Shown here piece after piece: positions 1 through 64,000 of a stretch of DNA of 64,000 nt. Location: the NCBI GenBank assembly GCA_903919315.1, contig CAIXHP010000030.1, positions 1 through 64,000 of the forward strand, written 5' to 3'. The notes under the pieces are model-generated. The model was not told where the DNA came from and made no database searches. It saw only the letters and a program-made list of their open reading frames with translations. Position numbers and translations under genes: made by a program. The stretch comes from an uncultured Pseudomonadota bacterium (GTDB lineage: Bacteria > Pseudomonadota > Alphaproteobacteria > UBA9219). How positions within the stretch are numbered: the stretch's first letter is position 1; the number at the start of each line of letters is the position of its first letter.

Positions 1-75
1 CGCTATTCCAAAGCAACCTACGCCGCCAAGTTCTCCTCCATCGCGGGCATCGTCAATCTCATCGCCGGTTTCTGA
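1..75 (+). CDS. C-terminal end of a transposase-like protein (truncated by window edge)
   Basis: An open frame enters from the left edge and stops at a TGA at 73-75. Its 24 residues begin RYSKATYAAKF and end in a hydrophobic IVNLIAGF tail. The pattern (RY, basic residue, aromatic, then alternating hydrophobics and immediate stop) resembles the extreme C-terminus of IS5-family DDE transposases. That is a family resemblance only, since the catalytic part lies outside the window. It would fit an insertion sequence at the edge of an accessory region. Confidence 0.4.
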   Translation, partial: RYSKATYAAKFSSIAGIVNLIAGF

Positions 76-202
76 ACCCAGCTCATCCGCCCAAGGCCCA
101 CCCGCGCCCAATTCCCTCCGACTTTCGCAACAGGTCTAATCAGTTAATGAATTGCTTGATATTCATGTTTTTTCGCCGTGTTGCTCATGTCAATCTCGTT
201 AC

Positions 203-577
203 TCAATTCAAGAGGTCGTTGACGTTTAGGTTGAGAAGGAAGCGTATCGCATCGTCATAGTCGTTTTGGTCGATATTTCTGAGGTCATCGACACCGAAGG
301 CCGTTTTCAGCATGCAACATACAGTTTCTGTGCTGGCCTGCTGCGTGTCGGCAACATAGGTAATAACTGAAGCGACTGCTCTCAGTTCATTACGGTTGAG
401 AGAGCCGTCTTGGATCGTGTCTTCGTCCACCTGGAGACAGAAATCAAGACAATCATCCAGCTTCTGAATTCTTGCCGCCTCGGCTTCTTCAAGCTGTGCC
501 TGTTCGGCAAAATACTCTTCAGCCGGTTTGGCTTCATCGATGGCTTTGCGAATGAGCGCTGTACGATCTGATGACAT
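203..577 (-). CDS. Small acidic protein, member of a paralogous family (copy L1)
   Basis: This 124-residue protein of unknown function has a charged N-terminal half and a C-terminal half, about residues 60-124, that recurs in three other proteins of this window (596-922, 52152-52391, 52750-53115). Shared features are LNxxELxAV, a YVAxxQ segment, VCxML with a conserved Cys, a YxDAIxxL segment and a final Asn. A good ribosome site (AAAGGA) precedes the ATG. It is the last gene of a three-gene minus-strand operon that is divergent from the XRE regulator at 1402. No catalytic motif, signal peptide or membrane segment is visible. It may act with the regulator, but that is inference from conserved neighbourhood. 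Confidence 0.75.
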   Translation of the reverse strand: MSSDRTALIRKAIDEAKPAEEYFAEQAQLEEAEAARIQKLDDCLDFCLQVDEDTIQDGSLNRNELRAVASVITYVADTQQASTETVCCMLKTAFGVDDLRNIDQNDYDDAIRFLLNLNVNDLLN

Positions 578-595
578 GACAAATCCTTTAAAAAA

Positions 596-922
596 TTAGT
601 TCACAACCTTATTCATCTTCAAATCCATGAGATACTCAATGGCGTCTTGATAGAGACGCGACGGCAGCGCCGACACGGCGCTAATTCCATAATGAGAAGT
701 CACTACCTCGCAAACGACATCGTCCCGAACCTTTTGCGTATGGGCGACGTAAGCGATCAAGCCGAGGACGGCGGTCAGCTCTATGCTGTTCAGGAGTTTT
801 TCATTCGCTTTACGATGAGCAATTAGGCTAGCGGTCAAACGGTTAAGGTCGCCGGTCGAAAAGTCTCTATCTTCCGTCGCTTCGCTGGAGATTGTCGCTT
901 CTTGATTTTTCGAACTGGTCAT
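596..922 (-). CDS. Small protein of the same paralogous family (copy L2)
   Basis: This 108-residue protein is preceded by a strong AAGGAAGG ribosome site and lies 18 bp upstream of copy L1. Its C-terminal half (LNSIELTAV, a YVAHTQ segment, VVCEVV, YQDAIEYL, final VVN) aligns with the other family members without gaps that I can see, while the N-terminal half is divergent and rich in Ser, Thr and Glu. Function is unknown. A conserved fold with a diverged N-terminus would fit a family of small binding proteins or antitoxin-like partners, but nothing in the sequence proves this. Confidence 0.75.
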   Translation of the reverse strand: MTSSKNQEATISSEATEDRDFSTGDLNRLTASLIAHRKANEKLLNSIELTAVLGLIAYVAHTQKVRDDVVCEVVTSHYGISAVSALPSRLYQDAIEYLMDLKMNKVVN

Positions 923-943
923 CTGTAATTCCTTCCTTTAAAA

Positions 944-1150
944 TTAGGCTGTACCGGCGGCGTAAGCGCCCGCTTCCCGTGTAAAATATTTGTCCGTTTC
1001 GCGGATGAAATAATTCCAGCGATCCTCTAAGGACATCACATCGTTGTGTTTGATTTTCATGTGGCGTTCCCAACCTTCGACAATCTCGTGGGCAACGCAC
1101 TCGCTGCGTGTAGCGACATATGTGTCAAAATGCATCGTCATTAGTTTCAT
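944..1150 (-). CDS. Small hypothetical protein, first gene of the L operon
   Basis: This 68-residue frame is followed 21 bp later by copy L2. Several Met codons lie at the start; the AAGGG just upstream best serves the fourth codon (ATG at 1141). It contains a central Trp-rich amphipathic stretch (VEGWERHMK, RWNYFI) and ends in a small-residue tail (AGAYAAGTA). The same place in the right-hand module (53138-53323) is filled by a similarly sized protein with an Ala-rich end; sequence similarity between the two is weak. Unknown function. Confidence 0.55.
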   Translation of the reverse strand: MKLMTMHFDTYVATRSECVAHEIVEGWERHMKIKHNDVMSLEDRWNYFIRETDKYFTREAGAYAAGTA

Positions 1151-1401
1151 CCCTTAAAAAAATAACATCGAATACCTCTAATGTTTTTGACCTTACCAAG
1201 CGGTTCGGGTGAAAGCAAAACAATTCTCACCACTTATTGGTGGATAATGCACTATTCGGTACCAATTTTAGGCGGATTCCTACCAATTTCTGGTAGATTG
1301 ATCAAATAAGCAATAAAATTGCGAAAGCATTTTACACCTTTTAATGGTGGATTAAGTACTGTAAGGTACATTTTCGACGGCCACTAAGGAAAAAATTAAC
1401 C
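1151..1401. promoter_or_regulatory. Divergent promoter region with repeated operator-like boxes
   Basis: This AT-rich 251-bp gap separates the minus-strand small-protein operon from the plus-strand XRE regulator. It carries variants of a TGGTGGATT box at 1237-1245, 1271-1278, 1291-1299 and 1345-1353. There is a perfect inverted repeat CTACCA-N5-TGGTAG at 1280-1296, and ACCAATTT occurs twice about 21 bp apart (1261, 1282), close to two helical turns. These are plausible binding sites for the adjacent XRE protein, suggesting autoregulation. No binding evidence is available. Confidence 0.5.
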
Positions 1402-2040
1402 ATGAAACTCACCGGACTTCAAATTGCAGCCGCCATCACATTGTCGGGCTTAACGAGAGAAGCCTTGGCTAAAGAAGCCAGTGTTGGTCGTAACACGATA
1501 GACAGGATCATCAACGAAACGGCTGCATGCCGTGAAGACACGATACGCAAAATCACGGACATTCTTGAAGTACGCGGTATTGAGTTTTTGCCGGGCGAAG
1601 GTGTTCGAAGAAAACCGCTCGATATAGAAATCTTTGAAGGCCCTGAACGCTTCGATGAGTTCTATGATTTTCTCTACCAGCATCTTCTGTCAGCAGGGGG
1701 CGATGTTTGCCTTTATGCAGTCGATGAAAATTTGTTTGCAAAATATCGGGGCGATCCCGAACTACACCGGCATCGAATGAAGGAGCTTGTGGACAGCGGA
1801 AAAGTAACCTGCCGTATTCTGGCCGCTAAGAGCAGATTCAAGTCTGAATATGCGCAATTCAAGCGCTTGCCGCAAAACCTACCTTCACTCTCGTCGTTCT
1901 ACGTCTTCGGCAATTGTTTTGCCTTGATCTCATTTTTGCACGAACCAGCTCCTTATATTGTTTTGCATAAATCAGGGCCCTTTGCGGAAGCCTATAAACA
2001 GACATTCAACCTATTGTGGGAAGCCACTGAAAACCCATGA
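1402..2040 (+). CDS. XRE-family regulator with conserved C-terminal sensor-like domain (copy L)
   Basis: This 212-residue protein has an N-terminal Cro/C1-type helix-turn-helix (about residues 5-55: LTREALAKEASVGRNTIDRI). A C-terminal domain of about 130 residues is shared with the regulators at 53581 and 51431. Common marks of that domain are an aromatic-YG(D/N)C segment, a PxxIVLHK strand and a final YxxxFxxLW. It probably binds the operator-like repeats just upstream. The stop overlaps the start of the 722-residue gene (ATGA), so the two are co-transcribed and perhaps translationally coupled. The C-terminal domain may sense a ligand or protein, which is inference. Confidence 0.8.
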   Translation: MKLTGLQIAAAITLSGLTREALAKEASVGRNTIDRIINETAACREDTIRKITDILEVRGIEFLPGEGVRRKPLDIEIFEGPERFDEFYDFLYQHLLSAGGDVCLYAVDENLFAKYRGDPELHRHRMKELVDSGKVTCRILAAKSRFKSEYAQFKRLPQNLPSLSSFYVFGNCFALISFLHEPAPYIVLHKSGPFAEAYKQTFNLLWEATENP

Positions 2041-4205
2041 GACAAAACGCTATTAACATGAATCCGAATTGGATTGAGACCGAATTTCCCGGCACTCAAG
2101 AACCTGTGTTGCGCCAAATAATCGCAAACGCGTTTTATGGCTTCGGAAAACGGCAGGGTTATTTCTTTTTACCGAATATCGCAGGGTTGCTGTCGACGAC
2201 ATTCAGTCACCCCGCCTTCGCTATGCCGCATTTAGAAGTTTCGTTCGGTGTTCATGGTTTTCATACAGCATTTAGACCAACGGATATGGACGAAGGCACA
2301 CACCTCATTGCTTTCGGTCAATATTATATTTGCACTAATGCGCCACTGACTGATCAGTTTAGCCTAATTCGAAACATACTTCTTGATGTTGTCCATTCTT
2401 CCTTTCCTACTGATTTAGGTCTCACCGATCTTAAAATTGAACAAGGATGTTATGAGTGGCGCGCCGACTCGACCGGCTATAAAGGCGGTGGGAGTGAAGT
2501 GAATGTCACGGCAGTAACGATTGATGGCAACGAACATAAAATCGGACGTTTGGAGCTAGCGCAAATCAATGACTATTCCGTTTCGGGAAACGTCCAGGGA
2601 AAACCCTGTCATCTCATCGTATTTGGCATAGATCGTCTCATCAATCTCCTTGCCATAGTGAAGGCGATCAAGGAAGGCGAAGGCGATTTCGTTGCGCATC
2701 TTTCGGTCGAAGATCTTTATTTAATGGAAGAGAAAGAAGCATCAGACCATCGGGGGCTTGTAGATATCTTCCGTTCTATGCCGTCTGAAGGCAACGACCT
2801 TCTGTCGTCGATACATGCGGAGTTTTATGAGATTGGCGGAGAACTAGAGAAAAACGAATTTAATGATGAATTGTTTTTGCGTTTAGGGCGTCTTTCCTCA
2901 CTTGCGGAATGCGCTTATGCGTCAAATGCCATTACACGCAACTATCGACAATATTTGATACGCAAGTTCGGACGGCTCTACGCCCAATTTGCCAAAGATG
3001 TAGCATGCCATCCTCAAAAACATATGCAGATGATCAGGCAGTCTGCCGCTTCTGGGGTGGCGAATGCTGTTGCGGTGCCCTCCATATATGACGTTGTCGA
3101 ACAGCCAGATTTTAAGCGCCACTTTAAGCTGGTTCCACGAACAACCGAACGACCGGTTCGCAAAGGCTTGGTTCCGCAAGATCTTGTTGCGTTCTTTAGG
3201 GATGAAGAAATCATTGGCGGAATCAAATTACTCCCGTTACGCATGGAGGAACTGAAGGAACACAGCAGGAATATCTCTAATACCGGTGCCTCCAAGCCTT
3301 TGGAAACCCTGATACAGGCGGAACAACGGCGCATCTTCCGTAAAATGGGGGAGACGCCGGAGGAATTCCCCCAATTTCAATTGAAACGACAAATGTTTTT
3401 CCGTGTGATCGGAGAGGATTTGGCGCGTCCAATCGAAACCTTGGCTCACCCCACACGACATGTATCGACCTTGGCGGGAACGGTTGCTGATCGTATCAAC
3501 AGGATCGGCTATCTGTTTGATTATTTGAAACGAAATGAGACAATTCAAAATCCCCGCATTGATTATGAAGCCCTTAAGCAGGAGCTTCGTTATCTTGCTG
3601 TCGAATGGCAGTACCACAGCGTAAAAATATATCCTCAATTAGAGGGCCTGATCGGCTCTATCGCTATGCGACAGCAAGGCTATAAAGAGCCTTTAATCAG
3701 GCAAATCGAAAATTTCCATCTGGCCGGAAGCAAACGACAAAACAATTCATGCGATCCGGAAACAGCGCTTCTCATATTGGTTGGCAAGTTGGACGAAGCC
3801 GTATCGCTATTTATGAGAAGTGTCGAGGATAGCCGCTCGATCGGCAGCCTAGATCCTTTCGGAGTTAAAGCAAAAATTGCAGCAGCAGTTGGCGCAGCAA
3901 AAACGTTGAACCTTAATTTAACCGATCTGCGCGAATTGCTTATTCAAATTACCAAAATCAACCCCGATACGATTGGAGATGAACTGACGATACTGAATGG
4001 TTATTTCTGGGCACGAGTTGAAAAGGTATTTAATCAGTGTCCTTTCACGAAAGGATCTTTGTCGCACGGGAAATTGCCAAGTTTAATTATGCCAAAACCT
4101 TTTCAAGCCAAGGATCGCATTATATCTCCCTATCTCCGGTTGCCGCGAAGAGTAACAAGGCCGGCAGACTTTGGAATGGAGCAAAAAGAAGTGCGACGAA
4201 CGTAA
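2037..4205 (+). CDS. Large protein of unknown function coupled to the XRE regulator
   Basis: This 722-residue protein overlaps the regulator stop by four bases. I do not recognise a domain: no Walker motif, signal peptide, membrane helix or obvious nuclease motif is visible. The N-terminal ~250 residues look like mixed alpha/beta. The remainder is mostly helical with many basic residues and a very basic end (PYLRLPRRVTRPADF). A second in-frame ATG at 2058 is an alternative start. Base composition is AT-richer than the prophage core. Because it sits where the right-hand module carries other accessory genes, it may be a cargo effector or defence gene; that is guilt by association. Confidence 0.75.
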   Translation: MRQNAINMNPNWIETEFPGTQEPVLRQIIANAFYGFGKRQGYFFLPNIAGLLSTTFSHPAFAMPHLEVSFGVHGFHTAFRPTDMDEGTHLIAFGQYYICTNAPLTDQFSLIRNILLDVVHSSFPTDLGLTDLKIEQGCYEWRADSTGYKGGGSEVNVTAVTIDGNEHKIGRLELAQINDYSVSGNVQGKPCHLIVFGIDRLINLLAIVKAIKEGEGDFVAHLSVEDLYLMEEKEASDHRGLVDIFRSMPSEGNDLLSSIHAEFYEIGGELEKNEFNDELFLRLGRLSSLAECAYASNAITRNYRQYLIRKFGRLYAQFAKDVACHPQKHMQMIRQSAASGVANAVAVPSIYDVVEQPDFKRHFKLVPRTTERPVRKGLVPQDLVAFFRDEEIIGGIKLLPLRMEELKEHSRNISNTGASKPLETLIQAEQRRIFRKMGETPEEFPQFQLKRQMFFRVIGEDLARPIETLAHPTRHVSTLAGTVADRINRIGYLFDYLKRNETIQNPRIDYEALKQELRYLAVEWQYHSVKIYPQLEGLIGSIAMRQQGYKEPLIRQIENFHLAGSKRQNNSCDPETALLILVGKLDEAVSLFMRSVEDSRSIGSLDPFGVKAKIAAAVGAAKTLNLNLTDLRELLIQITKINPDTIGDELTILNGYFWARVEKVFNQCPFTKGSLSHGKLPSLIMPKPFQAKDRIISPYLRLPRRVTRPADFGMEQKEVRRT

Positions 4206-4294
4206 AGCCATAGTGTAGCGCTGCAACCAAAGCGGCTGATATCAGTGGAGTGAAAATTTGACCAGTATTTATTCAAAACAATGGGGCTATTCAA

Positions 4295-4717
4295 ATGAAC
4301 GAAACCGTAAACGCATCGGACGCAGACTCGTCACTCCTCAAACTTATTGAATCGAGGGGATTCTTAGGCTGTGTTCACGAAACTGGTCTGAATATTAACT
4401 GCCCGTTTTCTGTCTTTAACAATTCAGCTCAGCGCGAATTGGGGCCCGGAACCATCGAGTATAGGAGCCCGGAAACCCGTCTGAATTGGGCTGGTGTTAT
4501 GACCCTGGACAGCTTTTTTTATGACCCAAATACGAAGAACGTAATATTTTCTGTCGCCGTTCTTTCTGCCGATTCTGGAATCGTATGGAGCTCACTTCCA
4601 TTGAACCTGTTTATTGATGAGTTCAAACAAATCTTTCGCAAAAGGGAAAAGCTGAGCAACCCCGAGATGAAGCTTGGATGGGGCAAGAAATTCCTAAGAA
4701 GACTTGGTCTTCCTTAA
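4295..4717 (+). CDS. Hypothetical protein
   Basis: This 140-residue protein lies 89 bp after the 722-residue gene on the same strand. It has no recognisable domain. It starts with an acidic Ser-rich segment, has a beta-rich centre containing a Cys-Val-His stretch, and ends in a basic amphipathic tail (KKFLRRLGLP). It is the last gene before the left attachment-like repeat, so it probably belongs to the cargo end of the element to the left. Confidence 0.55.
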   Translation: MNETVNASDADSSLLKLIESRGFLGCVHETGLNINCPFSVFNNSAQRELGPGTIEYRSPETRLNWAGVMTLDSFFYDPNTKNVIFSVAVLSADSGIVWSSLPLNLFIDEFKQIFRKREKLSNPEMKLGWGKKFLRRLGLP

Positions 4718-4988
4718 TTCAAGGCTCCTGACGCAACTTGATCTATATCCCAAGGCTGGACTCGCCTTTCCTTCCGTTTGGTTTTAGCAGCAATTCCCGC
4801 TACGTAGGTGGCCTGAAGATCGGGACTGTTGTTCCGCGTATCCTCAGCAGCACCTCTTGAACTCCTTCAACATAATCGTGAGTTCGAATCTCGTTGTCGC
4901 ATTGTGAATGAGACTTTTGCGGCAGACCCGTTAACCATCAGCCAATTGCCGTGAAAAATAATTCACTGCATAATCAATGCGCTAACAA

Positions 4989-5026
4989 GGAGCATGTTCG
5001 TTTCGGGTAACGTTCCCTCCGCCATT
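4989..5026 (+). repeat. Left attachment-like site (copy 1 of split direct repeat)
   Basis: GGAGCATGTTC, then ten variable bases (5000-5009), then ACGTTCCCTCCGCCATT (5010-5026). The same two conserved blocks with identical 10-bp spacing recur at 59608-59645. The 3' block contains TCCCTCCGCCA, which looks like the 3' end of a tRNA-Ser, a common integration target, though no intact tRNA is present here. Its position just outside a recombinase cassette supports an attachment-site role. Confidence 0.6.
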
Positions 5027-5102
5027 GCTCATAATGAACTCAACCTCTCTCCCTTCTAATCCATCGATAAAAACGCCAGTCTTTACGCCATTTTTGCAGT
5101 GT

Positions 5103-5210
5103 GCAACCGGACTCCGGCATCCCCTGTTTACCCCCTAAAAACCCGCTTTTGCCTCTCTCTGGCCCTTTTCTCTCTGTGGTAACCGGACTTTTCGCTCGGA
5201 GTCCGGTTGC
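5103..5210. repeat. Inverted repeat next to the recombinase cassette
   Basis: GCAACCGGACTCCG at 5103-5116 is the perfect reverse complement of CGGAGTCCGGTTGC at 5197-5210. A third AACCGGACT lies at 5181-5189, forming a shorter hairpin with 5200-5208. The 80 bases between are pyrimidine-rich. It could be part of the recombination site, an operator or a structured RNA. Confidence 0.55.
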
Positions 5211-5275
5211 ATGTTTTCAAAGACTTAGGCGACTTTTCACCAAACGCCCAAATGGTAGGCGTTTAAGTGCGTTTA

Positions 5276-5683
5276 TTAATTTTCAGCCCCTTGAGACGTT
5301 CCTTGCCGCATCGCCGTTTCCTGCTCGTCCCAGCCAAGACTGGTGAGGCCGTAGAGATCTTGGAGCGTCAAATAGCGCGGCTGGGTGTTATCGAGAATGG
5401 CCGCGATGATGGAGGGAGACAGGAAGGTCAGCTTGAGTTGACGCAAGACAAATTCGTCGCCCAGCCGAAGCTTGCGCGCCAAGTCCGTAATGCCGTCATA
5501 CTTGCCTTGTTCGATCTCGCGCCGCCACAAAAAGGCGCGGATGAGCGTTTTTTGCATGGTGTGCAGTTGCGGTGTTTTGCCGGTCGCCGGAACGGTGGAG
5601 CCGTCAGGCGCTATCAGGTATTTGCGCCCGGCGCGGCGGTTGGGCTTAAGCGGCAGATGAATGACGTAAGTTTCCGGTTCCAT
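5276..5683 (-). CDS. Recombinase-associated HTH protein (cassette A)
   Basis: This 135-residue protein is encoded immediately after, and overlapping by 38 bp, the serine recombinase, with a GGAGG ribosome site before the ATG. The N-terminus is basic (KPNRRAGRKYL). Residues 60-110 resemble a ParB/KorB-like helix-turn-helix (ITDLARKLRLGDEFVLRQL). It matches the product at 61931-62317 in position and pattern (ALARKMGISHAYVCRVL), so it is a fixed partner of these recombinases. It may act in attachment-site choice, directionality or regulation; the role is inferred. Confidence 0.75.
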   Translation of the reverse strand: MEPETYVIHLPLKPNRRAGRKYLIAPDGSTVPATGKTPQLHTMQKTLIRAFLWRREIEQGKYDGITDLARKLRLGDEFVLRQLKLTFLSPSIIAAILDNTQPRYLTLQDLYGLTSLGWDEQETAMRQGTSQGAEN

Positions 5684-7022
5684 GTTCGGCCTCCATGATC
5701 AAGCGCGTGAGGCCGTTTTTCTTGAGATGGAGTTTGACGCCATCCTCCGCGACCTCGATATGGTCGAGCAATTCGGCAAGCAGCTTCCGCTGTTCCAGCA
5801 AGAAAAGCTGCGACCACAACGCATCAAAATTCTTCAACTCGTTGCGCACTAGAGTTTCGCGTTCGCCGATTTTCATGGCGGCGGCTTGCTCGTCTTTCGC
5901 GGCGAGATATTTGCCGGTCATCGCAATCAGTTCCGGCGCTTTAAACGCGCTCTGGATCTGGAAAAGCACCGCCGCTTCCAACTCGCCCGCTGGCATCGAG
6001 CGGATGGCGCAGGCCTCGCGCCCTTCGCGCAGGGCTTTGATGCAAACGTAATAGCTGTAGGACTGGCCGCGCGCGCGAATGGTCGAGGAGGACGGCGTCA
6101 TGGCCGAGCCACAGCAACCGCAGCGCACGAGGCCACGCAGCAGCGCCGGGTGGCGGTTGCGCGTGAGGTTCCGGCGCACTTGCGGCGCGCAAGCAAGAAT
6201 GCGATGGGCATCTTCCCAAATCGGCAGGTCGATGATCGCCTTGTGTTCGCCGGGATAGGATTTGCCCTTATGCACCGCTTCGCCCAAGTAAACGCGGTTG
6301 GTCAGTATGCGATGAACATATTGCGCGTCGATAGAGCGGCCTTGGCGTTCGCGGCCTGCCAACGTCTTCCATGACTTGGCGGTCACGTTGGCGGCGCGCA
6401 ACTCGCGCACCACTTCGAGGTTCGAGCCTGTCCGCACGAATGCTTCGAAGATCCCACGGACGATCTTCGCTTCCCACGCATTGACCACCAGTTTGCGATT
6501 GTCGACGTCATAGCCATAAGGCGGACATCCGCCCATCCACATGCCCCGCTTGCGGCTGGCGGCGAATTTGTCGCGGATGCGCTCGCCGATCACCTCGCGC
6601 TCGAATTGCGCAAAAGATAGAAGAATGTTGAGCGTCAGGCGTCCCATTGAGGTTGTCGTGTTGAAGGACTGCGTGATGCTGACAAACGTGACATTGTGGC
6701 GGTCGAACACTTCCACCAGCTTGGTAAAATCCATCAGCGAACGGGAAAGCCGGTCGATTTTGTAAACGACCACAATATCGACCTGTCCATTCTCTATGTC
6801 CGAGAGCAGTCGTTTCAAAGCCGGACGCTCCAGCGTCCCGCCAGAAAACCCGCCATCGTCGTGTCGCGTCGGCAGCGCCGTCCAACCACTGGCCTTCTGA
6901 CTGAGAATATAGGCTTCGCAAGCCTCGCGCTGGGCGTCGAGGCTGTTGAACTCCATCTCAAGACCTTCTTCGGACGATTTGCGCGTGTAGATCGCGCAGC
7001 GGATGCGCGGCACAGCGTTCAT
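5646..7022 (-). CDS. Large serine recombinase (integrase of element A)
   Basis: This 458-residue protein is read from the ATG at 7022, whose ATGA overlaps the DUF2924 stop; the open frame extends further upstream but would run through DUF2924. The N-terminal resolvase domain has YTRKSS with the predicted nucleophile Ser16, and DRLSRSLMDF and SFAQFERE helices. A recombinase domain follows (about residues 160-270), then a zinc-ribbon (RCGCCGSAM) and a C-terminal coiled coil. This is the architecture of phage integrases that cut and rejoin DNA through a 5'-phosphoserine link. It is the likely enzyme acting on the flanking repeats. Confidence 0.93.
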   Translation of the reverse strand: MNAVPRIRCAIYTRKSSEEGLEMEFNSLDAQREACEAYILSQKASGWTALPTRHDDGGFSGGTLERPALKRLLSDIENGQVDIVVVYKIDRLSRSLMDFTKLVEVFDRHNVTFVSITQSFNTTTSMGRLTLNILLSFAQFEREVIGERIRDKFAASRKRGMWMGGCPPYGYDVDNRKLVVNAWEAKIVRGIFEAFVRTGSNLEVVRELRAANVTAKSWKTLAGRERQGRSIDAQYVHRILTNRVYLGEAVHKGKSYPGEHKAIIDLPIWEDAHRILACAPQVRRNLTRNRHPALLRGLVRCGCCGSAMTPSSSTIRARGQSYSYYVCIKALREGREACAIRSMPAGELEAAVLFQIQSAFKAPELIAMTGKYLAAKDEQAAAMKIGERETLVRNELKNFDALWSQLFLLEQRKLLAELLDHIEVAEDGVKLHLKKNGLTRLIMEAEHGTGNLRHSSAA

Positions 7023-7468
7023 GCCGCCTCCGTGCTTTTCTGCTCTTTGCGCAAACCGAAGAACACCGGGCCATTCCAGTGCGCGCCGGTGATGGCTTGC
7101 GCGATAGCCGAAAGCGATTTCCATTTGCGCCCGGCATAGTCGAAACCATCCGGCTGGATGACGACCTCGTGCCGCTCCCCGCGCCATTCGCGGACAAGGC
7201 GGGTGCCGGAGATGGGCATGGTCACGGCGCTGACGCGCTTTTTGAGTTTCGCGCCAGAAGCTTCGGCAACCAGCTCGTCGAGTTTGCGCGCCGTCCGCTC
7301 CGGCAGGCCGCCATAGGTGAGTTCCTGAATGCGGTAGGCCAGCGCCCGCAGCATAAAGCCGCGCCGGTAGGGCGGCGGTTCGGCCTGATAATAATCGCGC
7401 CATAGCTGCTTAAGCTCGGCGAAGCTCTTGTCCTGCAATTCCTTGATCTGGCGGATAATCGGCGTCAT
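7019..7468 (-). CDS. DUF2924 protein of recombinase cassette A
   Basis: This is about 149 residues from the ATG at 7468, which overlaps the preceding small gene by ATGA; a longer frame from 7507 is less likely. Motifs LRALAYRIQELTYGG, SGTRLVREW and GRKWKSLSAIAQAITG identify DUF2924, a family almost always found next to serine recombinases. The homologue at 60142 shares LAYRIQEL, GTRLIR and YKSLSRIAQVITG. Role unknown; probably a DNA-binding accessory of integration or excision. Confidence 0.9.
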   Translation of the reverse strand: MTPIIRQIKELQDKSFAELKQLWRDYYQAEPPPYRRGFMLRALAYRIQELTYGGLPERTARKLDELVAEASGAKLKKRVSAVTMPISGTRLVREWRGERHEVVIQPDGFDYAGRKWKSLSAIAQAITGAHWNGPVFFGLRKEQKSTEAA

Positions 7469-7641
7469 GGCGCGGCGATCTCGTGGTTGTGGCTGTCCGT
7501 ACCACACAGGCTTCCTTCCGCGCCGAAGTCCAGTCGGAAGCCGTTTGCTTGGCTGTTTTTCTTGGCTTTTCCGCGCAAAATGGCGAGGGCCAGCAGTTCC
7601 GCAACCACGGCTAGAGAGGTATTTCGCAAGGCAGAATCCAT
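7465..7641 (-). CDS. Small leader gene of recombinase cassette A
   Basis: The frame codes for about 58 residues (ATG at 7641; a longer start at 7656 is possible) and ends in an ATGA overlap with DUF2924. It contains VVAELLALAILR followed by a basic patch, matching EIASLLALGFLRLK in the product at 59976-60158, which occupies the same position in the other cassette. The conservation across two otherwise diverged cassettes argues that it is a real gene. Function unknown. Confidence 0.65.
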   Translation of the reverse strand: MDSALRNTSLAVVAELLALAILRGKAKKNSQANGFRLDFGAEGSLCGTDSHNHEIAAP

Positions 7642-7946
7642 GGGCGGTTGCGGCATTTTTTTACCGCCCCGTCCAGAGTGTTAACCACCAGCGCACCTGC
7701 TGGCGGACAGCAAACGCCCAGCGGCGCTTCAGCTTTTTAAGCCAATCCATCGGGAAATTCCAAAATGTCAGGGGGTGAAAGGGATCGATTTGACTTGATC
7801 CGTAACCAGAATATTACCATAATGGCAACATTGTCAATCCGCCTTCGCAACGCTCGTGCGCAATGGCGGGGTTTTACGCAGCAAAGCCAGTATTGGCTTC
7901 TGCGCTTGGTGATTTTTTAAACGCAACATGTAAGGAGATTTACGCC
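7642..7946. promoter_or_regulatory. Divergent intergenic region of the integration module
   Basis: About 305 bp separate the minus-strand recombinase operon from the plus-strand gene at 7947. A sigma-70-like pair on the plus strand is visible: TTGACT at 7790-7795 and TATTAC at 7812-7817, 16 bp apart. An AAGGAG ribosome site at 7932-7937 serves the downstream gene. Otherwise nothing is recognised. Confidence 0.4.
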
Positions 7947-8195
7947 ATGTCCTATAAATCCCAGCTAATCGAACGCGGTTTCTCGGAAGAGAAAATTTTC
8001 ACGCTTTCCCAAGGTTTTGTCGGCAATCTCGGGGGTGCGCTTAGCCGCGCCGCGAAACAGGCGCGTGAAACCGAGAAAGCCATCAAGGCTGGCCAGAAGG
8101 AAAAGGCCGCCGAAGGCGTTGTTGCCATCGAAAAACTGATGACAGACGTGATGATCTATTTTGAGACAACGCGTTTGATGACGGGCCTCCGCTGA
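7947..8195 (+). CDS. Small helical protein of unknown function
   Basis: An 82-residue protein from the ATG at 7947, chosen over an upstream ATG at 7863 because of a perfect AAGGAG ribosome site 9 bp before it. The sequence is predicted mainly helical (GALSRAAKQARETEKAIKAGQKEKAAEGVVAIEKL). It converges on the XRE repressor with 7 bp between stops. A lysogeny-module accessory is plausible; no family recognised. Confidence 0.7.
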   Translation: MSYKSQLIERGFSEEKIFTLSQGFVGNLGGALSRAAKQARETEKAIKAGQKEKAAEGVVAIEKLMTDVMIYFETTRLMTGLR

Positions 8196-8202
8196 ACCGC
8201 AG

Positions 8203-8679
8203 CTAACGGGCTTTTCTGGGTTTCCTTTGAGCGTCCGGCGCAGGAAATTCCGTGACCAGCACTTCCGGCCTGACGTTCTTTTGGCTGACTTTGACGATGG
8301 TGGTGGCCAATTCCCGCGTCTGGGGAAACGTCAGGCCATGCTGCACCGCATCGTTATAAATAAACGTAATCCATGCTGCGATTTCCTTGGGCGTCGGCTT
8401 GGCCTTGAACTGGTCGCAGGCCTCGAACAGAAAGCCGATCACCGTTCCCATCAGTGCCTGATCGCAAGACGCTGGCACCGGCGCACCGAGATCGATATTG
8501 ACCAGATCGTTCGGCGGCACCTTGAGCGCCCCGCTCAGGCGCAGAATCCAGTCCAATGACAGCTTTCTCTTCGATTTTTCGAGGCGGCTGATCTGCGAGG
8601 GCGAGGTTCCGACCATCGCCGCCAACGCCCGTCCCGTGATGCCCTGCGCTTCGCGCAGTTCCTTGATACGATTTTTCAT
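8203..8679 (-). CDS. XRE-family phage repressor
   Basis: This 158-residue protein has a textbook Cro/C1 helix-turn-helix at residues 4-60 (REAQGITGRALAAMVGTSPSQISRLE). A short C-terminal region follows without the LexA-like Ser-Lys protease motif, so it is probably not cleaved during the SOS response. It is transcribed away from the primase and replication genes, the standard place for the lysogeny repressor. Inverted repeats in the upstream gap (8712-8733, 8802-8850) are candidate operators. Confidence 0.85.
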   Translation of the reverse strand: MKNRIKELREAQGITGRALAAMVGTSPSQISRLEKSKRKLSLDWILRLSGALKVPPNDLVNIDLGAPVPASCDQALMGTVIGFLFEACDQFKAKPTPKEIAAWITFIYNDAVQHGLTFPQTRELATTIVKVSQKNVRPEVLVTEFPAPDAQRKPRKAR

Positions 8680-8978
8680 GCCTAAAAGATTCCTACAAAA
8701 ACAGCGTCGATCCTTGGGAATATATCACCAAGGTGGTTTCATGTTAATTACCAAATCAGCAATACCTATTTCAAGCCATAAATTGCCTTTTAAATGTTTT
8801 ATGCAACAAATCTACGGTTAACAGACTTTTCGTTACCCTTTTTTGTTGCAATAGGATTACCACTTTGGCAATATGTGACCACAGCAGCCGCTTTGATTTC
8901 CAGAACCTCCGGTCAACCCTCCTTGTGACCGCCCTCTTCGGACTTCGGCAAGGCTTTGTTTTTTCTCTATTTTTAGGT
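8680..8978. promoter_or_regulatory. Repressor/replication divergent control region
   Basis: This AT-rich gap between repressor and primase holds a CCTTGG-N10-CCAAGG inverted repeat (8712-8733) and a widely spaced perfect pair TGCAACAAA (8802-8810) / TTTGTTGCA (8842-8850). Both are candidate repressor operators and could support looping. No convincing gene lies here. Confidence 0.5.
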
Positions 8979-10058
8979 ATGGCCATGGACGAACGTATGG
9001 ATAATGCGGGCGCTTTCGCGCCTTTTTTCAAGACTGCACTGCCGCAAGCGAGCCTGACGGGGCTGCGCCCGCCATTCTCCGAAAAGGAGATCAAGCAAGC
9101 GCGCGCGAAGCACAATCTGGTGAGCCTGATCGGCGCGCAAGTCGCTTTGACGCAATTGGGCATGGAGTGGGTCGGCCTTTGCCCGTTCCATCATGAAAAG
9201 ATCGTTCCGACGCTTTCGGTCGTGCCTGAGAAAGGCGTTTATCTCTGCCGCAGCTGCGGCGCTTGCGGCGACGCGCTGACATGGCTGATGCAGACCGAGA
9301 ATATCAGCTTTCGCCAAGCGGTCGAGATTTCCCTCAAAAAGCCGGTCGCACTGCCGGTGCAGAAACAGCAAGCCATTCGCGCTGCGCTCGAAGCCGCATC
9401 GCCGCCGCCATCGGACGCCTTCAACAAGCAGCGCAAATTCGCGCTGGCGCGGCGGCTGTGGGACGAAAGCCATCCCGCCACCGGCACGCTGGTCGAGCGT
9501 TATCTCTTCACACGCGGCTTGCTGTTTGATGGCGCAGTGCCGGATGTCTTTCGTTTCCACCCCAAACTCATGCATGAGCCGAGCCATCAGTGCTTTCCGG
9601 CGATGGTGTCCGCCGTGCAGCATCCCGATGGCCAACTCGCGGGCATTCACCGCACCTATCTCGCGCCGGACGGCAACGGCTTGGCGGAAGTCTCGGTGGG
9701 CGGCGTTCGCCGCATGCTCGGCGAATGTTTCGGCGGCCACGTCCATCTCGGCGCAGGATCGCTCGACCGCATCGCCATCGCCACGGGCATCGAGATCGCC
9801 TTGACGGTCGCGCAAGCCTGTCCCGATCTCACCGTCTGGGCTTGCATGTCGATTGGCAATCTCAAGGCGGCGGTGCCATCCACAGTCAGCGAAGTCATTC
9901 TTTGCGTCGACAGCAATAACCGCGATCCCCATATGGCGGAACGCATGTTGGCCGAAGCGGCGCGGGAGCATGAGGCGCGCGGCCAGAAGGTGCGGATCGC
10001 CCGTTCACCGCAGGGGATGGATTTCAACGACGTTATTCTCGCAGGACAGGCCGATTGA
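8979..10058 (+). CDS. Phage DNA primase with CHC2 zinc finger and Toprim-like domain
   Basis: This is about 359 residues from the ATG at 8979; the frame continues upstream to 8865 but lacks a good start there. A CPFHHEKIVPTLSV segment followed by YLCRSCGACGD is the CHC2-type zinc site that binds single-stranded template. The later IATGIEIALTVAQ and VILCVDSNN segments match the Toprim metal-binding core. It synthesises RNA primers for prophage replication. There is no helicase domain, unlike P4 alpha protein, so it would rely on a separate helicase. The next gene starts inside its stop codon. Confidence 0.85.
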   Translation: MAMDERMDNAGAFAPFFKTALPQASLTGLRPPFSEKEIKQARAKHNLVSLIGAQVALTQLGMEWVGLCPFHHEKIVPTLSVVPEKGVYLCRSCGACGDALTWLMQTENISFRQAVEISLKKPVALPVQKQQAIRAALEAASPPPSDAFNKQRKFALARRLWDESHPATGTLVERYLFTRGLLFDGAVPDVFRFHPKLMHEPSHQCFPAMVSAVQHPDGQLAGIHRTYLAPDGNGLAEVSVGGVRRMLGECFGGHVHLGAGSLDRIAIATGIEIALTVAQACPDLTVWACMSIGNLKAAVPSTVSEVILCVDSNNRDPHMAERMLAEAAREHEARGQKVRIARSPQGMDFNDVILAGQAD

Positions 10059-11020
10059 ATGTCCTTGATCTCTTCTCCGGCCTTGGCGGCTTTTCGCTCG
10101 GTCTCACACGCGCTGGCTTGCGCACCGCAGCCTTCTGCGAGATCGATCCCTATTGCCGCGCCGTCCTCGCCGAGCGCTGGCCCGGCGTTCCCATCCACGG
10201 CGACGTGCGCAAGCTCGACGGCAGGACGTATCGGGGAACAGTTGACGTTATTTGCGGGGGCTACCCCTGCCAGCCCTTCAGCATGGCAGGACAGCGCCGT
10301 GGCGCGGAAGATGAAAGACATCTCTGGCCGGAGATGCATCGCCTTATACGAGAAGTCAGGCCGCGATGGCTCGTTGCCGAAAATGTTGCTGGCCATATTA
10401 GCCTCGGTTTCGACGAAGTTGCCGCATCGCTGGAAGCTGAAGGCTTCGCCGTCTGGCCGTTTGTTATTCCAGCTTGCGCCGTTGGCGCTCTCCACCGGCG
10501 CGACCGACTTTGGCTTGTGGCTCACGCCTCGGGCGCGGGAAAGCTGCGAGAAGCAGGAGAGCTTCCTGAAACGCAACGGCGACCGCACGGCGCGGTGTCA
10601 CGGCAGCCTGTCGGCGCAAGTGCTGTGGCCGACGCCTGCGGTGCGGGGCTTTACCAACGACGGCTCGCTGGCGATGCTGAAGGAGAAATGCCAGAGCCGC
10701 GAGGAATGGGCGGCGATGGCCTACCGGGCGGGAACGTCCCAGAAACAGAAATTGTGGCCGACGCCGAACGCCAGCGATTGCCGGGATCGCGGCAACATGA
10801 GTCAGCCGGTCATCCAGCGCCGCGCCACGCAGGGCAAGCAGCTGAATTTGAGCATGGTGGTCTCGCCGACCAGTGGGCAGTTGAACCCGCTGTGGGTCGA
10901 GTGGCTCATGGGATACCCCATCGGGTGGAGCGCCTGCGCGCCCTCGGCAACGCCATCGTCCCGCAAATCGCGGAACTCATCGGGCGCGCCATCCTCGCCT
11001 ACGAATCCTCCTATGAATGA
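10055..11020 (+). CDS. C5-cytosine DNA methyltransferase
   Basis: This 321-residue protein begins at a TTG overlapping the primase stop (TTGA). Dcm-family motifs are in order: motif I DLFSGLGGFSLGL (residues 5-17), catalytic PCQPFS with Cys72, ENV at 109-111, the RRDRLW motif near 150, and a C-terminal RALGNAIVPQIAELIG motif X. It transfers a methyl group to C5 of cytosine in a short unknown target, probably protecting phage DNA from host restriction. The target-recognition segment (about 165-270) is compositionally odd, and the same DNA is open in a second frame for its whole length. Confidence 0.9.
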   Translation: MNVLDLFSGLGGFSLGLTRAGLRTAAFCEIDPYCRAVLAERWPGVPIHGDVRKLDGRTYRGTVDVICGGYPCQPFSMAGQRRGAEDERHLWPEMHRLIREVRPRWLVAENVAGHISLGFDEVAASLEAEGFAVWPFVIPACAVGALHRRDRLWLVAHASGAGKLREAGELPETQRRPHGAVSRQPVGASAVADACGAGLYQRRLAGDAEGEMPEPRGMGGDGLPGGNVPETEIVADAERQRLPGSRQHESAGHPAPRHAGQAAEFEHGGLADQWAVEPAVGRVAHGIPHRVERLRALGNAIVPQIAELIGRAILAYESSYE

Positions 11021-11033
11021 GGCGGTGTCATGA
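10059..11033 (+). other. Second open frame overlapping the cytosine methyltransferase (possible overprinted gene)
   Basis: A 324-codon frame starts 4 bp after the methyltransferase start and ends beyond it. It encodes motifs that I recall from a separate group of phage methyltransferase-associated proteins: LWLTP and LWPTP blocks (about 10513, 10623, 10752) and LNPLWVEWLMGYPIGW (10881-10928). The same bases give real Dcm motifs in the other frame. It may be an old frameshift-derived relationship, a real overprinted gene or a database artefact. I do not claim that it is translated. Confidence 0.3.
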
Positions 11034-12061
11034 ACAACGCCAATCCATGGAGCAAGTTTTTCTGGAATGACTGGGAATGCGACCCAGCTTTACGCTTGTG
11101 CCCGCTGGCGGCACAGGGCCTCTGGATGCGGCTCCTCTGCATCGCGGCAAAATCCAGCCCGACCGGCTTCGTAGCCATAGCAGGACGACCTTGCGCCTCA
11201 ACGGACATCGCTCGCTTGACCGGTGTTTCCGAACAGGAGGTCGAATCGCTCCTTGGCGAGCTTTCTCGGAACGGCGTTTTTTCCCGTGATGCCCAGGGCC
11301 GCATCTATTGCCGACGCATGGTGCGCGACAACCGAAAGCGCGCCAAACAACGTCAAAATGGCGCGAAAGGCGGCCAGTCCAGCTACTTGAATGGCAAAGG
11401 AATTTTCTCGCCGCCCGAGCAAACGCCCGAGCGCCCACCTGAGCAACCTTCCGAGCCCCAGAAGCCAGAGTCCATATTCCACTTACCAGATAAGAGTCCC
11501 CCGAAAGGGCCCCCCACGGTTTTATCGCCGCCGCCGAAAGCGAAGCCGAAAGCGGAAGTCATCGCGCTATCGTCCGACTGGGCGTTGCCCGACGCATGGC
11601 GGGAGATCGCGCAGAACCGTGGCTGGGGTCTTGCCGCCATCGACCGGCAGGCGGTGAAGTTCAAGCAGTATTTCGGGTTCGGCAAAGGCGTCGGCACCAA
11701 GCGCAGTGAAAAAGGCTGGGGTCAATCGTGGCTCAACTGGCTCGACCGCGAGTTGAAAAGAAATCCCGATGCAGCGACGTTTGGCAAAGAGGACGATCCG
11801 GCAGCATCGGCGTTTGTCAGCGCGAGCGCCGTGCCGGAAGCGATCCGCGTTCGTCTGCGAACTCAGTTTTTGTTCAGCGATAATTATATTCAGCGATGGT
11901 TCAGCGCCTGCATCTTCGATCTTGAGCGCGGCTTGATTTTCGCGCCGACGAATTTTCATGCGGATTATCTTCGCAACAACTGCGCTGAATCCATCAACCG
12001 CGCTTTGGGCCGCGAGATGAAAATCATCGTGCGGAAAATGCCAGCGGAGACCGCGTCATGA
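11030..12061 (+). CDS. Phage replication protein: winged-helix N-terminus, DnaA-N-like C-terminus
   Basis: This 343-residue protein has an N-terminal domain (1-110) that starts NPWSKFFWNDWE and contains a helix-turn-helix-like STDIARLTGVSEQEVESLL. A Pro-rich linker (about 125-185) follows. The last ~70 residues (FSDNYIQRWFSACIFDLERG, then a hydrophobic APTNFHADYL segment) resemble the DnaA N-terminal domain that contacts helicase. It is likely the origin-binding or helicase-loading factor of the prophage. A closely related gene begins at 63811 in the next element. Confidence 0.75.
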   Translation: MNNANPWSKFFWNDWECDPALRLCPLAAQGLWMRLLCIAAKSSPTGFVAIAGRPCASTDIARLTGVSEQEVESLLGELSRNGVFSRDAQGRIYCRRMVRDNRKRAKQRQNGAKGGQSSYLNGKGIFSPPEQTPERPPEQPSEPQKPESIFHLPDKSPPKGPPTVLSPPPKAKPKAEVIALSSDWALPDAWREIAQNRGWGLAAIDRQAVKFKQYFGFGKGVGTKRSEKGWGQSWLNWLDRELKRNPDAATFGKEDDPAASAFVSASAVPEAIRVRLRTQFLFSDNYIQRWFSACIFDLERGLIFAPTNFHADYLRNNCAESINRALGREMKIIVRKMPAETAS

Positions 12062-12318
12062 GCGCCAGCCCCGCCATACGCAGGCGTCCGACCCGCTTGG
12101 GGCCGCAATACTGCACTGCACAACAGATAAAATTTTACGCACATTGTTGGCTTTCTCATCGCGGCGTATGTCGCGTCCCACAAGACAGCCATGAATATTC
12201 ACCGGTTATCGCCATAAACCATGAAATTACTAACAAAATCGAAATGATAATGCGCGATAATAGCACGATAGGAAATATGGTTTTGCGCGGCGCTACGACA
12301 GGAGCGCTCCGTGGCTAA
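12058..12318 (+). CDS. Possible small gene after the replication protein
   Basis: An 86-codon frame starts in an ATGA overlap with the replication gene and ends 8 bp inside the next gene, filling the gap exactly. The first third is basic; the rest has no recognised domain and AT-rich codons. Coupled overlaps at both ends favour a real gene, the odd composition argues against. It might alternatively hold an origin or promoter. Confidence 0.35.
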   Translation: MSASPAIRRRPTRLGPQYCTAQQIKFYAHCWLSHRGVCRVPQDSHEYSPVIAINHEITNKIEMIMRDNSTIGNMVLRGATTGALRG

Positions 12319-12799
12319 ACGTCGAAACAAACGCAAGGTATTGGCAGCCCGGCAAGGGGAGCTTGCAACCATGGAACGGCAGCATCAGCAAGGCGGGGTT
12401 AAAAGCGAGGTCGTCGACCGCGATCTGCGTGGCAATGTCTATCAGCGCCGCCACCGCGCCGTCTATGAGTGCATGCTCGATAGCTACCATGCGCAAGGCA
12501 ATCTCACCCAAAGCGAATACGAAGCAGGCATGAAGTTCCGCCGTGCTTATCTGCGCGCCGTGTTTCGCATGGCCGTCGAAGACGAGGGCGACTCCTCGGC
12601 CTACGATCCTGAAATGGCGCTGCTTATGGTGCCGATTAGCGAACAGTTGCTGCGCGATGCCTATGCCACGATGACGCAGCCGCAGCAGATGGTCGCCATC
12701 GCCGTGTGCGGCCACGACCAGAACGCAGGCAACAGCGACCGCATCGAGACTCTGCATCGCGGTCTGGAGCGTTTGGCAACGTTGTGGAAGATCCGCTAA
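12311..12799 (+). CDS. Hypothetical phage protein
   Basis: This 162-residue protein starts at GTG. It has a basic N-terminus (AKRRNKRKVLAARQG), a long helical region (NVYQRRHRAVYECMLDSYHAQGN) and a later segment LLMVPISEQLLRDAYATM. The size, position at the end of the early region and helical, basic character recall late-gene antiterminators or sigma-like proteins, but I recognise no family. It is followed by a terminator-like hairpin at 12876-12909. Confidence 0.7.
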   Translation: MAKRRNKRKVLAARQGELATMERQHQQGGVKSEVVDRDLRGNVYQRRHRAVYECMLDSYHAQGNLTQSEYEAGMKFRRAYLRAVFRMAVEDEGDSSAYDPEMALLMVPISEQLLRDAYATMTQPQQMVAIAVCGHDQNAGNSDRIETLHRGLERLATLWKIR

Positions 12800-12875
12800 A
12801 ACTATTTTTCATTTAGCCGCTTGACTATCCCACATTTGGTAGGTAGGTTTTAGATAACGTTGCGAGACGTGGATC

Positions 12876-12909
12876 AAAAGCTGCCGAAGAAATTCGAGCG
12901 GCTTTTTTG
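12876..12909 (+). terminator. Rho-independent terminator after the early operon
   Basis: An imperfect hairpin (AAGC-TGCCGAA against TTCGAGCGGCTT) is followed by TTTTTT at 12902-12908. A second hairpin, CCCGTTTT (12913-12920) with AAAACGGG (12937-12944), lies just downstream. Together they would stop transcription after the gene ending at 12799. Confidence 0.6.
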
Positions 12910-13091
12910 TTGCCCGTTTTCTGTCATGCAAAGCAAAAAACGGGGCGATGTTTATCTCTGATTGCGCATCCCTCGCCGCCGCGTTTGATCGCACAAACCC
13001 AAGGTTTTCAGCCATTTCTGGGTCCCTCCTGGCCAAAAACGTATGCGGGCGCGCAAGGCATTCAATTTCGCTAGCGCCACGCGATTTCAAC

Positions 13092-13146
13092 GGGTTACAT
13101 CAGGTTACACGGTTACGACGGTTACAAAAGTTACATCGGGTTACAA
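13092..13146. repeat. Cluster of six GGTTAC-type repeats (iteron-like)
   Basis: TTAC occurs at 13095, 13105, 13113, 13122, 13131 and 13141, each within GGTTAC, AGTTAC or the like, spaced 8-10 bp apart. It lies in the ~350-bp non-coding gap between the early operon and a secreted protein. Short direct repeats at this place could be binding sites for the replication protein or for a regulator. The rest of 12945-13091 shows nothing clear. Confidence 0.5.
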
Positions 13147-13566
13147 TCAAGGTACGGATTTTGGAAAAACCAAATCCTCTTCTCGCTTTCCGTTGTCATA
13201 AGAAACCGTCGCGCTTTCATGGCCGGTGTTCAGATTACGGATGTAAGAAATGAAAACCGCATCGCCCTCTCGGTCAGTCATGGGCCAGCTTTTCGCAACA
13301 TACTCTCGCTCCTTCCAGAGAAAGACCGGGCAAACGCGCTCTTTGATGGAATCACAAATATACTGCAATTGACGAACGATCTGCGCAGGCGCGGTGGTGT
13401 CGTGAGCGTCATGCAAAACGTAAAGCTGCGCCTTTCCTTGGACGCGGACGAAATCAATGTTCGCGGCCTTGGGGTCATCCGCTGCGCGGGCAACAGGCGC
13501 TAGAGATAGACCCCCTGTAAAGATCAACGCGGCAACGCCAAATCCAACAATTCTGAAAACTTTCAT
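13147..13566 (-). CDS. Secreted hypothetical protein (prophage moron)
   Basis: This 139-residue protein has a clear signal peptide: MKVFR, a hydrophobic core to about residue 22, then APVARAADD with an AxA cleavage site. The mature ~110 residues have two Cys (YICDSIKERVCPVF) that could form a disulphide and no known domain. A strong GAGGAGG site precedes the ATG. It is transcribed opposite to the phage genes, only 15 bp from the divergent methyltransferase start, as expected of a lysogen-expressed moron. It probably acts in the periplasm. Confidence 0.75.
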   Translation of the reverse strand: MKVFRIVGFGVAALIFTGGLSLAPVARAADDPKAANIDFVRVQGKAQLYVLHDAHDTTAPAQIVRQLQYICDSIKERVCPVFLWKEREYVAKSWPMTDREGDAVFISYIRNLNTGHESATVSYDNGKREEDLVFPKSVP

Positions 13567-13581
13567 GGCAGGTACCTCCTC

Positions 13582-14961
13582 ATGGAAAACCTTCGGCTGG
13601 CCAAGCGAATCGAATTATGGCCAACGGAAAAACTTATACCTTATGTGCGCAATCCACGCACGCATTCGGAAGAACAAGTCAGCCAGATCGCGGCCAGCAT
13701 CGTCGAGTTCGGTTTTCTCAATCCGATCCTTATCGACACCAACGCCGGGATCATTGCCGGGCATGGCCGTTTACAAGCGGCCAAGAAGCTGGCGCTTCCT
13801 GTTGTGCCAGTCGTCATCCTCGATCACCTGACAAAGACGCAGAAACGCGCCTATGTCATCGCCGATAACAAACTGGCGCTCAATGCCGGATGGGATGAAG
13901 AAGCGTTGGCCGCCGAGATGCACGCGCTGAACAGCGAACGGTTTGAATTGGCGCTCACCGGCTTCGATGATGCCGAGTTGGAACAGCTTATGGCTCCGCT
14001 CGATGATGTAGAAACTGGCAATGGCGCGCAAGACGAGGCGGAAGAAACCGTTGCCTCAGAACCAAAAAAGCGCGTCAGCCGTCCGGGCGACCTCTGGCAG
14101 ATTGGCAAGCATCGCTTGCTGTGCGGCGACAGCACCGATGCTGCCGCCATCGCGCAATTGATGGATGGCGAACAGGCAGCGTTGCTGTTTACCAGCCCGC
14201 CCTATGGCAATCAACGCGATTACACGACTGGCGGCATTTCGGATTGGGATGCGCTGATGCGCGGCGTCTTTGCTAATGCGCCGATGCGCGAGGATGGGCA
14301 GATGCTGGTCAATCTCGGCCTGATCCATAAAGACGGCGAATGGCTTCCGTATTGGCAAGGCTGGCTCGACTGGATGCGGGTGCAGAAGTGGCGGCGTTTC
14401 GGTTTGTATGTCTGGGATCAAGGCGCTGGCATGCCCGGTGACTGGGCGGGACGGTTTGCCCCGTCCTTTGAATTGGTATTTCACTTCAACCGGCAATCGC
14501 GCAAACCCAACAAGATCGTGCCGTGTAAAACAGCAGGAGAAATCGGCCACGCGCCGGGAACAGCGGCCATGCGGCAGAAAGACGGCTCGTTCAACGCGTG
14601 GACACATGGCGGACAGCCAACCCAACCGTTCCGCATCCCCGATAGCGTCATCCGCATCGAGCGTCACCACGGCGCGGTCGGCACCGATCTCAGTCACCCT
14701 GCACCGTTTCCGGTCAAACTCGCGCAGCATGTCATGGAAGCCTACAGCGATGAGGGCGAGATTGTCTTCGAACCTTTCTGCGGCTCTGGCACCTCCCTCA
14801 TCGCCGCGCAGAAACTCAAGCGCCGCGTCTATGCCTCAGAGATCGCACCCGACTATTGCGACGTGACGGTAGAGCGCTGCCGCGAATGGTATCCCGATCT
14901 GCCGATCACGCTTGACGGAATATCTTATGAAGACGTTGCGGCAGAAAGGCTGGCAGCATGA
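13582..14961 (+). CDS. ParB-domain DNA methyltransferase 1
   Basis: This 459-residue protein has a ParB/Srx-like N-terminal domain (1-100: EKLIPYVRNPRTHSEEQ, GFLNPILID, GHGRLQAAKKL) and a C-terminal beta-class amino-methyltransferase domain. The catalytic motif is TSPPYG and the SAM-binding motif FEPFCGSGTS, with LCGDS before the catalytic motif. It should methylate adenine N6 or cytosine N4. The fused ParB domain is typical of phage orphan methylases. The start is read from the ATG at 13582. It overlaps the next, paralogous gene by ATGA. Confidence 0.9.
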   Translation: MENLRLAKRIELWPTEKLIPYVRNPRTHSEEQVSQIAASIVEFGFLNPILIDTNAGIIAGHGRLQAAKKLALPVVPVVILDHLTKTQKRAYVIADNKLALNAGWDEEALAAEMHALNSERFELALTGFDDAELEQLMAPLDDVETGNGAQDEAEETVASEPKKRVSRPGDLWQIGKHRLLCGDSTDAAAIAQLMDGEQAALLFTSPPYGNQRDYTTGGISDWDALMRGVFANAPMREDGQMLVNLGLIHKDGEWLPYWQGWLDWMRVQKWRRFGLYVWDQGAGMPGDWAGRFAPSFELVFHFNRQSRKPNKIVPCKTAGEIGHAPGTAAMRQKDGSFNAWTHGGQPTQPFRIPDSVIRIERHHGAVGTDLSHPAPFPVKLAQHVMEAYSDEGEIVFEPFCGSGTSLIAAQKLKRRVYASEIAPDYCDVTVERCREWYPDLPITLDGISYEDVAAERLAA

Positions 14962-16163
14962 ACGCGCTTATCGTCGAACAATGGCCTATCGAACGGCTTA
15001 TTCCTTATGCGCGCAATCCGCGCAAAAATGACGAGGTGGTCGATAAGATGGCCGCAGCCATTCAAGAGTTCGGCTTTCGCATTCCCATCGTTGCCCGGTC
15101 GGATGGTGCTGTGGTCGATGGCCATCTGCGGCTTAAAGCGGCGCAACGTCTCGGCCTGACCGAAGTGCCGGTCGCACTGGCCGACGATCTCAGCGAAGCG
15201 CAGATCAAGGCGTTCCGACTGCTTGCCAACCGTTCGGCCTCATGGGCGGAATGGGATAATGACTTGCTGGAACTGGAATTGGAAGACTTGCAGGATCTTG
15301 GCTTCGACCTTGCGCAGACCGGTTTCAGTGATGCGGAACTTGCAGAACTGCTGGATGACGGCGAGGCCGCCGCAGGCCACACCGACGAAGATGCGGTGCC
15401 GGAAGCGCCTGTCGTTCCTGTCACCAAGCTCGGCGATATGTATCTGCTCGGCAATCATCGTTTGCTCTGCGCCGACAGCACCGTACTGGCCAACGTTGAA
15501 AAACTTCTCGACGGCGCGCTGGCCGATATGGTGTTTACCGACCCGCCCTATAACGTCGATTACGGCAATGCGGCAAAAGATAAAATGCGCCACAACAAGC
15601 GTACCATCATCAACGACAATCTCGGCGAAGGCTTCGAACGCTTTCTCTATGATGCTTGCGTCAATATGCTGACCGTCTGCAAAGGCGCGGTTTATATCTG
15701 CATGTCATCAAGCGAATTGCACACGCTGGAAAAAGCCTTCATCGAAGCAGGCGGCAAATGGTCGACCTTCGTCATCTGGGCCAAGAACCATTTCTCGCTG
15801 GGCCGCTCGGATTATCAGCGCCAGTATGAGCCGATCCTCTACGGCTGGAAGCAAGGCACCGACCATTTCTGGTGCGGCGCGCGCGACCAAGGTGATGTGT
15901 GGTTCGTCAACAAGCCCAACAAGAACGAATTGCACCCGACGATGAAGCCGGTCGAACTGGTCGAACGCGCCATCCGCAACAGCAGCAAAAGCCGCGATAT
16001 CGTCCTCGACTGCTTCGGAGGCTCCGGCACCACGCTGATCGCTTGCGAGAAACAGGGACGCCAGTGCCGGATGCTGGAGCTTGACCCCAAATATTGCGAC
16101 GTGATTGTAAAACGGTGGGAAGAGTTCACCGGGCAGAAGGCGGAGTTGGCCGTCTTCGCTTAA
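14958..16163 (+). CDS. ParB-domain DNA methyltransferase 2
   Basis: This 401-residue protein has the same layout as its upstream neighbour: ParB-like domain (ERLIPYARNPRKNDE, DGHLRLKAAQRLG), then a methyltransferase domain with LCADS, TDPPYNVDYG and LDCFGGSGTT. The DPPY motif marks an N6-adenine (or N4-cytosine) enzyme. Sequence divergence from copy 1 implies a different target. Together with the cytosine methylase the prophage could place three modification patterns. Translationally coupled to copy 1. Confidence 0.92.
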   Translation: MNALIVEQWPIERLIPYARNPRKNDEVVDKMAAAIQEFGFRIPIVARSDGAVVDGHLRLKAAQRLGLTEVPVALADDLSEAQIKAFRLLANRSASWAEWDNDLLELELEDLQDLGFDLAQTGFSDAELAELLDDGEAAAGHTDEDAVPEAPVVPVTKLGDMYLLGNHRLLCADSTVLANVEKLLDGALADMVFTDPPYNVDYGNAAKDKMRHNKRTIINDNLGEGFERFLYDACVNMLTVCKGAVYICMSSSELHTLEKAFIEAGGKWSTFVIWAKNHFSLGRSDYQRQYEPILYGWKQGTDHFWCGARDQGDVWFVNKPNKNELHPTMKPVELVERAIRNSSKSRDIVLDCFGGSGTTLIACEKQGRQCRMLELDPKYCDVIVKRWEEFTGQKAELAVFA

Positions 16164-16462
16164 GGCATATAGATCACATACTGCAAGCCCATGTTGTCGA
16201 TGCTGGCTCCTTTGAAGCCAAACTCGGCGGCGCTGTCGCAGACAATGGAAGGGCATCGGCTGCCAAACATGCAGCGACCGCTGTAAGAAAAGTCGATGGC
16301 GTAGCCTTCCCTGATCGCCTTCTCGCAAAAGCGGATTTGGTTGGGACGCAGGCTGCTGAAAATCTCCTGCGCCTTGGCCTCTAACGCGGCAGCGTGAAGA
16401 TGGTCATACTGTTCGGCGATCTGATCTTGGACAACGGCCTTGGTAAGTTTACGATTAGTCAT
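16160..16462 (-). CDS. Hypothetical small phage protein
   Basis: 100 residues from the ATG at 16462, preceded by AAGGAG. It overlaps the end of methyltransferase 2 by four bases in convergent orientation. It has a helical N-terminus and a Cys-containing RCMFGSRCPSIVC segment that might bind metal or be structural. It belongs to a minus-strand group of four small genes (16160-17731). Confidence 0.65.
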   Translation of the reverse strand: MTNRKLTKAVVQDQIAEQYDHLHAAALEAKAQEIFSSLRPNQIRFCEKAIREGYAIDFSYSGRCMFGSRCPSIVCDSAAEFGFKGASIDNMGLQYVIYMP

Positions 16463-16478
16463 GACACGCTCCTTGCGG

Positions 16479-16961
16479 TTAAATGCGCTCGACGAGTTTG
16501 GCCTTATCGCCCAGCAGCGTGAGCGCCGCATCAAGGGCGCTGCGGTCATGGCCGCCGATATGCCATTCAGTGACGTCTTCTATCTTCGGAAAATCCGGCG
16601 AATAGGCGCGGCTGTTTTTGTAATTGTAAATCGTGACCACCGGCTTGCGCGGACGCTGGATCACCCATGAGGCTTCCGTTTTGCAGCCATCGCCCGGCAA
16701 TGGCGCGCCCAAGAGCGCGACAACGTCGTGGTAGCTGGCTTCGATGGAGCCTCTGTAGCAAGTGCCGTCGGCGGGATTCTTTTTCGCAGCCTTCAAGGTT
16801 TTGGTGTCATTGCGTCCGGCGAGATAGGCTGCTTGCAAGGCGGCTTTAATGCCCCACACGCTGCATTCATGGAAATCAAGCTCGTCGCTGTTGCGGATCG
16901 CCAGCGTCTCTACGTTGAGGTTGTCTTTCGCGATCTGGGTGAAAAGTTCGTCTCTGGTCAT
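16479..16961 (-). CDS. DUF6900-like phage protein
   Basis: This 160-residue protein has an N-terminal ~45 residues (LFTQIAKDNLNVETL, NSDELDFHE, SVWGIKAALQAAY) that match my memory of DUF6900, a small domain in phage and plasmid proteins. The remainder, with DGTCYRGSIEASYHDVV and a Trp-His-Gly segment, is unassigned. Likely an early accessory protein; no catalytic motif is evident. Confidence 0.65.
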   Translation of the reverse strand: MTRDELFTQIAKDNLNVETLAIRNSDELDFHECSVWGIKAALQAAYLAGRNDTKTLKAAKKNPADGTCYRGSIEASYHDVVALLGAPLPGDGCKTEASWVIQRPRKPVVTIYNYKNSRAYSPDFPKIEDVTEWHIGGHDRSALDAALTLLGDKAKLVERI

Positions 16962-16971
16962 GATGGCCTCC

Positions 16972-17190
16972 TTAAGCGTGGCTGCGATGCAGGGCTATAG
17001 CGGCATTGAAAAGCGCCTGCGCTTCGGGCAGCAGTTGCTCGAATTCCAAGATCGTGCCGATGGCTTGGTTTTGGTTGCCGTCTTCCATGGCTGTTGTGGC
17101 TTCTTCGGCTAGCGCGGCGGCATCGCTCAAGCGTTGCGCCAAGGCGGCGATGTTGGCGGCGATAGCGTTTTTGTAAATGGCGTTTGTCAT
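16972..17190 (-). CDS. Small Ala-rich helical protein
   Basis: 72 residues from the ATG at 17190 (GGAGATCGCAT before the start). It is almost entirely helical and Ala-rich (NIAALAQRLSDAAALAEEATTAM). Its promoter region carries the 14-bp motif shared with the DUF3489 gene. Function unknown. Confidence 0.65.
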   Translation of the reverse strand: MTNAIYKNAIAANIAALAQRLSDAAALAEEATTAMEDGNQNQAIGTILEFEQLLPEAQALFNAAIALHRSHA

Positions 17191-17248
17191 ATGCGATCTC
17201 CTAAAAGCGTTTCTGATTACATGGTGATTTTCGCTCTTCGTCGCAAGA

Positions 17249-17262
17249 TTAGCCACTCAATA
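17249..17262 (-). promoter_or_regulatory. Shared 14-bp promoter motif, copy 1
   Basis: TTAGCCACTCAATA (read as TATTGAGTGGCTAA on the minus strand) lies 59 bp upstream of the gene starting at 17190. An identical copy is at 17775-17788, 44 bp upstream of the gene starting at 17731. CTCTTCG also precedes both copies. It is a candidate promoter or activator site for this small gene group. Confidence 0.5.
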
Positions 17263-17283
17263 GAGGAACATTTGATTGCGAAG

Positions 17284-17319
17284 AAAAACGCCGGTTGATC
17301 ATCTTATAATCAACCGGCG
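17284..17319 (-). terminator. Rho-independent terminator of the DUF3489 gene
   Basis: CGCCGGTTGAT (17289-17299) pairs perfectly with ATCAACCGGCG (17309-17319). On the minus strand the hairpin is followed by TTTTT (17284-17288). It lies just downstream of the gene ending at 17330. Confidence 0.8.
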
Positions 17320-17329
17320 CTGGATTATT

Positions 17330-17731
17330 TCATTGCTCGGCTTCGGCGATCTTATAGATGCGATGGCCGTCTTTTGGTTTGTCCGACACGATTTTGTAGC
17401 CATGTTTTTTAACCAAGGCATGCGACAGCGCCGCGCGCACGGTATGTTTTTGCCAGCTTGTCTCCTTGACCATATCGTCAATGGTCGCGCCTTCGGGGCG
17501 CGTCAGCAACTTTATGATCAAGGATAGTTTGGTTTCTTTGCGCGGCGGCTCCGGTGCTGGCGACATGGCGGCGACTGCCGCCAGCCCAGCCTTCATCGGC
17601 GCGGACAGTGTTTCCTCGGCGATTGGCTTGCCGTTGCCTTGCGCTTTGGTTTTGACCGCCGTCTTAACGGCGTTTTTGGGTTTAACGATTTTGCCCGTTT
17701 TACCCTTGGAAGTCTTAGTTTTGTTAGACAT
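17330..17731 (-). CDS. DUF3489 winged-helix protein
   Basis: 133 residues from the ATG at 17731 (GAAAGGAGAAC before it). A Lys-rich N-terminal half precedes a DUF3489 domain: SLIIKLLTRPEGATIDDM, SWQKHTVRAALSHAL, RIYKI. These are small winged-helix proteins common in alphaproteobacterial phages and islands, probably DNA-binding. A strong terminator follows and the shared 14-bp motif precedes it. Confidence 0.85.
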   Translation of the reverse strand: MSNKTKTSKGKTGKIVKPKNAVKTAVKTKAQGNGKPIAEETLSAPMKAGLAAVAAMSPAPEPPRKETKLSLIIKLLTRPEGATIDDMVKETSWQKHTVRAALSHALVKKHGYKIVSDKPKDGHRIYKIAEAEQ

Positions 17732-17774
17732 TTGCGTTCTCCTTTCGCGCACATGAACGCTCTCTTCGCGCCGC

Positions 17775-17788
17775 TTAGCCACTCAATA
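17775..17788 (-). promoter_or_regulatory. Shared 14-bp promoter motif, copy 2
   Basis: Identical to 17249-17262 and 44 bp upstream of the DUF3489 start; the gap 17732-17847 also separates this minus-strand gene from the late packaging operon on the plus strand. Confidence 0.5.
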
Positions 17789-17847
17789 AGGCATCATCTT
17801 ATGGCGTATTTCGCGCCGATTGGATCATGGAATGATCGTGATTAGAC

Positions 17848-18363
17848 ATGGGTATGAACGTCACCGCCTACGCCCGGCATCGCGGCGTGAGCCATGTCGC
17901 GGTTTTGAAAGCGCTCAATGCCGGACGCATTGCGCGTGAAGCCGATGGCACCATCGATCCCGACAAAGCCGATGCCGCGTGGAGCAGCAACACAAATCAG
18001 GCGCAGCGCCGCACCAACGTCCGGCAACGTGCCGAACCTGCCGCCGAGACACCCGCCATCAATAGCGGGCCGAGTTTCGCGCAAAGCCGCGCCATTAAGG
18101 AAGCCTACAATGCGCGCCTCGCCAAACTTGCTTATGAAGAAAAGTCGGGCCGTCTTGTTTCCATTGACGCCGTCAAGATCGCGTGGTTCGGCACGTTGCG
18201 GGTCTTGCGCGACCGCACGTTGAATCTGCCGGATCGCATGGCTCCGCTTTTGGCATCCGAAACCGATCCGAAAAATGTCCGCGAATTGTTGGACGACGAG
18301 TTGCGGCAAATTCTTGACGATGCAGCGGACAACATCGCCAACCTCAACGCCCCTTCAGAATAA
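17848..18363 (+). CDS. terS: Terminase small subunit
   Basis: This 171-residue protein has an N-terminal helix-turn-helix (AYARHRGVSHVAVLKALNAG) like lambda Nu1. The C-terminal half is helical and would mediate oligomerisation and contact with TerL. It recognises the packaging site and starts DNA cutting. First gene of the late operon; the large subunit follows 14 bp later. Confidence 0.85.
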   Translation: MGMNVTAYARHRGVSHVAVLKALNAGRIAREADGTIDPDKADAAWSSNTNQAQRRTNVRQRAEPAAETPAINSGPSFAQSRAIKEAYNARLAKLAYEEKSGRLVSIDAVKIAWFGTLRVLRDRTLNLPDRMAPLLASETDPKNVRELLDDELRQILDDAADNIANLNAPSE

Positions 18364-18377
18364 AGAGATGGCCTGAC

Positions 18378-20753
18378 ATGGACGCGCTGCAAGAGTGCCT
18401 CAATCATGCCGCTCTGGCGCTCCGGCCCGATCCGCGCCTGACGGTCTCCGAATGGGCGGATGCCAACCGCTTCCTGTCACAAACGGCATCCGGTGAACCG
18501 GGGCCATGGCGCACAGAGCGGACGCCATACCTGAAAGAGATCATGGACTGCCTATCGCCGGGCAGTCCCGTTGAGAAAGTCATCTTCATGAAAGGCGCGC
18601 AGATCGGCGGCCCTTTGGCGCTCGACACACCGATCCCCACCGCCAGCGGCTGGAAGACGATGGGCGGTCTGCAAGCAGGAGATGTGTTGTTTGATGAGGC
18701 GGGGCGGCCATGCCGGATTACGGGATGTTCGGAAGTGTTGATCGGTCGTCAATGTTTCGAGGTCGTGTTCGACGATGGCGAACGCATTGTCTGCGACGGC
18801 ATACATCGCTGGCCGGTGTGTGACTTCACCAGCGATGTTCCAGTCGCAAAGACGCTTCGCACCGAGGAGATGGTTGGCCATGTCGAGAGCGTGGAAAACA
18901 AAAGATGCCGTTATGGCATTGCTCGTTGTCAGCACCTTGCTCTGCCGAACCATCGCCCACGCTCTAAATCACAACACCATAGGATCGTGGCAATCAACGC
19001 GGCACCAAGCGTTCCGGTGCGCTGCATCGAAGTGGATTCGCCGAACCATCTTTATCTCTGCGGCGAGGGATGGATACCGACCCACAATACCGAAGCGGGC
19101 AATAACTGGATCGGCTATGTCATCCATCATGCACCGGGGCCGATGCTCGCGGTGCAGCCGACTGTTGAGATGGCCAAGCGCTGGTCGAAGCAGCGCATCG
19201 CCAGTTTGATCGAAAGCACGCCAGTGCTGCGGGATCGCGTTAAGGAAGCGCGGGCGCGGGATAGCGGCAACACAGTGCAGAGCAAAGAATTTCCGGGTGG
19301 CATCCTCGTTATGACCGGTGCCAACAGCGCAGTCGGCCTGCGCTCCATGCCAGTGCGCTATCTGTTTCTTGATGAAGTCGATGCTTATGATTTTGATGTC
19401 GGCGGCGAAGGCGATCCGGTCTCGCTGGCCAGCCAACGCACCATCACCTTTGCCAACCGGAAAATCTTTCTGGTCTCGACGCCGACCATTCAAGGACTGA
19501 GCCGCATAGAGTCAGAATATGAACAGTCCGACAAACGCCGCTGGTGGATTCCATGTCCCGATTGCGGCGAATTTCAGCTGATCGATGAAAAGCGTTTGCA
19601 ATGGGAAAAGGGCAAGCCTGAAACGGCGGCTTATTATTGCGCCCATTGCGGCGTCGCCATTCCGAGTCATAAGAAACCGTGGATGAACAGCCATGGCGCA
19701 TGGCGCGCCGAAAGTCCCGGCGCTGGCAAGGCAGCAGGATTCCACCTGTCGGGCTTGAATAGCCCTTGGCTTACATGGGCGCAAATCGCCGAACGCAAGA
19801 TCGCCGCCAAAGACGACGCGGCGATGAAAGTTTATGTCAACACCATCGAGGCGCGAACATGGACGGAGTCCGGCGAAGCGCCGGAATGGCAGCGTCTTTA
19901 CGACCGACGCGAAGATTACCGGCTTTGCACTGTGCCTACGGGCGGCTTGTTTCTGACCGCTGGCGTCGATGTGCAGGACAACCGGCTTGAGGTCGAGATC
20001 GTGGCGTGGGGCCGCGACCGCGAAAGTTGGTCGATTGACTACCGGGTTTTTCAAGGCAGGCCTTCCGACCAAGAAGTATGGGATTGTCTCGATCAACTGC
20101 TCGATGAGCGGTTCACCCATGCCAGCGGCGTCAATCTCGGCATCGTGCGGCTCGCCATCGATACCGGCGGCCATTTTACGTCCAATGTTTATGACTGGGT
20201 CAGGGCCAAGCGCTCCAACCGCGTGCTGGCGATCAAAGGCGCATTCGACATTGGTGCCGCCATCGGCATCGCCAAGGATAAAGACGTCACGGTCAGCGGC
20301 AAACGCAAGAAGCGCGGCTTCATCGTCTGGCAGGTCGGCACTTCGTTCTGCAAATCCGAACTTTACGGTTATTTGCGCAAAGACCGACCCACGGATGAGC
20401 AGCTTGCAGCGGGCGAGAAATTTCCGGCAGGGTTTTGCCATTTCCCTAAATACGGTGAGGAATTTTTCAAGCAGCTCACCGCCGAACGGCTGGTGACCAT
20501 CAAAGACGCGCGGGGTTTTCCCCACCGCGAATGGCGGCAGATGCGCGAACGCAACGAAGCGCTCGACTGCCGTGTCTATGCGCGCGCGGCGGCTGCTGCC
20601 AAGGGCATCGACCGTTTCAACGAAGCGGCATGGCAGGAACTGGAACAAAGTCTGGGGCATGCCGCTCCAGCCAAACCAGCAGAAGCCGCCAATGTCCAAT
20701 CGCCTGCGCCCGCTTCCACAGGGCGGCGGGTCATAAGGAGCAGCTATCTATGA
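18378..20753 (+). CDS. terL: Terminase large subunit (GpA type) interrupted by an intein
   Basis: The 791-residue precursor contains a lambda-GpA-like packaging motor of about 632 residues plus a 159-residue in-frame insert at the ATPase P-loop: MKGAQIGG before the insert and TEAGNNWIGY after it. The Walker-B-like segment is YLFLDEVDAYD. The C-terminal part contains a zinc-like CPDCGEF / YYCAHCG pair and nuclease-domain acidic residues (AGVDVQDNRLE). It pumps DNA into proheads and cuts concatemers. Without splicing the P-loop would be split, so intein removal should be needed for activity. Confidence 0.93.
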   Translation: MDALQECLNHAALALRPDPRLTVSEWADANRFLSQTASGEPGPWRTERTPYLKEIMDCLSPGSPVEKVIFMKGAQIGGPLALDTPIPTASGWKTMGGLQAGDVLFDEAGRPCRITGCSEVLIGRQCFEVVFDDGERIVCDGIHRWPVCDFTSDVPVAKTLRTEEMVGHVESVENKRCRYGIARCQHLALPNHRPRSKSQHHRIVAINAAPSVPVRCIEVDSPNHLYLCGEGWIPTHNTEAGNNWIGYVIHHAPGPMLAVQPTVEMAKRWSKQRIASLIESTPVLRDRVKEARARDSGNTVQSKEFPGGILVMTGANSAVGLRSMPVRYLFLDEVDAYDFDVGGEGDPVSLASQRTITFANRKIFLVSTPTIQGLSRIESEYEQSDKRRWWIPCPDCGEFQLIDEKRLQWEKGKPETAAYYCAHCGVAIPSHKKPWMNSHGAWRAESPGAGKAAGFHLSGLNSPWLTWAQIAERKIAAKDDAAMKVYVNTIEARTWTESGEAPEWQRLYDRREDYRLCTVPTGGLFLTAGVDVQDNRLEVEIVAWGRDRESWSIDYRVFQGRPSDQEVWDCLDQLLDERFTHASGVNLGIVRLAIDTGGHFTSNVYDWVRAKRSNRVLAIKGAFDIGAAIGIAKDKDVTVSGKRKKRGFIVWQVGTSFCKSELYGYLRKDRPTDEQLAAGEKFPAGFCHFPKYGEEFFKQLTAERLVTIKDARGFPHREWRQMRERNEALDCRVYARAAAAAKGIDRFNEAAWQELEQSLGHAAPAKPAEAANVQSPAPASTGRRVIRSSYL
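18612..19088 (+). other. Class-3-type mini-intein in TerL
   Basis: This 159-residue insert begins with Pro (LALDTPIPT, GWKTMGGLQAGD follow) and ends GEGWIPTHN, followed by Thr. There is no Cys/Ser at position 1. The class-3 signature triplet is visible: Trp67 two residues after block-B His65, Cys138 at the block-F position (VRCIEV), and Thr157 before His158-Asn159. The first C-extein residue is Thr, also as in class 3. No homing endonuclease domain is present. Class 3 inteins initiate splicing from the block-F Cys (known for the mycobacteriophage Bethlehem DnaB intein). The sequence predicts an active splicing element. Confidence 0.88.
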
Positions 20754-20959
20754 CCTCCTACACCCCAGCCCAGCGCGATGCCTTGCGCCAAGCCATCGCC
20801 AGCGGTGTGCTGCGCCTCGCTTATGACGGCAAGACGGTCGAGTACCGCTCGATGGCGGAATTGAAAACGGCTTTGAACGAAGTCGAACAGGCGCTGGCGC
20901 GGGATAGCGGCGCTGTGCCGACCCGCCGAATCAAGATTTACGCCGACAAGGATCTCTGA
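20750..20959 (+). CDS. gpW-like head-tail joining protein
   Basis: 69 residues from the ATG overlapping the TerL stop. The pattern YTPAQRDALRQAIASGVLRL, YDGKTVEYRSMAELKTALNEVE is that of the gpW family, a small head-completion protein that sits between portal and tail. Position between TerL and portal agrees with lambda. Confidence 0.9.
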   Translation: MTSYTPAQRDALRQAIASGVLRLAYDGKTVEYRSMAELKTALNEVEQALARDSGAVPTRRIKIYADKDL

Positions 20960-20961
20960 AC

Positions 20962-22512
20962 ATGAATCTTTTCTCCCGGCTGACGGCGGCGCTGATCTCC
21001 GTCGCCGGTGGACGCTTGTCCGCTGCTGCGCCTTCGGGCGGGCTTGAGGGCGCGATGATGCACCGGCGTCTGATCGCGTGGCGGGCGACGCAGGAAAATA
21101 TCAATGGTCTGTTGGCATCGGGTGGCGATGTCTTGCGGGCGCGGGCGCGGCAGATCGTAAGATCGAACCCTTACGCCTCGAACGCCGCCGATAGTTTTGT
21201 CGCCAATGCGGTCGGCACCGGCATCAAGCCGTCGAGCCTCGTCGCCGATCAAGCGCTCAAAGACATTATTCAACAAAAATGGCTGGCTTGGACGGACGAA
21301 GCCGATGCCGATGGGCTGACCGATTTCTACGGTCTGCAAGCGATGGCGGCTCGCGCCATGTTCGAAGCGGGGGAATGTTTTATCCGCTTCCGGCCCCGCC
21401 GTCCGAGCGACGGGCTGACCGTGCCGTTGCAATTGCAGCTGCTCGAAGCCGAAATGCTGCCCTTGAACAAGACCGAGACCACCTCTTACGGCAATACCAT
21501 CCGCTGCGGCATCGAGTTTGACGGCATCGGACGGCGTGTCGCCTATCACTTCTTCCGCAAACATCCCGGCGACAGCACCGAGCAAGGCAACACCGGCGAG
21601 ATCGTCCGCGTTCCGGCCTCCGAGATCCTGCATCTCTACAGACCCATGCGACCCGGCCAGATCCGGGGCATGCCGTGGATCGCGCCTGCGCTGGTGAAGC
21701 TCTTTTTACTCGATCAATATGACGACGCCGAGCTTGACCGCAAAAAGGTCGCGGCCTTGTTCGCTGGTTTCATCACCAAGGCCGCGCCCGAAGATAACGT
21801 GGTGGGCGAAAGCGCTGCCGACAGTTCGGGCGCTGCCATCGCCGGATTGTCACCCGGCACCATGCAGGTGCTGTTTCCGGGGGAAGATATCAAGTTCTCG
21901 TCGCCAGCGGACGTCGGCGGCTCTTATGAGATGTTCCAATACCGCACCCTGCTCTCTATCGCGGCGGCGCTTGGTGTGCCTTACACCAATGTCACCGGCG
22001 ATCTTAAGGCCGCCAATTATTCCAGCATCCGCGCTGGCACCGTCGAGTTCCGCCGCCGTCTCCAACAGTTCCAGTTCGCCACGCTGGTGTTCCAGATGTG
22101 CCGCCCGATCTGGCTGCGCTGGGAACAAACGGCGGCGCTCTCCGGCGCTTTGAGCCTGCCGGGTTTTGCCACTGATCCGAGCCGCTACACGCCTGTGAAG
22201 TGGATTACGCCCAAATGGGAATGGGTCGATCCCCTCAAAGACCGACAAGCCGAGAAAATCGCCCAAGAGATGGGCTGGAAAGCGCCCAGTGACATCATCG
22301 AAGAAGAAGGCAACGATGTCGATGAAACCTATCGCCGCATCGCTGCTGACCAGAAACGTATCCAGACGCTTGGCATCACCCTCGGGCCGACTGCGGCTCC
22401 GGCGCAGCCTGCGCCCAAAGAGGCCGCCAACGCCAATCAGCCGGATGACCAGCGGGTCGCCGCCGCTGAAACCGACCCCGACGCCATAACTACCGAGAAC
22501 CCAGCGCCATGA
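20962..22512 (+). CDS. Portal protein (lambda gpB family)
   Basis: This 516-residue protein has portal hallmarks: RARARQIVRSNPYASNAADSF near the N-terminus, the ASEILHLYRPMRPGQIRGMP segment, and IAAALGVPYTNVTGDLKAANYSSI, which is very typical of lambda-type portals. It forms the dodecameric ring at the capsid vertex through which DNA passes. The C-terminal 60 residues are Ala/Pro-rich and variable. It overlaps the protease gene by ATGA. Confidence 0.95.
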   Translation: MNLFSRLTAALISVAGGRLSAAAPSGGLEGAMMHRRLIAWRATQENINGLLASGGDVLRARARQIVRSNPYASNAADSFVANAVGTGIKPSSLVADQALKDIIQQKWLAWTDEADADGLTDFYGLQAMAARAMFEAGECFIRFRPRRPSDGLTVPLQLQLLEAEMLPLNKTETTSYGNTIRCGIEFDGIGRRVAYHFFRKHPGDSTEQGNTGEIVRVPASEILHLYRPMRPGQIRGMPWIAPALVKLFLLDQYDDAELDRKKVAALFAGFITKAAPEDNVVGESAADSSGAAIAGLSPGTMQVLFPGEDIKFSSPADVGGSYEMFQYRTLLSIAAALGVPYTNVTGDLKAANYSSIRAGTVEFRRRLQQFQFATLVFQMCRPIWLRWEQTAALSGALSLPGFATDPSRYTPVKWITPKWEWVDPLKDRQAEKIAQEMGWKAPSDIIEEEGNDVDETYRRIAADQKRIQTLGITLGPTAAPAQPAPKEAANANQPDDQRVAAAETDPDAITTENPAP

Positions 22513-23789
22513 TGCTTCTCCCTCACATCGCCGGTCGGGTGTTCGACACGCCGCTTTTGATCGCGCGCGCCAAGCTGGATGTCATCCTCGGCGTGATCAT
22601 CCCCCGCTTCTGCGGCCATGACCTGCCGCCAAACTTTCTCTCTGTTGCGACCGGCGGCTATGAGGTTACCCCCGATGGCGTTGCCCTCCTTCCGGTTTAC
22701 GGCACACTGGTGCGGCGCACGGTTGGCCTTGCGGCGCAAAGCGGCTTGACCAGCTACGCCACGCTGGCCCAGCAACTCGCGGCGGCGCTCGCGGATCAAA
22801 GCGTCAAGGCGATTTTGCTGGATATCGACAGTCCCGGTGGCGAAGCGGGCGGCGTCTTTGATCTCGCCGATCAAATCTTTGCGGCGCGGAAAGTGAAACC
22901 AATTTGGGCGGTCGCCGACGAAGAAGCCTATTCGGCGGCTTATGCGCTGGCGGCCTCGGCCAGCAAAATTTACATCCCCCGCACCGGCGGCGTCGGCTCC
23001 ATCGGCGTGATTGCGGTGCATTGCGACCAGAGCCAAGCCGATACCGACGAGGGGCTGAAGTACACCGCCATTTATGCGGGCGATCATAAAAATGATTTGT
23101 CACCCCATGAGCCGCTGTCCGATCCCGCCCGCGCCAACCTGCAAACAGAAGTGTCCCGCGTTTACGACCTGTTCGTGGCAGCGGTCGCCCGCGCCCGCAA
23201 GCTTGATCCCGACGCCGTCAAAGCAACCGAAGCAAAATTGTTCTTCGGCCCGGACGCCGTCGCCGCAAGCCTCGCTGATAAATCCGGCACCTTTCAGGAT
23301 GCCCTCACCGATCTGACCGCCAGCGTCAAGCCGACGCCACGGCGGTTGGGTATCGCCCCCCTCCGCAACCTCTCCCGAAAGGACACGGCCATGACCACCG
23401 AAAGCGACCCCCATGCGAATACGGAAACGGAAACCGCCGCCCCACTTGCGACCGCCAGACCGGCGACGCCAAGCCTTGACCTCGAAAACGTCCGCGCCCA
23501 AGCCCGTGCCGACGCCCGCGCCGAAGCCTTGGCCTATGTCGCGGAAGTGAACGAGTTGTGCCAATTGGCAGGCAGACCGGAGAAGGCCACCGCCTTCATC
23601 GCCAAAGGCACACCAACGGCAGAAATCCGCCATGCGCTGTTGAATGCCAAGGCGGCGGCCAGCGACGCGCTCACCATCCTCTCCCAGCATGACGGTCTGA
23701 CAAGCGGCGCTGCCGCCCCCCAGATCGACACGGCGGCGATCTATGCCGCACGCAACGCCCAGTCGGGCAAACCCCAGAAGGAGAAATAA
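22509..23789 (+). CDS. S49 head maturation protease with C-terminal scaffold
   Basis: This 426-residue protein has an N-terminal SppA/ClpP-fold protease (1-290) with predicted nucleophile Ser142 (AYSAAY) and base Lys194 (GDHKND). The C-terminal ~130 residues are charged and helical, like a scaffold. An internal ATG at 23391, preceded by GAAAGGA, could give the scaffold separately, as lambda C and Nu3 do. It cleaves itself and the portal/scaffold during prohead maturation. Confidence 0.93.
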   Translation: MMLLPHIAGRVFDTPLLIARAKLDVILGVIIPRFCGHDLPPNFLSVATGGYEVTPDGVALLPVYGTLVRRTVGLAAQSGLTSYATLAQQLAAALADQSVKAILLDIDSPGGEAGGVFDLADQIFAARKVKPIWAVADEEAYSAAYALAASASKIYIPRTGGVGSIGVIAVHCDQSQADTDEGLKYTAIYAGDHKNDLSPHEPLSDPARANLQTEVSRVYDLFVAAVARARKLDPDAVKATEAKLFFGPDAVAASLADKSGTFQDALTDLTASVKPTPRRLGIAPLRNLSRKDTAMTTESDPHANTETETAAPLATARPATPSLDLENVRAQARADARAEALAYVAEVNELCQLAGRPEKATAFIAKGTPTAEIRHALLNAKAAASDALTILSQHDGLTSGAAAPQIDTAAIYAARNAQSGKPQKEK

Positions 23790-23791
23790 GC

Positions 23792-24442
23792 ATGACGCCA
23801 CTTACAGAAGGCCAGCATAAGGCCGAATTCATCGTCACCGAAGCCGAGGGCACCTTGTCCCGCGACACCATCACGGTGCTTGCTGGCCAGAACCTCAAGG
23901 CGGGGCATGTACTTGGCAAAGTTACGGTCGGCACCGCCAGCGCCGCCGCTGTTTCCGGCAACACGGGCAACGGCACGATCACGGACGTTTCGGCGGGCGC
24001 AACGGCCAAGCCGGGCATCTATACCGTGACCTGCGTGGAACCGGCAGCGAATGCCGGGACTTTCCTTGTGGAAGACCCGGACGGCGTGACCGTCGGCACC
24101 GCGTTTGTCGGTGCCGCGTTTGCGGGGCCGGTCAACTTCAAGCTGAATGACGGCAGCGTCGATTTCGTCTCCGGCGACCGCTTTCTGGTCACGGTGGCGG
24201 CGGGTTCCGGCAAATACAAGGAATACAACCCGGCCAATACGGACGGGTCAGAAACTGCCGTCGCCTTGCTGCTGGATAATACGGACGCCACCGCAGCCGA
24301 CACAACGGCGGTGGGCATTGTCCGTCAAGCCGAAGTGAATGCTGCTGAACTTGTCTGGTTTACGGGTGCGACAACCAACCAGCAAGCCGTCGCTCTCGCC
24401 CAGCTGAAGATCCTCAGCATCGTCGCTCGTCCCGCCGTCTAA
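23792..24442 (+). CDS. Head decoration protein (lambda gpD-like)
   Basis: This 216-residue protein has the HDPD-type beginning (EFIVTEAEGTLSRDTITVLAGQNLKAGHVLG) and ending (VALLLDNTDATAADTTAVGIVRQAEVNA). An extra beta-rich domain of about 80 residues between them makes it longer than lambda gpD (110). It stabilises the expanded capsid; the insert may be displayed on the surface. Confidence 0.88.
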   Translation: MTPLTEGQHKAEFIVTEAEGTLSRDTITVLAGQNLKAGHVLGKVTVGTASAAAVSGNTGNGTITDVSAGATAKPGIYTVTCVEPAANAGTFLVEDPDGVTVGTAFVGAAFAGPVNFKLNDGSVDFVSGDRFLVTVAAGSGKYKEYNPANTDGSETAVALLLDNTDATAADTTAVGIVRQAEVNAAELVWFTGATTNQQAVALAQLKILSIVARPAV

Positions 24443-24542
24443 CCAAGTCTCTCAATCTCCACCTGAAGCCAATTGCCGTCCAGCCGCCTGACACGCTGCT
24501 GGGCGGTGATTTGCCATGCCCGCAAACCGAAGGAGTTCCCTC

Positions 24543-25559
24543 ATGACTACACTCGATATTTTCCGCAACAATGCGTTCTCGGTCACGTCGCTGACCGACG
24601 CCATCAACAAGGTTCCCTTCATTCCGGGCAAAACCGGGCAATTGGGCATCTTCACCGAATCCGGCGTGGCGACGACTTCCATCATGATCGAGGAACGCGA
24701 AGGGACGCTGGCGCTTATTCCCACCAGTCCTCGCGGCAGCCCGGCGACCCAGAACAAGCACGGCAAGCGCACGGCGCGGGCGATGGTCATCCCGCATACC
24801 GCGCTTGAAGACACGATCATGGCCGACGAAGTGCAGGATGTACGGGAGTTCGGCAGCGAAGCCGCGCTTCAGGGCGTCCAGCGCGTCGTCAATGACCGGC
24901 TTGGCGAAATGGCGGGCAAGCATGACGCCACGTTGGAGCATTTGCGCATAGGGGCCATCAAGGGCCAAGTGCTGGACTCCGATGGCGCGACGGTTCTTTA
25001 CGACCTGTTCTCGGAGTTCGGCGTGACGCAATATGACGAAATCAACTTCGATCTTGCCAATGCAGCGGCGGCTAAGGGCGCGATCAAAAAGAAATGCCAT
25101 GAAATCAAGCGCCAAATTGAAGACGCGCTGGGTGCGGCTCCCTACACCGAAATCCACGCCTTCTGCTCGTCCGGTTTCTTCGATGGGTTGGTGACGCACC
25201 CGGACGTAACCAAAGCCTATGACCGCTTTCAGGAAAGCATTTTCCTGCGGCAGGGACAGGCGCGCGGCCAATTCGATTATGCGGGCATTGTCTTTGAGGA
25301 ATATCGCGGCAGCGTCAACGGAGAAGACTTCATTGCCGACGGCGCGGTGCATTTCTTCCCGGTCGGAACGCCGGGGCTGTTCAAGCAGTACAATGGGCCT
25401 GCCGATTTTGTGGAAACCGTCAACACCATCGGCTTGCCGCGCTATGCCAAGCAGGCCATCGATGACGAGTTCGGGCGCTGGGTGAAGCTGCACACGCAGG
25501 CCAACCCGTTGCCGCTCTGCACTCGTCCCAAAGTGCTGATCAAAGGCAAGGCTGGCTAA
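24543..25559 (+). CDS. Major capsid protein (lambda gpE family)
   Basis: 338 residues from the ATG at 24543 with GAAGGAG upstream; an earlier ATG at 24516 is less likely. Gp E-family features: DIFRNNAFSVTSLTDAINK at the start, REGTLALIPTSPRG, DEVQDVREFG, and FFPVGTPGLFKQYNGPADFVETVN near the end. It forms the HK97-fold icosahedral shell. A 100-bp untranslated gap precedes it, possibly holding its own promoter. Confidence 0.95.
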   Translation: MTTLDIFRNNAFSVTSLTDAINKVPFIPGKTGQLGIFTESGVATTSIMIEEREGTLALIPTSPRGSPATQNKHGKRTARAMVIPHTALEDTIMADEVQDVREFGSEAALQGVQRVVNDRLGEMAGKHDATLEHLRIGAIKGQVLDSDGATVLYDLFSEFGVTQYDEINFDLANAAAAKGAIKKKCHEIKRQIEDALGAAPYTEIHAFCSSGFFDGLVTHPDVTKAYDRFQESIFLRQGQARGQFDYAGIVFEEYRGSVNGEDFIADGAVHFFPVGTPGLFKQYNGPADFVETVNTIGLPRYAKQAIDDEFGRWVKLHTQANPLPLCTRPKVLIKGKAG

Positions 25560-25560
25560 G

Positions 25561-25872
25561 ATGGCCTTCGCCGCGATGGTCGGCGCGCTATTCGCCGATC
25601 ACTTTTTGACCAAACCCGCCGCCTATCAGCCACAAGGGAGTTCCGGCAGCTTTGCAATCCGCGTGATTGCCAAGCAGCCGGACACCTTGACGGACTACGG
25701 TGGCGGCCAGATTCATACCGCCATCACCTTGTTTGACGTGCAGGTGGCGGATGTGCCCAACCCCGCTATCGGCGACCGGCTGACTGTGGATGACATTATA
25801 TACGCAGTCCAATCCGAGCCGACCGCCGATACCAACCGCCTGATCTGGACGCTGAATGTGAGGCCCGCATGA
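25561..25872 (+). CDS. Head-tail connector (gpFII-like)
   Basis: 103 residues starting 1 bp after the capsid stop. Size, position and the beta-rich C-terminus (FDVQVADVPNPAIGDRLTVDD) match head-completion/stopper proteins at this place in lambda-like phages. Family assignment rests on synteny more than on sequence. Confidence 0.75.
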   Translation: MAFAAMVGALFADHFLTKPAAYQPQGSSGSFAIRVIAKQPDTLTDYGGGQIHTAITLFDVQVADVPNPAIGDRLTVDDIIYAVQSEPTADTNRLIWTLNVRPA

Positions 25873-26528
25873 GCCTGCATTTGCGCGCCGCCTTGATGGG
25901 CGATCTAAAAAAAGTCTTGGCGCAAGAAGCCAAGGCGGCGGAACAGGCGGTGATGGCAGGCGTGCGGCAGGCGACGGATGGCTTGAAACTGGAACTGCGC
26001 GGCCAAGTGACCACCGCCGGTCTCGGCCAGCGTCTCGCCAACACATGGCGGGCGCAAGTCTTTCCTAAAGGCGGCACCAGCCTCAACGCCGCCGGTTATA
26101 TCTGGAGCAAAGCTCCGGCTATCGTCGGTGCGTTCGCCCATGGCGCGGTGATCCGCTCCAGCAAGGGTTTCTATCTGGCCATTCCAACGCCCGCCGCTGG
26201 CAAAATGGCGATGGGAAAGCGGATTACACCCGAAAAATGGGAACAGGCGCATGGCAAGCGCCTGCGCTTCGTCTATCGACGCGGCGCGGTCTCTCTGCTG
26301 GTGGCCGACGACATGCGTGCCAAAACCGGCAAACGCGGCGGCTTTGCAAACGCCAGCGCCTCCGCCATGCGCACGGGTCGGGGTCTCACAACCGTGCCGA
26401 TCTTCCTGCTCGTGCCGCAGGTCACACTCGCCAAACGCTTCGACATCGACACCGCTTCAAACAAATGGATCGGGCTGTTGCCCGGCCTTGTCTTGCAGAA
26501 CTGGCATGAAGGGACGGAAGCAAAATGA
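25869..26528 (+). CDS. Tail completion protein (DUF6441-like)
   Basis: This 219-residue protein overlaps its neighbours by ATGA at both ends. The segments LANTWRAQVFPKGGTSLNAAGYIWSKAP and FYLAIPTPAAG recall the DUF6441 family found between connector and tail terminator in alphaproteobacterial phages; the function there is probably head-tail joining. Contains basic surface segments. Confidence 0.7.
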   Translation: MSLHLRAALMGDLKKVLAQEAKAAEQAVMAGVRQATDGLKLELRGQVTTAGLGQRLANTWRAQVFPKGGTSLNAAGYIWSKAPAIVGAFAHGAVIRSSKGFYLAIPTPAAGKMAMGKRITPEKWEQAHGKRLRFVYRRGAVSLLVADDMRAKTGKRGGFANASASAMRTGRGLTTVPIFLLVPQVTLAKRFDIDTASNKWIGLLPGLVLQNWHEGTEAK

Positions 26529-26953
26529 CGACCCGTGAGACCATCCTGCAAACCTTGTTCAAACGCTTACAAACCATCTCCGGCCCGAAAGTGCTGCGCA
26601 ACGAGGTTCTACCCGAACGCGTTCCAGCAGGGGGCCTGCTGATCCTACGCGACGGGGAACCGGGCGAACCGGAAGTATCGCTCTCGCCACTCTCTTACTA
26701 CTGGCAGCATCTTGCGTCGCTTGAAGTTTTGGTCTCCCACGCTAATGCGGCGGAACGGGATGCGGCACTCGATGCTCTGTTTACGGCCATCGCCGCCACC
26801 ATCAACGCCGATCCGACACTCGGCGGCCTCTGCGACCGTGTCGCGGCGCAAGCGCCGGTCACCAGCACCCTCGGCATCGAGGGCGCGGCCAGCGTCAAAG
26901 CCGCAACAGTGCCGATTGAACTTATCTACACGACCGCCGACCAGCTCGGCTAA
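26525..26953 (+). CDS. Tail terminator protein (gpU-like)
   Basis: 142 residues with TTRETILQTLFKRLQTI at the start, a beta-rich centre and the LEVLVSHANAAERDAALDAL segment, matching minor tail / tail-terminator proteins (gpU). It caps the tail tube before head joining. Position before the tube protein supports this. Confidence 0.8.
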   Translation: MTTRETILQTLFKRLQTISGPKVLRNEVLPERVPAGGLLILRDGEPGEPEVSLSPLSYYWQHLASLEVLVSHANAAERDAALDALFTAIAATINADPTLGGLCDRVAAQAPVTSTLGIEGAASVKAATVPIELIYTTADQLG

Positions 26954-27018
26954 TCCAGCTTCGCTGCGGCGCAACTACGCCGGACAAGTCCTCATCTTAC
27001 AACCACATGGAGGTTCTC

Positions 27019-27960
27019 ATGACGCGTGCCTATGGCGCGAACGCCCAGCTCTTGGGCAAATTCGAGACGGTTTACGGAACACCGCCTGCTGGGAACTTCA
27101 TTAAGTTCCCGTTCGTGTCCTCGCAGCTTGGTTCCGAACAAGGGCTTATCGCGTCCAATCTGCTGGGACAGGGCCGCGATCCAGCGCAGCCGATGCGCGA
27201 TGTCATCAAGGTCGATGGCGACATCGTTGTGCCGGTTGATCTGCGCAACTTCGGGCATTGGCTCAAAGCCCTGCTTGGCGCGCCGGTTACAACAGGCGCT
27301 GGCCCCTATGTCCATACCTTCACGTCTGGTGCTGCAACTCTTCCCAGCCTTGCGCTGGAAGTCGGCATGCCGGAAGTCCCGGCCTACTTCACCAATGCAG
27401 GCGTGCGCGTCAATTCCATGCAGCTGACCTTTGCTCAATCAGGCGCGGCGGATGCAACGCTCGCCTGTATCGCGCAGGGAGAAACTCGCGCTGCCGTCAG
27501 CGGTGGTGGTGTGCCGACGACCGCTGCCTTGACCCGCTTCAATCAGTTTCAGGGCAGCATCAAAAAGGATGGCGTCTCGCTTGGCAACGTCACCGGCGCG
27601 CAAGCTACATATACCAACAATCTCGAAACCATCACTACCATCCGCGCTGATGGCAAGATTGACGGTGCCGATCCCACCATCGCCGCCTTGACCGGAACGC
27701 TCGACACCCGCTTCGCCGATACCACGCTCATCGATGCCGCCACCAGCAACACGCCGGTTGAGTTGGAGTTCGGTTATGTCATCGATGCGGATTCCTCGCT
27801 GCTCTTCACCGCGCACGAAGTTTATCTCCCCAAACCAAAGCTCGGCCTCAGTGGCCCGGCAGGCGTGCAGGCGAACTTCAACTGGCAGTCAGCGAAATCG
27901 GTGACAGCAGGTTGCATGCTGACCGTAACCCTTAAGAATGACGTGGAGACTTATGCATGA
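27019..27960 (+). CDS. Major tail tube protein
   Basis: 313 residues from the ATG at 27019 (GGAGGTTCTC just before); an earlier ATG at 27007 is too close to the ribosome site. The pattern RAYGANAQLLGKFETVYGTPP and the closing tail-tube fold suit phage tail tube family III (similar to Mu-like gpV analogues). It polymerises around the tape measure. Its stop overlaps the chaperone start by ATGA. Confidence 0.85.
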   Translation: MTRAYGANAQLLGKFETVYGTPPAGNFIKFPFVSSQLGSEQGLIASNLLGQGRDPAQPMRDVIKVDGDIVVPVDLRNFGHWLKALLGAPVTTGAGPYVHTFTSGAATLPSLALEVGMPEVPAYFTNAGVRVNSMQLTFAQSGAADATLACIAQGETRAAVSGGGVPTTAALTRFNQFQGSIKKDGVSLGNVTGAQATYTNNLETITTIRADGKIDGADPTIAALTGTLDTRFADTTLIDAATSNTPVELEFGYVIDADSSLLFTAHEVYLPKPKLGLSGPAGVQANFNWQSAKSVTAGCMLTVTLKNDVETYA

Positions 27961-28298
27961 TCCGGCTTGATCTCAAACGCGAGCCGTATTGGCTCGATCT
28001 CCCGCATGGCGTCCGGCTGTTTGTGCGCCCCGTCACCACAGCCTTCGTCATGGCGGCGCGGGTGCAGGCGGTCAAAGATGCCGAAGGCGATGCGGCGGCA
28101 CGGAGCGCGGGTCTGCTCAAACATCTGGCACAGCTTGCCGTCATAAGTTGGGAAGGCGTGGGCGATGCGGACGGCAACGCTATTCAGCCATCGCCTGACT
28201 CCATCGCTGCTTTGATGGAACTCTGGCCGATAGCAGATGCCTTCGAACGCCTATATCTCGGCCCCGCGCTGGTGTTGGAGCAGGAAAAAAACGTCTAA
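27957..28298 (+). CDS. Tail assembly chaperone, short form (gpG-like)
   Basis: The 113-residue zero-frame product ends 6 bases after a canonical slippery heptamer (28286-28292). It lies between tube and tape measure, the invariant position of gpG. It binds the tape measure during tail assembly. Sequence is not obviously lambda-like; the assignment is from position, size and the frameshift. Confidence 0.85.
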   Translation: MIRLDLKREPYWLDLPHGVRLFVRPVTTAFVMAARVQAVKDAEGDAAARSAGLLKHLAQLAVISWEGVGDADGNAIQPSPDSIAALMELWPIADAFERLYLGPALVLEQEKNV

Positions 28299-28648
28299 CG
28301 GCTCGTTGCAAATGGCATTACGGCGGCGGGCCTGACTATTGCGGCGCATGCGCGGACTCTGGTCTGCCCTGTTCGAAAGGCAAGCCCAGCGCCGAAGGCA
28401 AGCTCTGCCCTTATGTCGAGCACGAGCCGAAAACCATCGAAGGCTGGGAAGCATGGGACATCGCGCTGCGCTGCGCCGGGCAGTTGCGCATGACACAGTT
28501 CATGGTGATCGGCGTGGATGCCAGTGCCGCCCTGAACCTTGCGGCCAGCCTCGGCTATGACGCAACAGGCATAGCGGCGCTGCTGGCGGACTGCGAGAAC
28601 GGCATCGTCGCTGCTTTAAACGAGAAACTTACCAGCGGATTGAAATAA
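27957..28648 (+). CDS. Tail assembly chaperone, frameshifted long form (gpGT-like)
   Basis: A -1 shift at 28286-28292 continues into an open frame of 118 codons that ends with TAA at 28646-28648, 2 bp before the tape measure start. The extension begins with a Cys/His-rich segment (RCKWHYGGG, YCGACADSG, LPCSKG, KLCPY) that could bind zinc, followed by a helical domain (IEGWEAWDIALRCAGQL). This is the GT form that bridges tape measure and tube subunits. Confidence 0.85.
28286..28292 (+). promoter_or_regulatory. Programmed -1 ribosomal frameshift site
   Basis: A_AAA_AAC in the zero frame (GAA AAA AAC GTC TAA) is the classic X-XXY-YYZ heptamer. The stop codon follows two codons later, and the -1 frame stays open to the tape measure gene. 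Downstream GC-rich DNA could form a stimulatory structure. Confidence 0.85.
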
Positions 28649-28650
28649 CC

Positions 28651-31179
28651 ATGCCCGAACGCAATCTCGCCATCCGGCTGTCCGTCATGGAAGGCGGCAA
28701 GGTGAAGGCCGAATTGCAGGAGATTGGCGAGAACGGCCAAAGATCCCTGCAAAAGCTCGAACTGGCCGGACGTTCGTCGTCCGTTGGGCTGCAGGCATTG
28801 AATGCCGCCGCCAACGACGTCAAGGGCTCGATTACCATGCTGGCGCATGAGATGGGGCCACTGGGCGCGGGGTTGATCGCGCTGGGGCCAGCGGGACTGA
28901 TTGCGGGTGCGGCGCTTGGCGCGCTTTCTTTGGGGCTGGAAAAAAGCGTCGAGGAAGCGATGGTGGCGGAAAAATCGCACAATCGGCTGCAAGCGGTTCT
29001 GCGCGCCACCGGCTACTCGTCGGGCCTGACCGCCAAGGACGTTCTTGAACTTGGCGACGCGATGGAATCCTCTATGCTGGTCACCTCCGAGCAGGTGCAG
29101 GACGCGGCAGGCGTGATGGCGACCTTCCGTTCGGTCTCCGGCGACACCTTCACGCGGGCGATCAAGCTGTCGCAAGATATGGCCGCCGTGTTCGGGCAGG
29201 ATTTGCAATCCAGCGCCATGCGTCTCGGCAAAGCGCTCGAAGATCCCATCAACGGCCTGACCGCCTTGCGCCGCGTCGGCGTGGTCTTTACCCAAGGCCA
29301 GCATGAATTGATCAAGAGCCTTGTTGAGACCGGCGATGTCGCTGGCGCGCAAAAGGTCATTCTTGATGCCTTGGCCGCCAAGGTCGGCGGCGCGGGTGCT
29401 GCGGAAGCGACCGGCCTCACCGGCGCGACCCATCGGTTGGGAATAGCGTGGAAGAACATGCTGGAGACCATCGGCCAGACCGAAACCGTGTCCGGCGCGG
29501 CAGAAGCCGTCTTGCGACGCCTCTCCACGACGTTCGAAGTTACCATGGAGTGGTTCAAGAAAGACTCCATCAGCGTCCAGCTGCAAAAGGCGAAGAACGA
29601 ATTGGCGGACGTGCAGAAACAATTGGAATGGCTGCAAAACCTGCCGCCTCTCGTGGAGCCAATTTATAAAGACAACACGGAAGTGCGCCAGAAACGCGCC
29701 GCCGTCTTGCGCAAGGAGATCGAGGCGCTGACGGCGGCGGAAGCCAAGGAAGCCAGTGAACGAAAAGCGGCGGAAGAAGGCCGCGTCGCCGCCGAGAAGG
29801 ACAACCGCGCCGAGGTGCTTGCCGAACAGCGCAAGAAAATCGACGACGCGCTTGACAAGCTGATGAACGACCCTGCCGAGAAAATCGCCAAGGTCAATGC
29901 CGAACTGGCGACGACCAAGAAGCAACTGGACAATTTGCGCGAGAAGGACGGCAGTAACAATCCGGCGGTCGATGCCGCCATCAAGCAGGCCGAAGCGCTT
30001 GCACGCCGTCAGATCGACGCGGTGCAAAAGCCGCTCGATGAGGCAACGCAAAAAGCAGCTGAGGCCAATCAGAAAGTAATCGATGGCTTGAAAATGCAAT
30101 TGCTGGGGCTGGGCAATGCCCGGCAGGCAGCTATCGATCAAGCCGTCAGCCGCCTGTCCGACAAGGCCAGCAATGCCGACCGGGTGAAGGTCCGCGATCT
30201 CGCGGCGCAGCTGTTCGACCAGAAATCCGCCGCCGAAGTTGCGAAAGTCATGGCCGACCTCGGTCAGCAGATAGACAAACTGGCCGACAAACGTAAAGCC
30301 TTCATCAATCAGGAGGTCGCCAAACTTCCCGAAACTGCCACACAGGATGATATCGAGAGAACAAAACAACTCGCCGCCGCTGTCTACGACCAGACGCAGG
30401 CGGAAGAGAAACTCGACAAGCTTAGAAAGGAAGGCCAAGAGCTAACCGAAAAGGCAAAAACCACCACCGAAGGTTATGCCGCCGAGATCGCGCATCTGAC
30501 CGAATTGCTCAACGCTGGAGCCATCAGCCAAGAGGTCTTCAACAAATCCAAAGCCAAGGCCGACGATGCCTTCCTTGAAGGCCGCACCGATCCGCAAGCC
30601 GGAGCCATTCGCGCTTTTCATAAATACCAGAAAGAAGGCGAAGACGCCGCTTCGGCGGTCGAGAAAGCTTTCACGACCGCGATGAGCGCCACCGAGGATG
30701 CCATCGTCGGCTTCGTGACCTCGGGCGGCAAAAGTCTGGAGTCGCTTGATAAATTGGCGAACAGTATCGTCGAGGATATCACGCGCATGTTTGTGCAAAA
30801 GTCCATCACTGGCCCTTTGTTCAAGTTTTTGGGTAACAGCATGGAAAACGGCGGCTTCATGGATCAAATTTTCAGCTCAATCTTCCATGCAGGCGGCGTG
30901 GCTGGAGATCCCGCGCCGATGAGACAGGTGCCGTCCTATGTGTTCGCAGGTGCGCCTCGCTACCACAGCGGTGGCATCGCAGGGCTTCAACCCGGTGAAA
31001 TTCCCGCCATCTTGCAACGTGGCGAGGTCGTCTTGCCGAAGGGCAGCAACCAAACCAACCAGCCTGTCAGCGTCGTCATGCACATTTCGACGCCTGATGC
31101 CAACAGCTTCCGCGCCAGCCAATCGCAGATTGCGGCGGAGGCGGCGCGAGGCATCGGTCGGGCGCGACGGAATCTTTAG
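28651..31179 (+). CDS. Tail length tape measure protein
   Basis: This 842-residue protein has a hydrophobic helical segment at about residues 60-95 (MGPLGAGLIALGPAGLIAGA) and a long coiled-coil body rich in Lys, Glu and Ala (about 300-640). The C-terminal GGIAGLQPGEIPAILQRGE segment is typical of lambda gpH-type tape measures. It sets tail length and is ejected ahead of the DNA. The C-terminal end overlaps the antisense gene at 31176 by four bases. Confidence 0.95.
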   Translation: MPERNLAIRLSVMEGGKVKAELQEIGENGQRSLQKLELAGRSSSVGLQALNAAANDVKGSITMLAHEMGPLGAGLIALGPAGLIAGAALGALSLGLEKSVEEAMVAEKSHNRLQAVLRATGYSSGLTAKDVLELGDAMESSMLVTSEQVQDAAGVMATFRSVSGDTFTRAIKLSQDMAAVFGQDLQSSAMRLGKALEDPINGLTALRRVGVVFTQGQHELIKSLVETGDVAGAQKVILDALAAKVGGAGAAEATGLTGATHRLGIAWKNMLETIGQTETVSGAAEAVLRRLSTTFEVTMEWFKKDSISVQLQKAKNELADVQKQLEWLQNLPPLVEPIYKDNTEVRQKRAAVLRKEIEALTAAEAKEASERKAAEEGRVAAEKDNRAEVLAEQRKKIDDALDKLMNDPAEKIAKVNAELATTKKQLDNLREKDGSNNPAVDAAIKQAEALARRQIDAVQKPLDEATQKAAEANQKVIDGLKMQLLGLGNARQAAIDQAVSRLSDKASNADRVKVRDLAAQLFDQKSAAEVAKVMADLGQQIDKLADKRKAFINQEVAKLPETATQDDIERTKQLAAAVYDQTQAEEKLDKLRKEGQELTEKAKTTTEGYAAEIAHLTELLNAGAISQEVFNKSKAKADDAFLEGRTDPQAGAIRAFHKYQKEGEDAASAVEKAFTTAMSATEDAIVGFVTSGGKSLESLDKLANSIVEDITRMFVQKSITGPLFKFLGNSMENGGFMDQIFSSIFHAGGVAGDPAPMRQVPSYVFAGAPRYHSGGIAGLQPGEIPAILQRGEVVLPKGSNQTNQPVSVVMHISTPDANSFRASQSQIAAEAARGIGRARRNL

Positions 31180-31655
31180 GGCAGTTGCGGAATAATTGCC
31201 GCCATCTTTTCCAGAAAGCGGTTTTGCTGGCCTGTGCCCGGAAACGGTACCGAGCAATGGGCGGCACTGTACAACCCGGCTTGATTAATCGCCGCCTCGA
31301 CCATGTCTTCGATAGCCAACATAAGGCTGACGACGACAAGGGGGCGATAGATTGATAGCCGCTCCGCCAGCGAGGGGATGGCGTCCTCGCATTGCTGACG
31401 TCGTTGTGCAGGCGTCAAATGATTGACGGGCGACAGGACAAGATCATCAAGGAAAAAACCTCTGCCTTTGAAGTGTTTCAGAAAATCATCGGGGTCGCCA
31501 AAGGCCTGCTTCATGTAGCGATAGGCTTGGCTGTTCGCCCGATAGAAGAAGGTCTCGTTAACAGGCGCGGACTCGCCGACGAATAACACCTTGATCGGAT
31601 TGGGCTTAAATTGCTGCCGCATGTCTTCCGTATCAGTCAAAATAATTTCGTGCAT
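31176..31655 (-). CDS. Uracil-DNA-glycosylase-fold-like protein, inserted antisense
   Basis: About 159 residues from the ATG at 31655 (GGAGACAGGC before it). The IKVLFVGESAPVNETFFYRAN segment resembles motif 1 of UDG-superfamily relatives (GESPP, then FFY), and the centre has a DDLVLSPVNHL stretch. Catalytic identity is uncertain. It is the only minus-strand gene within the structural operon, so it is probably an independently expressed moron. Activity could be base excision or, as for many relatives, unknown. Confidence 0.55.
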   Translation of the reverse strand: MHEIILTDTEDMRQQFKPNPIKVLFVGESAPVNETFFYRANSQAYRYMKQAFGDPDDFLKHFKGRGFFLDDLVLSPVNHLTPAQRRQQCEDAIPSLAERLSIYRPLVVVSLMLAIEDMVEAAINQAGLYSAAHCSVPFPGTGQQNRFLEKMAAIIPQLP

Positions 31656-31727
31656 GCCTGTCTCCGATTCCACCGCCGCACGTTAGCATTGTCGAAGACA
31701 GGTAAAAAGGGATTGTGACGCAAAATC

Positions 31728-32327
31728 ATGGCCTTCCACGAAATCCAGTTCCCGCCCGACATCGCCTACGGGGCGCAGGGCGGGCCGCAATACGCTACGA
31801 CCGTGGTGGCGACGGCATCGGGTTTTGAGCAACGGAATGCCAGTTGGGCTTCGGCGCGGGGAAGTTGGAACGTAGCCTCGGGGCTTAAAAACCAATCGCA
31901 GTTGAATACGCTGATCGCCTTCTTCCGCGCCCGCAAAGGTCGGGCCTACGGCTTCAGGTTTAAGGATTGGACGGACTACAAGATAATAGGACAAGTGCTT
32001 GGAATTGGCGACGGTGTAACCAAGAGCTTTCAACTGGTCAAAACCTACATCTCCGGCCCGGCCAGCGAGACCCGCATCATCAAGAAGCCGGTTGCCGGAA
32101 CCGTGAAGCCGTATCTCGCGGGCGTGGCCCAAAGCGCAGGCTGGTCTGCCGACACCACCACCGGAATTCTGACTTTCCTGACCGCGCCTGCCGTGGGCAT
32201 CGTCATCACCGCCGATTTTGAATTTGACGTGCCGGTGCGCTTTGATACCGACAGCATGGCCGTGACCATTGAGCAGATAAACCTGCACCAATGGTCGGGC
32301 ATTCCGATTATCGAGATTAGGATTTAA
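31728..32327 (+). CDS. DUF2460 tail protein (GTA gp12-like)
   Basis: This 199-residue protein starts AFHEIQFPPDIAYGAQGGPQY and contains NASWASARGSWNVASGLK and FFRARKGRAYGFRFKDWTDY, unmistakable for DUF2460/TIGR02217. In gene transfer agents the protein forms the distal tail ring. First of four consecutive GTA-type tail-tip genes. Confidence 0.95.
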   Translation: MAFHEIQFPPDIAYGAQGGPQYATTVVATASGFEQRNASWASARGSWNVASGLKNQSQLNTLIAFFRARKGRAYGFRFKDWTDYKIIGQVLGIGDGVTKSFQLVKTYISGPASETRIIKKPVAGTVKPYLAGVAQSAGWSADTTTGILTFLTAPAVGIVITADFEFDVPVRFDTDSMAVTIEQINLHQWSGIPIIEIRI

Positions 32328-32347
32328 GCGTTTCGCTTAAATCCGTA

Positions 32348-32365
32348 TTCCCGCGAAGGCGGGAA
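32348..32365. repeat. REP-like palindrome in the tail-tip operon
   Basis: TTCCCGCGAAGGCGGGAA with flanking AACCCAG resembles a dispersed intergenic palindrome common in alphaproteobacterial chromosomes. It sits in the 54-bp gap between two tail genes and would form a strong hairpin in the mRNA. Confidence 0.6.
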
Positions 32366-32381
32366 CCCAGAGGAATATTTC

Positions 32382-33224
32382 ATGAAATCCGCCACCACCC
32401 AACTTGCCGCGCATCTTGCGGGCGAGACAACCACCCTTGCGACTTGCTGGAAGGTGACGCGCAAGGATGGGCTGGTGCTGGGCTTCACCGATCATGACCA
32501 AGATCTAACGATGGGGGGTCTGCTCTATCAGGCCAGCACCGGCTACACCCGCTCGGCCATTCACGCCATTGCTGATTTATCGGTTGACAATCTCGACATC
32601 GAAAGCGCGCTCAACAGCGACACGCTGGATGCGGCGGATTTGCGCGCAGGATTGTGGGACGGGGCGGAAGTGCAAATCTCGCTCGTCAATTGGGGTGACC
32701 CTTCCCAAGGCATAATCCTGCTTAAGCGCGGCACCATCGGACAGGTCGAGCTTAAAGACAACGTGTTCAAGGCAGAACTGCGCGGCCTGACGCAGGCGCT
32801 CTCACAACAGATTGTCGAGCTATACACCCCGGACTGTCGCGCCGATTTGGGCGATAGTCGCTGCAAAGTCAATCTTGCGGCGCTGACCGTCACGGGCGCG
32901 GTTACGGCCACCGCCGACCGTTACGGCTTTACCGATAGCAGCCGCATAGAGGCTAACAGCTATTGGAATGGTGGCCTCGTTATTTGGTCAAGTGGCGAGA
33001 ATGCCGGGCGCAGGATGGAAGTCGCCACCTTCTCAAACGGCGTCTTTACGCTTTTCCTGCCCATGCCCGGCGTCATTGTTGTGGGCGACAGTTATAGTCT
33101 GCAACCCGGTTGCGATAAGACGCTGGCGACCTGCCGCGACCGTTTTGCCAATCTGCTCAACTTTCGCGGCGAGCCTTACGTTCCCGGCACCGATCAAACC
33201 CTTCAATACCCGGATAGCAAATGA
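32382..33224 (+). CDS. DUF2163 tail hub protein (GTA gp13-like)
   Basis: This 280-residue protein has the hallmarks TCWKVTRKDGLVLGFTDHDQDL, DNLDIESALNS and the C-terminal Cys pair GCDKTLATCRDRFANLLNFRG of the phage BR0599 / TIGR02218 family. GTA homologues form the hub that carries an iron-sulphur cluster bound by such cysteines. Overlaps the next gene by ATGA. Confidence 0.95.
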   Translation: MKSATTQLAAHLAGETTTLATCWKVTRKDGLVLGFTDHDQDLTMGGLLYQASTGYTRSAIHAIADLSVDNLDIESALNSDTLDAADLRAGLWDGAEVQISLVNWGDPSQGIILLKRGTIGQVELKDNVFKAELRGLTQALSQQIVELYTPDCRADLGDSRCKVNLAALTVTGAVTATADRYGFTDSSRIEANSYWNGGLVIWSSGENAGRRMEVATFSNGVFTLFLPMPGVIVVGDSYSLQPGCDKTLATCRDRFANLLNFRGEPYVPGTDQTLQYPDSK

Positions 33225-33667
33225 CCATCACCCGCATGGACGCCGTGACCGAAGCCCGTTCTTGGCTCGACACGCCCTTTCAACATCAAGGCTGCCTGAA
33301 AGGTGCGGCCTGCGACTGCATCGGCTTGATCAAGGGCGTCGGCATGGCGCTTAACATCGTCGATTACAATCCGGCCTCAGAGGACGCCAAGGCCTTCGCC
33401 ACCTACGCCATGATGCCCAACAGCAAGCGCATGCGCGAAGGTTTGGCGACGTGGCTGGTGCCGATCCCCGTGCCGGAAGCGACTTGGGGGGACGTTTTGT
33501 TCCTCGCATGGACGCGGGAACCGCAGCATGTAGCTCTGCTCACGGATCGCGGCATCATCCACAGCTATTCCGGAGTCGGCAAAGTGGTCGAGCATGCGCT
33601 GGATGATAGCTGGCGGCGGCGCATCACCTCCGCCTACCGCTATCCGGCCTTCGTCGGAGTCGATTGA
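33221..33667 (+). CDS. NlpC/P60 cell-wall peptidase of the tail tip (GTA gp14-like)
   Basis: 148 residues with catalytic Cys33 in ACDCIGL and His103 in PQHVALL. It is a papain-like peptidoglycan endopeptidase that opens a path for DNA during infection. Position between the hub and the large tip protein matches GTA. Confidence 0.93.
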   Translation: MTITRMDAVTEARSWLDTPFQHQGCLKGAACDCIGLIKGVGMALNIVDYNPASEDAKAFATYAMMPNSKRMREGLATWLVPIPVPEATWGDVLFLAWTREPQHVALLTDRGIIHSYSGVGKVVEHALDDSWRRRITSAYRYPAFVGVD

Positions 33668-36600
33668 TGGCCGTCCTCGCGCTTGGCTTGATGGGGGCTG
33701 GTCTGTCCTCCGCCATCGGCATTGGCGCGTCGATTGGTTGGATGGGCGGTGTCATCGTCGGCAATCTGCTGTTCGGGCAGAAAGGCCAGACGCAGGAAGG
33801 CTCACGGCTCAGCGATCTGTCGGTGCAAGGCTCGGCCTATGGCGCGCCGATCCCGCTGGTCTACGGCACCATGCGTTTCGCCGGGAATGTCATCTGGTCA
33901 ACACCGCTCAAAGAGACCCGCCATGTCAAGAAGGTCAGCGGCGGCAAAGGCGGTGGCGGCAGCGCCAAGCAAGTCAGCTATAGCTATTCGGTGTCGTTCG
34001 CGGTCGGCCTTTGCGTCGGCCCTGCCGCCACGGTGCGGCGCGTCTGGGCGGATACCAAGTTGATTTACGACGCCACCGCTTCCAACACGCAAGCCGTCGA
34101 AAAATATCCCGGCATCATCCGCATCCATTGCGGGACGGAGGATCAACTTCCCGACAGCACGATGGAAATGCATCTCGGCACGGGCAACGTCCCAGCCCAT
34201 CGCGGCTTGGTCTATTTGGTGTTCACGGATTTGCAACTGGCCGACTTCGCCAATCGCATCCCCAACATCGGCGCGGAGGTCGTGGCCGCTGGCGGCTTGC
34301 AATGCAGCCCGGTCATCTTGCCGCCCGTTTCCGGCATGTTCCGCGACGGCGGCGTCATCGATCCGGCGCGGGGAACTCTGATCGGGGTTACCGCCGACCA
34401 CATCTACAAATACGATCTCATCAACAACCGTCTGCTGCTGAATGTGCCGCTGGACAGAGGCACTTATGGCGACCTCGCCGGGATCGACAGCCAAGGCTAT
34501 TATTACCACGCCATCAATGTGACCTATGTCGGCACCATGCTGGTCAAGCGCCATCCCGACACGTTGGCGGTGGTGGCGCAATCCGACACCATACCGCTCA
34601 CCGTGAGCGGCACCGTCCGCCGCGACAGGATTTTCGCCCATTACTCCCGGCGCGTTTACGACATCGACCTCACCGAAATCGCCGACTATTCCGACATCCT
34701 GCCCGGCACCAGCGCGCCCGGCGCGCCGATGTGCGGCGATCCTTACGGCAATGTCTGGCAGGCGGCCCATGACAAGCTGCGGCGGGTGGACGAAGACGGC
34801 GGGCTGACGGAATGGGATATCACGGCATGGACAGGCAACACCGAAACGCCCCGCGCCATCTTCTGGGACGACTTCACCGGCCATCTCTACTTCACGCTCG
34901 GCCTTCATAAGCGGATCGTCAAATGGGACGTGGACAGCGGGTTTGTCGCTACCGTCGAGGATGTCGCCCTCCCGGCAGGCTTCGGCGCACAAAGCGATTA
35001 CAACTTGCCGATCAATGGCAAGCTGTGGTCGTCGGACGCCTTGATCGTGACCAAGGTTGATCTGGTCGCTATGCGGATCGAAGAAACCCTTGATTTCTCC
35101 GGGTTCAATCCGACCCATGCTTCGCATTTCGGTGGCGCTTACGAGAAGTTCACCCACAGCATGGTGATCGCCAGCGACTCCGGCCAGATCAAATATCCCC
35201 TTGGCCGCTATGGCGCGGACACGGTGCCATTGTCCGATGTGCTGACCGACCTTTGCCTTAAAGCGGGCATGGCGAACACGGACGTAGTGGCGGGCGACGT
35301 GGCCAGTGGCTTGCGTGGCTACATCGTCAACAGCCGCATGGCGGCGCGGGACGCCCTGCAACCGCTGCTCGGCGCTTTCTTCATCGATGGGGTGGAAATC
35401 GACGGCATCTTGCGCTTCGTGCCTCGTGGACAGAGTTCCGTTGCTTCAATTCCCTACGATGCTTTAGGGGCGGATGAAAATAACGCCAGTGGCGGCTCGC
35501 CACCGTTGCGTCTTGACGAAACCCGCAAGCAGGATACGGAACTGCCACTGCGCATCGATCTGACCCACATCGATCCCGACCGCAGCTATCAGACCAATAC
35601 CCAGCATGCGGCGCGGATCGCCACCTCGGTCGGAACGCAGGATCTGCAAACCGTCCAGTTGGCTATTGCCTTGACGGCAACTGAGGCGGCGCAGGTGGCG
35701 CAGCGCACCCTCAAAAACGCATGGATCGAGCGCAACAGCTACGCCTTCAATCTGCCGCCCGCCTATGCACGGCTTGATCCCACCGACGTGGTGACGGTCG
35801 AAACGCCGGGGATGGAATTCATCATCCGTCTCAATCAGGTGGATTTCGGAGCCAACAACATCGTCGCCTGCAAGGCGGTGGCGGAAGACGATTACGCCTA
35901 TATCGCGACTGCCTCCGGCACCAGCGCCGCGCTGCCGTCCATCCCCATTGGCATCGCCACGCCCATCGACGCGCTGCTGATGGATTTGCCGATGCTGCGG
36001 GCGGATGATGACGGGCTCGGCCTTTATTATGCCTTCGGCATTCGCAACGGATCGGGCCAGAACGCGGCGTTGTATCGTGCGCCGGACGCGCTGGCATGGA
36101 GTGTCATTGGCTCCGGCATCGGCGACCCCGCCTTCGGTTGGGCGGCGAGTGTGCTGGACGACACCGCCCACCCTTGGGTTTGGGACGAAACCAACAGCGT
36201 GCAAATTGCACTGGCGCAAGGGACATTGGACAGCAAGACGGCACTCGATGTTCTGAACTGGAGCAACGTGGCGTTGCTCGGCGACGAGATCATCCAATGG
36301 CGCGACGCGACGCTGCTCTCCGCCAACCTCTATCAGCTGTCCGGCCTGTTGCGCGGGCGGCGCGGGACGGAATGGGCAACAGGCACGCATGGCATCGGTG
36401 AACGCTTCGTCGTGCTGGAACCGGGCGCGCTCTACCGGACACCGATGGCCGCCACCGAAATCGGCCACGTCGCCTATTACAAAGCCTTGGTCAATGGCGG
36501 CAATTGGGACGACGCGCCGACACTGCCGTTGACCTATCAAGGCCGCAGCCTGCGCTGTTTCGCGCCCGTGCATCTGAAAGGCAATCGCGACGGCACAGGC

Positions 36601-36876
36601 AATCTGACGCTGACATGGTTCCGCCGTCCGCGCTGGCATGGCGAATGGCTGGACAATACGGACGTGCCACTGTTCGAGGATGCCGAAACCTATGACGTGG
36701 ATATTTTGAACGGGACGCAGGTGGTGCGGACGCTTTCCGTCACGACGACAACCGCCATCTATACCGCCGCCCAGCAAATCACCGATTTCGGCGCGCCGCA
36801 AAGCGTCCTCTCGGTCGCTGTCTTCCAACGCAACCCCCTCATTGGACGGGGCAATCCCGGCGAGGCCATCCTATGA
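33664..36876 (+). CDS. Large tail tip/host-specificity protein (GTA gp15-like) with propeller-like insert
   Basis: This 1070-residue protein has a hydrophobic N-terminus, then the conserved GSAYGAPIPLVYGTMRFAGN start of the family. Baseplate domains are recognisable after residue 510 (phage tail protein, fibronectin-like C-terminus). Residues about 225-510 are unusual: repeated strands such as YKYDLINNRLLLN, RVYDIDLTEIADY, NVWQAAHDKLRRVDEDG and RIVKWDVDSGFVATVED suggest an inserted beta-propeller. The insert may bind a surface sugar or protein. Overlaps neighbours by ATGA. Confidence 0.88.
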   Translation: MMAVLALGLMGAGLSSAIGIGASIGWMGGVIVGNLLFGQKGQTQEGSRLSDLSVQGSAYGAPIPLVYGTMRFAGNVIWSTPLKETRHVKKVSGGKGGGGSAKQVSYSYSVSFAVGLCVGPAATVRRVWADTKLIYDATASNTQAVEKYPGIIRIHCGTEDQLPDSTMEMHLGTGNVPAHRGLVYLVFTDLQLADFANRIPNIGAEVVAAGGLQCSPVILPPVSGMFRDGGVIDPARGTLIGVTADHIYKYDLINNRLLLNVPLDRGTYGDLAGIDSQGYYYHAINVTYVGTMLVKRHPDTLAVVAQSDTIPLTVSGTVRRDRIFAHYSRRVYDIDLTEIADYSDILPGTSAPGAPMCGDPYGNVWQAAHDKLRRVDEDGGLTEWDITAWTGNTETPRAIFWDDFTGHLYFTLGLHKRIVKWDVDSGFVATVEDVALPAGFGAQSDYNLPINGKLWSSDALIVTKVDLVAMRIEETLDFSGFNPTHASHFGGAYEKFTHSMVIASDSGQIKYPLGRYGADTVPLSDVLTDLCLKAGMANTDVVAGDVASGLRGYIVNSRMAARDALQPLLGAFFIDGVEIDGILRFVPRGQSSVASIPYDALGADENNASGGSPPLRLDETRKQDTELPLRIDLTHIDPDRSYQTNTQHAARIATSVGTQDLQTVQLAIALTATEAAQVAQRTLKNAWIERNSYAFNLPPAYARLDPTDVVTVETPGMEFIIRLNQVDFGANNIVACKAVAEDDYAYIATASGTSAALPSIPIGIATPIDALLMDLPMLRADDDGLGLYYAFGIRNGSGQNAALYRAPDALAWSVIGSGIGDPAFGWAASVLDDTAHPWVWDETNSVQIALAQGTLDSKTALDVLNWSNVALLGDEIIQWRDATLLSANLYQLSGLLRGRRGTEWATGTHGIGERFVVLEPGALYRTPMAATEIGHVAYYKALVNGGNWDDAPTLPLTYQGRSLRCFAPVHLKGNRDGTGNLTLTWFRRPRWHGEWLDNTDVPLFEDAETYDVDILNGTQVVRTLSVTTTTAIYTAAQQITDFGAPQSVLSVAVFQRNPLIGRGNPGEAIL

Positions 36877-37598
36877 CTCAATCCCCCAATTTGTTGCTCG
36901 ACCACATCGCCGCATCGCAGGCGCAGAAAGAAGTCACAGCCAACGCCGCCTTCGACGGGCTGGATCAAGCCTTGTGCGGCATCCTCGCCAAAGCGCTGGC
37001 CGACGCCGACGCGACCCTGACTGCGGCAGAGTTCCTGACCGCGATGTATGTGCGGCTCTCCGGCGCTTTGACGGCAGCCCGCACCGTCACGGTTCCGACG
37101 AATAGGAAACCGTTCATGATTGAGAACGCCACCACCGGCAATTACGCCGTGACGGTAAAGACGGCTGCCGGAACCGGCGTTTCTATCCCGGCAGGTGGCC
37201 GCAAGCTTTTGTATGGCGACGGCACCAACATCGTGCTGGTGGCAGAGGCGATGGTCAACGCCCCCTATGACGTGGGCGGCAGCCTGCCCGGACAGCCTGC
37301 CGCAGGAGCCACTATTCTCCGTTATCCCATGCCGCGAGCCGTCCGCTTCCCGACAGGTATGGCCAACAGCCGGGCGATTGTGAATACCGCGCCTGCGGCT
37401 GCGGTGGCTTTCAGCCTGCGCAAGAACGCCGCGCAATTCGGCACCCTGAATTTCGCCGCCAGCGCAACCACCGCCACCTTTACGGCGGCCAGCGACACCG
37501 ACTTTGCCGCTGGCGATGTGCTGACCATCATCGCCCCAGCCCCCGCCGACAGTGCCTTGGCCGATCTCGGCTTGTCGCTGGCAGGCATCCGCCTATAA
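36873..37598 (+). CDS. DUF2793 tail-associated protein
   Basis: This 241-residue protein opens with SPNLLLDHIAASQAQKEVTAN, the conserved DUF2793 start. A beta-rich middle with TNRKPFMIENATTGNYAVTV and a Thr/Ala-rich end follow. Proteins of this family lie next to tail fibres in alphaproteobacterial phages. Confidence 0.88.
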   Translation: MTQSPNLLLDHIAASQAQKEVTANAAFDGLDQALCGILAKALADADATLTAAEFLTAMYVRLSGALTAARTVTVPTNRKPFMIENATTGNYAVTVKTAAGTGVSIPAGGRKLLYGDGTNIVLVAEAMVNAPYDVGGSLPGQPAAGATILRYPMPRAVRFPTGMANSRAIVNTAPAAAVAFSLRKNAAQFGTLNFAASATTATFTAASDTDFAAGDVLTIIAPAPADSALADLGLSLAGIRL

Positions 37599-37608
37599 GG
37601 AGATCCTC

Positions 37609-38628
37609 ATGGCTTTGCGTTTCATGGATGGCTTTGACCATTACACCATCCCCGCCGACCTGCCGCGCAAATACACCGCTTATAATGACAGCGGTAGTTC
37701 CATCGGCCTGAGCGCCGTGACCGGACGGCGGGCTGGCTCCAATGCCCTGACCTTGCGCATCTCGATTGATTACATCTCCCTGACACTGGACGATCAGGGA
37801 ACATGGATCATGGGCTTCGCCATCAACTTCTCCGGCACCGAAACGGCGGAGTTCCTCAAATTCTTCGACAACACCAACAACGCGCAAGCCACCGTCGCCC
37901 TCAATAGCGCAGGATTGCTCCAACTATACCGGGGCAGTTCCTCGACGCTGCTGGCCACAGCCAACACCGCCATTCCGATCAACACGTGGGCTTATGTCGA
38001 AGTCAAGCTGTCCATCGCCGCTTCGGGCGGCGTGTTCGAAGCCCGGATCAACGAGCAAGTCGTCGCTACCTATACCGGCAACACCAAGCAATCCAGTACG
38101 CTTGCCACCGCCTGCCGCTTCCAGTTCATCGGGCGCAGCACCAAATACGCCATTGATGATATCTACCTATGCGATGGCACGGGCACGATCAACAATGGCT
38201 ATCTCGGTGATTGCCGGGTGGATGCGCTCAAGCCGGTTGGTTCCGGCACCTATGCCGAATTCACGCCGCAAGGTGCCGCCAGCAACTGGGATTGTGTGGA
38301 CGAAGCAACCTATGATGCGGACGCCACCTACAACGCCACCAACGTGGTCGGCAAGCGCGATAGCTTCGACTGCTCCAACCTGACCTCCATCACCGGAGCG
38401 ATATACGGGGTGCAGCTGGCGACGATGGCCCGCAAAGACGACGCAGGCACTCGCGCCTTGCGTAGCCTGACCCGCGTCGGCGGCAGCGACTATGAGGGCG
38501 CGACGCAGCCGGTCACGACCGATTACCGCTATTACACGCAAGTGGTCGAGCAGAACCCCAACGCTGCCGCCGCATGGACGGATACGGCCATCAACGCCGC
38601 CGAGTTCGGCTACAAGGTGCAAGCCTAA
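37609..38628 (+). CDS. Tail fibre protein with lectin-like fold
   Basis: 339 residues from the ATG at 37609 with AGGAGATC upstream. ALRFMDGFDHYT begins a fold whose TWIMGFAINFSG, NTWAYVEVKLSI and STKYAIDDIYLCDGTG segments suggest a concanavalin-like (LamG-type) domain. The last ~100 residues are similar to the C-termini of other structural proteins. Probably binds a host glycan. Confidence 0.8.
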   Translation: MALRFMDGFDHYTIPADLPRKYTAYNDSGSSIGLSAVTGRRAGSNALTLRISIDYISLTLDDQGTWIMGFAINFSGTETAEFLKFFDNTNNAQATVALNSAGLLQLYRGSSSTLLATANTAIPINTWAYVEVKLSIAASGGVFEARINEQVVATYTGNTKQSSTLATACRFQFIGRSTKYAIDDIYLCDGTGTINNGYLGDCRVDALKPVGSGTYAEFTPQGAASNWDCVDEATYDADATYNATNVVGKRDSFDCSNLTSITGAIYGVQLATMARKDDAGTRALRSLTRVGGSDYEGATQPVTTDYRYYTQVVEQNPNAAAAWTDTAINAAEFGYKVQA

Positions 38629-39455
38629 TGCCGCGCCTTTACCTCTCCAACAACAGCGCGGGCTATATTCCGGCCACTGTCAAAGGTGGCTGGGAGCAGA
38701 CCGCCGGGCATGTCGTGCGCGGCATGCACAGCGTGCAAGACCCCGCCTTTACAGGCGTTCCGTCATCTGTGTCTCTGACGGAAAACTCGGCCAGCGCCAA
38801 CTTCGATGTTCTGCTCATCCGGGCCATCTCGGCACCGCTCGCCGCCGACTGGACGTTCTCCGGCACCGTTAATCTGATGCTGGCCGCGATGGAGAACGGC
38901 AGCGACGCCGATTACGCCTTTTGCCTGCATGTCTATGTCACCCAAGGCAACAGCGATACGGTGCGCGGCACATTGCTGGCCACTTACGCCGATCCCTTGG
39001 CTAACGAATGGTCGGCGGTTTCAGCGATTGGCAAAGCCTTGGCCTCGGCCCAAGCGCTTTCTTCGATAGCGGCGCTGGCAGGAGACCGAATTGTCGTCGA
39101 GGTCGGTTATCGTTCCTACAACACGATGACCAGTTCCCGCTATGGCCTGCTTTATTACGGCGGCAACGGCTCTGATCTGGCGGCGGGCGGCGCGGCCACC
39201 AGCGGCATTGGCTATGTGGATTTCTCGGATGCCTTCACGCTCGCCAACAGTCCCGTTCTGCGTGTTAGCCAGACGGCGCTGGAAACGCTTTCCCGTCCCA
39301 CGACCGCTACGCTTCGGATCTCCCAAACGGCGCAGGAAGTTTTGCGCCATCCCATCCCACCGTTCCGCGTCACCCAGCTTGCCGTCGAAGTCTTGCGCAA
39401 GAACGGCGCGCCGGTCGTCGCCTCCCAAGGCGGCATGTTGATCATCGCCACCTGA
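38628..39455 (+). CDS. Tail structural protein with short C-terminal repeats
   Basis: 275 residues beginning on the A of the previous stop (TAATG). Residues 1-205 are beta-rich. Residues 205-265 hold three repeats of a nearly identical block: LRVSQTALETLS, LRISQTAQEVLR, FRVTQLAVEVLR. Such repeats recur in phage virion proteins of this group and may mediate multimerisation or attachment. Confidence 0.75.
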   Translation: MPRLYLSNNSAGYIPATVKGGWEQTAGHVVRGMHSVQDPAFTGVPSSVSLTENSASANFDVLLIRAISAPLAADWTFSGTVNLMLAAMENGSDADYAFCLHVYVTQGNSDTVRGTLLATYADPLANEWSAVSAIGKALASAQALSSIAALAGDRIVVEVGYRSYNTMTSSRYGLLYYGGNGSDLAAGGAATSGIGYVDFSDAFTLANSPVLRVSQTALETLSRPTTATLRISQTAQEVLRHPIPPFRVTQLAVEVLRKNGAPVVASQGGMLIIAT

Positions 39456-39469
39456 CAGAGGAGCCGCCC

Positions 39470-39754
39470 ATGAATCCGCCCCCAGCCGACCCGGCCATCA
39501 CCGGGCCAGAACACGATCACTTTGCCGTGCCACCGGATTATTTTCGCAGCATCGGCCATCTCGAAGCGCAGGTGCAAGCACTGACCTCCGCGATTACGGA
39601 ACTGAAAACCAAGCTGGACGGGATCGACACGCGCTTAGCTGACTTAGATCGCCTTGCCAACAAATGGCGCGGTGGTTTCGGTGTTGTCCTTGTCCTCGGC
39701 GGTGTGGCGGGTTTTGTCCTCGATCACCTTCTTCGCTGGATCGCACCGAAGTGA
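39470..39754 (+). CDS. Small coiled-coil membrane protein (XhlA/holin-like)
   Basis: 94 residues: a Pro-rich start, a coiled coil at about 30-65 (GHLEAQVQALTSAITELKTKLDGI) and one C-terminal membrane helix (GVVLVLGGVAGFVLDHLL). The architecture matches XhlA-type lysis accessories, last gene of the structural operon. No other holin-like gene is present, so it could be the holin. Confidence 0.7.
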   Translation: MNPPPADPAITGPEHDHFAVPPDYFRSIGHLEAQVQALTSAITELKTKLDGIDTRLADLDRLANKWRGGFGVVLVLGGVAGFVLDHLLRWIAPK

Positions 39755-39793
39755 TAAGTAAGTAATCTGCCTATGACGTTACATTTTCGTGAA

Positions 39794-40528
39794 TTAGGTC
39801 TCTTCCATAAATTTGAATTCAATTGAATATTTTTTTAACGTCAATGTAGGAACCACGCGAGCTGCCGCTTTGGTGCGTTTGTCGAAATCACTAGCGACAA
39901 TAATGCCGCGCACCTGCTTACCATTTTCTTCCTCTTGCACATCGCCCATGTAGCCTAAAATCTGGCCAATAACCTTGCAATCTGTTTTGCCAGCCTTGAG
40001 TTCAACGACAACGATGCCGTTTCCGTCTGCGCACGTTATGTCGATAAATCCTGAATTTACGGCTCGCTCTGCGCCATCGTCGATGATTTTCAAAGAAGGA
40101 TCGAGACTGGCAATGTTCTGCCGCAACGCGGCCTGCATATCTCGCTCCAGCGTAAATCTTTGCTTGGCGGATTCATCTTCAGAAGGCAGCTCTAATTTCT
40201 CGCATGCGTCCTCTGTATTGGACGGCATTCTATCAAAACCATCGTCCTTCAGGAATTTTTGATAGCGCACGACGGCGTTCTTGTAAGATTGGAGGTTGTT
40301 ACGAATATTCCCTTCAAACTTAATCTTTGACGGATTAGGTTTGTTGGCTCTTTCATCATCCGCGGAATATTTCAGCTGATCGATGACTCCTTGGTAAGTG
40401 CCATCCGCATCATGCTTGTCGAGGCTTCCGTAGCATTCCTCCACCTTCTTGACCCGATGAATTTGCGCTACTTGCGTGTTCTCCGCGTATTTTTGTTCGG
40501 CAAGCCATGTTGGATAATCTTGACGCAT
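39794..40528 (-). CDS. NucS/PD-(D/E)xK nuclease-like protein
   Basis: This 244-residue protein has an N-terminal helical domain (1-120) and a C-terminal nuclease-like domain: LERDMQAALRQNI, GFIDITCADGNGIVVVELKAG with D...ELK catalytic pattern, and KVIGQILGYMGDV. The latter resembles archaeal/actinobacterial NucS (EndoMS) and DUF-type restriction nucleases. It is likely a cargo nuclease (defence or exclusion) since it is antisense to the late operon. Exact substrate unknown. Confidence 0.75.
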   Translation of the reverse strand: MRQDYPTWLAEQKYAENTQVAQIHRVKKVEECYGSLDKHDADGTYQGVIDQLKYSADDERANKPNPSKIKFEGNIRNNLQSYKNAVVRYQKFLKDDGFDRMPSNTEDACEKLELPSEDESAKQRFTLERDMQAALRQNIASLDPSLKIIDDGAERAVNSGFIDITCADGNGIVVVELKAGKTDCKVIGQILGYMGDVQEEENGKQVRGIIVASDFDKRTKAAARVVPTLTLKKYSIEFKFMEET

Positions 40529-40590
40529 TCGCTTCCCCTTGTGTTTTGCGCGATATTCGACGCTGTCAGACTACTTGATTTTCTTAAACC

Positions 40591-41166
40591 TCAGCAAGAC
40601 GAGCGCTTGTTGTGGCGAGGCGTTTTCCTTGAAGCATCTGCAGGACAATGATTGTTCAGCCATTTCTTCAAGGATCCCCATTCAACGGCGCTAATCGGGC
40701 AGACACGATGCCCGCGTCGCGCGCCGCTTAACCGCAAACCGAATTCTTCAGGCAGAATCTCGACGACAGGGCCAAAGCGCCATGCAGTTTCAAAGGCCAG
40801 CACGAATGCTCCGCCAAGATCGCGGGATATGTTCTTGGCTGTATGAGACGGATTATTGACCTGTTCGTAGGTTGTGCCTGACGGCTTGTAGATGTTGTCC
40901 GGCCTCTCCGACTTGCCCGGCCTTTTGGCGACGAAACGCGGTGCGTTCCAGTATTCGGCAAAGGTCATTTTCTCCGTCACAACCCCCGCCCAGCGAACGG
41001 CATGTGGTTCTGGCCCCAGCGTTTGTCCGGCGAAAGCGATCACCAAGTCGCCGGGCTGGGCATAAAGCCTGATCTTCGGCTTACAGATGGCAAGCGTCGT
41101 CATCGGCGCATCATAATTCGGGGCGCTGCCATCGTCGTTCACGATCACGTAGGAAAACACCTTCAT
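40591..41166 (-). CDS. Nucleotide modification associated domain 2 protein (Nmad2)
   Basis: About 191 residues from the ATG at 41166, which overlaps the Nmad3 stop (ATGA). KVFSYVIVNDDGSAPNYD, TLAICKPKIRLYAQPGDLVIAFAG and a C-terminal Trp-Gly segment fit Nmad2, a domain defined from phage operons for hypermodified DNA bases. Biochemical role is unknown in the family. It is co-transcribed with Nmad3 and ends with a basic tail. Confidence 0.75.
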   Translation of the reverse strand: MKVFSYVIVNDDGSAPNYDAPMTTLAICKPKIRLYAQPGDLVIAFAGQTLGPEPHAVRWAGVVTEKMTFAEYWNAPRFVAKRPGKSERPDNIYKPSGTTYEQVNNPSHTAKNISRDLGGAFVLAFETAWRFGPVVEILPEEFGLRLSGARRGHRVCPISAVEWGSLKKWLNNHCPADASRKTPRHNKRSSC

Positions 41167-41984
41167 GCCGCCTCCTGAAACAGCGTGCGCAACCAAGCCA
41201 ACGCCTCACGACTGCCAGCAGGCTCCGCTATGAATTCCTGACCACGCGCCGCCGATTGTAGACCGCCGTCCGCATCCCATCTTTCCGGCGGATGGTACGT
41301 CATGCCAACACCGCCGCGTTGTGGATTCAGCCAGTCTGGCACCGTCCAGAGGCTTGGGCTTGCGTCTCCGGCGGAAAGCCGATGCCCCTTTCGAAACGTG
41401 CCCCAGCCGGGCAGCGAGGTTTTCTGTCCGTCGAGGATGAGTTGCTCTGACGCAATGTACAAAGCGTTACGCTGACACCAGCCGTCCCGCGCATGCGGAT
41501 GGTCGCGAAGCCATGGCCGGTCGCGCAAAACATGAGAGCCGTCACACCCGAGGTCGATGATGTCGCCGATTTGCAGCCATCCGAAAATTCTGTGCTCGCG
41601 GCTGCCGCTGTACGTCCATCGCTCCTGACGCAGGACAGGCCGAAATAGCCCCCAGAACAGGAACAGATCGCCCTTGGCGACGCAATTGTTGGCAAGGTGA
41701 GACTGCGCGGCAGCTACTTGCCCCAGACAACCGCGCCAATTTTCTAGTCGGACAAGGACGTTGGCGTTCAGGTCAGGATCAAGGTGGCAAGAGGCCGTCC
41801 GTTTGATCCTTCCGCGCGTCAGATCTTCGACCAGATCTCCGTAATCGCCGGTCAAATCCGCGTAACGCAACGCTGACGGCATGCGCGTCGGGATGGGAAG
41901 CGACACGGGCCTGCCGTCAATGATTGGGCTAGGGCAGCCCCCGGCTGCGCTGTCGAACCCTTTGCGGCTGAAAATGATGCGCAC
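41163..41984 (-). CDS. Nucleotide modification associated domain 3 protein (Nmad3)
   Basis: About 273 residues if read from the GTG at 41984 (an ATG at 42032 would add a basic leader). RIIFSRKGFDSAAGGCPSPI, GDLFLFWGLFRP, HRIFGWLQIGDII and WGTFRKGHRLS fit Nmad3, again from base-hypermodification neighbourhoods. Together with Nmad2 it forms a two-gene minus-strand unit. The known partners (TET/JBP oxygenases, glycosyltransferases) are not seen in this window. Confidence 0.75.
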   Translation of the reverse strand: MRIIFSRKGFDSAAGGCPSPIIDGRPVSLPIPTRMPSALRYADLTGDYGDLVEDLTRGRIKRTASCHLDPDLNANVLVRLENWRGCLGQVAAAQSHLANNCVAKGDLFLFWGLFRPVLRQERWTYSGSREHRIFGWLQIGDIIDLGCDGSHVLRDRPWLRDHPHARDGWCQRNALYIASEQLILDGQKTSLPGWGTFRKGHRLSAGDASPSLWTVPDWLNPQRGGVGMTYHPPERWDADGGLQSAARGQEFIAEPAGSREALAWLRTLFQEAA

Positions 41985-42129
41985 GCGAGCTTTCTTTCGT
42001 TTTCTCAATCTTGAGCGATCCCCCCACTTCAATACCTGACTTTCAGCATCCCTTCAAGAAATCGGGAAGGGAAATCTCTGTCTTCAGCTTCCCCAACACC
42101 GTCCCAACCTGCAAAAGAGGAGAGTAGCC

Positions 42130-42801
42130 ATGACTATCCGACAAGCCGGAAGCCTTCCGCGCGGCCTGCGCAACAATAATCCCGGCAATTTGCGCAAGTC
42201 CAAAGACCCGTGGCAGGGATTGGCAGAACAGCAAACGGACGCCGAATTCTTTGTGTTCAAAAGCCCAATTTACGGCATTCGCGCCATCGCCCGCACCTTG
42301 ATCGCCTATCAGGACGAACACAATCTACGCACCATCCGTCTCATTCTAGGCCGCTGGGCACCGTTGACCGAAAACGACACGGTCTCCTATATCAAAGCCG
42401 TGGCGGAAGAGACAGGCCTCTTGCCTGATCAAACACTGAATATGCACCGCTATGAGGATTTATCTGTTCTCGTTAAAGCCATCATCCACCATGAAAACGG
42501 CCAGCAACCATATACCGATGCGCAGATTACCAAGGCGCTCGTGTTGGCTGGCGTCGAGCCTTCGGCGCAAAGTGTTCAAAAGACCCGTACCGTCAAGGGC
42601 GGGCAGACCGCAACGGCTGCCACGGTTGGCGTCGCGGCACTGGAGGCGGTACGCGAAAGCGTCGATCCAGCCCGCGAAGCGCTGCTCAGCATCGCGCCTT
42701 ATCTCGATATGGCGAAATGGCTGCTTCTTGCAGTCACGCTGGTTGGGATCGGCGTCATGATTTGGGCGCGCATTGATGACCGTCGCAAAGGGTTGCGCTG
42801 A
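42130..42801 (+). CDS. Endolysin-like protein with C-terminal membrane anchor
   Basis: 223 residues. The N-terminal 110 residues start RGLRNNNPGNLRKSKDPWQG and include FKSPIYGIRAIARTLIAYQ, the pattern of virion P5-type / 'structural protein' muralytic domains in many prophages. A membrane helix is at about 196-215 (MAKWLLLAVTLVGIGVMIW). It probably cleaves peptidoglycan at lysis from a membrane-tethered state. AGAGGAGAG ribosome site before the ATG. Confidence 0.8.
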   Translation: MTIRQAGSLPRGLRNNNPGNLRKSKDPWQGLAEQQTDAEFFVFKSPIYGIRAIARTLIAYQDEHNLRTIRLILGRWAPLTENDTVSYIKAVAEETGLLPDQTLNMHRYEDLSVLVKAIIHHENGQQPYTDAQITKALVLAGVEPSAQSVQKTRTVKGGQTATAATVGVAALEAVRESVDPAREALLSIAPYLDMAKWLLLAVTLVGIGVMIWARIDDRRKGLR

Positions 42802-43040
42802 TGTGGACATTATTAACCGGATGGTTCTCAGGCAACGCCCTACGCCTTATCGGCTGGGGCGCGGCTGCCTTATCTGTTCTGGCCGTCCTCTTTGGCATGC
42901 GCCAAGCGGGACGGAATGCGGAACGTTATGATCAACTCAAGAAAATCGTGGAGATCAAAGATGCCCAACTTCGCGCCACGCTGGACGCTCCTCGTACTCG
43001 CGCTGAGCTTGTTGAACGGCTGCGCAACGGGAAATTCTAA
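42801..43040 (+). CDS. Inner-membrane spanin (Rz-like)
   Basis: 79 residues starting on the A of the preceding TGA. N-terminal membrane helix (LIGWGAAALSVLAVLFGM) followed by a helical periplasmic part. With the overlapping lipoprotein it forms the two-component spanin that fuses the inner and outer membranes at lysis, showing a Gram-negative host. Confidence 0.8.
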   Translation: MWTLLTGWFSGNALRLIGWGAAALSVLAVLFGMRQAGRNAERYDQLKKIVEIKDAQLRATLDAPRTRAELVERLRNGKF

Positions 43041-43194
43041 TCTCGCCTGCGTCTGCCCACCGGTCAAGGAATATAGTCTCGAGTTTCAAAAGAAGCTGGC
43101 TGACGAAATTACGTCCATGAACAAAAAAAATGCTGCGATTTTAGTAATGCAAGATTATGCTTTGCTTCGCAAAGAACTAGAGGTGTGCCGCTAG
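42961..43194 (+). CDS. Outer-membrane spanin lipoprotein (Rz1-like)
   Basis: 77 residues in the +1 frame, starting inside the Rz-like gene. Lipobox LSLLNGC with lipidated Cys21, then NLACVCPPVKEYS and a helical end. Overlapping Rz/Rz1 architecture is diagnostic of phage spanins. The gene ends the phage core. Confidence 0.82.
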   Translation: MPNFAPRWTLLVLALSLLNGCATGNSNLACVCPPVKEYSLEFQKKLADEITSMNKKNAAILVMQDYALLRKELEVCR

Positions 43195-43295
43195 GAGGTC
43201 AGCCTCAACCTCCCTGTGAAGATTCCTTGAGTCTATGATAACACCATCGCCATCAAAAATCAGCAGCATTAAGCCACTTCAAGTTGAAGAATATC

Positions 43296-44690
43296 TCATC
43301 CTGGAGTCAGTCGATTATCACGAGAGGAAACCGTTTTCCGGGATCGCTCCAAAAAATCCGCCTCGGAAGAGGCAGAAAGCATACCACAAGTTACGGAAAT
43401 GATATCACCATTAGCATCTCGTCCGAATACAGCAGGCTCGCCGACACACCTGTACCCACTGGCCTGATCTGATATATATTCCTGACCTCGTTTCTCAAAA
43501 AGCATGGCCCTGTTACAAGGCGACCATGTGTCGACATCCAGCATCAAGGCTCGATCATTTCCAACAATCCAAATGGCAGATCCCCAACAATTAGAAAGCG
43601 GCAATGAAACTGAAACTTTGTCTAAAGCGCAGAAGGTTGTTTCAACCAGCTTGTACATCTCAGCTATCCCTGCGATTGCTCCAAAAGCAGCGGGTTCATA
43701 CGTGTTCAAAATAAAACTGAAGATGTAGTCCGTTCCGTTCCAAAGCCGTGTTTCTGCGGTAAATCCCGGAAAACTCCCGGAATGACCGATCAAATATAAA
43801 TCTCCCGCTTGGTCGTGTCGAAGGGCGTATCCATATCGTTCATTTTGTGAGTTTTTGACAGGCCAACTGGTGCTTAATAGCATTTGCTGGGTATCCGTGC
43901 GCAGAAGTCGGTCACCCGCCAAAAACTCGTGAAGGAACAGACTGGCGTCTCCCGCCGTTGAACAAAACCCCGTTGCGACCGCCATGGCGTTCGTTGCTAC
44001 ATGAATGAATGGTTTGCGCTCACCATCATATATAGGGCGACTGTGTCCATCCGCCATCTGGCCGTCCAAATCGGTGGTATAATCGGGATGCGTATGTGAT
44101 AAGCCAATTTTTTCTATGACGTTTTCCCGCACCCATTTTTCGTAAGAGCTTCCTGAGGCGGCCTCTATAACTTCGCCCAGAAGGGAAAAACCCAAGTTTG
44201 AATATTTGCTGTCTCCCTGAGGCGCACAAATCAAATCCGACTGCAGAACGGCCTCGGCAAGAATCTCCCTAGATGGGAACGGTTGCTCAAGCCCCCAGAA
44301 CAATGGCTGGAAGCCATCGCGGTAAATGCCAGCTCTGTGAGAGACAAGATCACCTATGGTGATTTCCGCAAAGCGCTTGTCGCGGTGCGACGCCAGTTGA
44401 GGAATGTATTTAGTTACCTTGTCACCAAAATGCAGCTTGCCTTCGCGCTCCAACATCAACAATGCACAGCAAGTGAACATCTTGCTATTGGATGCCATCC
44501 GGCAGAGATGTTCCGTGGTCATAACGGTCTTGTTCTGGTTTCTCGCCGAACCGTAAGCCGTATTGAGTAGCGCTGTACCACTCTTGCGAATGCACAGTTG
44601 CCCTCCAACCAAGGGAGCGCTCTTGAAACGATAAGCAAGCCATTTGTCTACCGCATCAATAACTATGTTGTCATATGCGGATAATTTCAT
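43296..44690 (-). CDS. Serine hydrolase of the beta-lactamase/PBP4* family
   Basis: This 464-residue protein carries catalytic Ser-x-x-Lys in MASNSKMFT, the Tyr-Ser-Asn motif in KYSNLGFSLLGE and His-Ser-Gly in IGHSGSFPGF. The last ~120 residues form an extra C-terminal domain. There is no signal peptide, so it is cytoplasmic, unlike true beta-lactamases; such proteins are often D-amino-acid peptidases or esterases. Last gene of the seven-gene radical SAM operon; it may cleave a product of that pathway. Confidence 0.9.
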   Translation of the reverse strand: MKLSAYDNIVIDAVDKWLAYRFKSAPLVGGQLCIRKSGTALLNTAYGSARNQNKTVMTTEHLCRMASNSKMFTCCALLMLEREGKLHFGDKVTKYIPQLASHRDKRFAEITIGDLVSHRAGIYRDGFQPLFWGLEQPFPSREILAEAVLQSDLICAPQGDSKYSNLGFSLLGEVIEAASGSSYEKWVRENVIEKIGLSHTHPDYTTDLDGQMADGHSRPIYDGERKPFIHVATNAMAVATGFCSTAGDASLFLHEFLAGDRLLRTDTQQMLLSTSWPVKNSQNERYGYALRHDQAGDLYLIGHSGSFPGFTAETRLWNGTDYIFSFILNTYEPAAFGAIAGIAEMYKLVETTFCALDKVSVSLPLSNCWGSAIWIVGNDRALMLDVDTWSPCNRAMLFEKRGQEYISDQASGYRCVGEPAVFGRDANGDIISVTCGMLSASSEADFLERSRKTVSSRDNRLTPG

Positions 44691-44723
44691 ACTTTTGCCA
44701 CACTCACATCGATGTATGCATAT

Positions 44724-45209
44724 TTATGTCGCTTCCTTCCATCCGTATTCGCTGTACGGCTGGTTTCCCATTGATTTCAAGATCCCATCTCTAACGTAGC
44801 CGACCATGTTGGAAGGCAACTGAGCTTTAGGAAAAAAGCGCAACTCTCCACATTTGTGCGGCTCCTTATTGCAAATCTCATTCTTCCATGTGGCGCATGT
44901 ATAAAAGATGTCAATGGACTCTCGGTCTGGCGAAAACCGATGAGTCATGCATGAAAAAGTCAGATCCTTGGCTTCGATAAGAATCCCGGCTTCTTCCGCT
45001 GCCTCTCTTATCATTGCGCTCGTTGCGCTTTCCCCGCCATCCAGATGACCGGCCACTACACTGTAGTGCCCATCACAGAATCCGGTTCCTTGCCGCAGAA
45101 GCAAAAGAACCTCATCGTTTTTCTGAAGAACGAGATGAACCGCAACCGGCATCTTGAAGTATTTACTTGATGTGGAAAGAGTTTGCTGTTGCACATTGGA
45201 GGACATCAT
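44724..45209 (-). CDS. NUDIX hydrolase
   Basis: 161 residues from the ATG at 45209, chosen for its CGGAGG ribosome site and position right after the peptidase stop. The NUDIX box is complete: G-HLDGGE at its start and REAAEEAGI at its end, with the metal-binding glutamates. These enzymes cleave nucleoside diphosphates linked to another group. In this operon it could remove a toxic or modified nucleotide. Residues VHLVLQKNDEVLLLLRQG precede the box. Confidence 0.92.
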   Translation of the reverse strand: MMSSNVQQQTLSTSSKYFKMPVAVHLVLQKNDEVLLLLRQGTGFCDGHYSVVAGHLDGGESATSAMIREAAEEAGILIEAKDLTFSCMTHRFSPDRESIDIFYTCATWKNEICNKEPHKCGELRFFPKAQLPSNMVGYVRDGILKSMGNQPYSEYGWKEAT

Positions 45210-45210
45210 A

Positions 45211-46191
45211 TTACATCCTCCGCTTTTTGGCGAGTTCATCCGTTGCCCTTATGGTAGCATCCAGCGTCCCAAGTTCGTTATACGCATGGCCTGCATTCGG
45301 AACGATAACAAACTTGGACGAAGGCCAATTCTTGTGTAACTCCCATGCGGTGGTGGGGGGACAAACAACATCGTAACGTCCTTGGATAATTATGCCAGGA
45401 ATCCCTGTCAGCTTCTTGGCATTGCGGATCAATTGCCCATCCTTCATAAACCCGTTGTTGATGAAGTAATGGTTCTCTATCGAAGCAAATGCTAAGGCAA
45501 ACTCGTCTCTAGATTCGTCAATTTTGTATTCTCCCTTTGGGATAAGACACAAGGTTTCGCCTTCCCAATCCGACCAAGCTCTGGCTGCCTCGATTCTTGT
45601 CTTTTTATCTTTAGAGGCCAAACGTTTTTTGTAGGCGTGCATTATGTTCTTGCGTTCCGACGATGATAGAATTCTGACAAAACGATCCCATGCTTCAGGA
45701 AACAAGAAAGAAGCCCCCTCCTGATAGAACCACTCCAGCTCTTTTTTGCGTAGTGTAAAGATACCGCGCAAAACGAGGCCGGATACATGTTTAGGGTACT
45801 TTTCGGCATAGGCCAGCGCAAGACCACTTCCCCAAGAACCGCCCAAAATGACCCAGTTCTCGATATTAAGAAGGCGACGCAGCTTTTCCATATCCGCGAC
45901 AAGGTGCTGGGTCGTATTAGCCTCCAGACAATTATATGGCGTGCTTCGCCCACAACCACGCTGGTCGAAAAGAACGATGCGGTACTTTTTAGGGTCAAAA
46001 AGGCGCCGGTGATCTTTGCCGCATCCGCCACCGGGGCCTCCATGCAGAAATATGGCGGGGCGGCCCTTAGGATTACCGCACACTTCCCAATACACTTTGT
46101 GTCCATCGCCAACGTCCAACATACCGTGATCGAATGGTTCTATTTCTGGATAAAAGGAACGAAGTTGAACGTTTTGTTTGAGCTGGGTCAT
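45211..46191 (-). CDS. pip: Prolyl iminopeptidase-like alpha/beta hydrolase
   Basis: 326 residues with the full S33 peptidase pattern: HGGPGGG, DQRGCGRSTP, catalytic Ser in GGSWGSGLA, Asp in QGRYDVVCP and His in NAGHAYN. It releases N-terminal proline (or alanine) from peptides and conjugates. The start overlaps the upstream deaminase gene by ATGA. A Xanthomonas enzyme of this type is known to de-alanylate the nucleoside antibiotic ascamycin, which is relevant beside an alanyl-tRNA-synthetase-like gene. Confidence 0.93.
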   Translation of the reverse strand: MTQLKQNVQLRSFYPEIEPFDHGMLDVGDGHKVYWEVCGNPKGRPAIFLHGGPGGGCGKDHRRLFDPKKYRIVLFDQRGCGRSTPYNCLEANTTQHLVADMEKLRRLLNIENWVILGGSWGSGLALAYAEKYPKHVSGLVLRGIFTLRKKELEWFYQEGASFLFPEAWDRFVRILSSSERKNIMHAYKKRLASKDKKTRIEAARAWSDWEGETLCLIPKGEYKIDESRDEFALAFASIENHYFINNGFMKDGQLIRNAKKLTGIPGIIIQGRYDVVCPPTTAWELHKNWPSSKFVIVPNAGHAYNELGTLDATIRATDELAKKRRM

Positions 46192-46742
46192 GGCGAGGGT
46201 ATATCCTGAGGGGGTCTAGAGGTAGGAGTGCCCCTTGTGGGGCCTTTCATAAACTTAGATACTTCTGGATCACTGTGGCAACTATATCCAGCATCGTAAG
46301 TTTTAGCATTACCCATATTACACCAAAAAGATATTTGGCCTATCCGCATGTATGGGTAAATCTTGAATGGTTGCGCCGCGACGATTTCAAGCGTCCACTG
46401 ATGGCACGATCCGGTGTGCCCTAAGTTTGCTGATACTTGCAAAAAAAGTCCCAGCCTACCTAGAGAGCTTCGCCCAATAAGTGACATGGCATATTCTTTG
46501 CTGCCTAATGTCTCGAGAGTATGCCCCAGATAGGTCTGGTGCGGCTCAAGAACAAACCCTTCCTCAGGGAGCGAGATCTCTTTAAAACCTTGCGTCTCGT
46601 CCTCGGTAAATTGAGGGACAAGAAGCTTTGGCCCCAATCGATAGTTGTAGCTATTTGGGTTTATCTGATCCTCGTTGAACGGTTCAATAGTTATGTCCCC
46701 CGCATGAACCATTCGTTTTATTTCTAGACCAGTTAGAATCAT
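46188..46742 (-). CDS. dCTP deaminase-like protein, copy 1
   Basis: This 184-residue protein belongs to the dCTP deaminase/dUTPase fold: MILTGLEIK start, GRSSLGRLGLF and MRIGQISFW. The catalytic-glutamate position is retained (WTLEIVA, as in LEFYN of E. coli Dcd). The loop that is DPGWSG in E. coli is changed to HTGSCHQ, so substrate may differ. Residues after 150 are a Pro/Thr-rich tail. Coupled by ATGA to the peptidase gene. Confidence 0.85.
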   Translation of the reverse strand: MILTGLEIKRMVHAGDITIEPFNEDQINPNSYNYRLGPKLLVPQFTEDETQGFKEISLPEEGFVLEPHQTYLGHTLETLGSKEYAMSLIGRSSLGRLGLFLQVSANLGHTGSCHQWTLEIVAAQPFKIYPYMRIGQISFWCNMGNAKTYDAGYSCHSDPEVSKFMKGPTRGTPTSRPPQDIPSP

Positions 46743-46759
46743 GATCTTCTCACATATAA

Positions 46760-47845
46760 TTATGGCTGCGGGGCACTTTGCGTCAGTGTTCGATTAAGCT
46801 TTCCTCTATCAGGTGAGGAATTTGCCTTGAGAAGGCGGTAATCCTCAACATACTTTGCTACAAAAGCACCGGCATCTGATCTTACTCCCAGACTGCATTG
46901 CTCAAAGCTTTCCGCCGCGATTTGAAGTGTTTCTGAGCTAATGTTCGTCCGCGGCTGCAATTCCGCAATCCCTTGAAGATAGCGACGAAGCACTCTTCCA
47001 CGGTTGGTCGCCACCGGCCTAATTCCTGCGTTCAGGATGAGTGTGCTGGCAGCCAAGGCATCAGCAATCTTAGATTCTTCGACGGTGTCTGTGGGAAGAA
47101 ACTCTGCCATGGGAGCCGCGTGAATGGGCGTAGGGACACCCAACATTCTACTTATGGCAGTTTCAACGCCATACGCCATCTCAACGGCCAGTTTTTTGTG
47201 GTCAGTTTCGACGACAATTATGTTTCCAATGTCTCTGTATTCCTCAGAGCTAGGGCCTTGAATGGCAATGTTACAGTTGCGACCCCGAACGCCATCAATT
47301 CCATATTTGTGGGTATAATATACAGGATCCTTGGTATCAAAAACCAAATGCTGCTCTAGACCAGCTGCCTTCCAAAAACGAATTATGTCTTTATCTGAAC
47401 TGGCGATGTGAACTTTGATTTTATCTTGATCAAGGCCTAGTCGTTGCGTCAAGAACGACCAGAAAAGTGCTGATACCTTGTCTAAATCAGCGTACTGAGA
47501 CAAAGTGCCTGTGCTCATAAAGGCAGAAGACCAGCGAGGAACAAATGCCTCGTCTTGAATTGTCATAGCGTTCTGCGTTCGTAGGCATTGCTGCACCATG
47601 AAAACACCTTGAGGAGGGATTCGCTCTTCCATAAAAACGGGTTTCAATGTGCTTATTGTTGATCCTGTAAAAAGAACGGTCGCGTCTGTCTCTGGAACTA
47701 AACTTCCCGGTGGATACTCTGACAAACCTGCCTCAAGAAAATGTCCTCGAAACTCTGAGCAAAACGCATCGCGCAAAACTCGGATCTGCGCTTTATCGGC
47801 TGGACTGGCTATGGCAGTTTTGAGTTGTCTATTGAACATTTTCAT
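46760..47845 (-). CDS. Alanyl-tRNA-synthetase-like catalytic-domain protein
   Basis: This 361-residue protein aligns in order with the class II catalytic core of AlaRS: LRDAFCSEFRGHFLEAGL, SLVPETDATVLFTGSTISTLKPVF, VQQCLRTQN (motif 2), YGVETAISRMLG and GIRPVATNRGRVLRRYLQGI. It lacks the anticodon-like, editing and C-Ala domains of a true AlaRS (about 870 residues), so it probably does not serve translation. It may activate alanine or a similar acid for transfer to a small molecule. It lies 3 bp after deaminase copy 2. Confidence 0.8.
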   Translation of the reverse strand: MKMFNRQLKTAIASPADKAQIRVLRDAFCSEFRGHFLEAGLSEYPPGSLVPETDATVLFTGSTISTLKPVFMEERIPPQGVFMVQQCLRTQNAMTIQDEAFVPRWSSAFMSTGTLSQYADLDKVSALFWSFLTQRLGLDQDKIKVHIASSDKDIIRFWKAAGLEQHLVFDTKDPVYYTHKYGIDGVRGRNCNIAIQGPSSEEYRDIGNIIVVETDHKKLAVEMAYGVETAISRMLGVPTPIHAAPMAEFLPTDTVEESKIADALAASTLILNAGIRPVATNRGRVLRRYLQGIAELQPRTNISSETLQIAAESFEQCSLGVRSDAGAFVAKYVEDYRLLKANSSPDRGKLNRTLTQSAPQP

Positions 47846-47848
47846 GAT

Positions 47849-48397
47849 TCATGGCTCCGGGTTTGCTAGTTTTTCGCTTTTCTTTAAGTCTCGATAAACT
47901 TCCGATGATCGCGGACCATTGGCTCCTTGGTATTTGCCTTTGTAAAGTTCGATTTCTCCCTTGGGTACCCAGAATGACACCTGTCCAACAAGCATGCCCG
48001 GATACAATTTAATCGGTAGTGTTGCGTAAAGTTGGAAGGATAAGTTTCCATGCATCCCCAAGTCTACAAGATCTGCGGTCACATGAACAAACAGACCCAA
48101 CCGGGCAATGCTGGATCGAGCGTGGATGATAGGAACAAAATAATCACTGCCTATGATTTCGGCAGTATGTCCGACAAGAAAATCCCCTTTCTTCATAACA
48201 ATGCCCCGCTCATCCGCGATTATTTCGCGGTATTCAGGAGGCACTTTGGGGTCGATAACGGAAGATGTGTACTGGACGAACCTATTTCCCAATGCAAGAT
48301 CGTATGAGTTTGTTGTGGCTCGCTCAGGATGAAATGGCTGTATATCGATCTTTCCTAAGTTCCACTGATTAATAATTTCTTTTCCGGTCAAAATCAT
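47849..48397 (-). CDS. dCTP deaminase-like protein, copy 2 (Glu-to-Gln variant)
   Basis: This 182-residue protein has the MILTGKEI start, HARSSIARLGLFVHVTADLVD, HGNLSFQLYA and PGMLVGQVSFW. It is closer to canonical Dcd than copy 1 overall, but the catalytic Glu of the LEFYN motif is replaced by Gln (FQLYA). It may bind rather than deaminate, or form a mixed trimer with copy 1. Position: second gene of the operon, 75 bp after the radical SAM gene. Confidence 0.87.
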   Translation of the reverse strand: MILTGKEIINQWNLGKIDIQPFHPERATTNSYDLALGNRFVQYTSSVIDPKVPPEYREIIADERGIVMKKGDFLVGHTAEIIGSDYFVPIIHARSSIARLGLFVHVTADLVDLGMHGNLSFQLYATLPIKLYPGMLVGQVSFWVPKGEIELYKGKYQGANGPRSSEVYRDLKKSEKLANPEP

Positions 48398-48472
48398 AAA
48401 GTCACCTCAGAAGATCTTTTAACGATAAAGCAGCTCTCTGGAGGGCGCAGAACGCCCCCCAGACTGCCCCAA

Positions 48473-49603
48473 TTATCCACAGTTACAGCCAGTCCCCTTC
48501 TTGCAGGCCGGTGGCTGAATATCTTTTCTCCGATCCTCCCATTTGAGTTTTTCAGTCCAAACAGGTTCGTCCTGCTTTGGCTTAAACGAAACGCAGAGAG
48601 GAACGTATTTGCCAAAATGCTTGCCCTTATGCTGATTGGTGCATGGTGTATCGGTATCCATGTTGTGCCCCAATATCTCATTCGTCGGAGTATCGTTCCA
48701 ATACATGCGGTTCTGATCGAAAAAGCCCACACAATACGGAGAACCAATCATCAGGGAGCAAACGCGCAGCATTCCATTCGGAAACGCTAACACGCGATCA
48801 TACTGCTTAACTGAACAGTAGCCGTAGTATTCCTTGTTTCTCTCGAATTCTTCCTGAACCGTGAAACACTGCGGCATGCGAATCGAAATATCCTTCTCCG
48901 TAGCCTTGTGGTCGAGCACCGCCGTATATGCCTGCATATAATCTTCAAGTGATGTGCTGACGTCGCCAGACCAGATGTCACGTGGAATTCCAGCCTTGAA
49001 AAGGTCATGCATATTGAGAGTCCTAACGCCCAACCCCTTCATAAAATCAACCATCCGAAGAATGCCCAACCTACCTTCATCGGACTGAACAAGATCCTTA
49101 TGCACACAGCTCGTCACGTGGACTTTGTACCCTTTTTCGATGGCTCTCTTGATGTTTGCCACACAATTCTTATAGGAATTCTTTCCGCGAACAGCATCGT
49201 TCATTTCTTCGGTGTATCCATCCAAGCTGAAGGTAATCTCGTCCAGCTTACGGAAATTAGGATTATCCAACATTGTTGGCTTGAACATGCCGTTTGTGTC
49301 GATCCTGACATAAGTGTAGCCAATTCTCTTTGCTTCAGCGATCAAGTCCGGAAGCTTTTCATAGAGCGTTGGCTCGCCACCCATGAACGTCATTTTTCGT
49401 GCGCCCAGCTCATGAAGGTTTTCCATCAGCGCTACGGCTTGCGGATACGGGATTTCTTTCTGAGCCAACTGGAACGTCAGTTCTGATTTGTACAAACACT
49501 GCACACAACTTAAGTTGCAGGAGTCGGTTAAATACAAAAAGGCCTGCCCAACTCGGCCATTGAATTTTTCTACGAATTTTGGATCCATAACCATCGCACT
49601 CAT
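48473..49603 (-). CDS. Radical SAM enzyme
   Basis: 376 residues from the ATG at 49603 (GGAAGGAAAGACA before it); upstream ATGs lack such a site. CNLSCVQC is the [4Fe-4S] CxxxCxxC motif, followed by the SAM-contact GGEPTLYE, and TNGMF. C-terminal cysteines (CSVKQ, RVCSL, CTNQH, LCVSF, CKKGTGCNCG) suggest SPASM-type extra clusters. It makes a 5'-deoxyadenosyl radical for a difficult conversion; the substrate is unknown, perhaps a nucleotide or peptide. It heads the operon. The motif context does not match viperin. Confidence 0.92.
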   Translation of the reverse strand: MSAMVMDPKFVEKFNGRVGQAFLYLTDSCNLSCVQCLYKSELTFQLAQKEIPYPQAVALMENLHELGARKMTFMGGEPTLYEKLPDLIAEAKRIGYTYVRIDTNGMFKPTMLDNPNFRKLDEITFSLDGYTEEMNDAVRGKNSYKNCVANIKRAIEKGYKVHVTSCVHKDLVQSDEGRLGILRMVDFMKGLGVRTLNMHDLFKAGIPRDIWSGDVSTSLEDYMQAYTAVLDHKATEKDISIRMPQCFTVQEEFERNKEYYGYCSVKQYDRVLAFPNGMLRVCSLMIGSPYCVGFFDQNRMYWNDTPTNEILGHNMDTDTPCTNQHKGKHFGKYVPLCVSFKPKQDEPVWTEKLKWEDRRKDIQPPACKKGTGCNCG

Positions 49604-49795
49604 TGTCTTTCCTTCCATTGAAATTACGCCATGCGCGCATATTTGCGCCAACATTGTATTCACTGTGCAAATAAGGCGCTCACCTTAGTTCAGCGTGCTT
49701 ATCTGCTTCAAGTTTTAAATGTTTGTGACAACTCAATACATGTTCGCCTCCAGTTAAGGTTAATGTGTATCTTTCATGCGGCGCACAGGAACACC
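49604..49795 (-). promoter_or_regulatory. Leader/promoter region of the radical SAM operon
   Basis: This AT-rich 192-bp gap lies between the LuxR-type gene and the radical SAM start. It contains a very strong GGAGG site followed by a two-codon frame ATG-TAT-TGA (minus strand, 49733-49741) and a five-codon frame upstream of it. No peptide precursor of convincing length is present. The region may hold the LuxR-type protein's binding site. Confidence 0.35.
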
Positions 49796-50176
49796 TTATT
49801 TCGAAGGGGCTCGGCGTTTTCTCTTAACCGATATAGCCCCGCTGTCGATTAATAGCGAACCTGTGCTCTGCGGAATATTCCCCTTTTGGGGGATATTTTT
49901 ATTATTCTCTCGCACTTGATTTTCTGCAGGCTTAAAAAAGCTTGGTTTGATCAGACCAAGCGATAACGCGATGATTGCGGCATGCGTTTTATTATTTGCA
50001 CTTAACTTGCGACATACTTGTTCTATATGAGCCTTAACAGTCTCCTTTGAAATTCCAAGAATTTCAGAAATCTCACCACGTGTCTTTCCGTATGCAGTGA
50101 GCGTTATAACTTCGACCTCACGCTTGGTGATTTTATTTGTTGGCTTCTGCCATATTTGAAGAATTATTTTTTTCAT
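49796..50176 (-). CDS. LuxR/GerE-type HTH regulator
   Basis: 126 residues. Residues 15-80 are a GerE helix-turn-helix (TKREVEVITLTAYGKTRGEI, LGISKETVKAHIEQVCRKL). There is no N-terminal receiver or ligand domain; the C-terminal ~45 residues are a basic disordered tail (KRKRRAPSK). Its start codon follows directly on the upstream stop. It is on the same strand as, and upstream of, the radical SAM operon, its likely target. Confidence 0.85.
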   Translation of the reverse strand: MKKIILQIWQKPTNKITKREVEVITLTAYGKTRGEISEILGISKETVKAHIEQVCRKLSANNKTHAAIIALSLGLIKPSFFKPAENQVRENNKNIPQKGNIPQSTGSLLIDSGAISVKRKRRAPSK

Positions 50177-50527
50177 TCAGCGACCACTCTCATCAGCTTT
50201 CTTTAGCTTTTTATAGACGCTTTCTGCTTCCTGTTCTGCCTCCCATGTCAGTCCGCCGCAGTCCAAGCACAACTCTAATGCATTCAACATTTGTGCCATA
50301 AGCTCTTTTGTCTGCTCATGCCCGTTCACCGCATGAACAATAGCCTCTGCGTTATGCTTGGCGTTCGCGCCTGGCAGGCTGAAAGTTTCAGCGATCACCT
50401 GTGGCACGCCGTTCGGCTCTGTATACGCAAAGATTTCGGAAACATCTGCGTGATGACGACACGACCATGGAGCGGGTGAATGCGTTGGCTTTTTCACAGA
50501 TGCGGGTTTCTTTTGTGGTTTTGGCAT
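50177..50527 (-). CDS. Hypothetical phage-type protein
   Basis: This 116-residue protein has a basic start and then HSPAPWSCRHHADVSEIFAY, followed by NAEAIVHAVNGHEQTKELM. The layout (APW start, later N-A-x-x-I-x-x-A-V/P) is common in small phage proteins related to DUF551-like families, but I cannot assign it. Ends exactly before the LuxR-type start. Confidence 0.6.
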   Translation of the reverse strand: MPKPQKKPASVKKPTHSPAPWSCRHHADVSEIFAYTEPNGVPQVIAETFSLPGANAKHNAEAIVHAVNGHEQTKELMAQMLNALELCLDCGGLTWEAEQEAESVYKKLKKADESGR

Positions 50528-50570
50528 TTTTTATTCCTTTTTGTCGAACGGTGCTCATTGGTTTGTTCGC

Positions 50571-51170
50571 CTATTCCTTCATCAGATCGATATGAGCGAG
50601 ACCAAACGCAGTGTTCCAGCACCGTTCGATTTCCTGTGCTGAAAAACCTTTTGGCTGAATGTCAGCGCGTGTGCACTTGCCCTTGTCTTTCAAAATATCG
50701 ACGATGGCGGTTGCCATGCGCTCATACGGTTCGAAGGCGTGAGGGTCGCCCGTGACGCTCAGGATCATCATTTTTTCCTCGCTTGTTAGACATTCTTTGT
50801 CCTGCTCGAGAAGACGTAGGATTTCTTCGCCGATAAGGGCATCGGTCATAAATAGGCGCTGACGCATCTGAAGACGGTGGTAGAGTCTAACTTTTAATTC
50901 CAGCACCTGAGGCAACTTAGGGTCTTGGCCGCTGGATATCCGGTGTTTTGTATAGGCGATCATCTGATCGATCATGCCCAGATCATCGTCTGAATAATTT
51001 TCCTGCATCGCAGGAAAAGCTTCCGGCACCTTTTCGCGGCAAAAGCTTTCGATGTAACCGGCCATTATCTGTGCACGAATGGCGGCGTCTTTCTTCTCGC
51101 TTTTGCCGCTCATGATAATGGCGAGAAAACCAAGCGCCGTGAACAGAACCTGTCGATCTTTGTATGCCAT
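50571..51170 (-). CDS. Hypothetical protein, mostly helical
   Basis: 199 residues from the ATG at 51170 (a GTG one codon earlier is possible). It contains a hydrophobic N-terminal segment (VLFTALGFLAIIMSG), a Lys/Glu-rich middle, and ends EIERCWNTAFGLAHIDLMKE. The hydrophobic start could be a membrane anchor. No family recognised. Confidence 0.6.
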   Translation of the reverse strand: MAYKDRQVLFTALGFLAIIMSGKSEKKDAAIRAQIMAGYIESFCREKVPEAFPAMQENYSDDDLGMIDQMIAYTKHRISSGQDPKLPQVLELKVRLYHRLQMRQRLFMTDALIGEEILRLLEQDKECLTSEEKMMILSVTGDPHAFEPYERMATAIVDILKDKGKCTRADIQPKGFSAQEIERCWNTAFGLAHIDLMKE

Positions 51171-51173
51171 CAC

Positions 51174-51430
51174 CAGTCCCGTTGCGTTATTGCAATAAGA
51201 CCATTCACTCGAAAAGCAGGATGGAATTCCACAACAACTTTTAGCGAAAATGCCCGTAAAACTTACGAAATTTCGCTAGAATTCTGCTTCATTAGTGAAA
51301 ATGGTCGCTTTTGTTAGCGTTTTTTGCGCCCATGCTGTGATTTCATTTTATTATGATGGTACAGTGCAAAAAATATCCGGCCAAGTTCTGCTTGGCCGGA
51401 TTTGTTGATACATAAAAGTTGATGAACGAT
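51174..51430. promoter_or_regulatory. Intergenic region with operator-like inverted repeat and terminator
   Basis: TAGCGAAA (51242-51249) is perfectly inverted at 51271-51278 (TTTCGCTA), and further TTAGTGAAA / TTAGCG variants follow to 51320. A terminator for the XRE gene (51368-51401) lies at the other side. The repeats may be operators for the gene starting at 51170. Confidence 0.5.
51368..51401 (-). terminator. Rho-independent terminator after XRE regulator R2
   Basis: ATCCGGCCAAG (51375-51385) pairs perfectly with CTTGGCCGGAT (51391-51401) around a 5-base loop. On the minus strand the hairpin is followed by a T run (51368-51373). It ends the operon whose last gene stops at 51431. Confidence 0.85.
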
Positions 51431-52111
51431 TTACTGAACGATATGGTTTGGCTCTGAACGATCATTTCCGCCATGCGGGGCGGCAAGATTCCAAAGCGAA
51501 GCAAAGTGATCCAGATACGTTTGCGTGAAATCCAAGGACTTGAAAAGAATGAATTTGAACGATGCGCATTGGGATGGCGTAACCAGCACGCAACGATCTC
51601 CATAGGCGATATACTGACCGGGGCCGGATCCAAGCTTGGGGCAAATCCTAAATTCCGCTTTGGGAATTTTAAGCGACATATCGTAATCTTCCGTCAGCAA
51701 GCACTTTAACTTGCCCAAGCTGCTCAATCTGTCTAACTGCAGCGCATCGCTGTCGGATGAGATATCCAATGAATCCAAGAGGGAACGCTGGGACTTCTGA
51801 ATAGCCATAACGCAGCCACCTTTCGTCCTAATCGTATGGGCAATATCTTCAAGAAGAAATTCAACACCTTCGGACCCGCGCAGCGGCACGGCATCGATGA
51901 CGCGACGGCGAACGCCGTCATCTTCAGTAAATTTGATGCCAGCTTCTTCCAATGCCTTACGGATGATCTCAAGGCTGCGAAAGGAAATATTCCCGTTCTC
52001 TAGGTTCCTGATTGTGGCCATTGATAATCCAGTGACATCGGCAAGCTTCCCTTGCGTCCAGTCGAGTATGGCTCGGGCCGCTTTGATCTGCGCTGGCGAA
52101 ATCTGGCTCAT
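51431..52111 (-). CDS. XRE-family regulator with conserved C-terminal domain (copy R2)
   Basis: This 226-residue protein has a helix-turn-helix at residues 5-60 (AARAILDWTQGKLADVTGLSMATIRNLE). The C-terminal domain (about 75-210) shares the aromatic-YGD segment, a hydrophobic FILFK strand and YLDHFASLW with the regulators at 1402 and 53581, but is the most diverged copy. It lies on the same strand as the right small-protein operon and follows it. Confidence 0.82.
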   Translation of the reverse strand: MSQISPAQIKAARAILDWTQGKLADVTGLSMATIRNLENGNISFRSLEIIRKALEEAGIKFTEDDGVRRRVIDAVPLRGSEGVEFLLEDIAHTIRTKGGCVMAIQKSQRSLLDSLDISSDSDALQLDRLSSLGKLKCLLTEDYDMSLKIPKAEFRICPKLGSGPGQYIAYGDRCVLVTPSQCASFKFILFKSLDFTQTYLDHFASLWNLAAPHGGNDRSEPNHIVQ

Positions 52112-52151
52112 GGGCTGCGTATTTCCGGTTAAGTTGTGCGATGTTCGGTCG

Positions 52152-52391
52152 TCAATTCACAATTTTACTAATCTTAAAATCGACGAGAAAATCTAAGGCA
52201 TCCTGAAAACAAGTATCTGGAATGGCCGTGACCTCCTTCACATCGAACCTTGCCGCGAGCATGTCGCAGATCGTCAGCGAGTCTATGCTCTGTTCTGTCG
52301 CAACTGACGCGATCATCGCGCTCAACGACCGCAATGCGCAGGCGCTTATGGGAAGACAGTTCGTATTATTGTCTTTGCTTGCCGTCAGCAT
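52152..52391 (-). CDS. Small protein of the paralogous family (copy R3)
   Basis: This 79-residue protein lacks the N-terminal extension of the other copies and consists of the shared C-terminal region: LRSLSAMIASVATEQ, TICDMLAARFDVKEV, FQDALDFLVDFK and a final IVN. It may be a minimal form of the family. Starts 6 bp inside the end of the short XRE gene. Confidence 0.72.
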   Translation of the reverse strand: MLTASKDNNTNCLPISACALRSLSAMIASVATEQSIDSLTICDMLAARFDVKEVTAIPDTCFQDALDFLVDFKISKIVN

Positions 52392-52717
52392 GACCGAGCC
52401 TCTACGACTGGGGCTTCTTGCGGGGGAATAGCGATCAAGATCACGCCATAGGCGTTTGTCGAATTCGTGCTGATAAAATCAACCCCATGCTTTGCAAAAG
52501 TTTCAAAAATCTTTTGAACTGTCGCCTCGGTCGGCGTGAAGGTGCCATGTTCTATGTTTTTGATTGTCTCAGGCGACAGGCCAGCGATCTGCGCAAGGTC
52601 GTGCCTTGTCCAATCAAGAAGGCTTCGCGCCGCTCTCAACTGAGCAGGAGCGAGCACCCGCCGGTATAAAGAAAGTGCCGGTTTCATCTCGACGTGATCC
52701 CCCTGTGCTATGGCCAT
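52385..52717 (-). CDS. Short XRE-type DNA-binding protein
   Basis: 110 residues from the ATG at 52717 (GAGGAGAAAGAACC before it). The helix-turn-helix RRVLAPAQLRAARSLLDWTR, DLAQIAGLSPETIKNIE, then GVDFISTN correspond to the N-terminal domain of the larger regulators only. It could be a dominant-negative or co-regulating form. Embedded between small paralogs R2 and R3. Confidence 0.8.
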   Translation of the reverse strand: MAIAQGDHVEMKPALSLYRRVLAPAQLRAARSLLDWTRHDLAQIAGLSPETIKNIEHGTFTPTEATVQKIFETFAKHGVDFISTNSTNAYGVILIAIPPQEAPVVEARSC

Positions 52718-52749
52718 GGTTCTTTCTCCTCGTTGGGCTTCGGTCCGGC

Positions 52750-53115
52750 TTAATTCATGACATCTTGAACGCGCAAATCGACCAGATAGCGGATGGCCTC
52801 GTCGTAATAGCCACGCGGCAAAGCTTTCACGTCTTTGACTTCGAAAGCGGTGGCGAGCATCTCGCAAACAATCTGTTCGCTGGCATTCTGCGAATAGGCC
52901 ACATACGAAATCACGGAGGTGACGGCTTTTAACTCAGACTGGTTGAGCGGCTCATCATGGGCAATGATCGCCGCATTAAGGTCGTCAGTGATATCGGACG
53001 CTGCCATGGCGTTGCTAGCGGGCCACATCAGATCATCGTTATTATTGCTGGCATTGAGGCTTTCTGCCTCGATACTCGGTTGATCAAAATTAATCTTAAT
53101 TTGCGACTTGGCCAT
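52750..53115 (-). CDS. Small protein of the paralogous family (copy R1)
   Basis: 121 residues from the ATG at 53115; an upstream ATG at 53163 lies inside the neighbour. The C-terminal half (LNQSELKAVTSVISYVAYSQ, IVCEMLATAFEVKDVKALP, YYDEAIRYLVDL, VMN) is the closest match to copy L1. The N-terminal half is acidic and Asn-rich. Same operon position as L2 in the left module. Function unknown. Confidence 0.78.
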   Translation of the reverse strand: MAKSQIKINFDQPSIEAESLNASNNNDDLMWPASNAMAASDITDDLNAAIIAHDEPLNQSELKAVTSVISYVAYSQNASEQIVCEMLATAFEVKDVKALPRGYYDEAIRYLVDLRVQDVMN

Positions 53116-53137
53116 GGGACAGCTCCGATTTAAAGGG

Positions 53138-53323
53138 TTAGGCGGCAATCGCCGATACAGCATTCATGGCGTCCTGCGCACGCATTGCTCTTTGGAGCCG
53201 TTCTTCGTAATCAATCCCAGCCATCAGCCAAGAGGTGATCCCGGCTGCCTTTTCAATGTCCAGCAGCAACTGGTAAGCTCCGGGAGCGCCATATCTCATT
53301 TCAAGTCCGTGAAAAGTAAGCAT
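53138..53323 (-). CDS. Small hypothetical protein, first gene of the R operon
   Basis: 61 residues from the ATG at 53323 with GGAG six bases before it; in-frame upstream codons lack a site. Helical (YQLLLDIEKAAGITSWLMAGI, ERLQRAMRAQDAMNAVSAIAA). It corresponds in position to 944-1150 on the left. Similarity is weak, so shared origin is only suggested. Confidence 0.6.
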   Translation of the reverse strand: MLTFHGLEMRYGAPGAYQLLLDIEKAAGITSWLMAGIDYEERLQRAMRAQDAMNAVSAIAA

Positions 53324-53580
53324 AATCATCTCCGTAAAAATCGTTTTCGAACTACCAATAATGTGGACTGTACAATGATAGTAGGGTGAAAGCAACACAA
53401 ACCTGCAAAAAGAAGGTCTAAAGCAGACAAAAGCAATAAAGAAACTATTGCAACCATGCCAAACACCTGTTATATGTAGGTAGTTACCTAAAAGTGGTTT
53501 TAAGAATGTATAAAATAAGCTTTGATATTATCATCAATGGTTGTAGTAACCATACTAAATGCCGATTATGGAGTTAAAGC
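53324..53580. promoter_or_regulatory. Divergent promoter region with palindromic operators (right module)
   Basis: A palindrome AGGTAGTTACCT (53478-53489) and ATGGTT-N5-AACCAT (53537-53553) lie in an AT-rich gap between the small-protein operon and the XRE regulator. GGTT/AACC half-sites resemble the TGGTAG/CTACCA sites in the left module. Likely bound by the regulator encoded at 53581. Nothing else is seen. Confidence 0.5.
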
Positions 53581-54237
53581 ATGAGCGTAGGGCGTCAAAT
53601 TCGAGCTGGTCGCGGATTACTCAAGTGGTCAAGCGCCCTATTGGCTGAAAAGGCCGGATTGACCAGAGATACCATAAACAAAATTGAAGATGATGCTGTG
53701 CAGCCCCGCGAAGGGACTGTGGCTGATATCGTCAGGGTGTTTGATGAGAATGGTGTGGAGTTTACGGATAATTTCGGGGTGCGCCTCAAACCGCAAGGCG
53801 TTGAAGTGCTGGTGGGACACGACGGTCTATGCCGCTTCTTTGATGGTGTATATGAACACATCAAAAAACACGGAGGCTTAATACAGGTGACGGGTGTTGA
53901 CGAGGATGTATTCACAGAACACTTGGGTGATTACTCTCCAGTTCACATTCAAAGAATGACGGAGCTGGTAGAAGCACGAAAAGACATCAAGGTACAGTCA
54001 CTCATCCGTGAAGGTGATACAAACGTCACTTGTTCTGACTATGCAGAATATAGATGGCTGCCCAAGGACATGTTCGAACCTGTTCCGTTCTACGTTTACG
54101 GAGATTGTTTAGCAATTATGTCTTTCCAAACCATACCCGCGCCCACCATTGTTCTGCACAAAATACCAGCGATCACCAATTCCTATAAAAAGCAGTTCGA
54201 TGCTCTCTGGAAAATATCGAAATCTGTTCGCTCATAG
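53581..54237 (+). CDS. XRE-family regulator with conserved C-terminal domain (copy R1)
   Basis: 218 residues. Helix-turn-helix at 5-55 (RGLLKWSSALLAEKAGLTRDTINKIE), then GVEFTDNFGVRLKPQ and a ~130-residue domain very similar to copy L at 1402: FDGVYEHIKKHGG, HIQRMTELVE, FYVYGDCLAIMSF, APTIVLHK and a final KKQFDALW. It is divergent from small-protein genes exactly as on the left, and is followed after 8 bp (GGAGG) by an EgtD-like methyltransferase. Confidence 0.85.
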   Translation: MSVGRQIRAGRGLLKWSSALLAEKAGLTRDTINKIEDDAVQPREGTVADIVRVFDENGVEFTDNFGVRLKPQGVEVLVGHDGLCRFFDGVYEHIKKHGGLIQVTGVDEDVFTEHLGDYSPVHIQRMTELVEARKDIKVQSLIREGDTNVTCSDYAEYRWLPKDMFEPVPFYVYGDCLAIMSFQTIPAPTIVLHKIPAITNSYKKQFDALWKISKSVRS

Positions 54238-54245
54238 GAGGTACG

Positions 54246-55331
54246 ATGCTAAGCAATAATGAAGCTCTGCACCTCATCCCGTCCATGGAGTTTTTTGAAC
54301 AGAGTGTCGATCTGTGGATGGGGTTCGCCTCAGGTCATATGGGGCCACAAATGTATCAGCACCACACTGGAGTGCGTGGTAAACAATCTTTATCAGGCGT
54401 ATATACTTGGGATGAGCATGCAAAATGGGGCAGCCTCCCCAACCTTTGTAGAACATCTTTGAACACTTACCTCCCTGAAGTTGCCAAAGCTGCGGAGAAG
54501 GGACTGCCGATCGTTGAATTCGGCCCCGGTGGATTGCATGAAGCGAAAAAATTGATCGAAGCCTTCCATTGCAAGGAATACAAGCCTGTTGATTGCAGTT
54601 TAGAAATTTATGATATGGCATCACAGTTCGCAAAAACTAACAATGATTGCCGCGTAAACCCAATTATTGCTGACTTCTTTTCGGGGGATAATGGGGCTTT
54701 TGTTGATTCTCCTGCGCTTGGGGTTCAGCTTGGATCTACGATTAGCAATATACCAGGACCTGTCCCCGCACTGCTGCCGCACCACCATTTAGTTCAAGCT
54801 TTAAAGAACTTGATTAAGACAATTCCCTTTGGAGGACAGCTATTTATTCAAGTTGATACCTGCCAAGACGAAAAACGTAATGTCGCGTTTTATAGTGAAC
54901 CTTGGCACAAGCTTTTTGGCGTTAATCATATCTACAGAATGGCAGAAGAGCTGCCGATGAATAATTTTGATCCCAACGGTTTTGAGTATTTTCCTATATG
55001 GCACCAATCATGCAGCCTCTTGGCTCATACGGTTCGCGCGGTTCAGGATCAAGAATTCCAGATGGGCATTTTAGGGGAAATAAATGTCCGTGTGAAAAAA
55101 GGCGAAATCTTTCACTACAACAATTCCTATAAATATCCATCTGACTTTTTTGAGGCATGTGCTGCAGAAGCAGGGTTAACTCTGATTAGCAAATGGGGTG
55201 ATGAGGTCTTGCTATATTTATTCGACGTTCCAGCCGTTTCTTGCAATTCGCAAACTATATCAAAACGATTTCTAGCCTCTGCTATTTCCCACAAAAAGAA
55301 TGACGCAGCAGGTTCCCGAATTATACGCTGA
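54246..55331 (+). CDS. EgtD-like SAM-dependent methyltransferase
   Basis: This 361-residue protein has VEFGPGGLHEAKKLIEAF (SAM-binding loop), YKPVDCSLEIYDMA, PIIADFF, QLGSTISNIPG and LFIQVDTCQDE, the order seen in the histidine N-alpha-methyltransferase (EgtD/DUF2260) family. Substrate may be an amino acid or a modified histidine. It is co-directional with the XRE regulator and probably controlled by it. Identity of substrate is not visible; a role in a conjugate or signal molecule is possible. Confidence 0.78.
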   Translation: MLSNNEALHLIPSMEFFEQSVDLWMGFASGHMGPQMYQHHTGVRGKQSLSGVYTWDEHAKWGSLPNLCRTSLNTYLPEVAKAAEKGLPIVEFGPGGLHEAKKLIEAFHCKEYKPVDCSLEIYDMASQFAKTNNDCRVNPIIADFFSGDNGAFVDSPALGVQLGSTISNIPGPVPALLPHHHLVQALKNLIKTIPFGGQLFIQVDTCQDEKRNVAFYSEPWHKLFGVNHIYRMAEELPMNNFDPNGFEYFPIWHQSCSLLAHTVRAVQDQEFQMGILGEINVRVKKGEIFHYNNSYKYPSDFFEACAAEAGLTLISKWGDEVLLYLFDVPAVSCNSQTISKRFLASAISHKKNDAAGSRIIR

Positions 55332-55449
55332 GACTATCACAAAACACTACAGCCAAAAATAGTCGTTATACATAAGCAAATCAATCGACCGCTGAACACA
55401 TCATGTGTATGATGGCCTTGTTCCGTTTCATAACAGGGTCAAATGAAAA

Positions 55450-56469
55450 ATGTTACTGCACGATAAGGTAGCCCAACTCAGGAAAACACGTGAACAAGCT
55501 GGAATTCCTCCCGTTCCAACAACGCTGCAAGGCGTTTCAAAAGAACGCGTCCGCAAAGTTCTTACCCAACTAACATTTGGCAGCAACCAAGACTTAGTAG
55601 ATGTTGTCTTTGCGCTTTTGGACAACCAAACTGACAGCTGGTTTGACAAGCCTCCAAAAGATGCGCACTTTTGCGACGGAGCATCGACAGCACATCTTGC
55701 ATGTCATGTCGGCATTTTACAACGCAATGCCGGGAAGTTGGACAGGGAAGGAAGAGATTATTGGATAAAACCGCTGCGCGAGCTGGGTGGGATAGAGCCG
55801 ATCTATCTCTTCGAGGATAGCTTTATAGACGGTCACCAAAGAGCAAAATCACCAAATTGTGCTTACAGACTTTCTCAGGATTTTAAAGCAATCTTACAGG
55901 CCTCTGCGGATCAATGGGGGCGCATGCTAAACGCATGGAACAATAAAGACGCTGCTCGCGCTCGGCTTGAGTTCCAAGCCAAGGCAGCCGCCGCTGCTCA
56001 ACAGCTTATTGGAACATCCGGGCATAGCTCCCTGATACAGGCATCAGTAAGTTTCTATGCGAAGCAGTTTCTCCCCGGCTACAAAATCATATATGTCGAT
56101 GACGGAGATGGGGATCGCATAACCGATGAGGATCGCTCCCGCTTAAAGGAAGCGGGCATTGAACTGCGCCTTGCGGACGCTATGCCCGACGCATTACTTT
56201 GGAATCCTGCAACGGACTGGTTATGGGTTATCGAGGCCGTTACGAGCGATGGAGAAGTTGACCTTCATAAGAAAAAGCAATTGGAGAGTTTGTGCGCGCG
56301 TTGTGGAAAAGCAGGGATTGGCTTCACCACTAGTTATCGCACTTGGAAGGAAGCTGCAACGCGCCAAGGCAAATCACCAAACATTGCAGTCGACACTTAC
56401 ATCTGGATTCAAGAAGACTCGTCTAAACACTTTTTTGTGGCTTCATTTCCGCAAGAAGCGTCTCGATAA
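55450..56469 (+). CDS. BsuBI/PstI-type restriction endonuclease
   Basis: This 339-residue protein has an N-terminal helical domain (RKVLTQLTFGSNQDLVDVVFALL) and a C-terminal PD-(D/E)xK domain with GHSSLIQASVSFYAKQFLPGYKI, MPDALLWNPATDWLWVIEAVTSDGEVD and a following Lys; VDTYIWIQED closes the domain. This is the BsuBI/PstI family, which cuts CTGCAG in known members. Its stop overlaps the convergent methyltransferase gene by 47 bp. Confidence 0.92.
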   Translation: MLLHDKVAQLRKTREQAGIPPVPTTLQGVSKERVRKVLTQLTFGSNQDLVDVVFALLDNQTDSWFDKPPKDAHFCDGASTAHLACHVGILQRNAGKLDREGRDYWIKPLRELGGIEPIYLFEDSFIDGHQRAKSPNCAYRLSQDFKAILQASADQWGRMLNAWNNKDAARARLEFQAKAAAAAQQLIGTSGHSSLIQASVSFYAKQFLPGYKIIYVDDGDGDRITDEDRSRLKEAGIELRLADAMPDALLWNPATDWLWVIEAVTSDGEVDLHKKKQLESLCARCGKAGIGFTTSYRTWKEAATRQGKSPNIAVDTYIWIQEDSSKHFFVASFPQEASR

Positions 56470-57976
56470 TGGAATCCACTGCTTCTTGCGTTGTAGGGAC
56501 TCTACCGCAACCGCGCCCAATACGTTCAAGTTGTGCGCGGTCGGGATAACGTAAATTTCGCAAGTCTGTCGCATTGACCTGTGTGTGCCCACTAAATTGG
56601 CGGAAATAGCCGTCCACAGCAGAAGAGTTGAGAAACAAACAAAGCCCTAGAGCAAGATCAGGCGTAAGTCCGTGACCATTCTCATGAAAATAATTCAAAT
56701 GGTTCTCAAAACCAATGAGTTCTCCCGGCACACTTTCAGGATCAAATATGACGGCGACAAGACGTCTTTTTTCTTCCTTAGAGGTAAATCGTTTTGTTAG
56801 AACGTAAATACCGCGTGGAACCATCAAATCAGAAGTCGATGCATTCGACGCCAATGCGTTTGGCTTCCGGCCACCTTTCTTAGGCCAAGAAACATATCCT
56901 TGCTCAAAATGGCACGGATAAATAAGCGGAACAGCATCAGAATCAGGATTTAACCGCAGATGTTCTTTTGCCCTGAAATCCACGACACGTCCTGTGGATA
57001 CATTAATACCCAGATCACGAAGTGAGCATGGCAAGGTTATAATTTTATGGGCTAGGTCACGACCTGCTTCAGTGACTGTGAGATGGATGTAGCTATGTGA
57101 ATCATCGTGATGAACCACTTCTCCATATGGCACATCGCGTACAATCATATTTATGTCTTGCGGACAGCTATTAGAGGTAATTCGAACCGTTACGGGTTGT
57201 GGCTCAGACTTTACCAGTTTGAAAATTATATTCTCCTGAAGAACATCATCATCAGAAAAAGCTCTGCGCCGCGATTCGTAAAGGTGCACACTTTCTAGTG
57301 CCGAACACTCCAGCATGAAATGTCGGAACGGTTCGAAATAAGACCCATTACAGAAACTACGAGGGGTAATTGCTACCATTTGTCCTTTCTGTTCAAGCTG
57401 TAGCAATGCGAAAGCAACAAAAGCTGTGTAAAGATTGCTCGTCTCTATGCCAATGCGCCTTAACGCACTTCTCGTATTTGATTTGCTATTTATCTTGGCA
57501 TAAGGAGGATTGAGTATGGCACAATTATATTTCAATCCTTCTGATGGTTGAGAAATAAGAGGCTCTGCTGAATGAAGAATGTAATCGTCGCGGATTATTT
57601 CGTACTTAAAATCTATGCCTGACACTTGGCATTGCGCTTCGCACGCCATCAGTGTCATTTCGAGCAAATCACTTAGGGTTTTGTCGACCTCGAAAGCAGT
57701 GACATTGATTTCCTCCGGAGGGGTACGCAGGAGGCAGGCTTCATTCACAAACGCAGCGGTTAGTGTGCCGACTCCCGCCCCGGCATCAAGCAACCGCACT
57801 ACTTTTGGAAGGGTTGTAAACCTTTTTGCCATAAAAGTGGCAACAGGGGCAGGAGTCATGAACTGTCCCAATTTACTCCGAATATCAGCATCAAGTTTGG
57901 CAGAAATCATGATGCGTGCCATATCAGCTTGTGCAAGTGCTGACGTTTCCTCGTCTTCTTTTAAGGCTGCATACAT
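56423..57976 (-). CDS. Adenine-specific DNA methyltransferase (BsuBI/PstI RM partner)
   Basis: 517 residues with RSKLGQFMTPAPVATFMA, SAM motif LLDAGAGVGTLTAAF, catalytic NCAILNPPYAKIN and a long C-terminal target-recognition region. Gamma-class N6-adenine methylase like M.PstI. It protects the DNA that the convergent nuclease would cut. The tail-to-tail arrangement with overlapping ends suggests balanced expression. Confidence 0.93.
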   Translation of the reverse strand: MYAALKEDEETSALAQADMARIMISAKLDADIRSKLGQFMTPAPVATFMAKRFTTLPKVVRLLDAGAGVGTLTAAFVNEACLLRTPPEEINVTAFEVDKTLSDLLEMTLMACEAQCQVSGIDFKYEIIRDDYILHSAEPLISQPSEGLKYNCAILNPPYAKINSKSNTRSALRRIGIETSNLYTAFVAFALLQLEQKGQMVAITPRSFCNGSYFEPFRHFMLECSALESVHLYESRRRAFSDDDVLQENIIFKLVKSEPQPVTVRITSNSCPQDINMIVRDVPYGEVVHHDDSHSYIHLTVTEAGRDLAHKIITLPCSLRDLGINVSTGRVVDFRAKEHLRLNPDSDAVPLIYPCHFEQGYVSWPKKGGRKPNALASNASTSDLMVPRGIYVLTKRFTSKEEKRRLVAVIFDPESVPGELIGFENHLNYFHENGHGLTPDLALGLCLFLNSSAVDGYFRQFSGHTQVNATDLRNLRYPDRAQLERIGRGCGRVPTTQEAVDSIIETLLAEMKPQKSV

Positions 57977-58255
57977 TCAGCGATTATCCTTTGTGCAACG
58001 CACACTTCTTATCAATGCGAAAATGAAAGTGGGCCTTCATTCAGATAAAGGATTTTAGCCTAATATGCCACTGAATTTCCACGAGTTTTTCCGCGAGTAC
58101 TAACAACGCCATATGAGGGTATTGTCCTGTAAATTGGCAAAATCTCAGCAGATTATCTGTATGGCTAGGATTGTTGCTCAAAACACCTTACCTGTTGGCG
58201 ATTCTCGACGTAATATTAATAGACACTTCCCATCTTCTCCAGATATGGCCCTCCA
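57977..58255. other. Promoter gap between methyltransferase and Schlafen-like gene
   Basis: 279 bp between divergent genes with AT-rich stretches. No convincing gene, repeat or hairpin seen. Confidence 0.4.
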
Positions 58256-59542
58256 ATGCTCTCCATTTTTACAAAACCTTTGGAGCAAATCACCGCCGAT
58301 GATCTGACAGAACTGACCAGTAAGAAATGGTCAGAAAATTTTCAGGTCGAATATAAGAAAACACTCCCCGACAAGAATGCAGAGCGCTCTTCATGGCTAA
58401 GCGGAGGAGATAAGATCACCGATGCAGCCAGAGACAAGCTTTTTTCGGAGATTATAGCTTTCGCAAACTCAATGGGAGGAACGCTCATCCTTGGAATAGA
58501 GGAAACGCTTGATAAACCTCCTAGAGCAGAGGGCATCAACCCCATTCCACGTGTCGGCGATTTGGCTAGTCGCCTTGAAGATATGGCAAAGTCAGTTATT
58601 GATCCTATTCTGCCGAACCTACAAATTTGGCCTATTGAGGTGAATCACGACGACAAGTCAGGCGTAATCATTTTTAGAGTACTCCCGTCACGACGCGCCC
58701 CTCACCGCTTAAAAACAACAGGACGCTGTTATATACGCAATGGCACCAGCTCACAGGAAATGGATATGCGCCAAATCCAAGATATGACGCTAAATGTTGC
58801 GCGTGACCTTGCCGGTATCGATAAGGTATTTCAATCACGCCAAGAGGCATTTCATAAATGGGGAACTATACGGAAACGCATGGCCGCTGTTCGTGTAACG
58901 GCTATTCCGTTGCTCGAAGTGCCCGATCTCGGCAGATTATACGGCAACAGGAAGCTCTTTCACTTTGACCCTAGCTGTACAGTTACGTTGAGAGGACAGC
59001 AGCACGCCATTTGTCTGCAACAAACCGATTTTTCCGAACGCCCCGTACTGCGCGGGATTTGTCGCAATGGAGACAGTCTTATCTCGCCATACCGTTATGA
59101 AATGTATCAAAATGGAGCAATAGATCTCTGGGCTGGGAACTCTCCATATGACAATCCTGCATACACGCCGCCGCAGTCCCAAAATGATCTCTATATCTAC
59201 CACTCTACTGTTTTGTCGTGTGTGGCTGGAGTGATCAAGGCTGTGCACCACTTGCGCACCGAGATTGGTATGCCAGATGCCGAATATGGCCTCGAAGTTG
59301 AGATTATGGCGTTTTCTGATACAGCAGTTAAACAACCGATCACATATGAGTACCTAGAGGGCCAAACAATTCCCCCCTATATAAAAAAGCCTGTTTTTTC
59401 AGATTTGCCCTTTGTCCTCCCTCGAATGCAGGTCGCGGGTGTAAAAGACTCTCCTCAAATCATAGACTTAGTCGATAAAGACATCTACGATGCACTTGGT
59501 GTGAAAGATGAATGGAAGTCGCTGTGCGCTCAAAATCTATAG
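58256..59542 (+). CDS. AlbA_2/Schlafen-domain protein
   Basis: 428 residues. N-terminal region 28-130 matches an AlbA_2 (Schlafen) domain: WSENFQVEYKKTLP, LFSEIIAFANSMGGTLILGIEE and FRVLPSRRAPHRL, with CYIRNGTSSQEMD following. The C-terminal ~230 residues are unassigned. Such proteins occur near defence genes and may bind or cut RNA. It is the last gene before the right attachment-like repeat. Confidence 0.85.
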   Translation: MLSIFTKPLEQITADDLTELTSKKWSENFQVEYKKTLPDKNAERSSWLSGGDKITDAARDKLFSEIIAFANSMGGTLILGIEETLDKPPRAEGINPIPRVGDLASRLEDMAKSVIDPILPNLQIWPIEVNHDDKSGVIIFRVLPSRRAPHRLKTTGRCYIRNGTSSQEMDMRQIQDMTLNVARDLAGIDKVFQSRQEAFHKWGTIRKRMAAVRVTAIPLLEVPDLGRLYGNRKLFHFDPSCTVTLRGQQHAICLQQTDFSERPVLRGICRNGDSLISPYRYEMYQNGAIDLWAGNSPYDNPAYTPPQSQNDLYIYHSTVLSCVAGVIKAVHHLRTEIGMPDAEYGLEVEIMAFSDTAVKQPITYEYLEGQTIPPYIKKPVFSDLPFVLPRMQVAGVKDSPQIIDLVDKDIYDALGVKDEWKSLCAQNL

Positions 59543-59607
59543 GCTGTGAGATTCGAACTCCAAATACTGCTTCCTCAATAACACATTGATTGTGCTATAT
59601 AATATTT

Positions 59608-59645
59608 GGAGCATGTTCAAACCCAGTCACGTTCCCTCCGCCATT
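59608..59645 (+). repeat. Right attachment-like site (copy 2 of split direct repeat)
   Basis: GGAGCATGTTC (59608-59618), ten variable bases, then ACGTTCCCTCCGCCATT (59629-59645). Both blocks and the spacing are identical to 4989-5026; the ten central bases differ. It lies between the last cargo gene of element A and the recombinase cassette of element B. Confidence 0.6.
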
Positions 59646-59796
59646 ATTCAAATAAAAACATTCTCATAACTTTTTCGACCACCGTCATTTAGCCCTTATT
59701 CCGCAGGGTTTTTCGCACATAGCTGTAAACATGAGCGATCCTTTTCCTCCCCCAAAACACCCTGTTTTTCTCCTGAAAAGCCCTATCTCCTGAGAA

Positions 59797-59829
59797 GGCT
59801 CTAAACCTTTGGGCGTCATGTTTAGAGCC
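59797..59829. repeat. Inverted repeat next to recombinase cassette B
   Basis: GGCTCTAAAC (59797-59806) is the perfect reverse complement of GTTTAGAGCC (59820-59829), with a 13-base loop. Element A has a different inverted repeat in the same place between its repeat and its cassette (5103-5210). Confidence 0.5.
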
Positions 59830-59975
59830 TTAACCGCATGATTTTCCACGACTTTGTATTTTTGTGTTTGTGAAGCCAACTGCCTAGCGGATGAGTCGAG
59901 AAAAATCAGACAAATTCAAAAAGATTCAAATCAATCAAATTGAGGCGATCGGAGTGCCCTGATTATCATTGGGGC

Positions 59976-60158
59976 ATGAAAAACATCCCCATCGCCCCAC
60001 AGATCCAAGACGAAATCGCCTCACTTCTCGCGCTGGGATTCCTGCGCCTGAAAATGCGAGAAATCACTGCAAATAAAGCACTTATGAAGCGAAAAGCTCT
60101 CGACTTCAGGGCGAACAAGAGCGTTCCTGTCGTGCAGGAGCATGACGATGAACAATGA
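59976..60158 (+). CDS. Small leader gene of recombinase cassette B
   Basis: 60 residues from the ATG at 59976. EIASLLALGFLRLK matches the corresponding short product in cassette A, and it overlaps the DUF2924 start by 17 bp. Function unknown; the conserved position makes it credible. Confidence 0.65.
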   Translation: MKNIPIAPQIQDEIASLLALGFLRLKMREITANKALMKRKALDFRANKSVPVVQEHDDEQ

Positions 60159-60594
60159 GCTTTTAGCCAAAATCGCCGCATTACAAACAATGCCTTTCAA
60201 TCAACTGAAAAAGCTCTGGCGCGAAGTTTACGAGACCGATCTTCCCAGCCTTAATCGCAAATGGATTGTCAGCAAGTTGGCGTACCGCATTCAGGAGCTG
60301 GCCTTGGAAAAGGAAGTCGGCTCCTTGGAGCAGCGGCTCGATGCCCTGGCCAAAGTTCGCCTCGGCAACGATCTGAAAAAAGAGCGCAAACGCCCAATCC
60401 ACCGTCCGCTGACAGGAACGCGCCTCATCCGCGATTATGGCGGCGTCGAATATCAGGTCACGGTTCTGGCCGATGGCTTTGCCTTCGATGGCCGCAAATA
60501 CAAAAGCCTTTCGCGCATCGCCCAAGTCATTACCGGCAAAGCATGGTCAGGCCCCGCGTTTTTCGGATTGGTCGGCAAGAAAGGCGCAGCATGA
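60142..60594 (+). CDS. DUF2924 protein of recombinase cassette B
   Basis: 150 residues. MPFNQLKKLWREVY, SKLAYRIQELALEK, TGTRLIRDYGG and GRKYKSLSRIAQVITGKAW are clear DUF2924 motifs shared with 7019-7468. It ends in ATGA overlap with the recombinase. Likely accessory to recombination. Confidence 0.92.
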   Translation: MTMNNELLAKIAALQTMPFNQLKKLWREVYETDLPSLNRKWIVSKLAYRIQELALEKEVGSLEQRLDALAKVRLGNDLKKERKRPIHRPLTGTRLIRDYGGVEYQVTVLADGFAFDGRKYKSLSRIAQVITGKAWSGPAFFGLVGKKGAA

Positions 60595-61934
60595 ACGCAT
60601 CCACACGACCACGCATCCGATGCGCTGTTTACACCCGCAAATCATCCGAAGACGGTCTGGAACAGGATTATAACAGCCTCGACGCTCAACGTGATGCCAG
60701 CGAATCCTATATCGCCTCGCAGAAACACGAAGGCTGGGTTCTTGTCCCTGATCCTTATGACGATGGTGGGTTCTCCGGCGGCAACACAAACCGCCCCGGC
60801 CTTAAACGGCTTCTTGCTGATATTGAAGCCCGCAGGATAGACATCGTGGTCGTCTATAAAATTGACCGCCTCACGCGCTCCTTGATGGATTTTGCAAAGC
60901 TGATCGAAGTCTTCGACAAACACAATGTTAGCTTCGTCTCCGTCACGCAGCAGTTCAACACGACGACACCGATGGGGCGCTTGATCCTGAACGTCCTATT
61001 GTCCTTCGCCCAGTTCGAGCGCGAACAGACGGGCGAACGCATCCGCGACAAAGTTGCCGCTAGCAAAAAGAAAGGCATGTGGATGGGCGGCTGCCCGCCG
61101 CTTGGTTATGATGTTGTCGATCGCAAGCTGATCATCAACCCCAAAGAGGCCGCAATCGTCAAAAAGATATTCCTGCGTTTCATCACGTTGCGCTCGACCA
61201 CGCTGCTGGGACGGGAATTAAAACTGCAAGGCATTAGAGGTAAAACCTATATCACCCAGACTGGCAACCAGCGCTATGGATCGCCGCTCTGCCTCAACCA
61301 GCTTTATCGCATCCTGAACAACAAGGTCTATCTGGGTCTGATTACTCACAAGGGAAACACCTACCCTGGTCAACACGAAGCTATTATCGATCAGAATATA
61401 TGGGATGAGGTGCGCGACGTAATGGGAGAAAGTTCGTTTCTTCGAGGTCGCCGCACAGCAACCAAAGAGTTCGCGTTATTGAAAGGTCTCGTTTTCTGCG
61501 GCCTTTGCGGATCTCCCTATACGCCGGTACACACACTTAAAAACGGCAAGAAATACCGCTATTACAAGCCCAGCCATCAAATACGGGGCATCAATGAAGA
61601 ATGCCCCATCGGCAGTGTGGGCGCAGGCGAATTGGAAAACGTGGTCTTGGCTCAACTGAAAGAGATCTTTCTCAAACCGGAGATCATTATCAAAACATGG
61701 GAGAAGGCACACAGTCAGGATGCGACTATCATGGAGCGAGAAATCAAGAAAGCGCTGCGCAACATCGATCCTGTCTGGAATGAGCTTTTTCCTGTCGAGC
61801 AAGCGCGCATTGTCAATTTGCTGATCGAGCGCGTCACGATCCAAGAGGAAGGCATCGACATCAAATTTCGTAACACAGGTCTTGAATCCTTGGCGCGGGA
61901 TATGGGCGATTACAAGAAACGGATGGCAGCATGA
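60591..61934 (+). CDS. Large serine recombinase (integrase of element B)
   Basis: 447 residues from the ATG at 60591. Resolvase domain with YTRKSS (predicted nucleophile Ser18), VYKIDRLTRSLMDFAKL and SFAQFEREQTGERI; recombinase domain, zinc-ribbon (FCGLCGSPY) and coiled coil follow. About half the residues match the integrase of element A by eye, with the C-terminal DNA-binding part less so, which predicts related but not identical sites. Overlaps neighbours by ATGA. Confidence 0.93.
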   Translation: MNASTRPRIRCAVYTRKSSEDGLEQDYNSLDAQRDASESYIASQKHEGWVLVPDPYDDGGFSGGNTNRPGLKRLLADIEARRIDIVVVYKIDRLTRSLMDFAKLIEVFDKHNVSFVSVTQQFNTTTPMGRLILNVLLSFAQFEREQTGERIRDKVAASKKKGMWMGGCPPLGYDVVDRKLIINPKEAAIVKKIFLRFITLRSTTLLGRELKLQGIRGKTYITQTGNQRYGSPLCLNQLYRILNNKVYLGLITHKGNTYPGQHEAIIDQNIWDEVRDVMGESSFLRGRRTATKEFALLKGLVFCGLCGSPYTPVHTLKNGKKYRYYKPSHQIRGINEECPIGSVGAGELENVVLAQLKEIFLKPEIIIKTWEKAHSQDATIMEREIKKALRNIDPVWNELFPVEQARIVNLLIERVTIQEEGIDIKFRNTGLESLARDMGDYKKRMAA

Positions 61935-62317
61935 AAAAGGACGCACATCTTTCCATTCATATTCCTGCCAAACTCACCCGCAAACGTGGGCGCAAGCGAA
62001 TCCTGCTGCCTGATCGGGCAATCCTCCCCCAGCTTGCCCCCGAACAAAACGAACACCTGATCCACGCCTTGCTCTGCGCCCATAAATGGCAAAAGATCAT
62101 CAGCACCAGCAAAATGGAAACCACCGAAGCGTTGGCCAGAAAAATGGGCATTTCGCATGCTTACGTTTGCCGTGTTTTGCGGCTCAATCTTTTGGCGCCG
62201 GATATTCGGCGGGATATTCTCGATGGCCGCCAACCGAAAGGCCTTCGCGTCATCGATATTCTCCAGCCGTTTCCTCTCGTCTGGGACGATCAGCGCAAAC
62301 ATCTGGGGTTTGCGTAG
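61931..62317 (+). CDS. Recombinase-associated HTH protein (cassette B)
   Basis: 128 residues overlapping the recombinase by ATGA. Basic start (KLTRKRGRKRILL) and a helix-turn-helix TEALARKMGISHAYVCRVLRLNLL, then LQPFPLVWDDQ near the end, parallel to the product at 5276-5683. Probably regulates or directs recombination. Confidence 0.78.
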   Translation: MKKDAHLSIHIPAKLTRKRGRKRILLPDRAILPQLAPEQNEHLIHALLCAHKWQKIISTSKMETTEALARKMGISHAYVCRVLRLNLLAPDIRRDILDGRQPKGLRVIDILQPFPLVWDDQRKHLGFA

Positions 62318-62541
62318 TTCCAAACCATGTCGTTAACCAAAATTAATACTTGTAAATAAAGCATTTTTTGTTCCAACGCCATTTTACAGGGGTTAACCAA
62401 TGCATCTACTTGATAACATGGACTAAAACGAACATTTTTATTGATTTTTACGACTCTAGCGTGTATTTATTACGGAAACGCAACGATAAGAACGTGGTCT
62501 ATCGACCTACCCTTTTTAGGTTTTTCGGTGGGATATTTTCT

Positions 62542-63210
62542 ATGCTGGGATTTGACAAAGACCATTATTCGCTAATCGAATTAGCCGAGCGCTGGAAGAT
62601 TCCCTTCAAGGAAATGGAATATCACACGGAGCGCGATCGCCTGGAAGTTCATACATGGCTGGGTGATGTCGTGGCCATACGCCACGTCTTGGCGAGAACA
62701 GCCGATGGAGAAGAGCTGCCGGTTCAAAAAGGCATCATCAGCCTCAACGGCTATTATATCGTCGCGGGCGACGAGTTGCGGAAGATGTACCGCGCGCCAG
62801 GCATTCCAGAAATCAGAAAATTCCATTCACTTGATCGCAGAGAAATTTATACGCTCTATCCTCTGCAAGAATCCTACAAGACCAGTCTATCGGCGCTGGA
62901 AGTAAGCCGCGCCGAACGTGATCGCTTCGAGGCCAACCCTAAGATCCGTGCGCGCATCGTACCCAAGAACAAAACGCGCGCTTCCTCCACGGCGGTGGGT
63001 GGCAGACCCAGCGTCATGAATCTTGTCGTGCGCCATTTCGAAGATCGGGCAACGCAAGGCCGTTTAAAAGAGACGCTTTCCGCCGAGTCCGTTTATCTTG
63101 AAACATGGGCGCATAAAAAGCTCGGCCCTGACGCGCCCGTTGCCAAGACCATCGCCAACAAAATCGGCCCTTCATTCACGTCATACAAAGCGGAAGGCAC
63201 CCACGGTTGA
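62542..63210 (+). CDS. Hypothetical protein of element B
   Basis: 222 residues from the ATG at 62542; the frame extends to 62368 but the added part is AT-rich and unlike the rest. HYSLIELAERWKIPFKEMEYH resembles the start of a helix-turn-helix excisionase/regulator family, and GGRPSVMNLVVRHFEDRAT lies in the C-terminal half. Perhaps a DNA-binding regulator in the place of the repressor module. Confidence 0.7.
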   Translation: MLGFDKDHYSLIELAERWKIPFKEMEYHTERDRLEVHTWLGDVVAIRHVLARTADGEELPVQKGIISLNGYYIVAGDELRKMYRAPGIPEIRKFHSLDRREIYTLYPLQESYKTSLSALEVSRAERDRFEANPKIRARIVPKNKTRASSTAVGGRPSVMNLVVRHFEDRATQGRLKETLSAESVYLETWAHKKLGPDAPVAKTIANKIGPSFTSYKAEGTHG

Positions 63211-63280
63211 ATACCTACGGCGCCGGAGATTTCGGTGATGCCGAATCATTTTTACGCAGAAATCTTCAAAACCAATAAAT

Positions 63281-63385
63281 CCCGAAACCCACCCAAAACC
63301 TTCCCGAAACCTCGGAAGCCTGTTTCTAGCGACAAATCAAGGCATGGCGAAACCGTTTTAGGAGAGTTTAAGGCTCTGTTTCGGG
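63281..63385. repeat. CCCGAAAC repeats upstream of the MerR-like gene
   Basis: CCCGAAAC occurs at 63281-63288 and 63303-63310 in the same orientation, 22 bp apart (about two helical turns), and inverted at 63378-63385 (GTTTCGGG). Candidate binding sites for the regulator or for a recombination directionality factor. Confidence 0.45.
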
Positions 63386-63439
63386 CATAAAATTTGTGAA
63401 CATTAAAGGGTCTCACGCAACATCTCGCGGAGACCAAAA

Positions 63440-63670
63440 ATGGAAGAAGCTCACCTCAACGTTTATCAACTGTCAAAGCGGTGGGGGCTGTCGCCCGGCA
63501 CGCTGGATCATTGGCGGCGTTACGGCAAAGGCCCCCGCTTTCTCAAGATCGGCGGGCATGTCCTCTACCGACTGTGTGACATCACGGCCTATGAAGAACA
63601 ACAAGTACGTCAGACGACCGTCAAACATTCTGGCGTCCCGTTGAACGCTGAAGACGCACGCGCAGCCTGA
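63440..63670 (+). CDS. MerR-like HTH protein (excisionase candidate)
   Basis: 76 residues with a DNA-binding fold of HTH_17 type: NVYQLSKRWGLSPGTLDHWR, GPRFLKIGGHVLYRLCDITAYE. Small proteins of this form act as excisionases or recombination directionality factors near integrases. Position between the recombinase cassette and replication genes fits. Direct evidence for that role is lacking. Confidence 0.8.
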   Translation: MEEAHLNVYQLSKRWGLSPGTLDHWRRYGKGPRFLKIGGHVLYRLCDITAYEEQQVRQTTVKHSGVPLNAEDARAA

Positions 63671-63810
63671 TCCATCATCGTGTTCGTTGCGTCCCCACAC
63701 TATCCGACGATCAAGTCTGATCTGAGACAGATGCATCGCCCTGTCGAGCATCCGTGCGGTGGGTGGCGTGGTGTGCTCATAACACTATTCTTGCCTCAGG
63801 GGGTCGCCAC

Positions 63811-64000
63811 ATGAATGCGAACCCATGGAGCAAGTTTTTCTGGAACGATTGGGAAAATGATCCATCGCTGCGTCTGTGCTCTTTTGCAGCACAGGGCTTT
63901 TGGATGCGGCTTCTCTGTCTCGCGGCAAAATCCAACCCAACCGGCTTCGTAGCCGTGGCAGGACGACCTTGTTCCTCGACGGACATCGCGCGCTTAAGCG
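63811..64000 (+). CDS. Replication protein of element B (N-terminal part, truncated by window edge)
   Basis: The first 63 residues (NPWSKFFWNDWENDPSLRL, WMRLLCLAAKSNPTGFVAV, CSSTDIARLS) are very close to those of the protein at 11030-12061, with DNA that also aligns at roughly four of five positions. It confirms that element B is a relative of element A. The frame continues past the right edge. Confidence 0.88.
   Translation, partial: MNANPWSKFFWNDWENDPSLRLCSFAAQGFWMRLLCLAAKSNPTGFVAVAGRPCSSTDIARLS

Follow-up and report, generated by a model that had tools for sequence, protein, structure and literature searches.

A six-gene prophage cargo operon with paired dCTP-deaminase-like proteins, possibly for an aminoacylated pyrimidine nucleotide

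What might a radical SAM enzyme, two dCTP-deaminase-like proteins, a protein like the core of alanyl-tRNA synthetase (AlaRS) and three hydrolases do together in one operon? The genes for these seven proteins lie on the minus strand of the window, a 64,000-nucleotide stretch of alphaproteobacterial DNA (Table 1). A sequence-only reading took them for a pathway with hydrolases of its own, leading to a modified nucleotide that might be alanylated, and offered a nucleotide-depleting defence system as the alternative.

The operon and its conserved core

All seven minus-strand ORFs of that reading were present at their coordinates, and Pfam and NCBIfam profile scores bore out all seven family assignments. 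A AAGGAAAG-type ribosome-binding site precedes the start codon of the radical SAM gene, ATG 49603.

Table 1. Features of the operon (positions in the window)
Feature	Position	Strand	Remarks
Radical SAM protein, 376 aa	48473..49603	-	Operon gene 1; Pfam Radical_SAM 69.7 bits
Dcd1-type twin deaminase-like protein, 182 aa	47849..48397	-	Pfam DCD
Truncated alanyl-tRNA-synthetase-like protein, 361 aa	46760..47845	-	Pfam tRNA-synt_2c 8e-14
Dcd2-type twin deaminase-like protein, 184 aa	46188..46742	-	Pfam DCD
Prolyl iminopeptidase (alpha/beta hydrolase), 326 aa	45211..46191	-	TIGR01249 407 bits
NUDIX hydrolase, 171 aa	44724..45239	-	Pfam NUDIX 52 bits
Beta-lactamase/penicillin-binding-protein-fold serine hydrolase, 464 aa	43296..44690	-	Last gene, accessory; Pfam Beta-lactamase 147 bits
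Leader, from LuxR-type HTH gene (49796-50176) to operon	49604..49795	-	Probable promoter region, predicted from sequence

A metagenome-assembled genome from another genus of the same family (L017) has six of the seven genes in identical order – radical SAM, Dcd1, AlaRS-like, Dcd2, prolyl iminopeptidase and NUDIX. The intergenic distances here are 75, 3, 17, −4, −29 and 33 bp in transcription order; in L017 the gaps are 68, 3, 17, −4 and −22 bp. Recurrence with conserved order had been proposed as the check on this neighbourhood, and that is what was found. The operon is genuine: because six of the seven genes keep their order and nearly the same spacing, the grouping is more than chance.

The proteins of the six shared genes are 69–87% identical to their L017 counterparts (radical SAM 70%, AlaRS-like 74%, NUDIX 69%), and pS across these genes is near saturation at 0.68–0.91, versus a pN of 0.09–0.21. 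The AlaRS-like protein, with a pN of 0.165 and a pS of 0.776, is under strong purifying selection. The serine hydrolase had no match in L017; though counted in the original set, it is missing from that operon and lies outside the conserved core.

The L017 copy is followed by ORFs that read as Vsr-like, cytosine-methylase-like and GHKL-type ATPase-like, and it adjoins a relaxase-bearing element, not phage genes.

The twin Dcd proteins

Both deaminase-like proteins belong to the Dcd family (108 and 110 bits against Pfam DCD), and they share the fold, length, RSS..R motif and PF22769 of canonical Dcd (E. coli 1XS1; M. tuberculosis 2QXX, 4XJC). They are not ordinary dCTP deaminases, however. In E. 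coli Dcd numbering, Dcd1 retains Asp128 and the tail GKYQG but has Gln for the catalytic Glu138, while Dcd2 retains Glu138 and has an H..W motif (HQW), with Asp128 changed to His and the closing tail gone. Neither protein has Glu138 together with Asp128 in motif 3, and the aromatic residue at 131, Trp or Phe in canonical Dcd, is gone in both. The pattern is constant – D128 with Q138 in 33 of 33 distinct Dcd1-type sequences, E138 with a lost Asp128 in 35 of 35 distinct Dcd2-type sequences – and the two types form sister clades (supports 91/89 and 100/98). Against TIGR02274 (cut-off 92.8 bits), Dcd1 scores above the cut-off at 107 bits and Dcd2 below it at 71.5 bits. Plain dCTP deamination is unlikely because the twins are a co-inherited pair with complementary active-site losses. 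Literature searches found no paper on paired or twin dCTP deaminases.

Since each twin lacks a different active-site feature, Dcd1 and Dcd2 probably act as a mixed oligomer, in which Glu138 would come from Dcd2, and both the phosphate-closing tail and the Asp128 site from Dcd1. Asp128 and Glu138 sit on one motif of one chain, and so the restoration of one canonical site simply by mixing subunits is not straightforward; the closing tail alone could be lent across subunits. Neither twin has the aromatic residue that lies under the sugar, which makes a ribonucleotide or a sugar-altered substrate more likely than dCTP.

Adjacent twin pairs were also found on Rhizobium plasmids, on actinomycete plasmids (the actinobacterial survey covered plasmid records) and among ~1-Mb alphaproteobacteria of an unrelated family. 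Neighbours of the pair elsewhere include genes for a methyltransferase, cytidine deaminase, kinase, GalU, glycosyltransferase, radical SAM and NUDIX proteins, and aminoacyl-tRNA-synthetase-like (aaRS-like) proteins. Aminoacyl-transfer genes are rare in these clusters; aaRS-like genes occur only in L039/L051, and in L051 an LD-carboxypeptidase-family protein adjoins the aaRS-like gene. In the ~1-Mb family the pair is chromosomal and stands alone beside lnt, so it can work without the other operon genes. Replacement of canonical Dcd by the twins in these genomes is unsupported, as most retain a full-length canonical-type Dcd-family gene; two of them (G303 and G815, three matches) have only the twin pair and a shorter dUTPase-like match. 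Unlike canonical Dcd, the twins are paired, and they mostly come in addition to a canonical Dcd.

The twin pair may be a new, widespread heteromeric pyrimidine-nucleotide enzyme, a reading to which we give nearly an even chance. The ancestral catalytic Glu and sugar-binding Asp would be split between two co-inherited subunits, and the pair would form the common core of a class of nucleotide pathways that is still uncharacterised, with the operon here as the aminoacyl-tRNA-using form. A deaminase-fold pair that occurs in several lineages, usually under the annotation of plain dCTP deaminase, would then have another function, as its residue pattern suggests, and could be used to search plasmids for cryptic nucleotide pathways.

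A possible route to an aminoacylated nucleotide

The AlaRS-like protein matches Pfam tRNA-synt_2c (AlaRS) with 51.5 bits over residues 31–208. In an alignment with ten AlaRS it aligns from the N-terminus through the GRG.VLRR helix, without an editing or C-Ala domain. The motif-3 Arg is changed to Thr, HHTFFEMLG to WSSAFMSTG, and the alanine-binding Asp to Glu at the VDTG position, and the NFWxMGxTGPCGPCSEI block is missing. As judged from this alignment, the protein is a truncated catalytic core whose pockets for ATP and alanine have eroded. An AlphaFold2 model from two sequences reached a pLDDT of 46 and was set aside.

In ascamycin biosynthesis (Streptomyces sp. 80H647 / JCM9888), AcmF, a 370-aa AlaRS-like protein that has lost its ATP/alanine residues, transfers alanine from Ala-tRNA to a nucleoside (PMC12945691), and acmF adjoins acmE, which is weakly homologous to the Xanthomonas aminopeptidase (PMC4257720). 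Compared by description, both AcmF and the protein here are AlaRS-like, of ~370 aa, with only the aminoacylation and tRNA-recognition parts (PMC12945691), and both have eroded ATP/alanine sites including an Asp-to-Glu change. AcmF has the double change N219Q and D232E, whereas the protein here has only the Asp-to-Glu change and retains the conserved Asn as aligned. The ascamycin cluster (AcmF/AcmD/AcmE) also resembles the operon in combining a radical SAM protein with an alpha/beta hydrolase that takes off the amino acid (PMC12945691, PMC4257720). It differs in that the operon has no sulfamate genes, second full AlaRS or transporter (the conserved set also lacks the latter) and has the twin Dcd and NUDIX instead, and in that the nucleoside there is a purine, while a pyrimidine is expected here. 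Plasmid matches to the AlaRS-like protein were ordinary alaS where annotated, and phage matches were weak (24–32%) and unannotated. The AlaRS-like protein, the radical SAM protein and Dcd2 all lack relatives in viral contigs.

The radical SAM protein has the motif CxxxCxxC (CNLSCVQC) and further cysteines C-terminally, and it falls far below the cut-offs of its best NCBIfam models (MoaA, 72 of 284 bits; viperin NF038283, 54.5 of 180 bits). Relatives on Nocardia/Kitasatospora plasmids (28% identity) are accompanied by an additional radical SAM gene and an extra GluRS but by no Dcd, and are a loose parallel only.

The prolyl iminopeptidase (PIP) is well above the TIGR01249 cut-off of 260 bits. 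It matches Xanthomonas 1AZW in full length at 388 bits and PDB 1QTR at 413 bits, and its Ser-Asp-His triad motifs (GGSWGS, GRYD, AGHAY) align to 1QTR. The Xanthomonas enzyme, a member of this family, dealanylates ascamycin (PMC4257720); the gene here differs from that of the Xanthomonas proline iminopeptidase in lying inside the operon. PIP is a common gene in relatives too, and this genome has three PIPs, the operon copy included. Antibiotics of the microcin C and agrocin types pair an amino-acid–nucleotide conjugate with dedicated hydrolases. The operon is similar in this idea, as is the LD-carboxypeptidase-family protein in L051, but it has no peptide precursor, MccB or exporter.

The best fit, to which we give a little under an even chance, is that the six-gene cargo operon, together with its accessory hydrolase, serves a pathway for a modified pyrimidine nucleotide that is aminoacylated, for which we infer the substrate, step order and product. 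The twin Dcd would bind and process a pyrimidine nucleotide, and the radical SAM enzyme would alter its base or sugar. The AlaRS-like protein, with no normal use of ATP, would use aminoacyl-tRNA as the source of an amino acid, by analogy alanine, and attach it to the nucleotide in the manner of AcmF. The prolyl iminopeptidase would then take off the amino acid and the NUDIX hydrolase the phosphates, for maturation or self-protection; the operon would make, then unmake, an amino-acid-capped nucleotide. This reading is weakened by the retained Asn, the missing transporter, the twin pairs that stand alone in the ~1-Mb family, the rarity of aminoacyl-transfer genes in twin clusters and the frequency of PIP in relatives. 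The original proposal survives in outline through the AcmF-like anatomy and the ascamycin-dealanylating family of the peptidase, with the Dcd pair altered and the serine hydrolase outside the core. If it is true, this would be a second AlaRS relative, in an unrelated context, turned amino-acid transferase for small nucleotides.

The prophage setting and other explanations

The operon is cargo of a prophage in an alphaproteobacterium of gut type. It is adjoined in the cargo region by a BsuBI/PstI-type restriction endonuclease, an Eco57I-like methylase and a Schlafen/AlbA_2 protein, and the nucleotide-modification-associated genes Nmad2 and Nmad3 are found on its strand 1.3–3.5 kb off, as is a NucS_C gene. 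The Nmad and NucS_C genes of this prophage would suit a DNA (or tRNA) hypermodification module, with base-aminoacylated pyrimidine nucleotide precursors built into phage DNA. This is quite improbable, however: the operon has no kinase, polymerase or base-specific transferase, no Nmad genes were seen near the L017 copy with its neighbouring relaxase-bearing element, and the plasmid twin clusters have no evident phage modification genes.

Because of the restriction-modification and prophage surroundings, the defence alternative keeps some weight. A prophage-borne antiphage system would sense infection and deplete or poison the nucleotide pool, or make a viperin-like chain terminator, with the hydrolases limiting self-damage. 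The Vsr-like, methylase-like and ATPase-like ORFs after the L017 copy favour it, and viperin models are the best PADLOC match of the radical SAM protein, which shares the radical SAM core and the nucleotide context with prokaryotic viperins (pVip). However, the viperin score is far under its cut-off and lower than that for MoaA, the match covers the N-terminal half only, and there is no nucleotide kinase. No PADLOC model matches Dcd1, Dcd2 or the AlaRS-like protein, which leaves defence without family-level support. The twin pair is chromosomal and alone in the ~1-Mb genomes, most with a canonical Dcd, and its plasmid neighbours look biosynthetic. An antiphage role is unlikely, though it deserves consideration.

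The lost AlaRS active-site residues could also mark a non-catalytic regulator, decoy or relic, in an operon for salvage or housecleaning of damaged pyrimidine nucleotides by NUDIX and Dcd, with a stray peptidase. Both of these folds are of the housecleaning type, and small genomes have the twin Dcd on its own. Such a function is improbable – no such role is known for a radical SAM enzyme or PIP, purifying selection on the AlaRS-like protein is strong, and the 3- and 17-bp gaps that lock its gene between the Dcd pair are identical in L017.

The operon and its copy in another genus

The sequence-only reading described seven minus-strand genes encoding, in order, a radical SAM protein, Dcd1, an AlaRS-like protein, Dcd2, a prolyl iminopeptidase (PIP), a NUDIX protein and a serine hydrolase. 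All seven were found where it placed them, with intergenic gaps of 75, 3, 17, −4, −29 and 33 bp, and Pfam and NCBIfam matches agree with the families assigned. The operon is almost certainly real. Its G+C content is ca. 46–48% over most of its length, versus ca. 55–62% in the adjacent phage genes.

Features of the window
Position	Strand	Feature	Remark
596–922; 52152–52391; 52750–53163		SVISYVAYSQ/SMIAYVAHNQ small protein family	no Pfam match
2037–4205	+	722-aa protein, behind HTH-type gene	residues 479–667 resemble GlyRS beta subunit (Pfam tRNA_synt_2f, 2e-8)
4989–5031; 59608–59650		43-nt direct repeat	79% identical
39794–42032	−	NucS_C, Nmad2, Nmad3 genes in a row	adjoin phage lysis genes
43296–49603	−	Seven-gene operon	ORF reading
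54246–55331	+	EgtD-like protein (histidine N-methyltransferase family)	84 of 291 bits; beside XRE regulator
55450–57976		BsuBI/PstI-type restriction endonuclease, convergent with Eco57I-like methylase	same cargo region as operon
58256–59542		SLFN/AlbA_2 (Schlafen) protein	same cargo region as operon
60261–61934		Large serine recombinase	just outside right repeat copy

Among 59 relatives of the 2.4-Mb genome carrying the window, one (G001) has a true ortholog of the AlaRS-like gene, with 75% identity. A genome_contigs match, L017, lies in the alphaproteobacterial MAG Lab288P4bin16; match length, identity and gene order agree, and the two are taken as the same genome. Recurrence of AlaRS-like, Dcd and radical SAM genes in a fixed order, the check proposed earlier, was found here: six genes, from radical SAM through Dcd1, AlaRS-like, Dcd2 and PIP to NUDIX, are in identical order, spaced by 68, 3, 17, −4 and −22 bp. 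The serine hydrolase is absent from this copy. Because pS between the copies is near saturation (0.68–0.91) while pN is 0.085–0.21, all six shared proteins are, by these rates, maintained by selection. No further AlaRS-like orthologs were found in 385 alphaproteobacterial genomes or in viral contigs; the scan of genome_contigs relied on exact matches to peptide patterns, so its reach is limited to close relatives. A MobA/VirD2-type relaxase is encoded near the L017 copy, and a member of the small protein family in the table (7810–8181) lies directly upstream of it.

The twin Dcd-like proteins

Partners of Dcd1 and Dcd2 (54–58% identity) are found as adjacent pairs on Rhizobium plasmids, and similar pairs are on plasmids of Streptomyces, Nonomuraea and Nocardiopsis. 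With A6, a profile built on Dcd2-type proteins, pairs were also found in 26 of 50 genomes, mostly 0.7–1.6 Mb, of one alphaproteobacterial order; a 27th has a partial match. In the five genomes of that order that were read, the pair adjoins lnt without the other operon genes. Most of those tested additionally have a canonical-type gene of the Dcd family, full-length, and a shorter dUTPase-like match, the extra full-length gene not being seen in G303 and G815. The gene order is Dcd2-Dcd1 everywhere except the window and L017, where Dcd1 comes first and the AlaRS-like gene separates it from Dcd2. An apparent remnant of a Dcd2-Dcd1 fusion is present in Embleya (L046), and intermediate Dcd forms are present in locus L041 and in Paenibacillaceae.

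The earlier description of two dCTP-deaminase-like proteins held for the fold family; their active-site residues are not those of an ordinary Dcd. Aligned with E. coli Dcd, all 33 distinct Dcd1-type sequences have D128 and Q138, and all 35 Dcd2-type have E138 with H, N or Q at 128; the types were sorted by this same pattern, and the independent check comes from a tree, where each of the two sets makes up a clade of its own (support 91/89 and 100/98). H133 and W135 are in nearly all distinct Dcd2-type sequences. Position 131 is aromatic in neither type, versus W or F in all 26 other Dcd-family sequences aligned. In the window and plasmid proteins, a GKYQG-like tail is kept in Dcd1-type and lost in Dcd2-type.

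In both clades the window and L017 group with Rhizobium, next to actinomycetes and separate from the small-genome order. A single ancient duplication, after which the two copies were inherited together, would explain this branching. The general base of E. coli Dcd is Glu138. Its motif-3 Asp holds the 3'-OH of the sugar, the aromatic residue that follows lies under the deoxyribose and disfavors ribose, and the phosphates are covered by the C-terminal tail when it closes. Given these roles and the residue changes, we infer that normal dCTP deamination is not what the pair does, and that its preferred substrate may be a ribonucleotide or a nucleotide with an altered sugar. It is very probable that the two proteins are co-inherited and functionally altered.

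The AlaRS-like protein, the proposed pathway and the probable prophage

Aligned with the AlaRS of ten genomes, the AlaRS-like protein retains both motif-2 arginines, including that of CLR, as well as the GRG.VLRR helix. Missing from it are the GGKHNDL loop, the HHTFFEMLG residues HH and Glu, the whole NFWxMGxTGPCGPCSEI block, and both the editing and C-terminal domains; the motif-3 arginine is Thr and the alanine-binding Asp is Glu. It is very likely not a normal synthetase. AcmF, the 370-aa AlaRS-like protein of ascamycin biosynthesis (PMC4257720), has a similar truncation, has lost ATP and alanine residues, and carries N219Q and D232E (reviewed in PMC12945691). In vitro it alanylates dealanylascamycin from Ala-tRNA, and the hydrolase AcmE, weakly similar to the Xanthomonas aminopeptidase (PMC4257720), reverses this (PMC12945691). 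The window's protein shows the same kind of truncation and residue loss, but shares only one of the two marker changes; the parallel appears strong in kind. The operon PIP scores 388 bits against Xanthomonas 1AZW, and two additional PIPs are encoded elsewhere in the genome. A second aaRS-related oddity in the window is the GlyRS-beta-like protein, for which no relative was found in PDB.

Phage genes (GpA terminase, lambda-type portal, tape measure, tail) occupy much of the left region, up to lysis genes at 42–43 kb, and the 17-nt core of the direct repeat, ACGTTCCCTCCGCCATT, has just two occurrences in the genome, one in each copy. Because of these and the serine recombinase, the operon is probably carried in a ca. 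55-kb prophage, within its cargo region, with the repeat copies as candidate att sites, although the recombinase gene is just beyond the right one. Restriction and Schlafen genes share that region, and a role in defense is the main rival explanation for the operon, though an unlikely one. For aminoacyl transfer to a nucleotide, the chances appear about even. The whole pathway, in which the twin Dcd, radical SAM, AlaRS-like transferase and PIP and NUDIX hydrolases would yield an aminoacylated modified pyrimidine nucleotide, is held tentatively, at slightly less than that.

Neighbors of twin pairs on plasmids

A class I methyltransferase gene follows the pair in eight loci (L037, L038, L040, L042, L043, L044, L045, L047). 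Often also following it are genes for a cytidine-deaminase domain, a kinase-like P-loop protein, a GalU-like nucleotidyltransferase, a radical SAM-like protein and a glycosyltransferase; L039/L051 adds two radical SAM proteins plus one ProRS-like, one LysRS/EpmA-like and one LD-carboxypeptidase-family protein. These clusters look like those for nucleotide-derived natural products.

One actinomycete plasmid cluster (twin Dcd, methyltransferase, GalU-like, radical SAM-like, glycosyltransferase) recurs in L044, L045, L047 and L040, with a HAD gene in the L040 and L044 versions. On Nocardia and Kitasatospora plasmids (L018, L019, L022), two radical SAM genes, a nucleotidyltransferase and an extra GluRS are clustered, with an additional ORF resembling glutamyl-tRNA reductase in L018 – possibly another aminoacyl-tRNA-using pathway.
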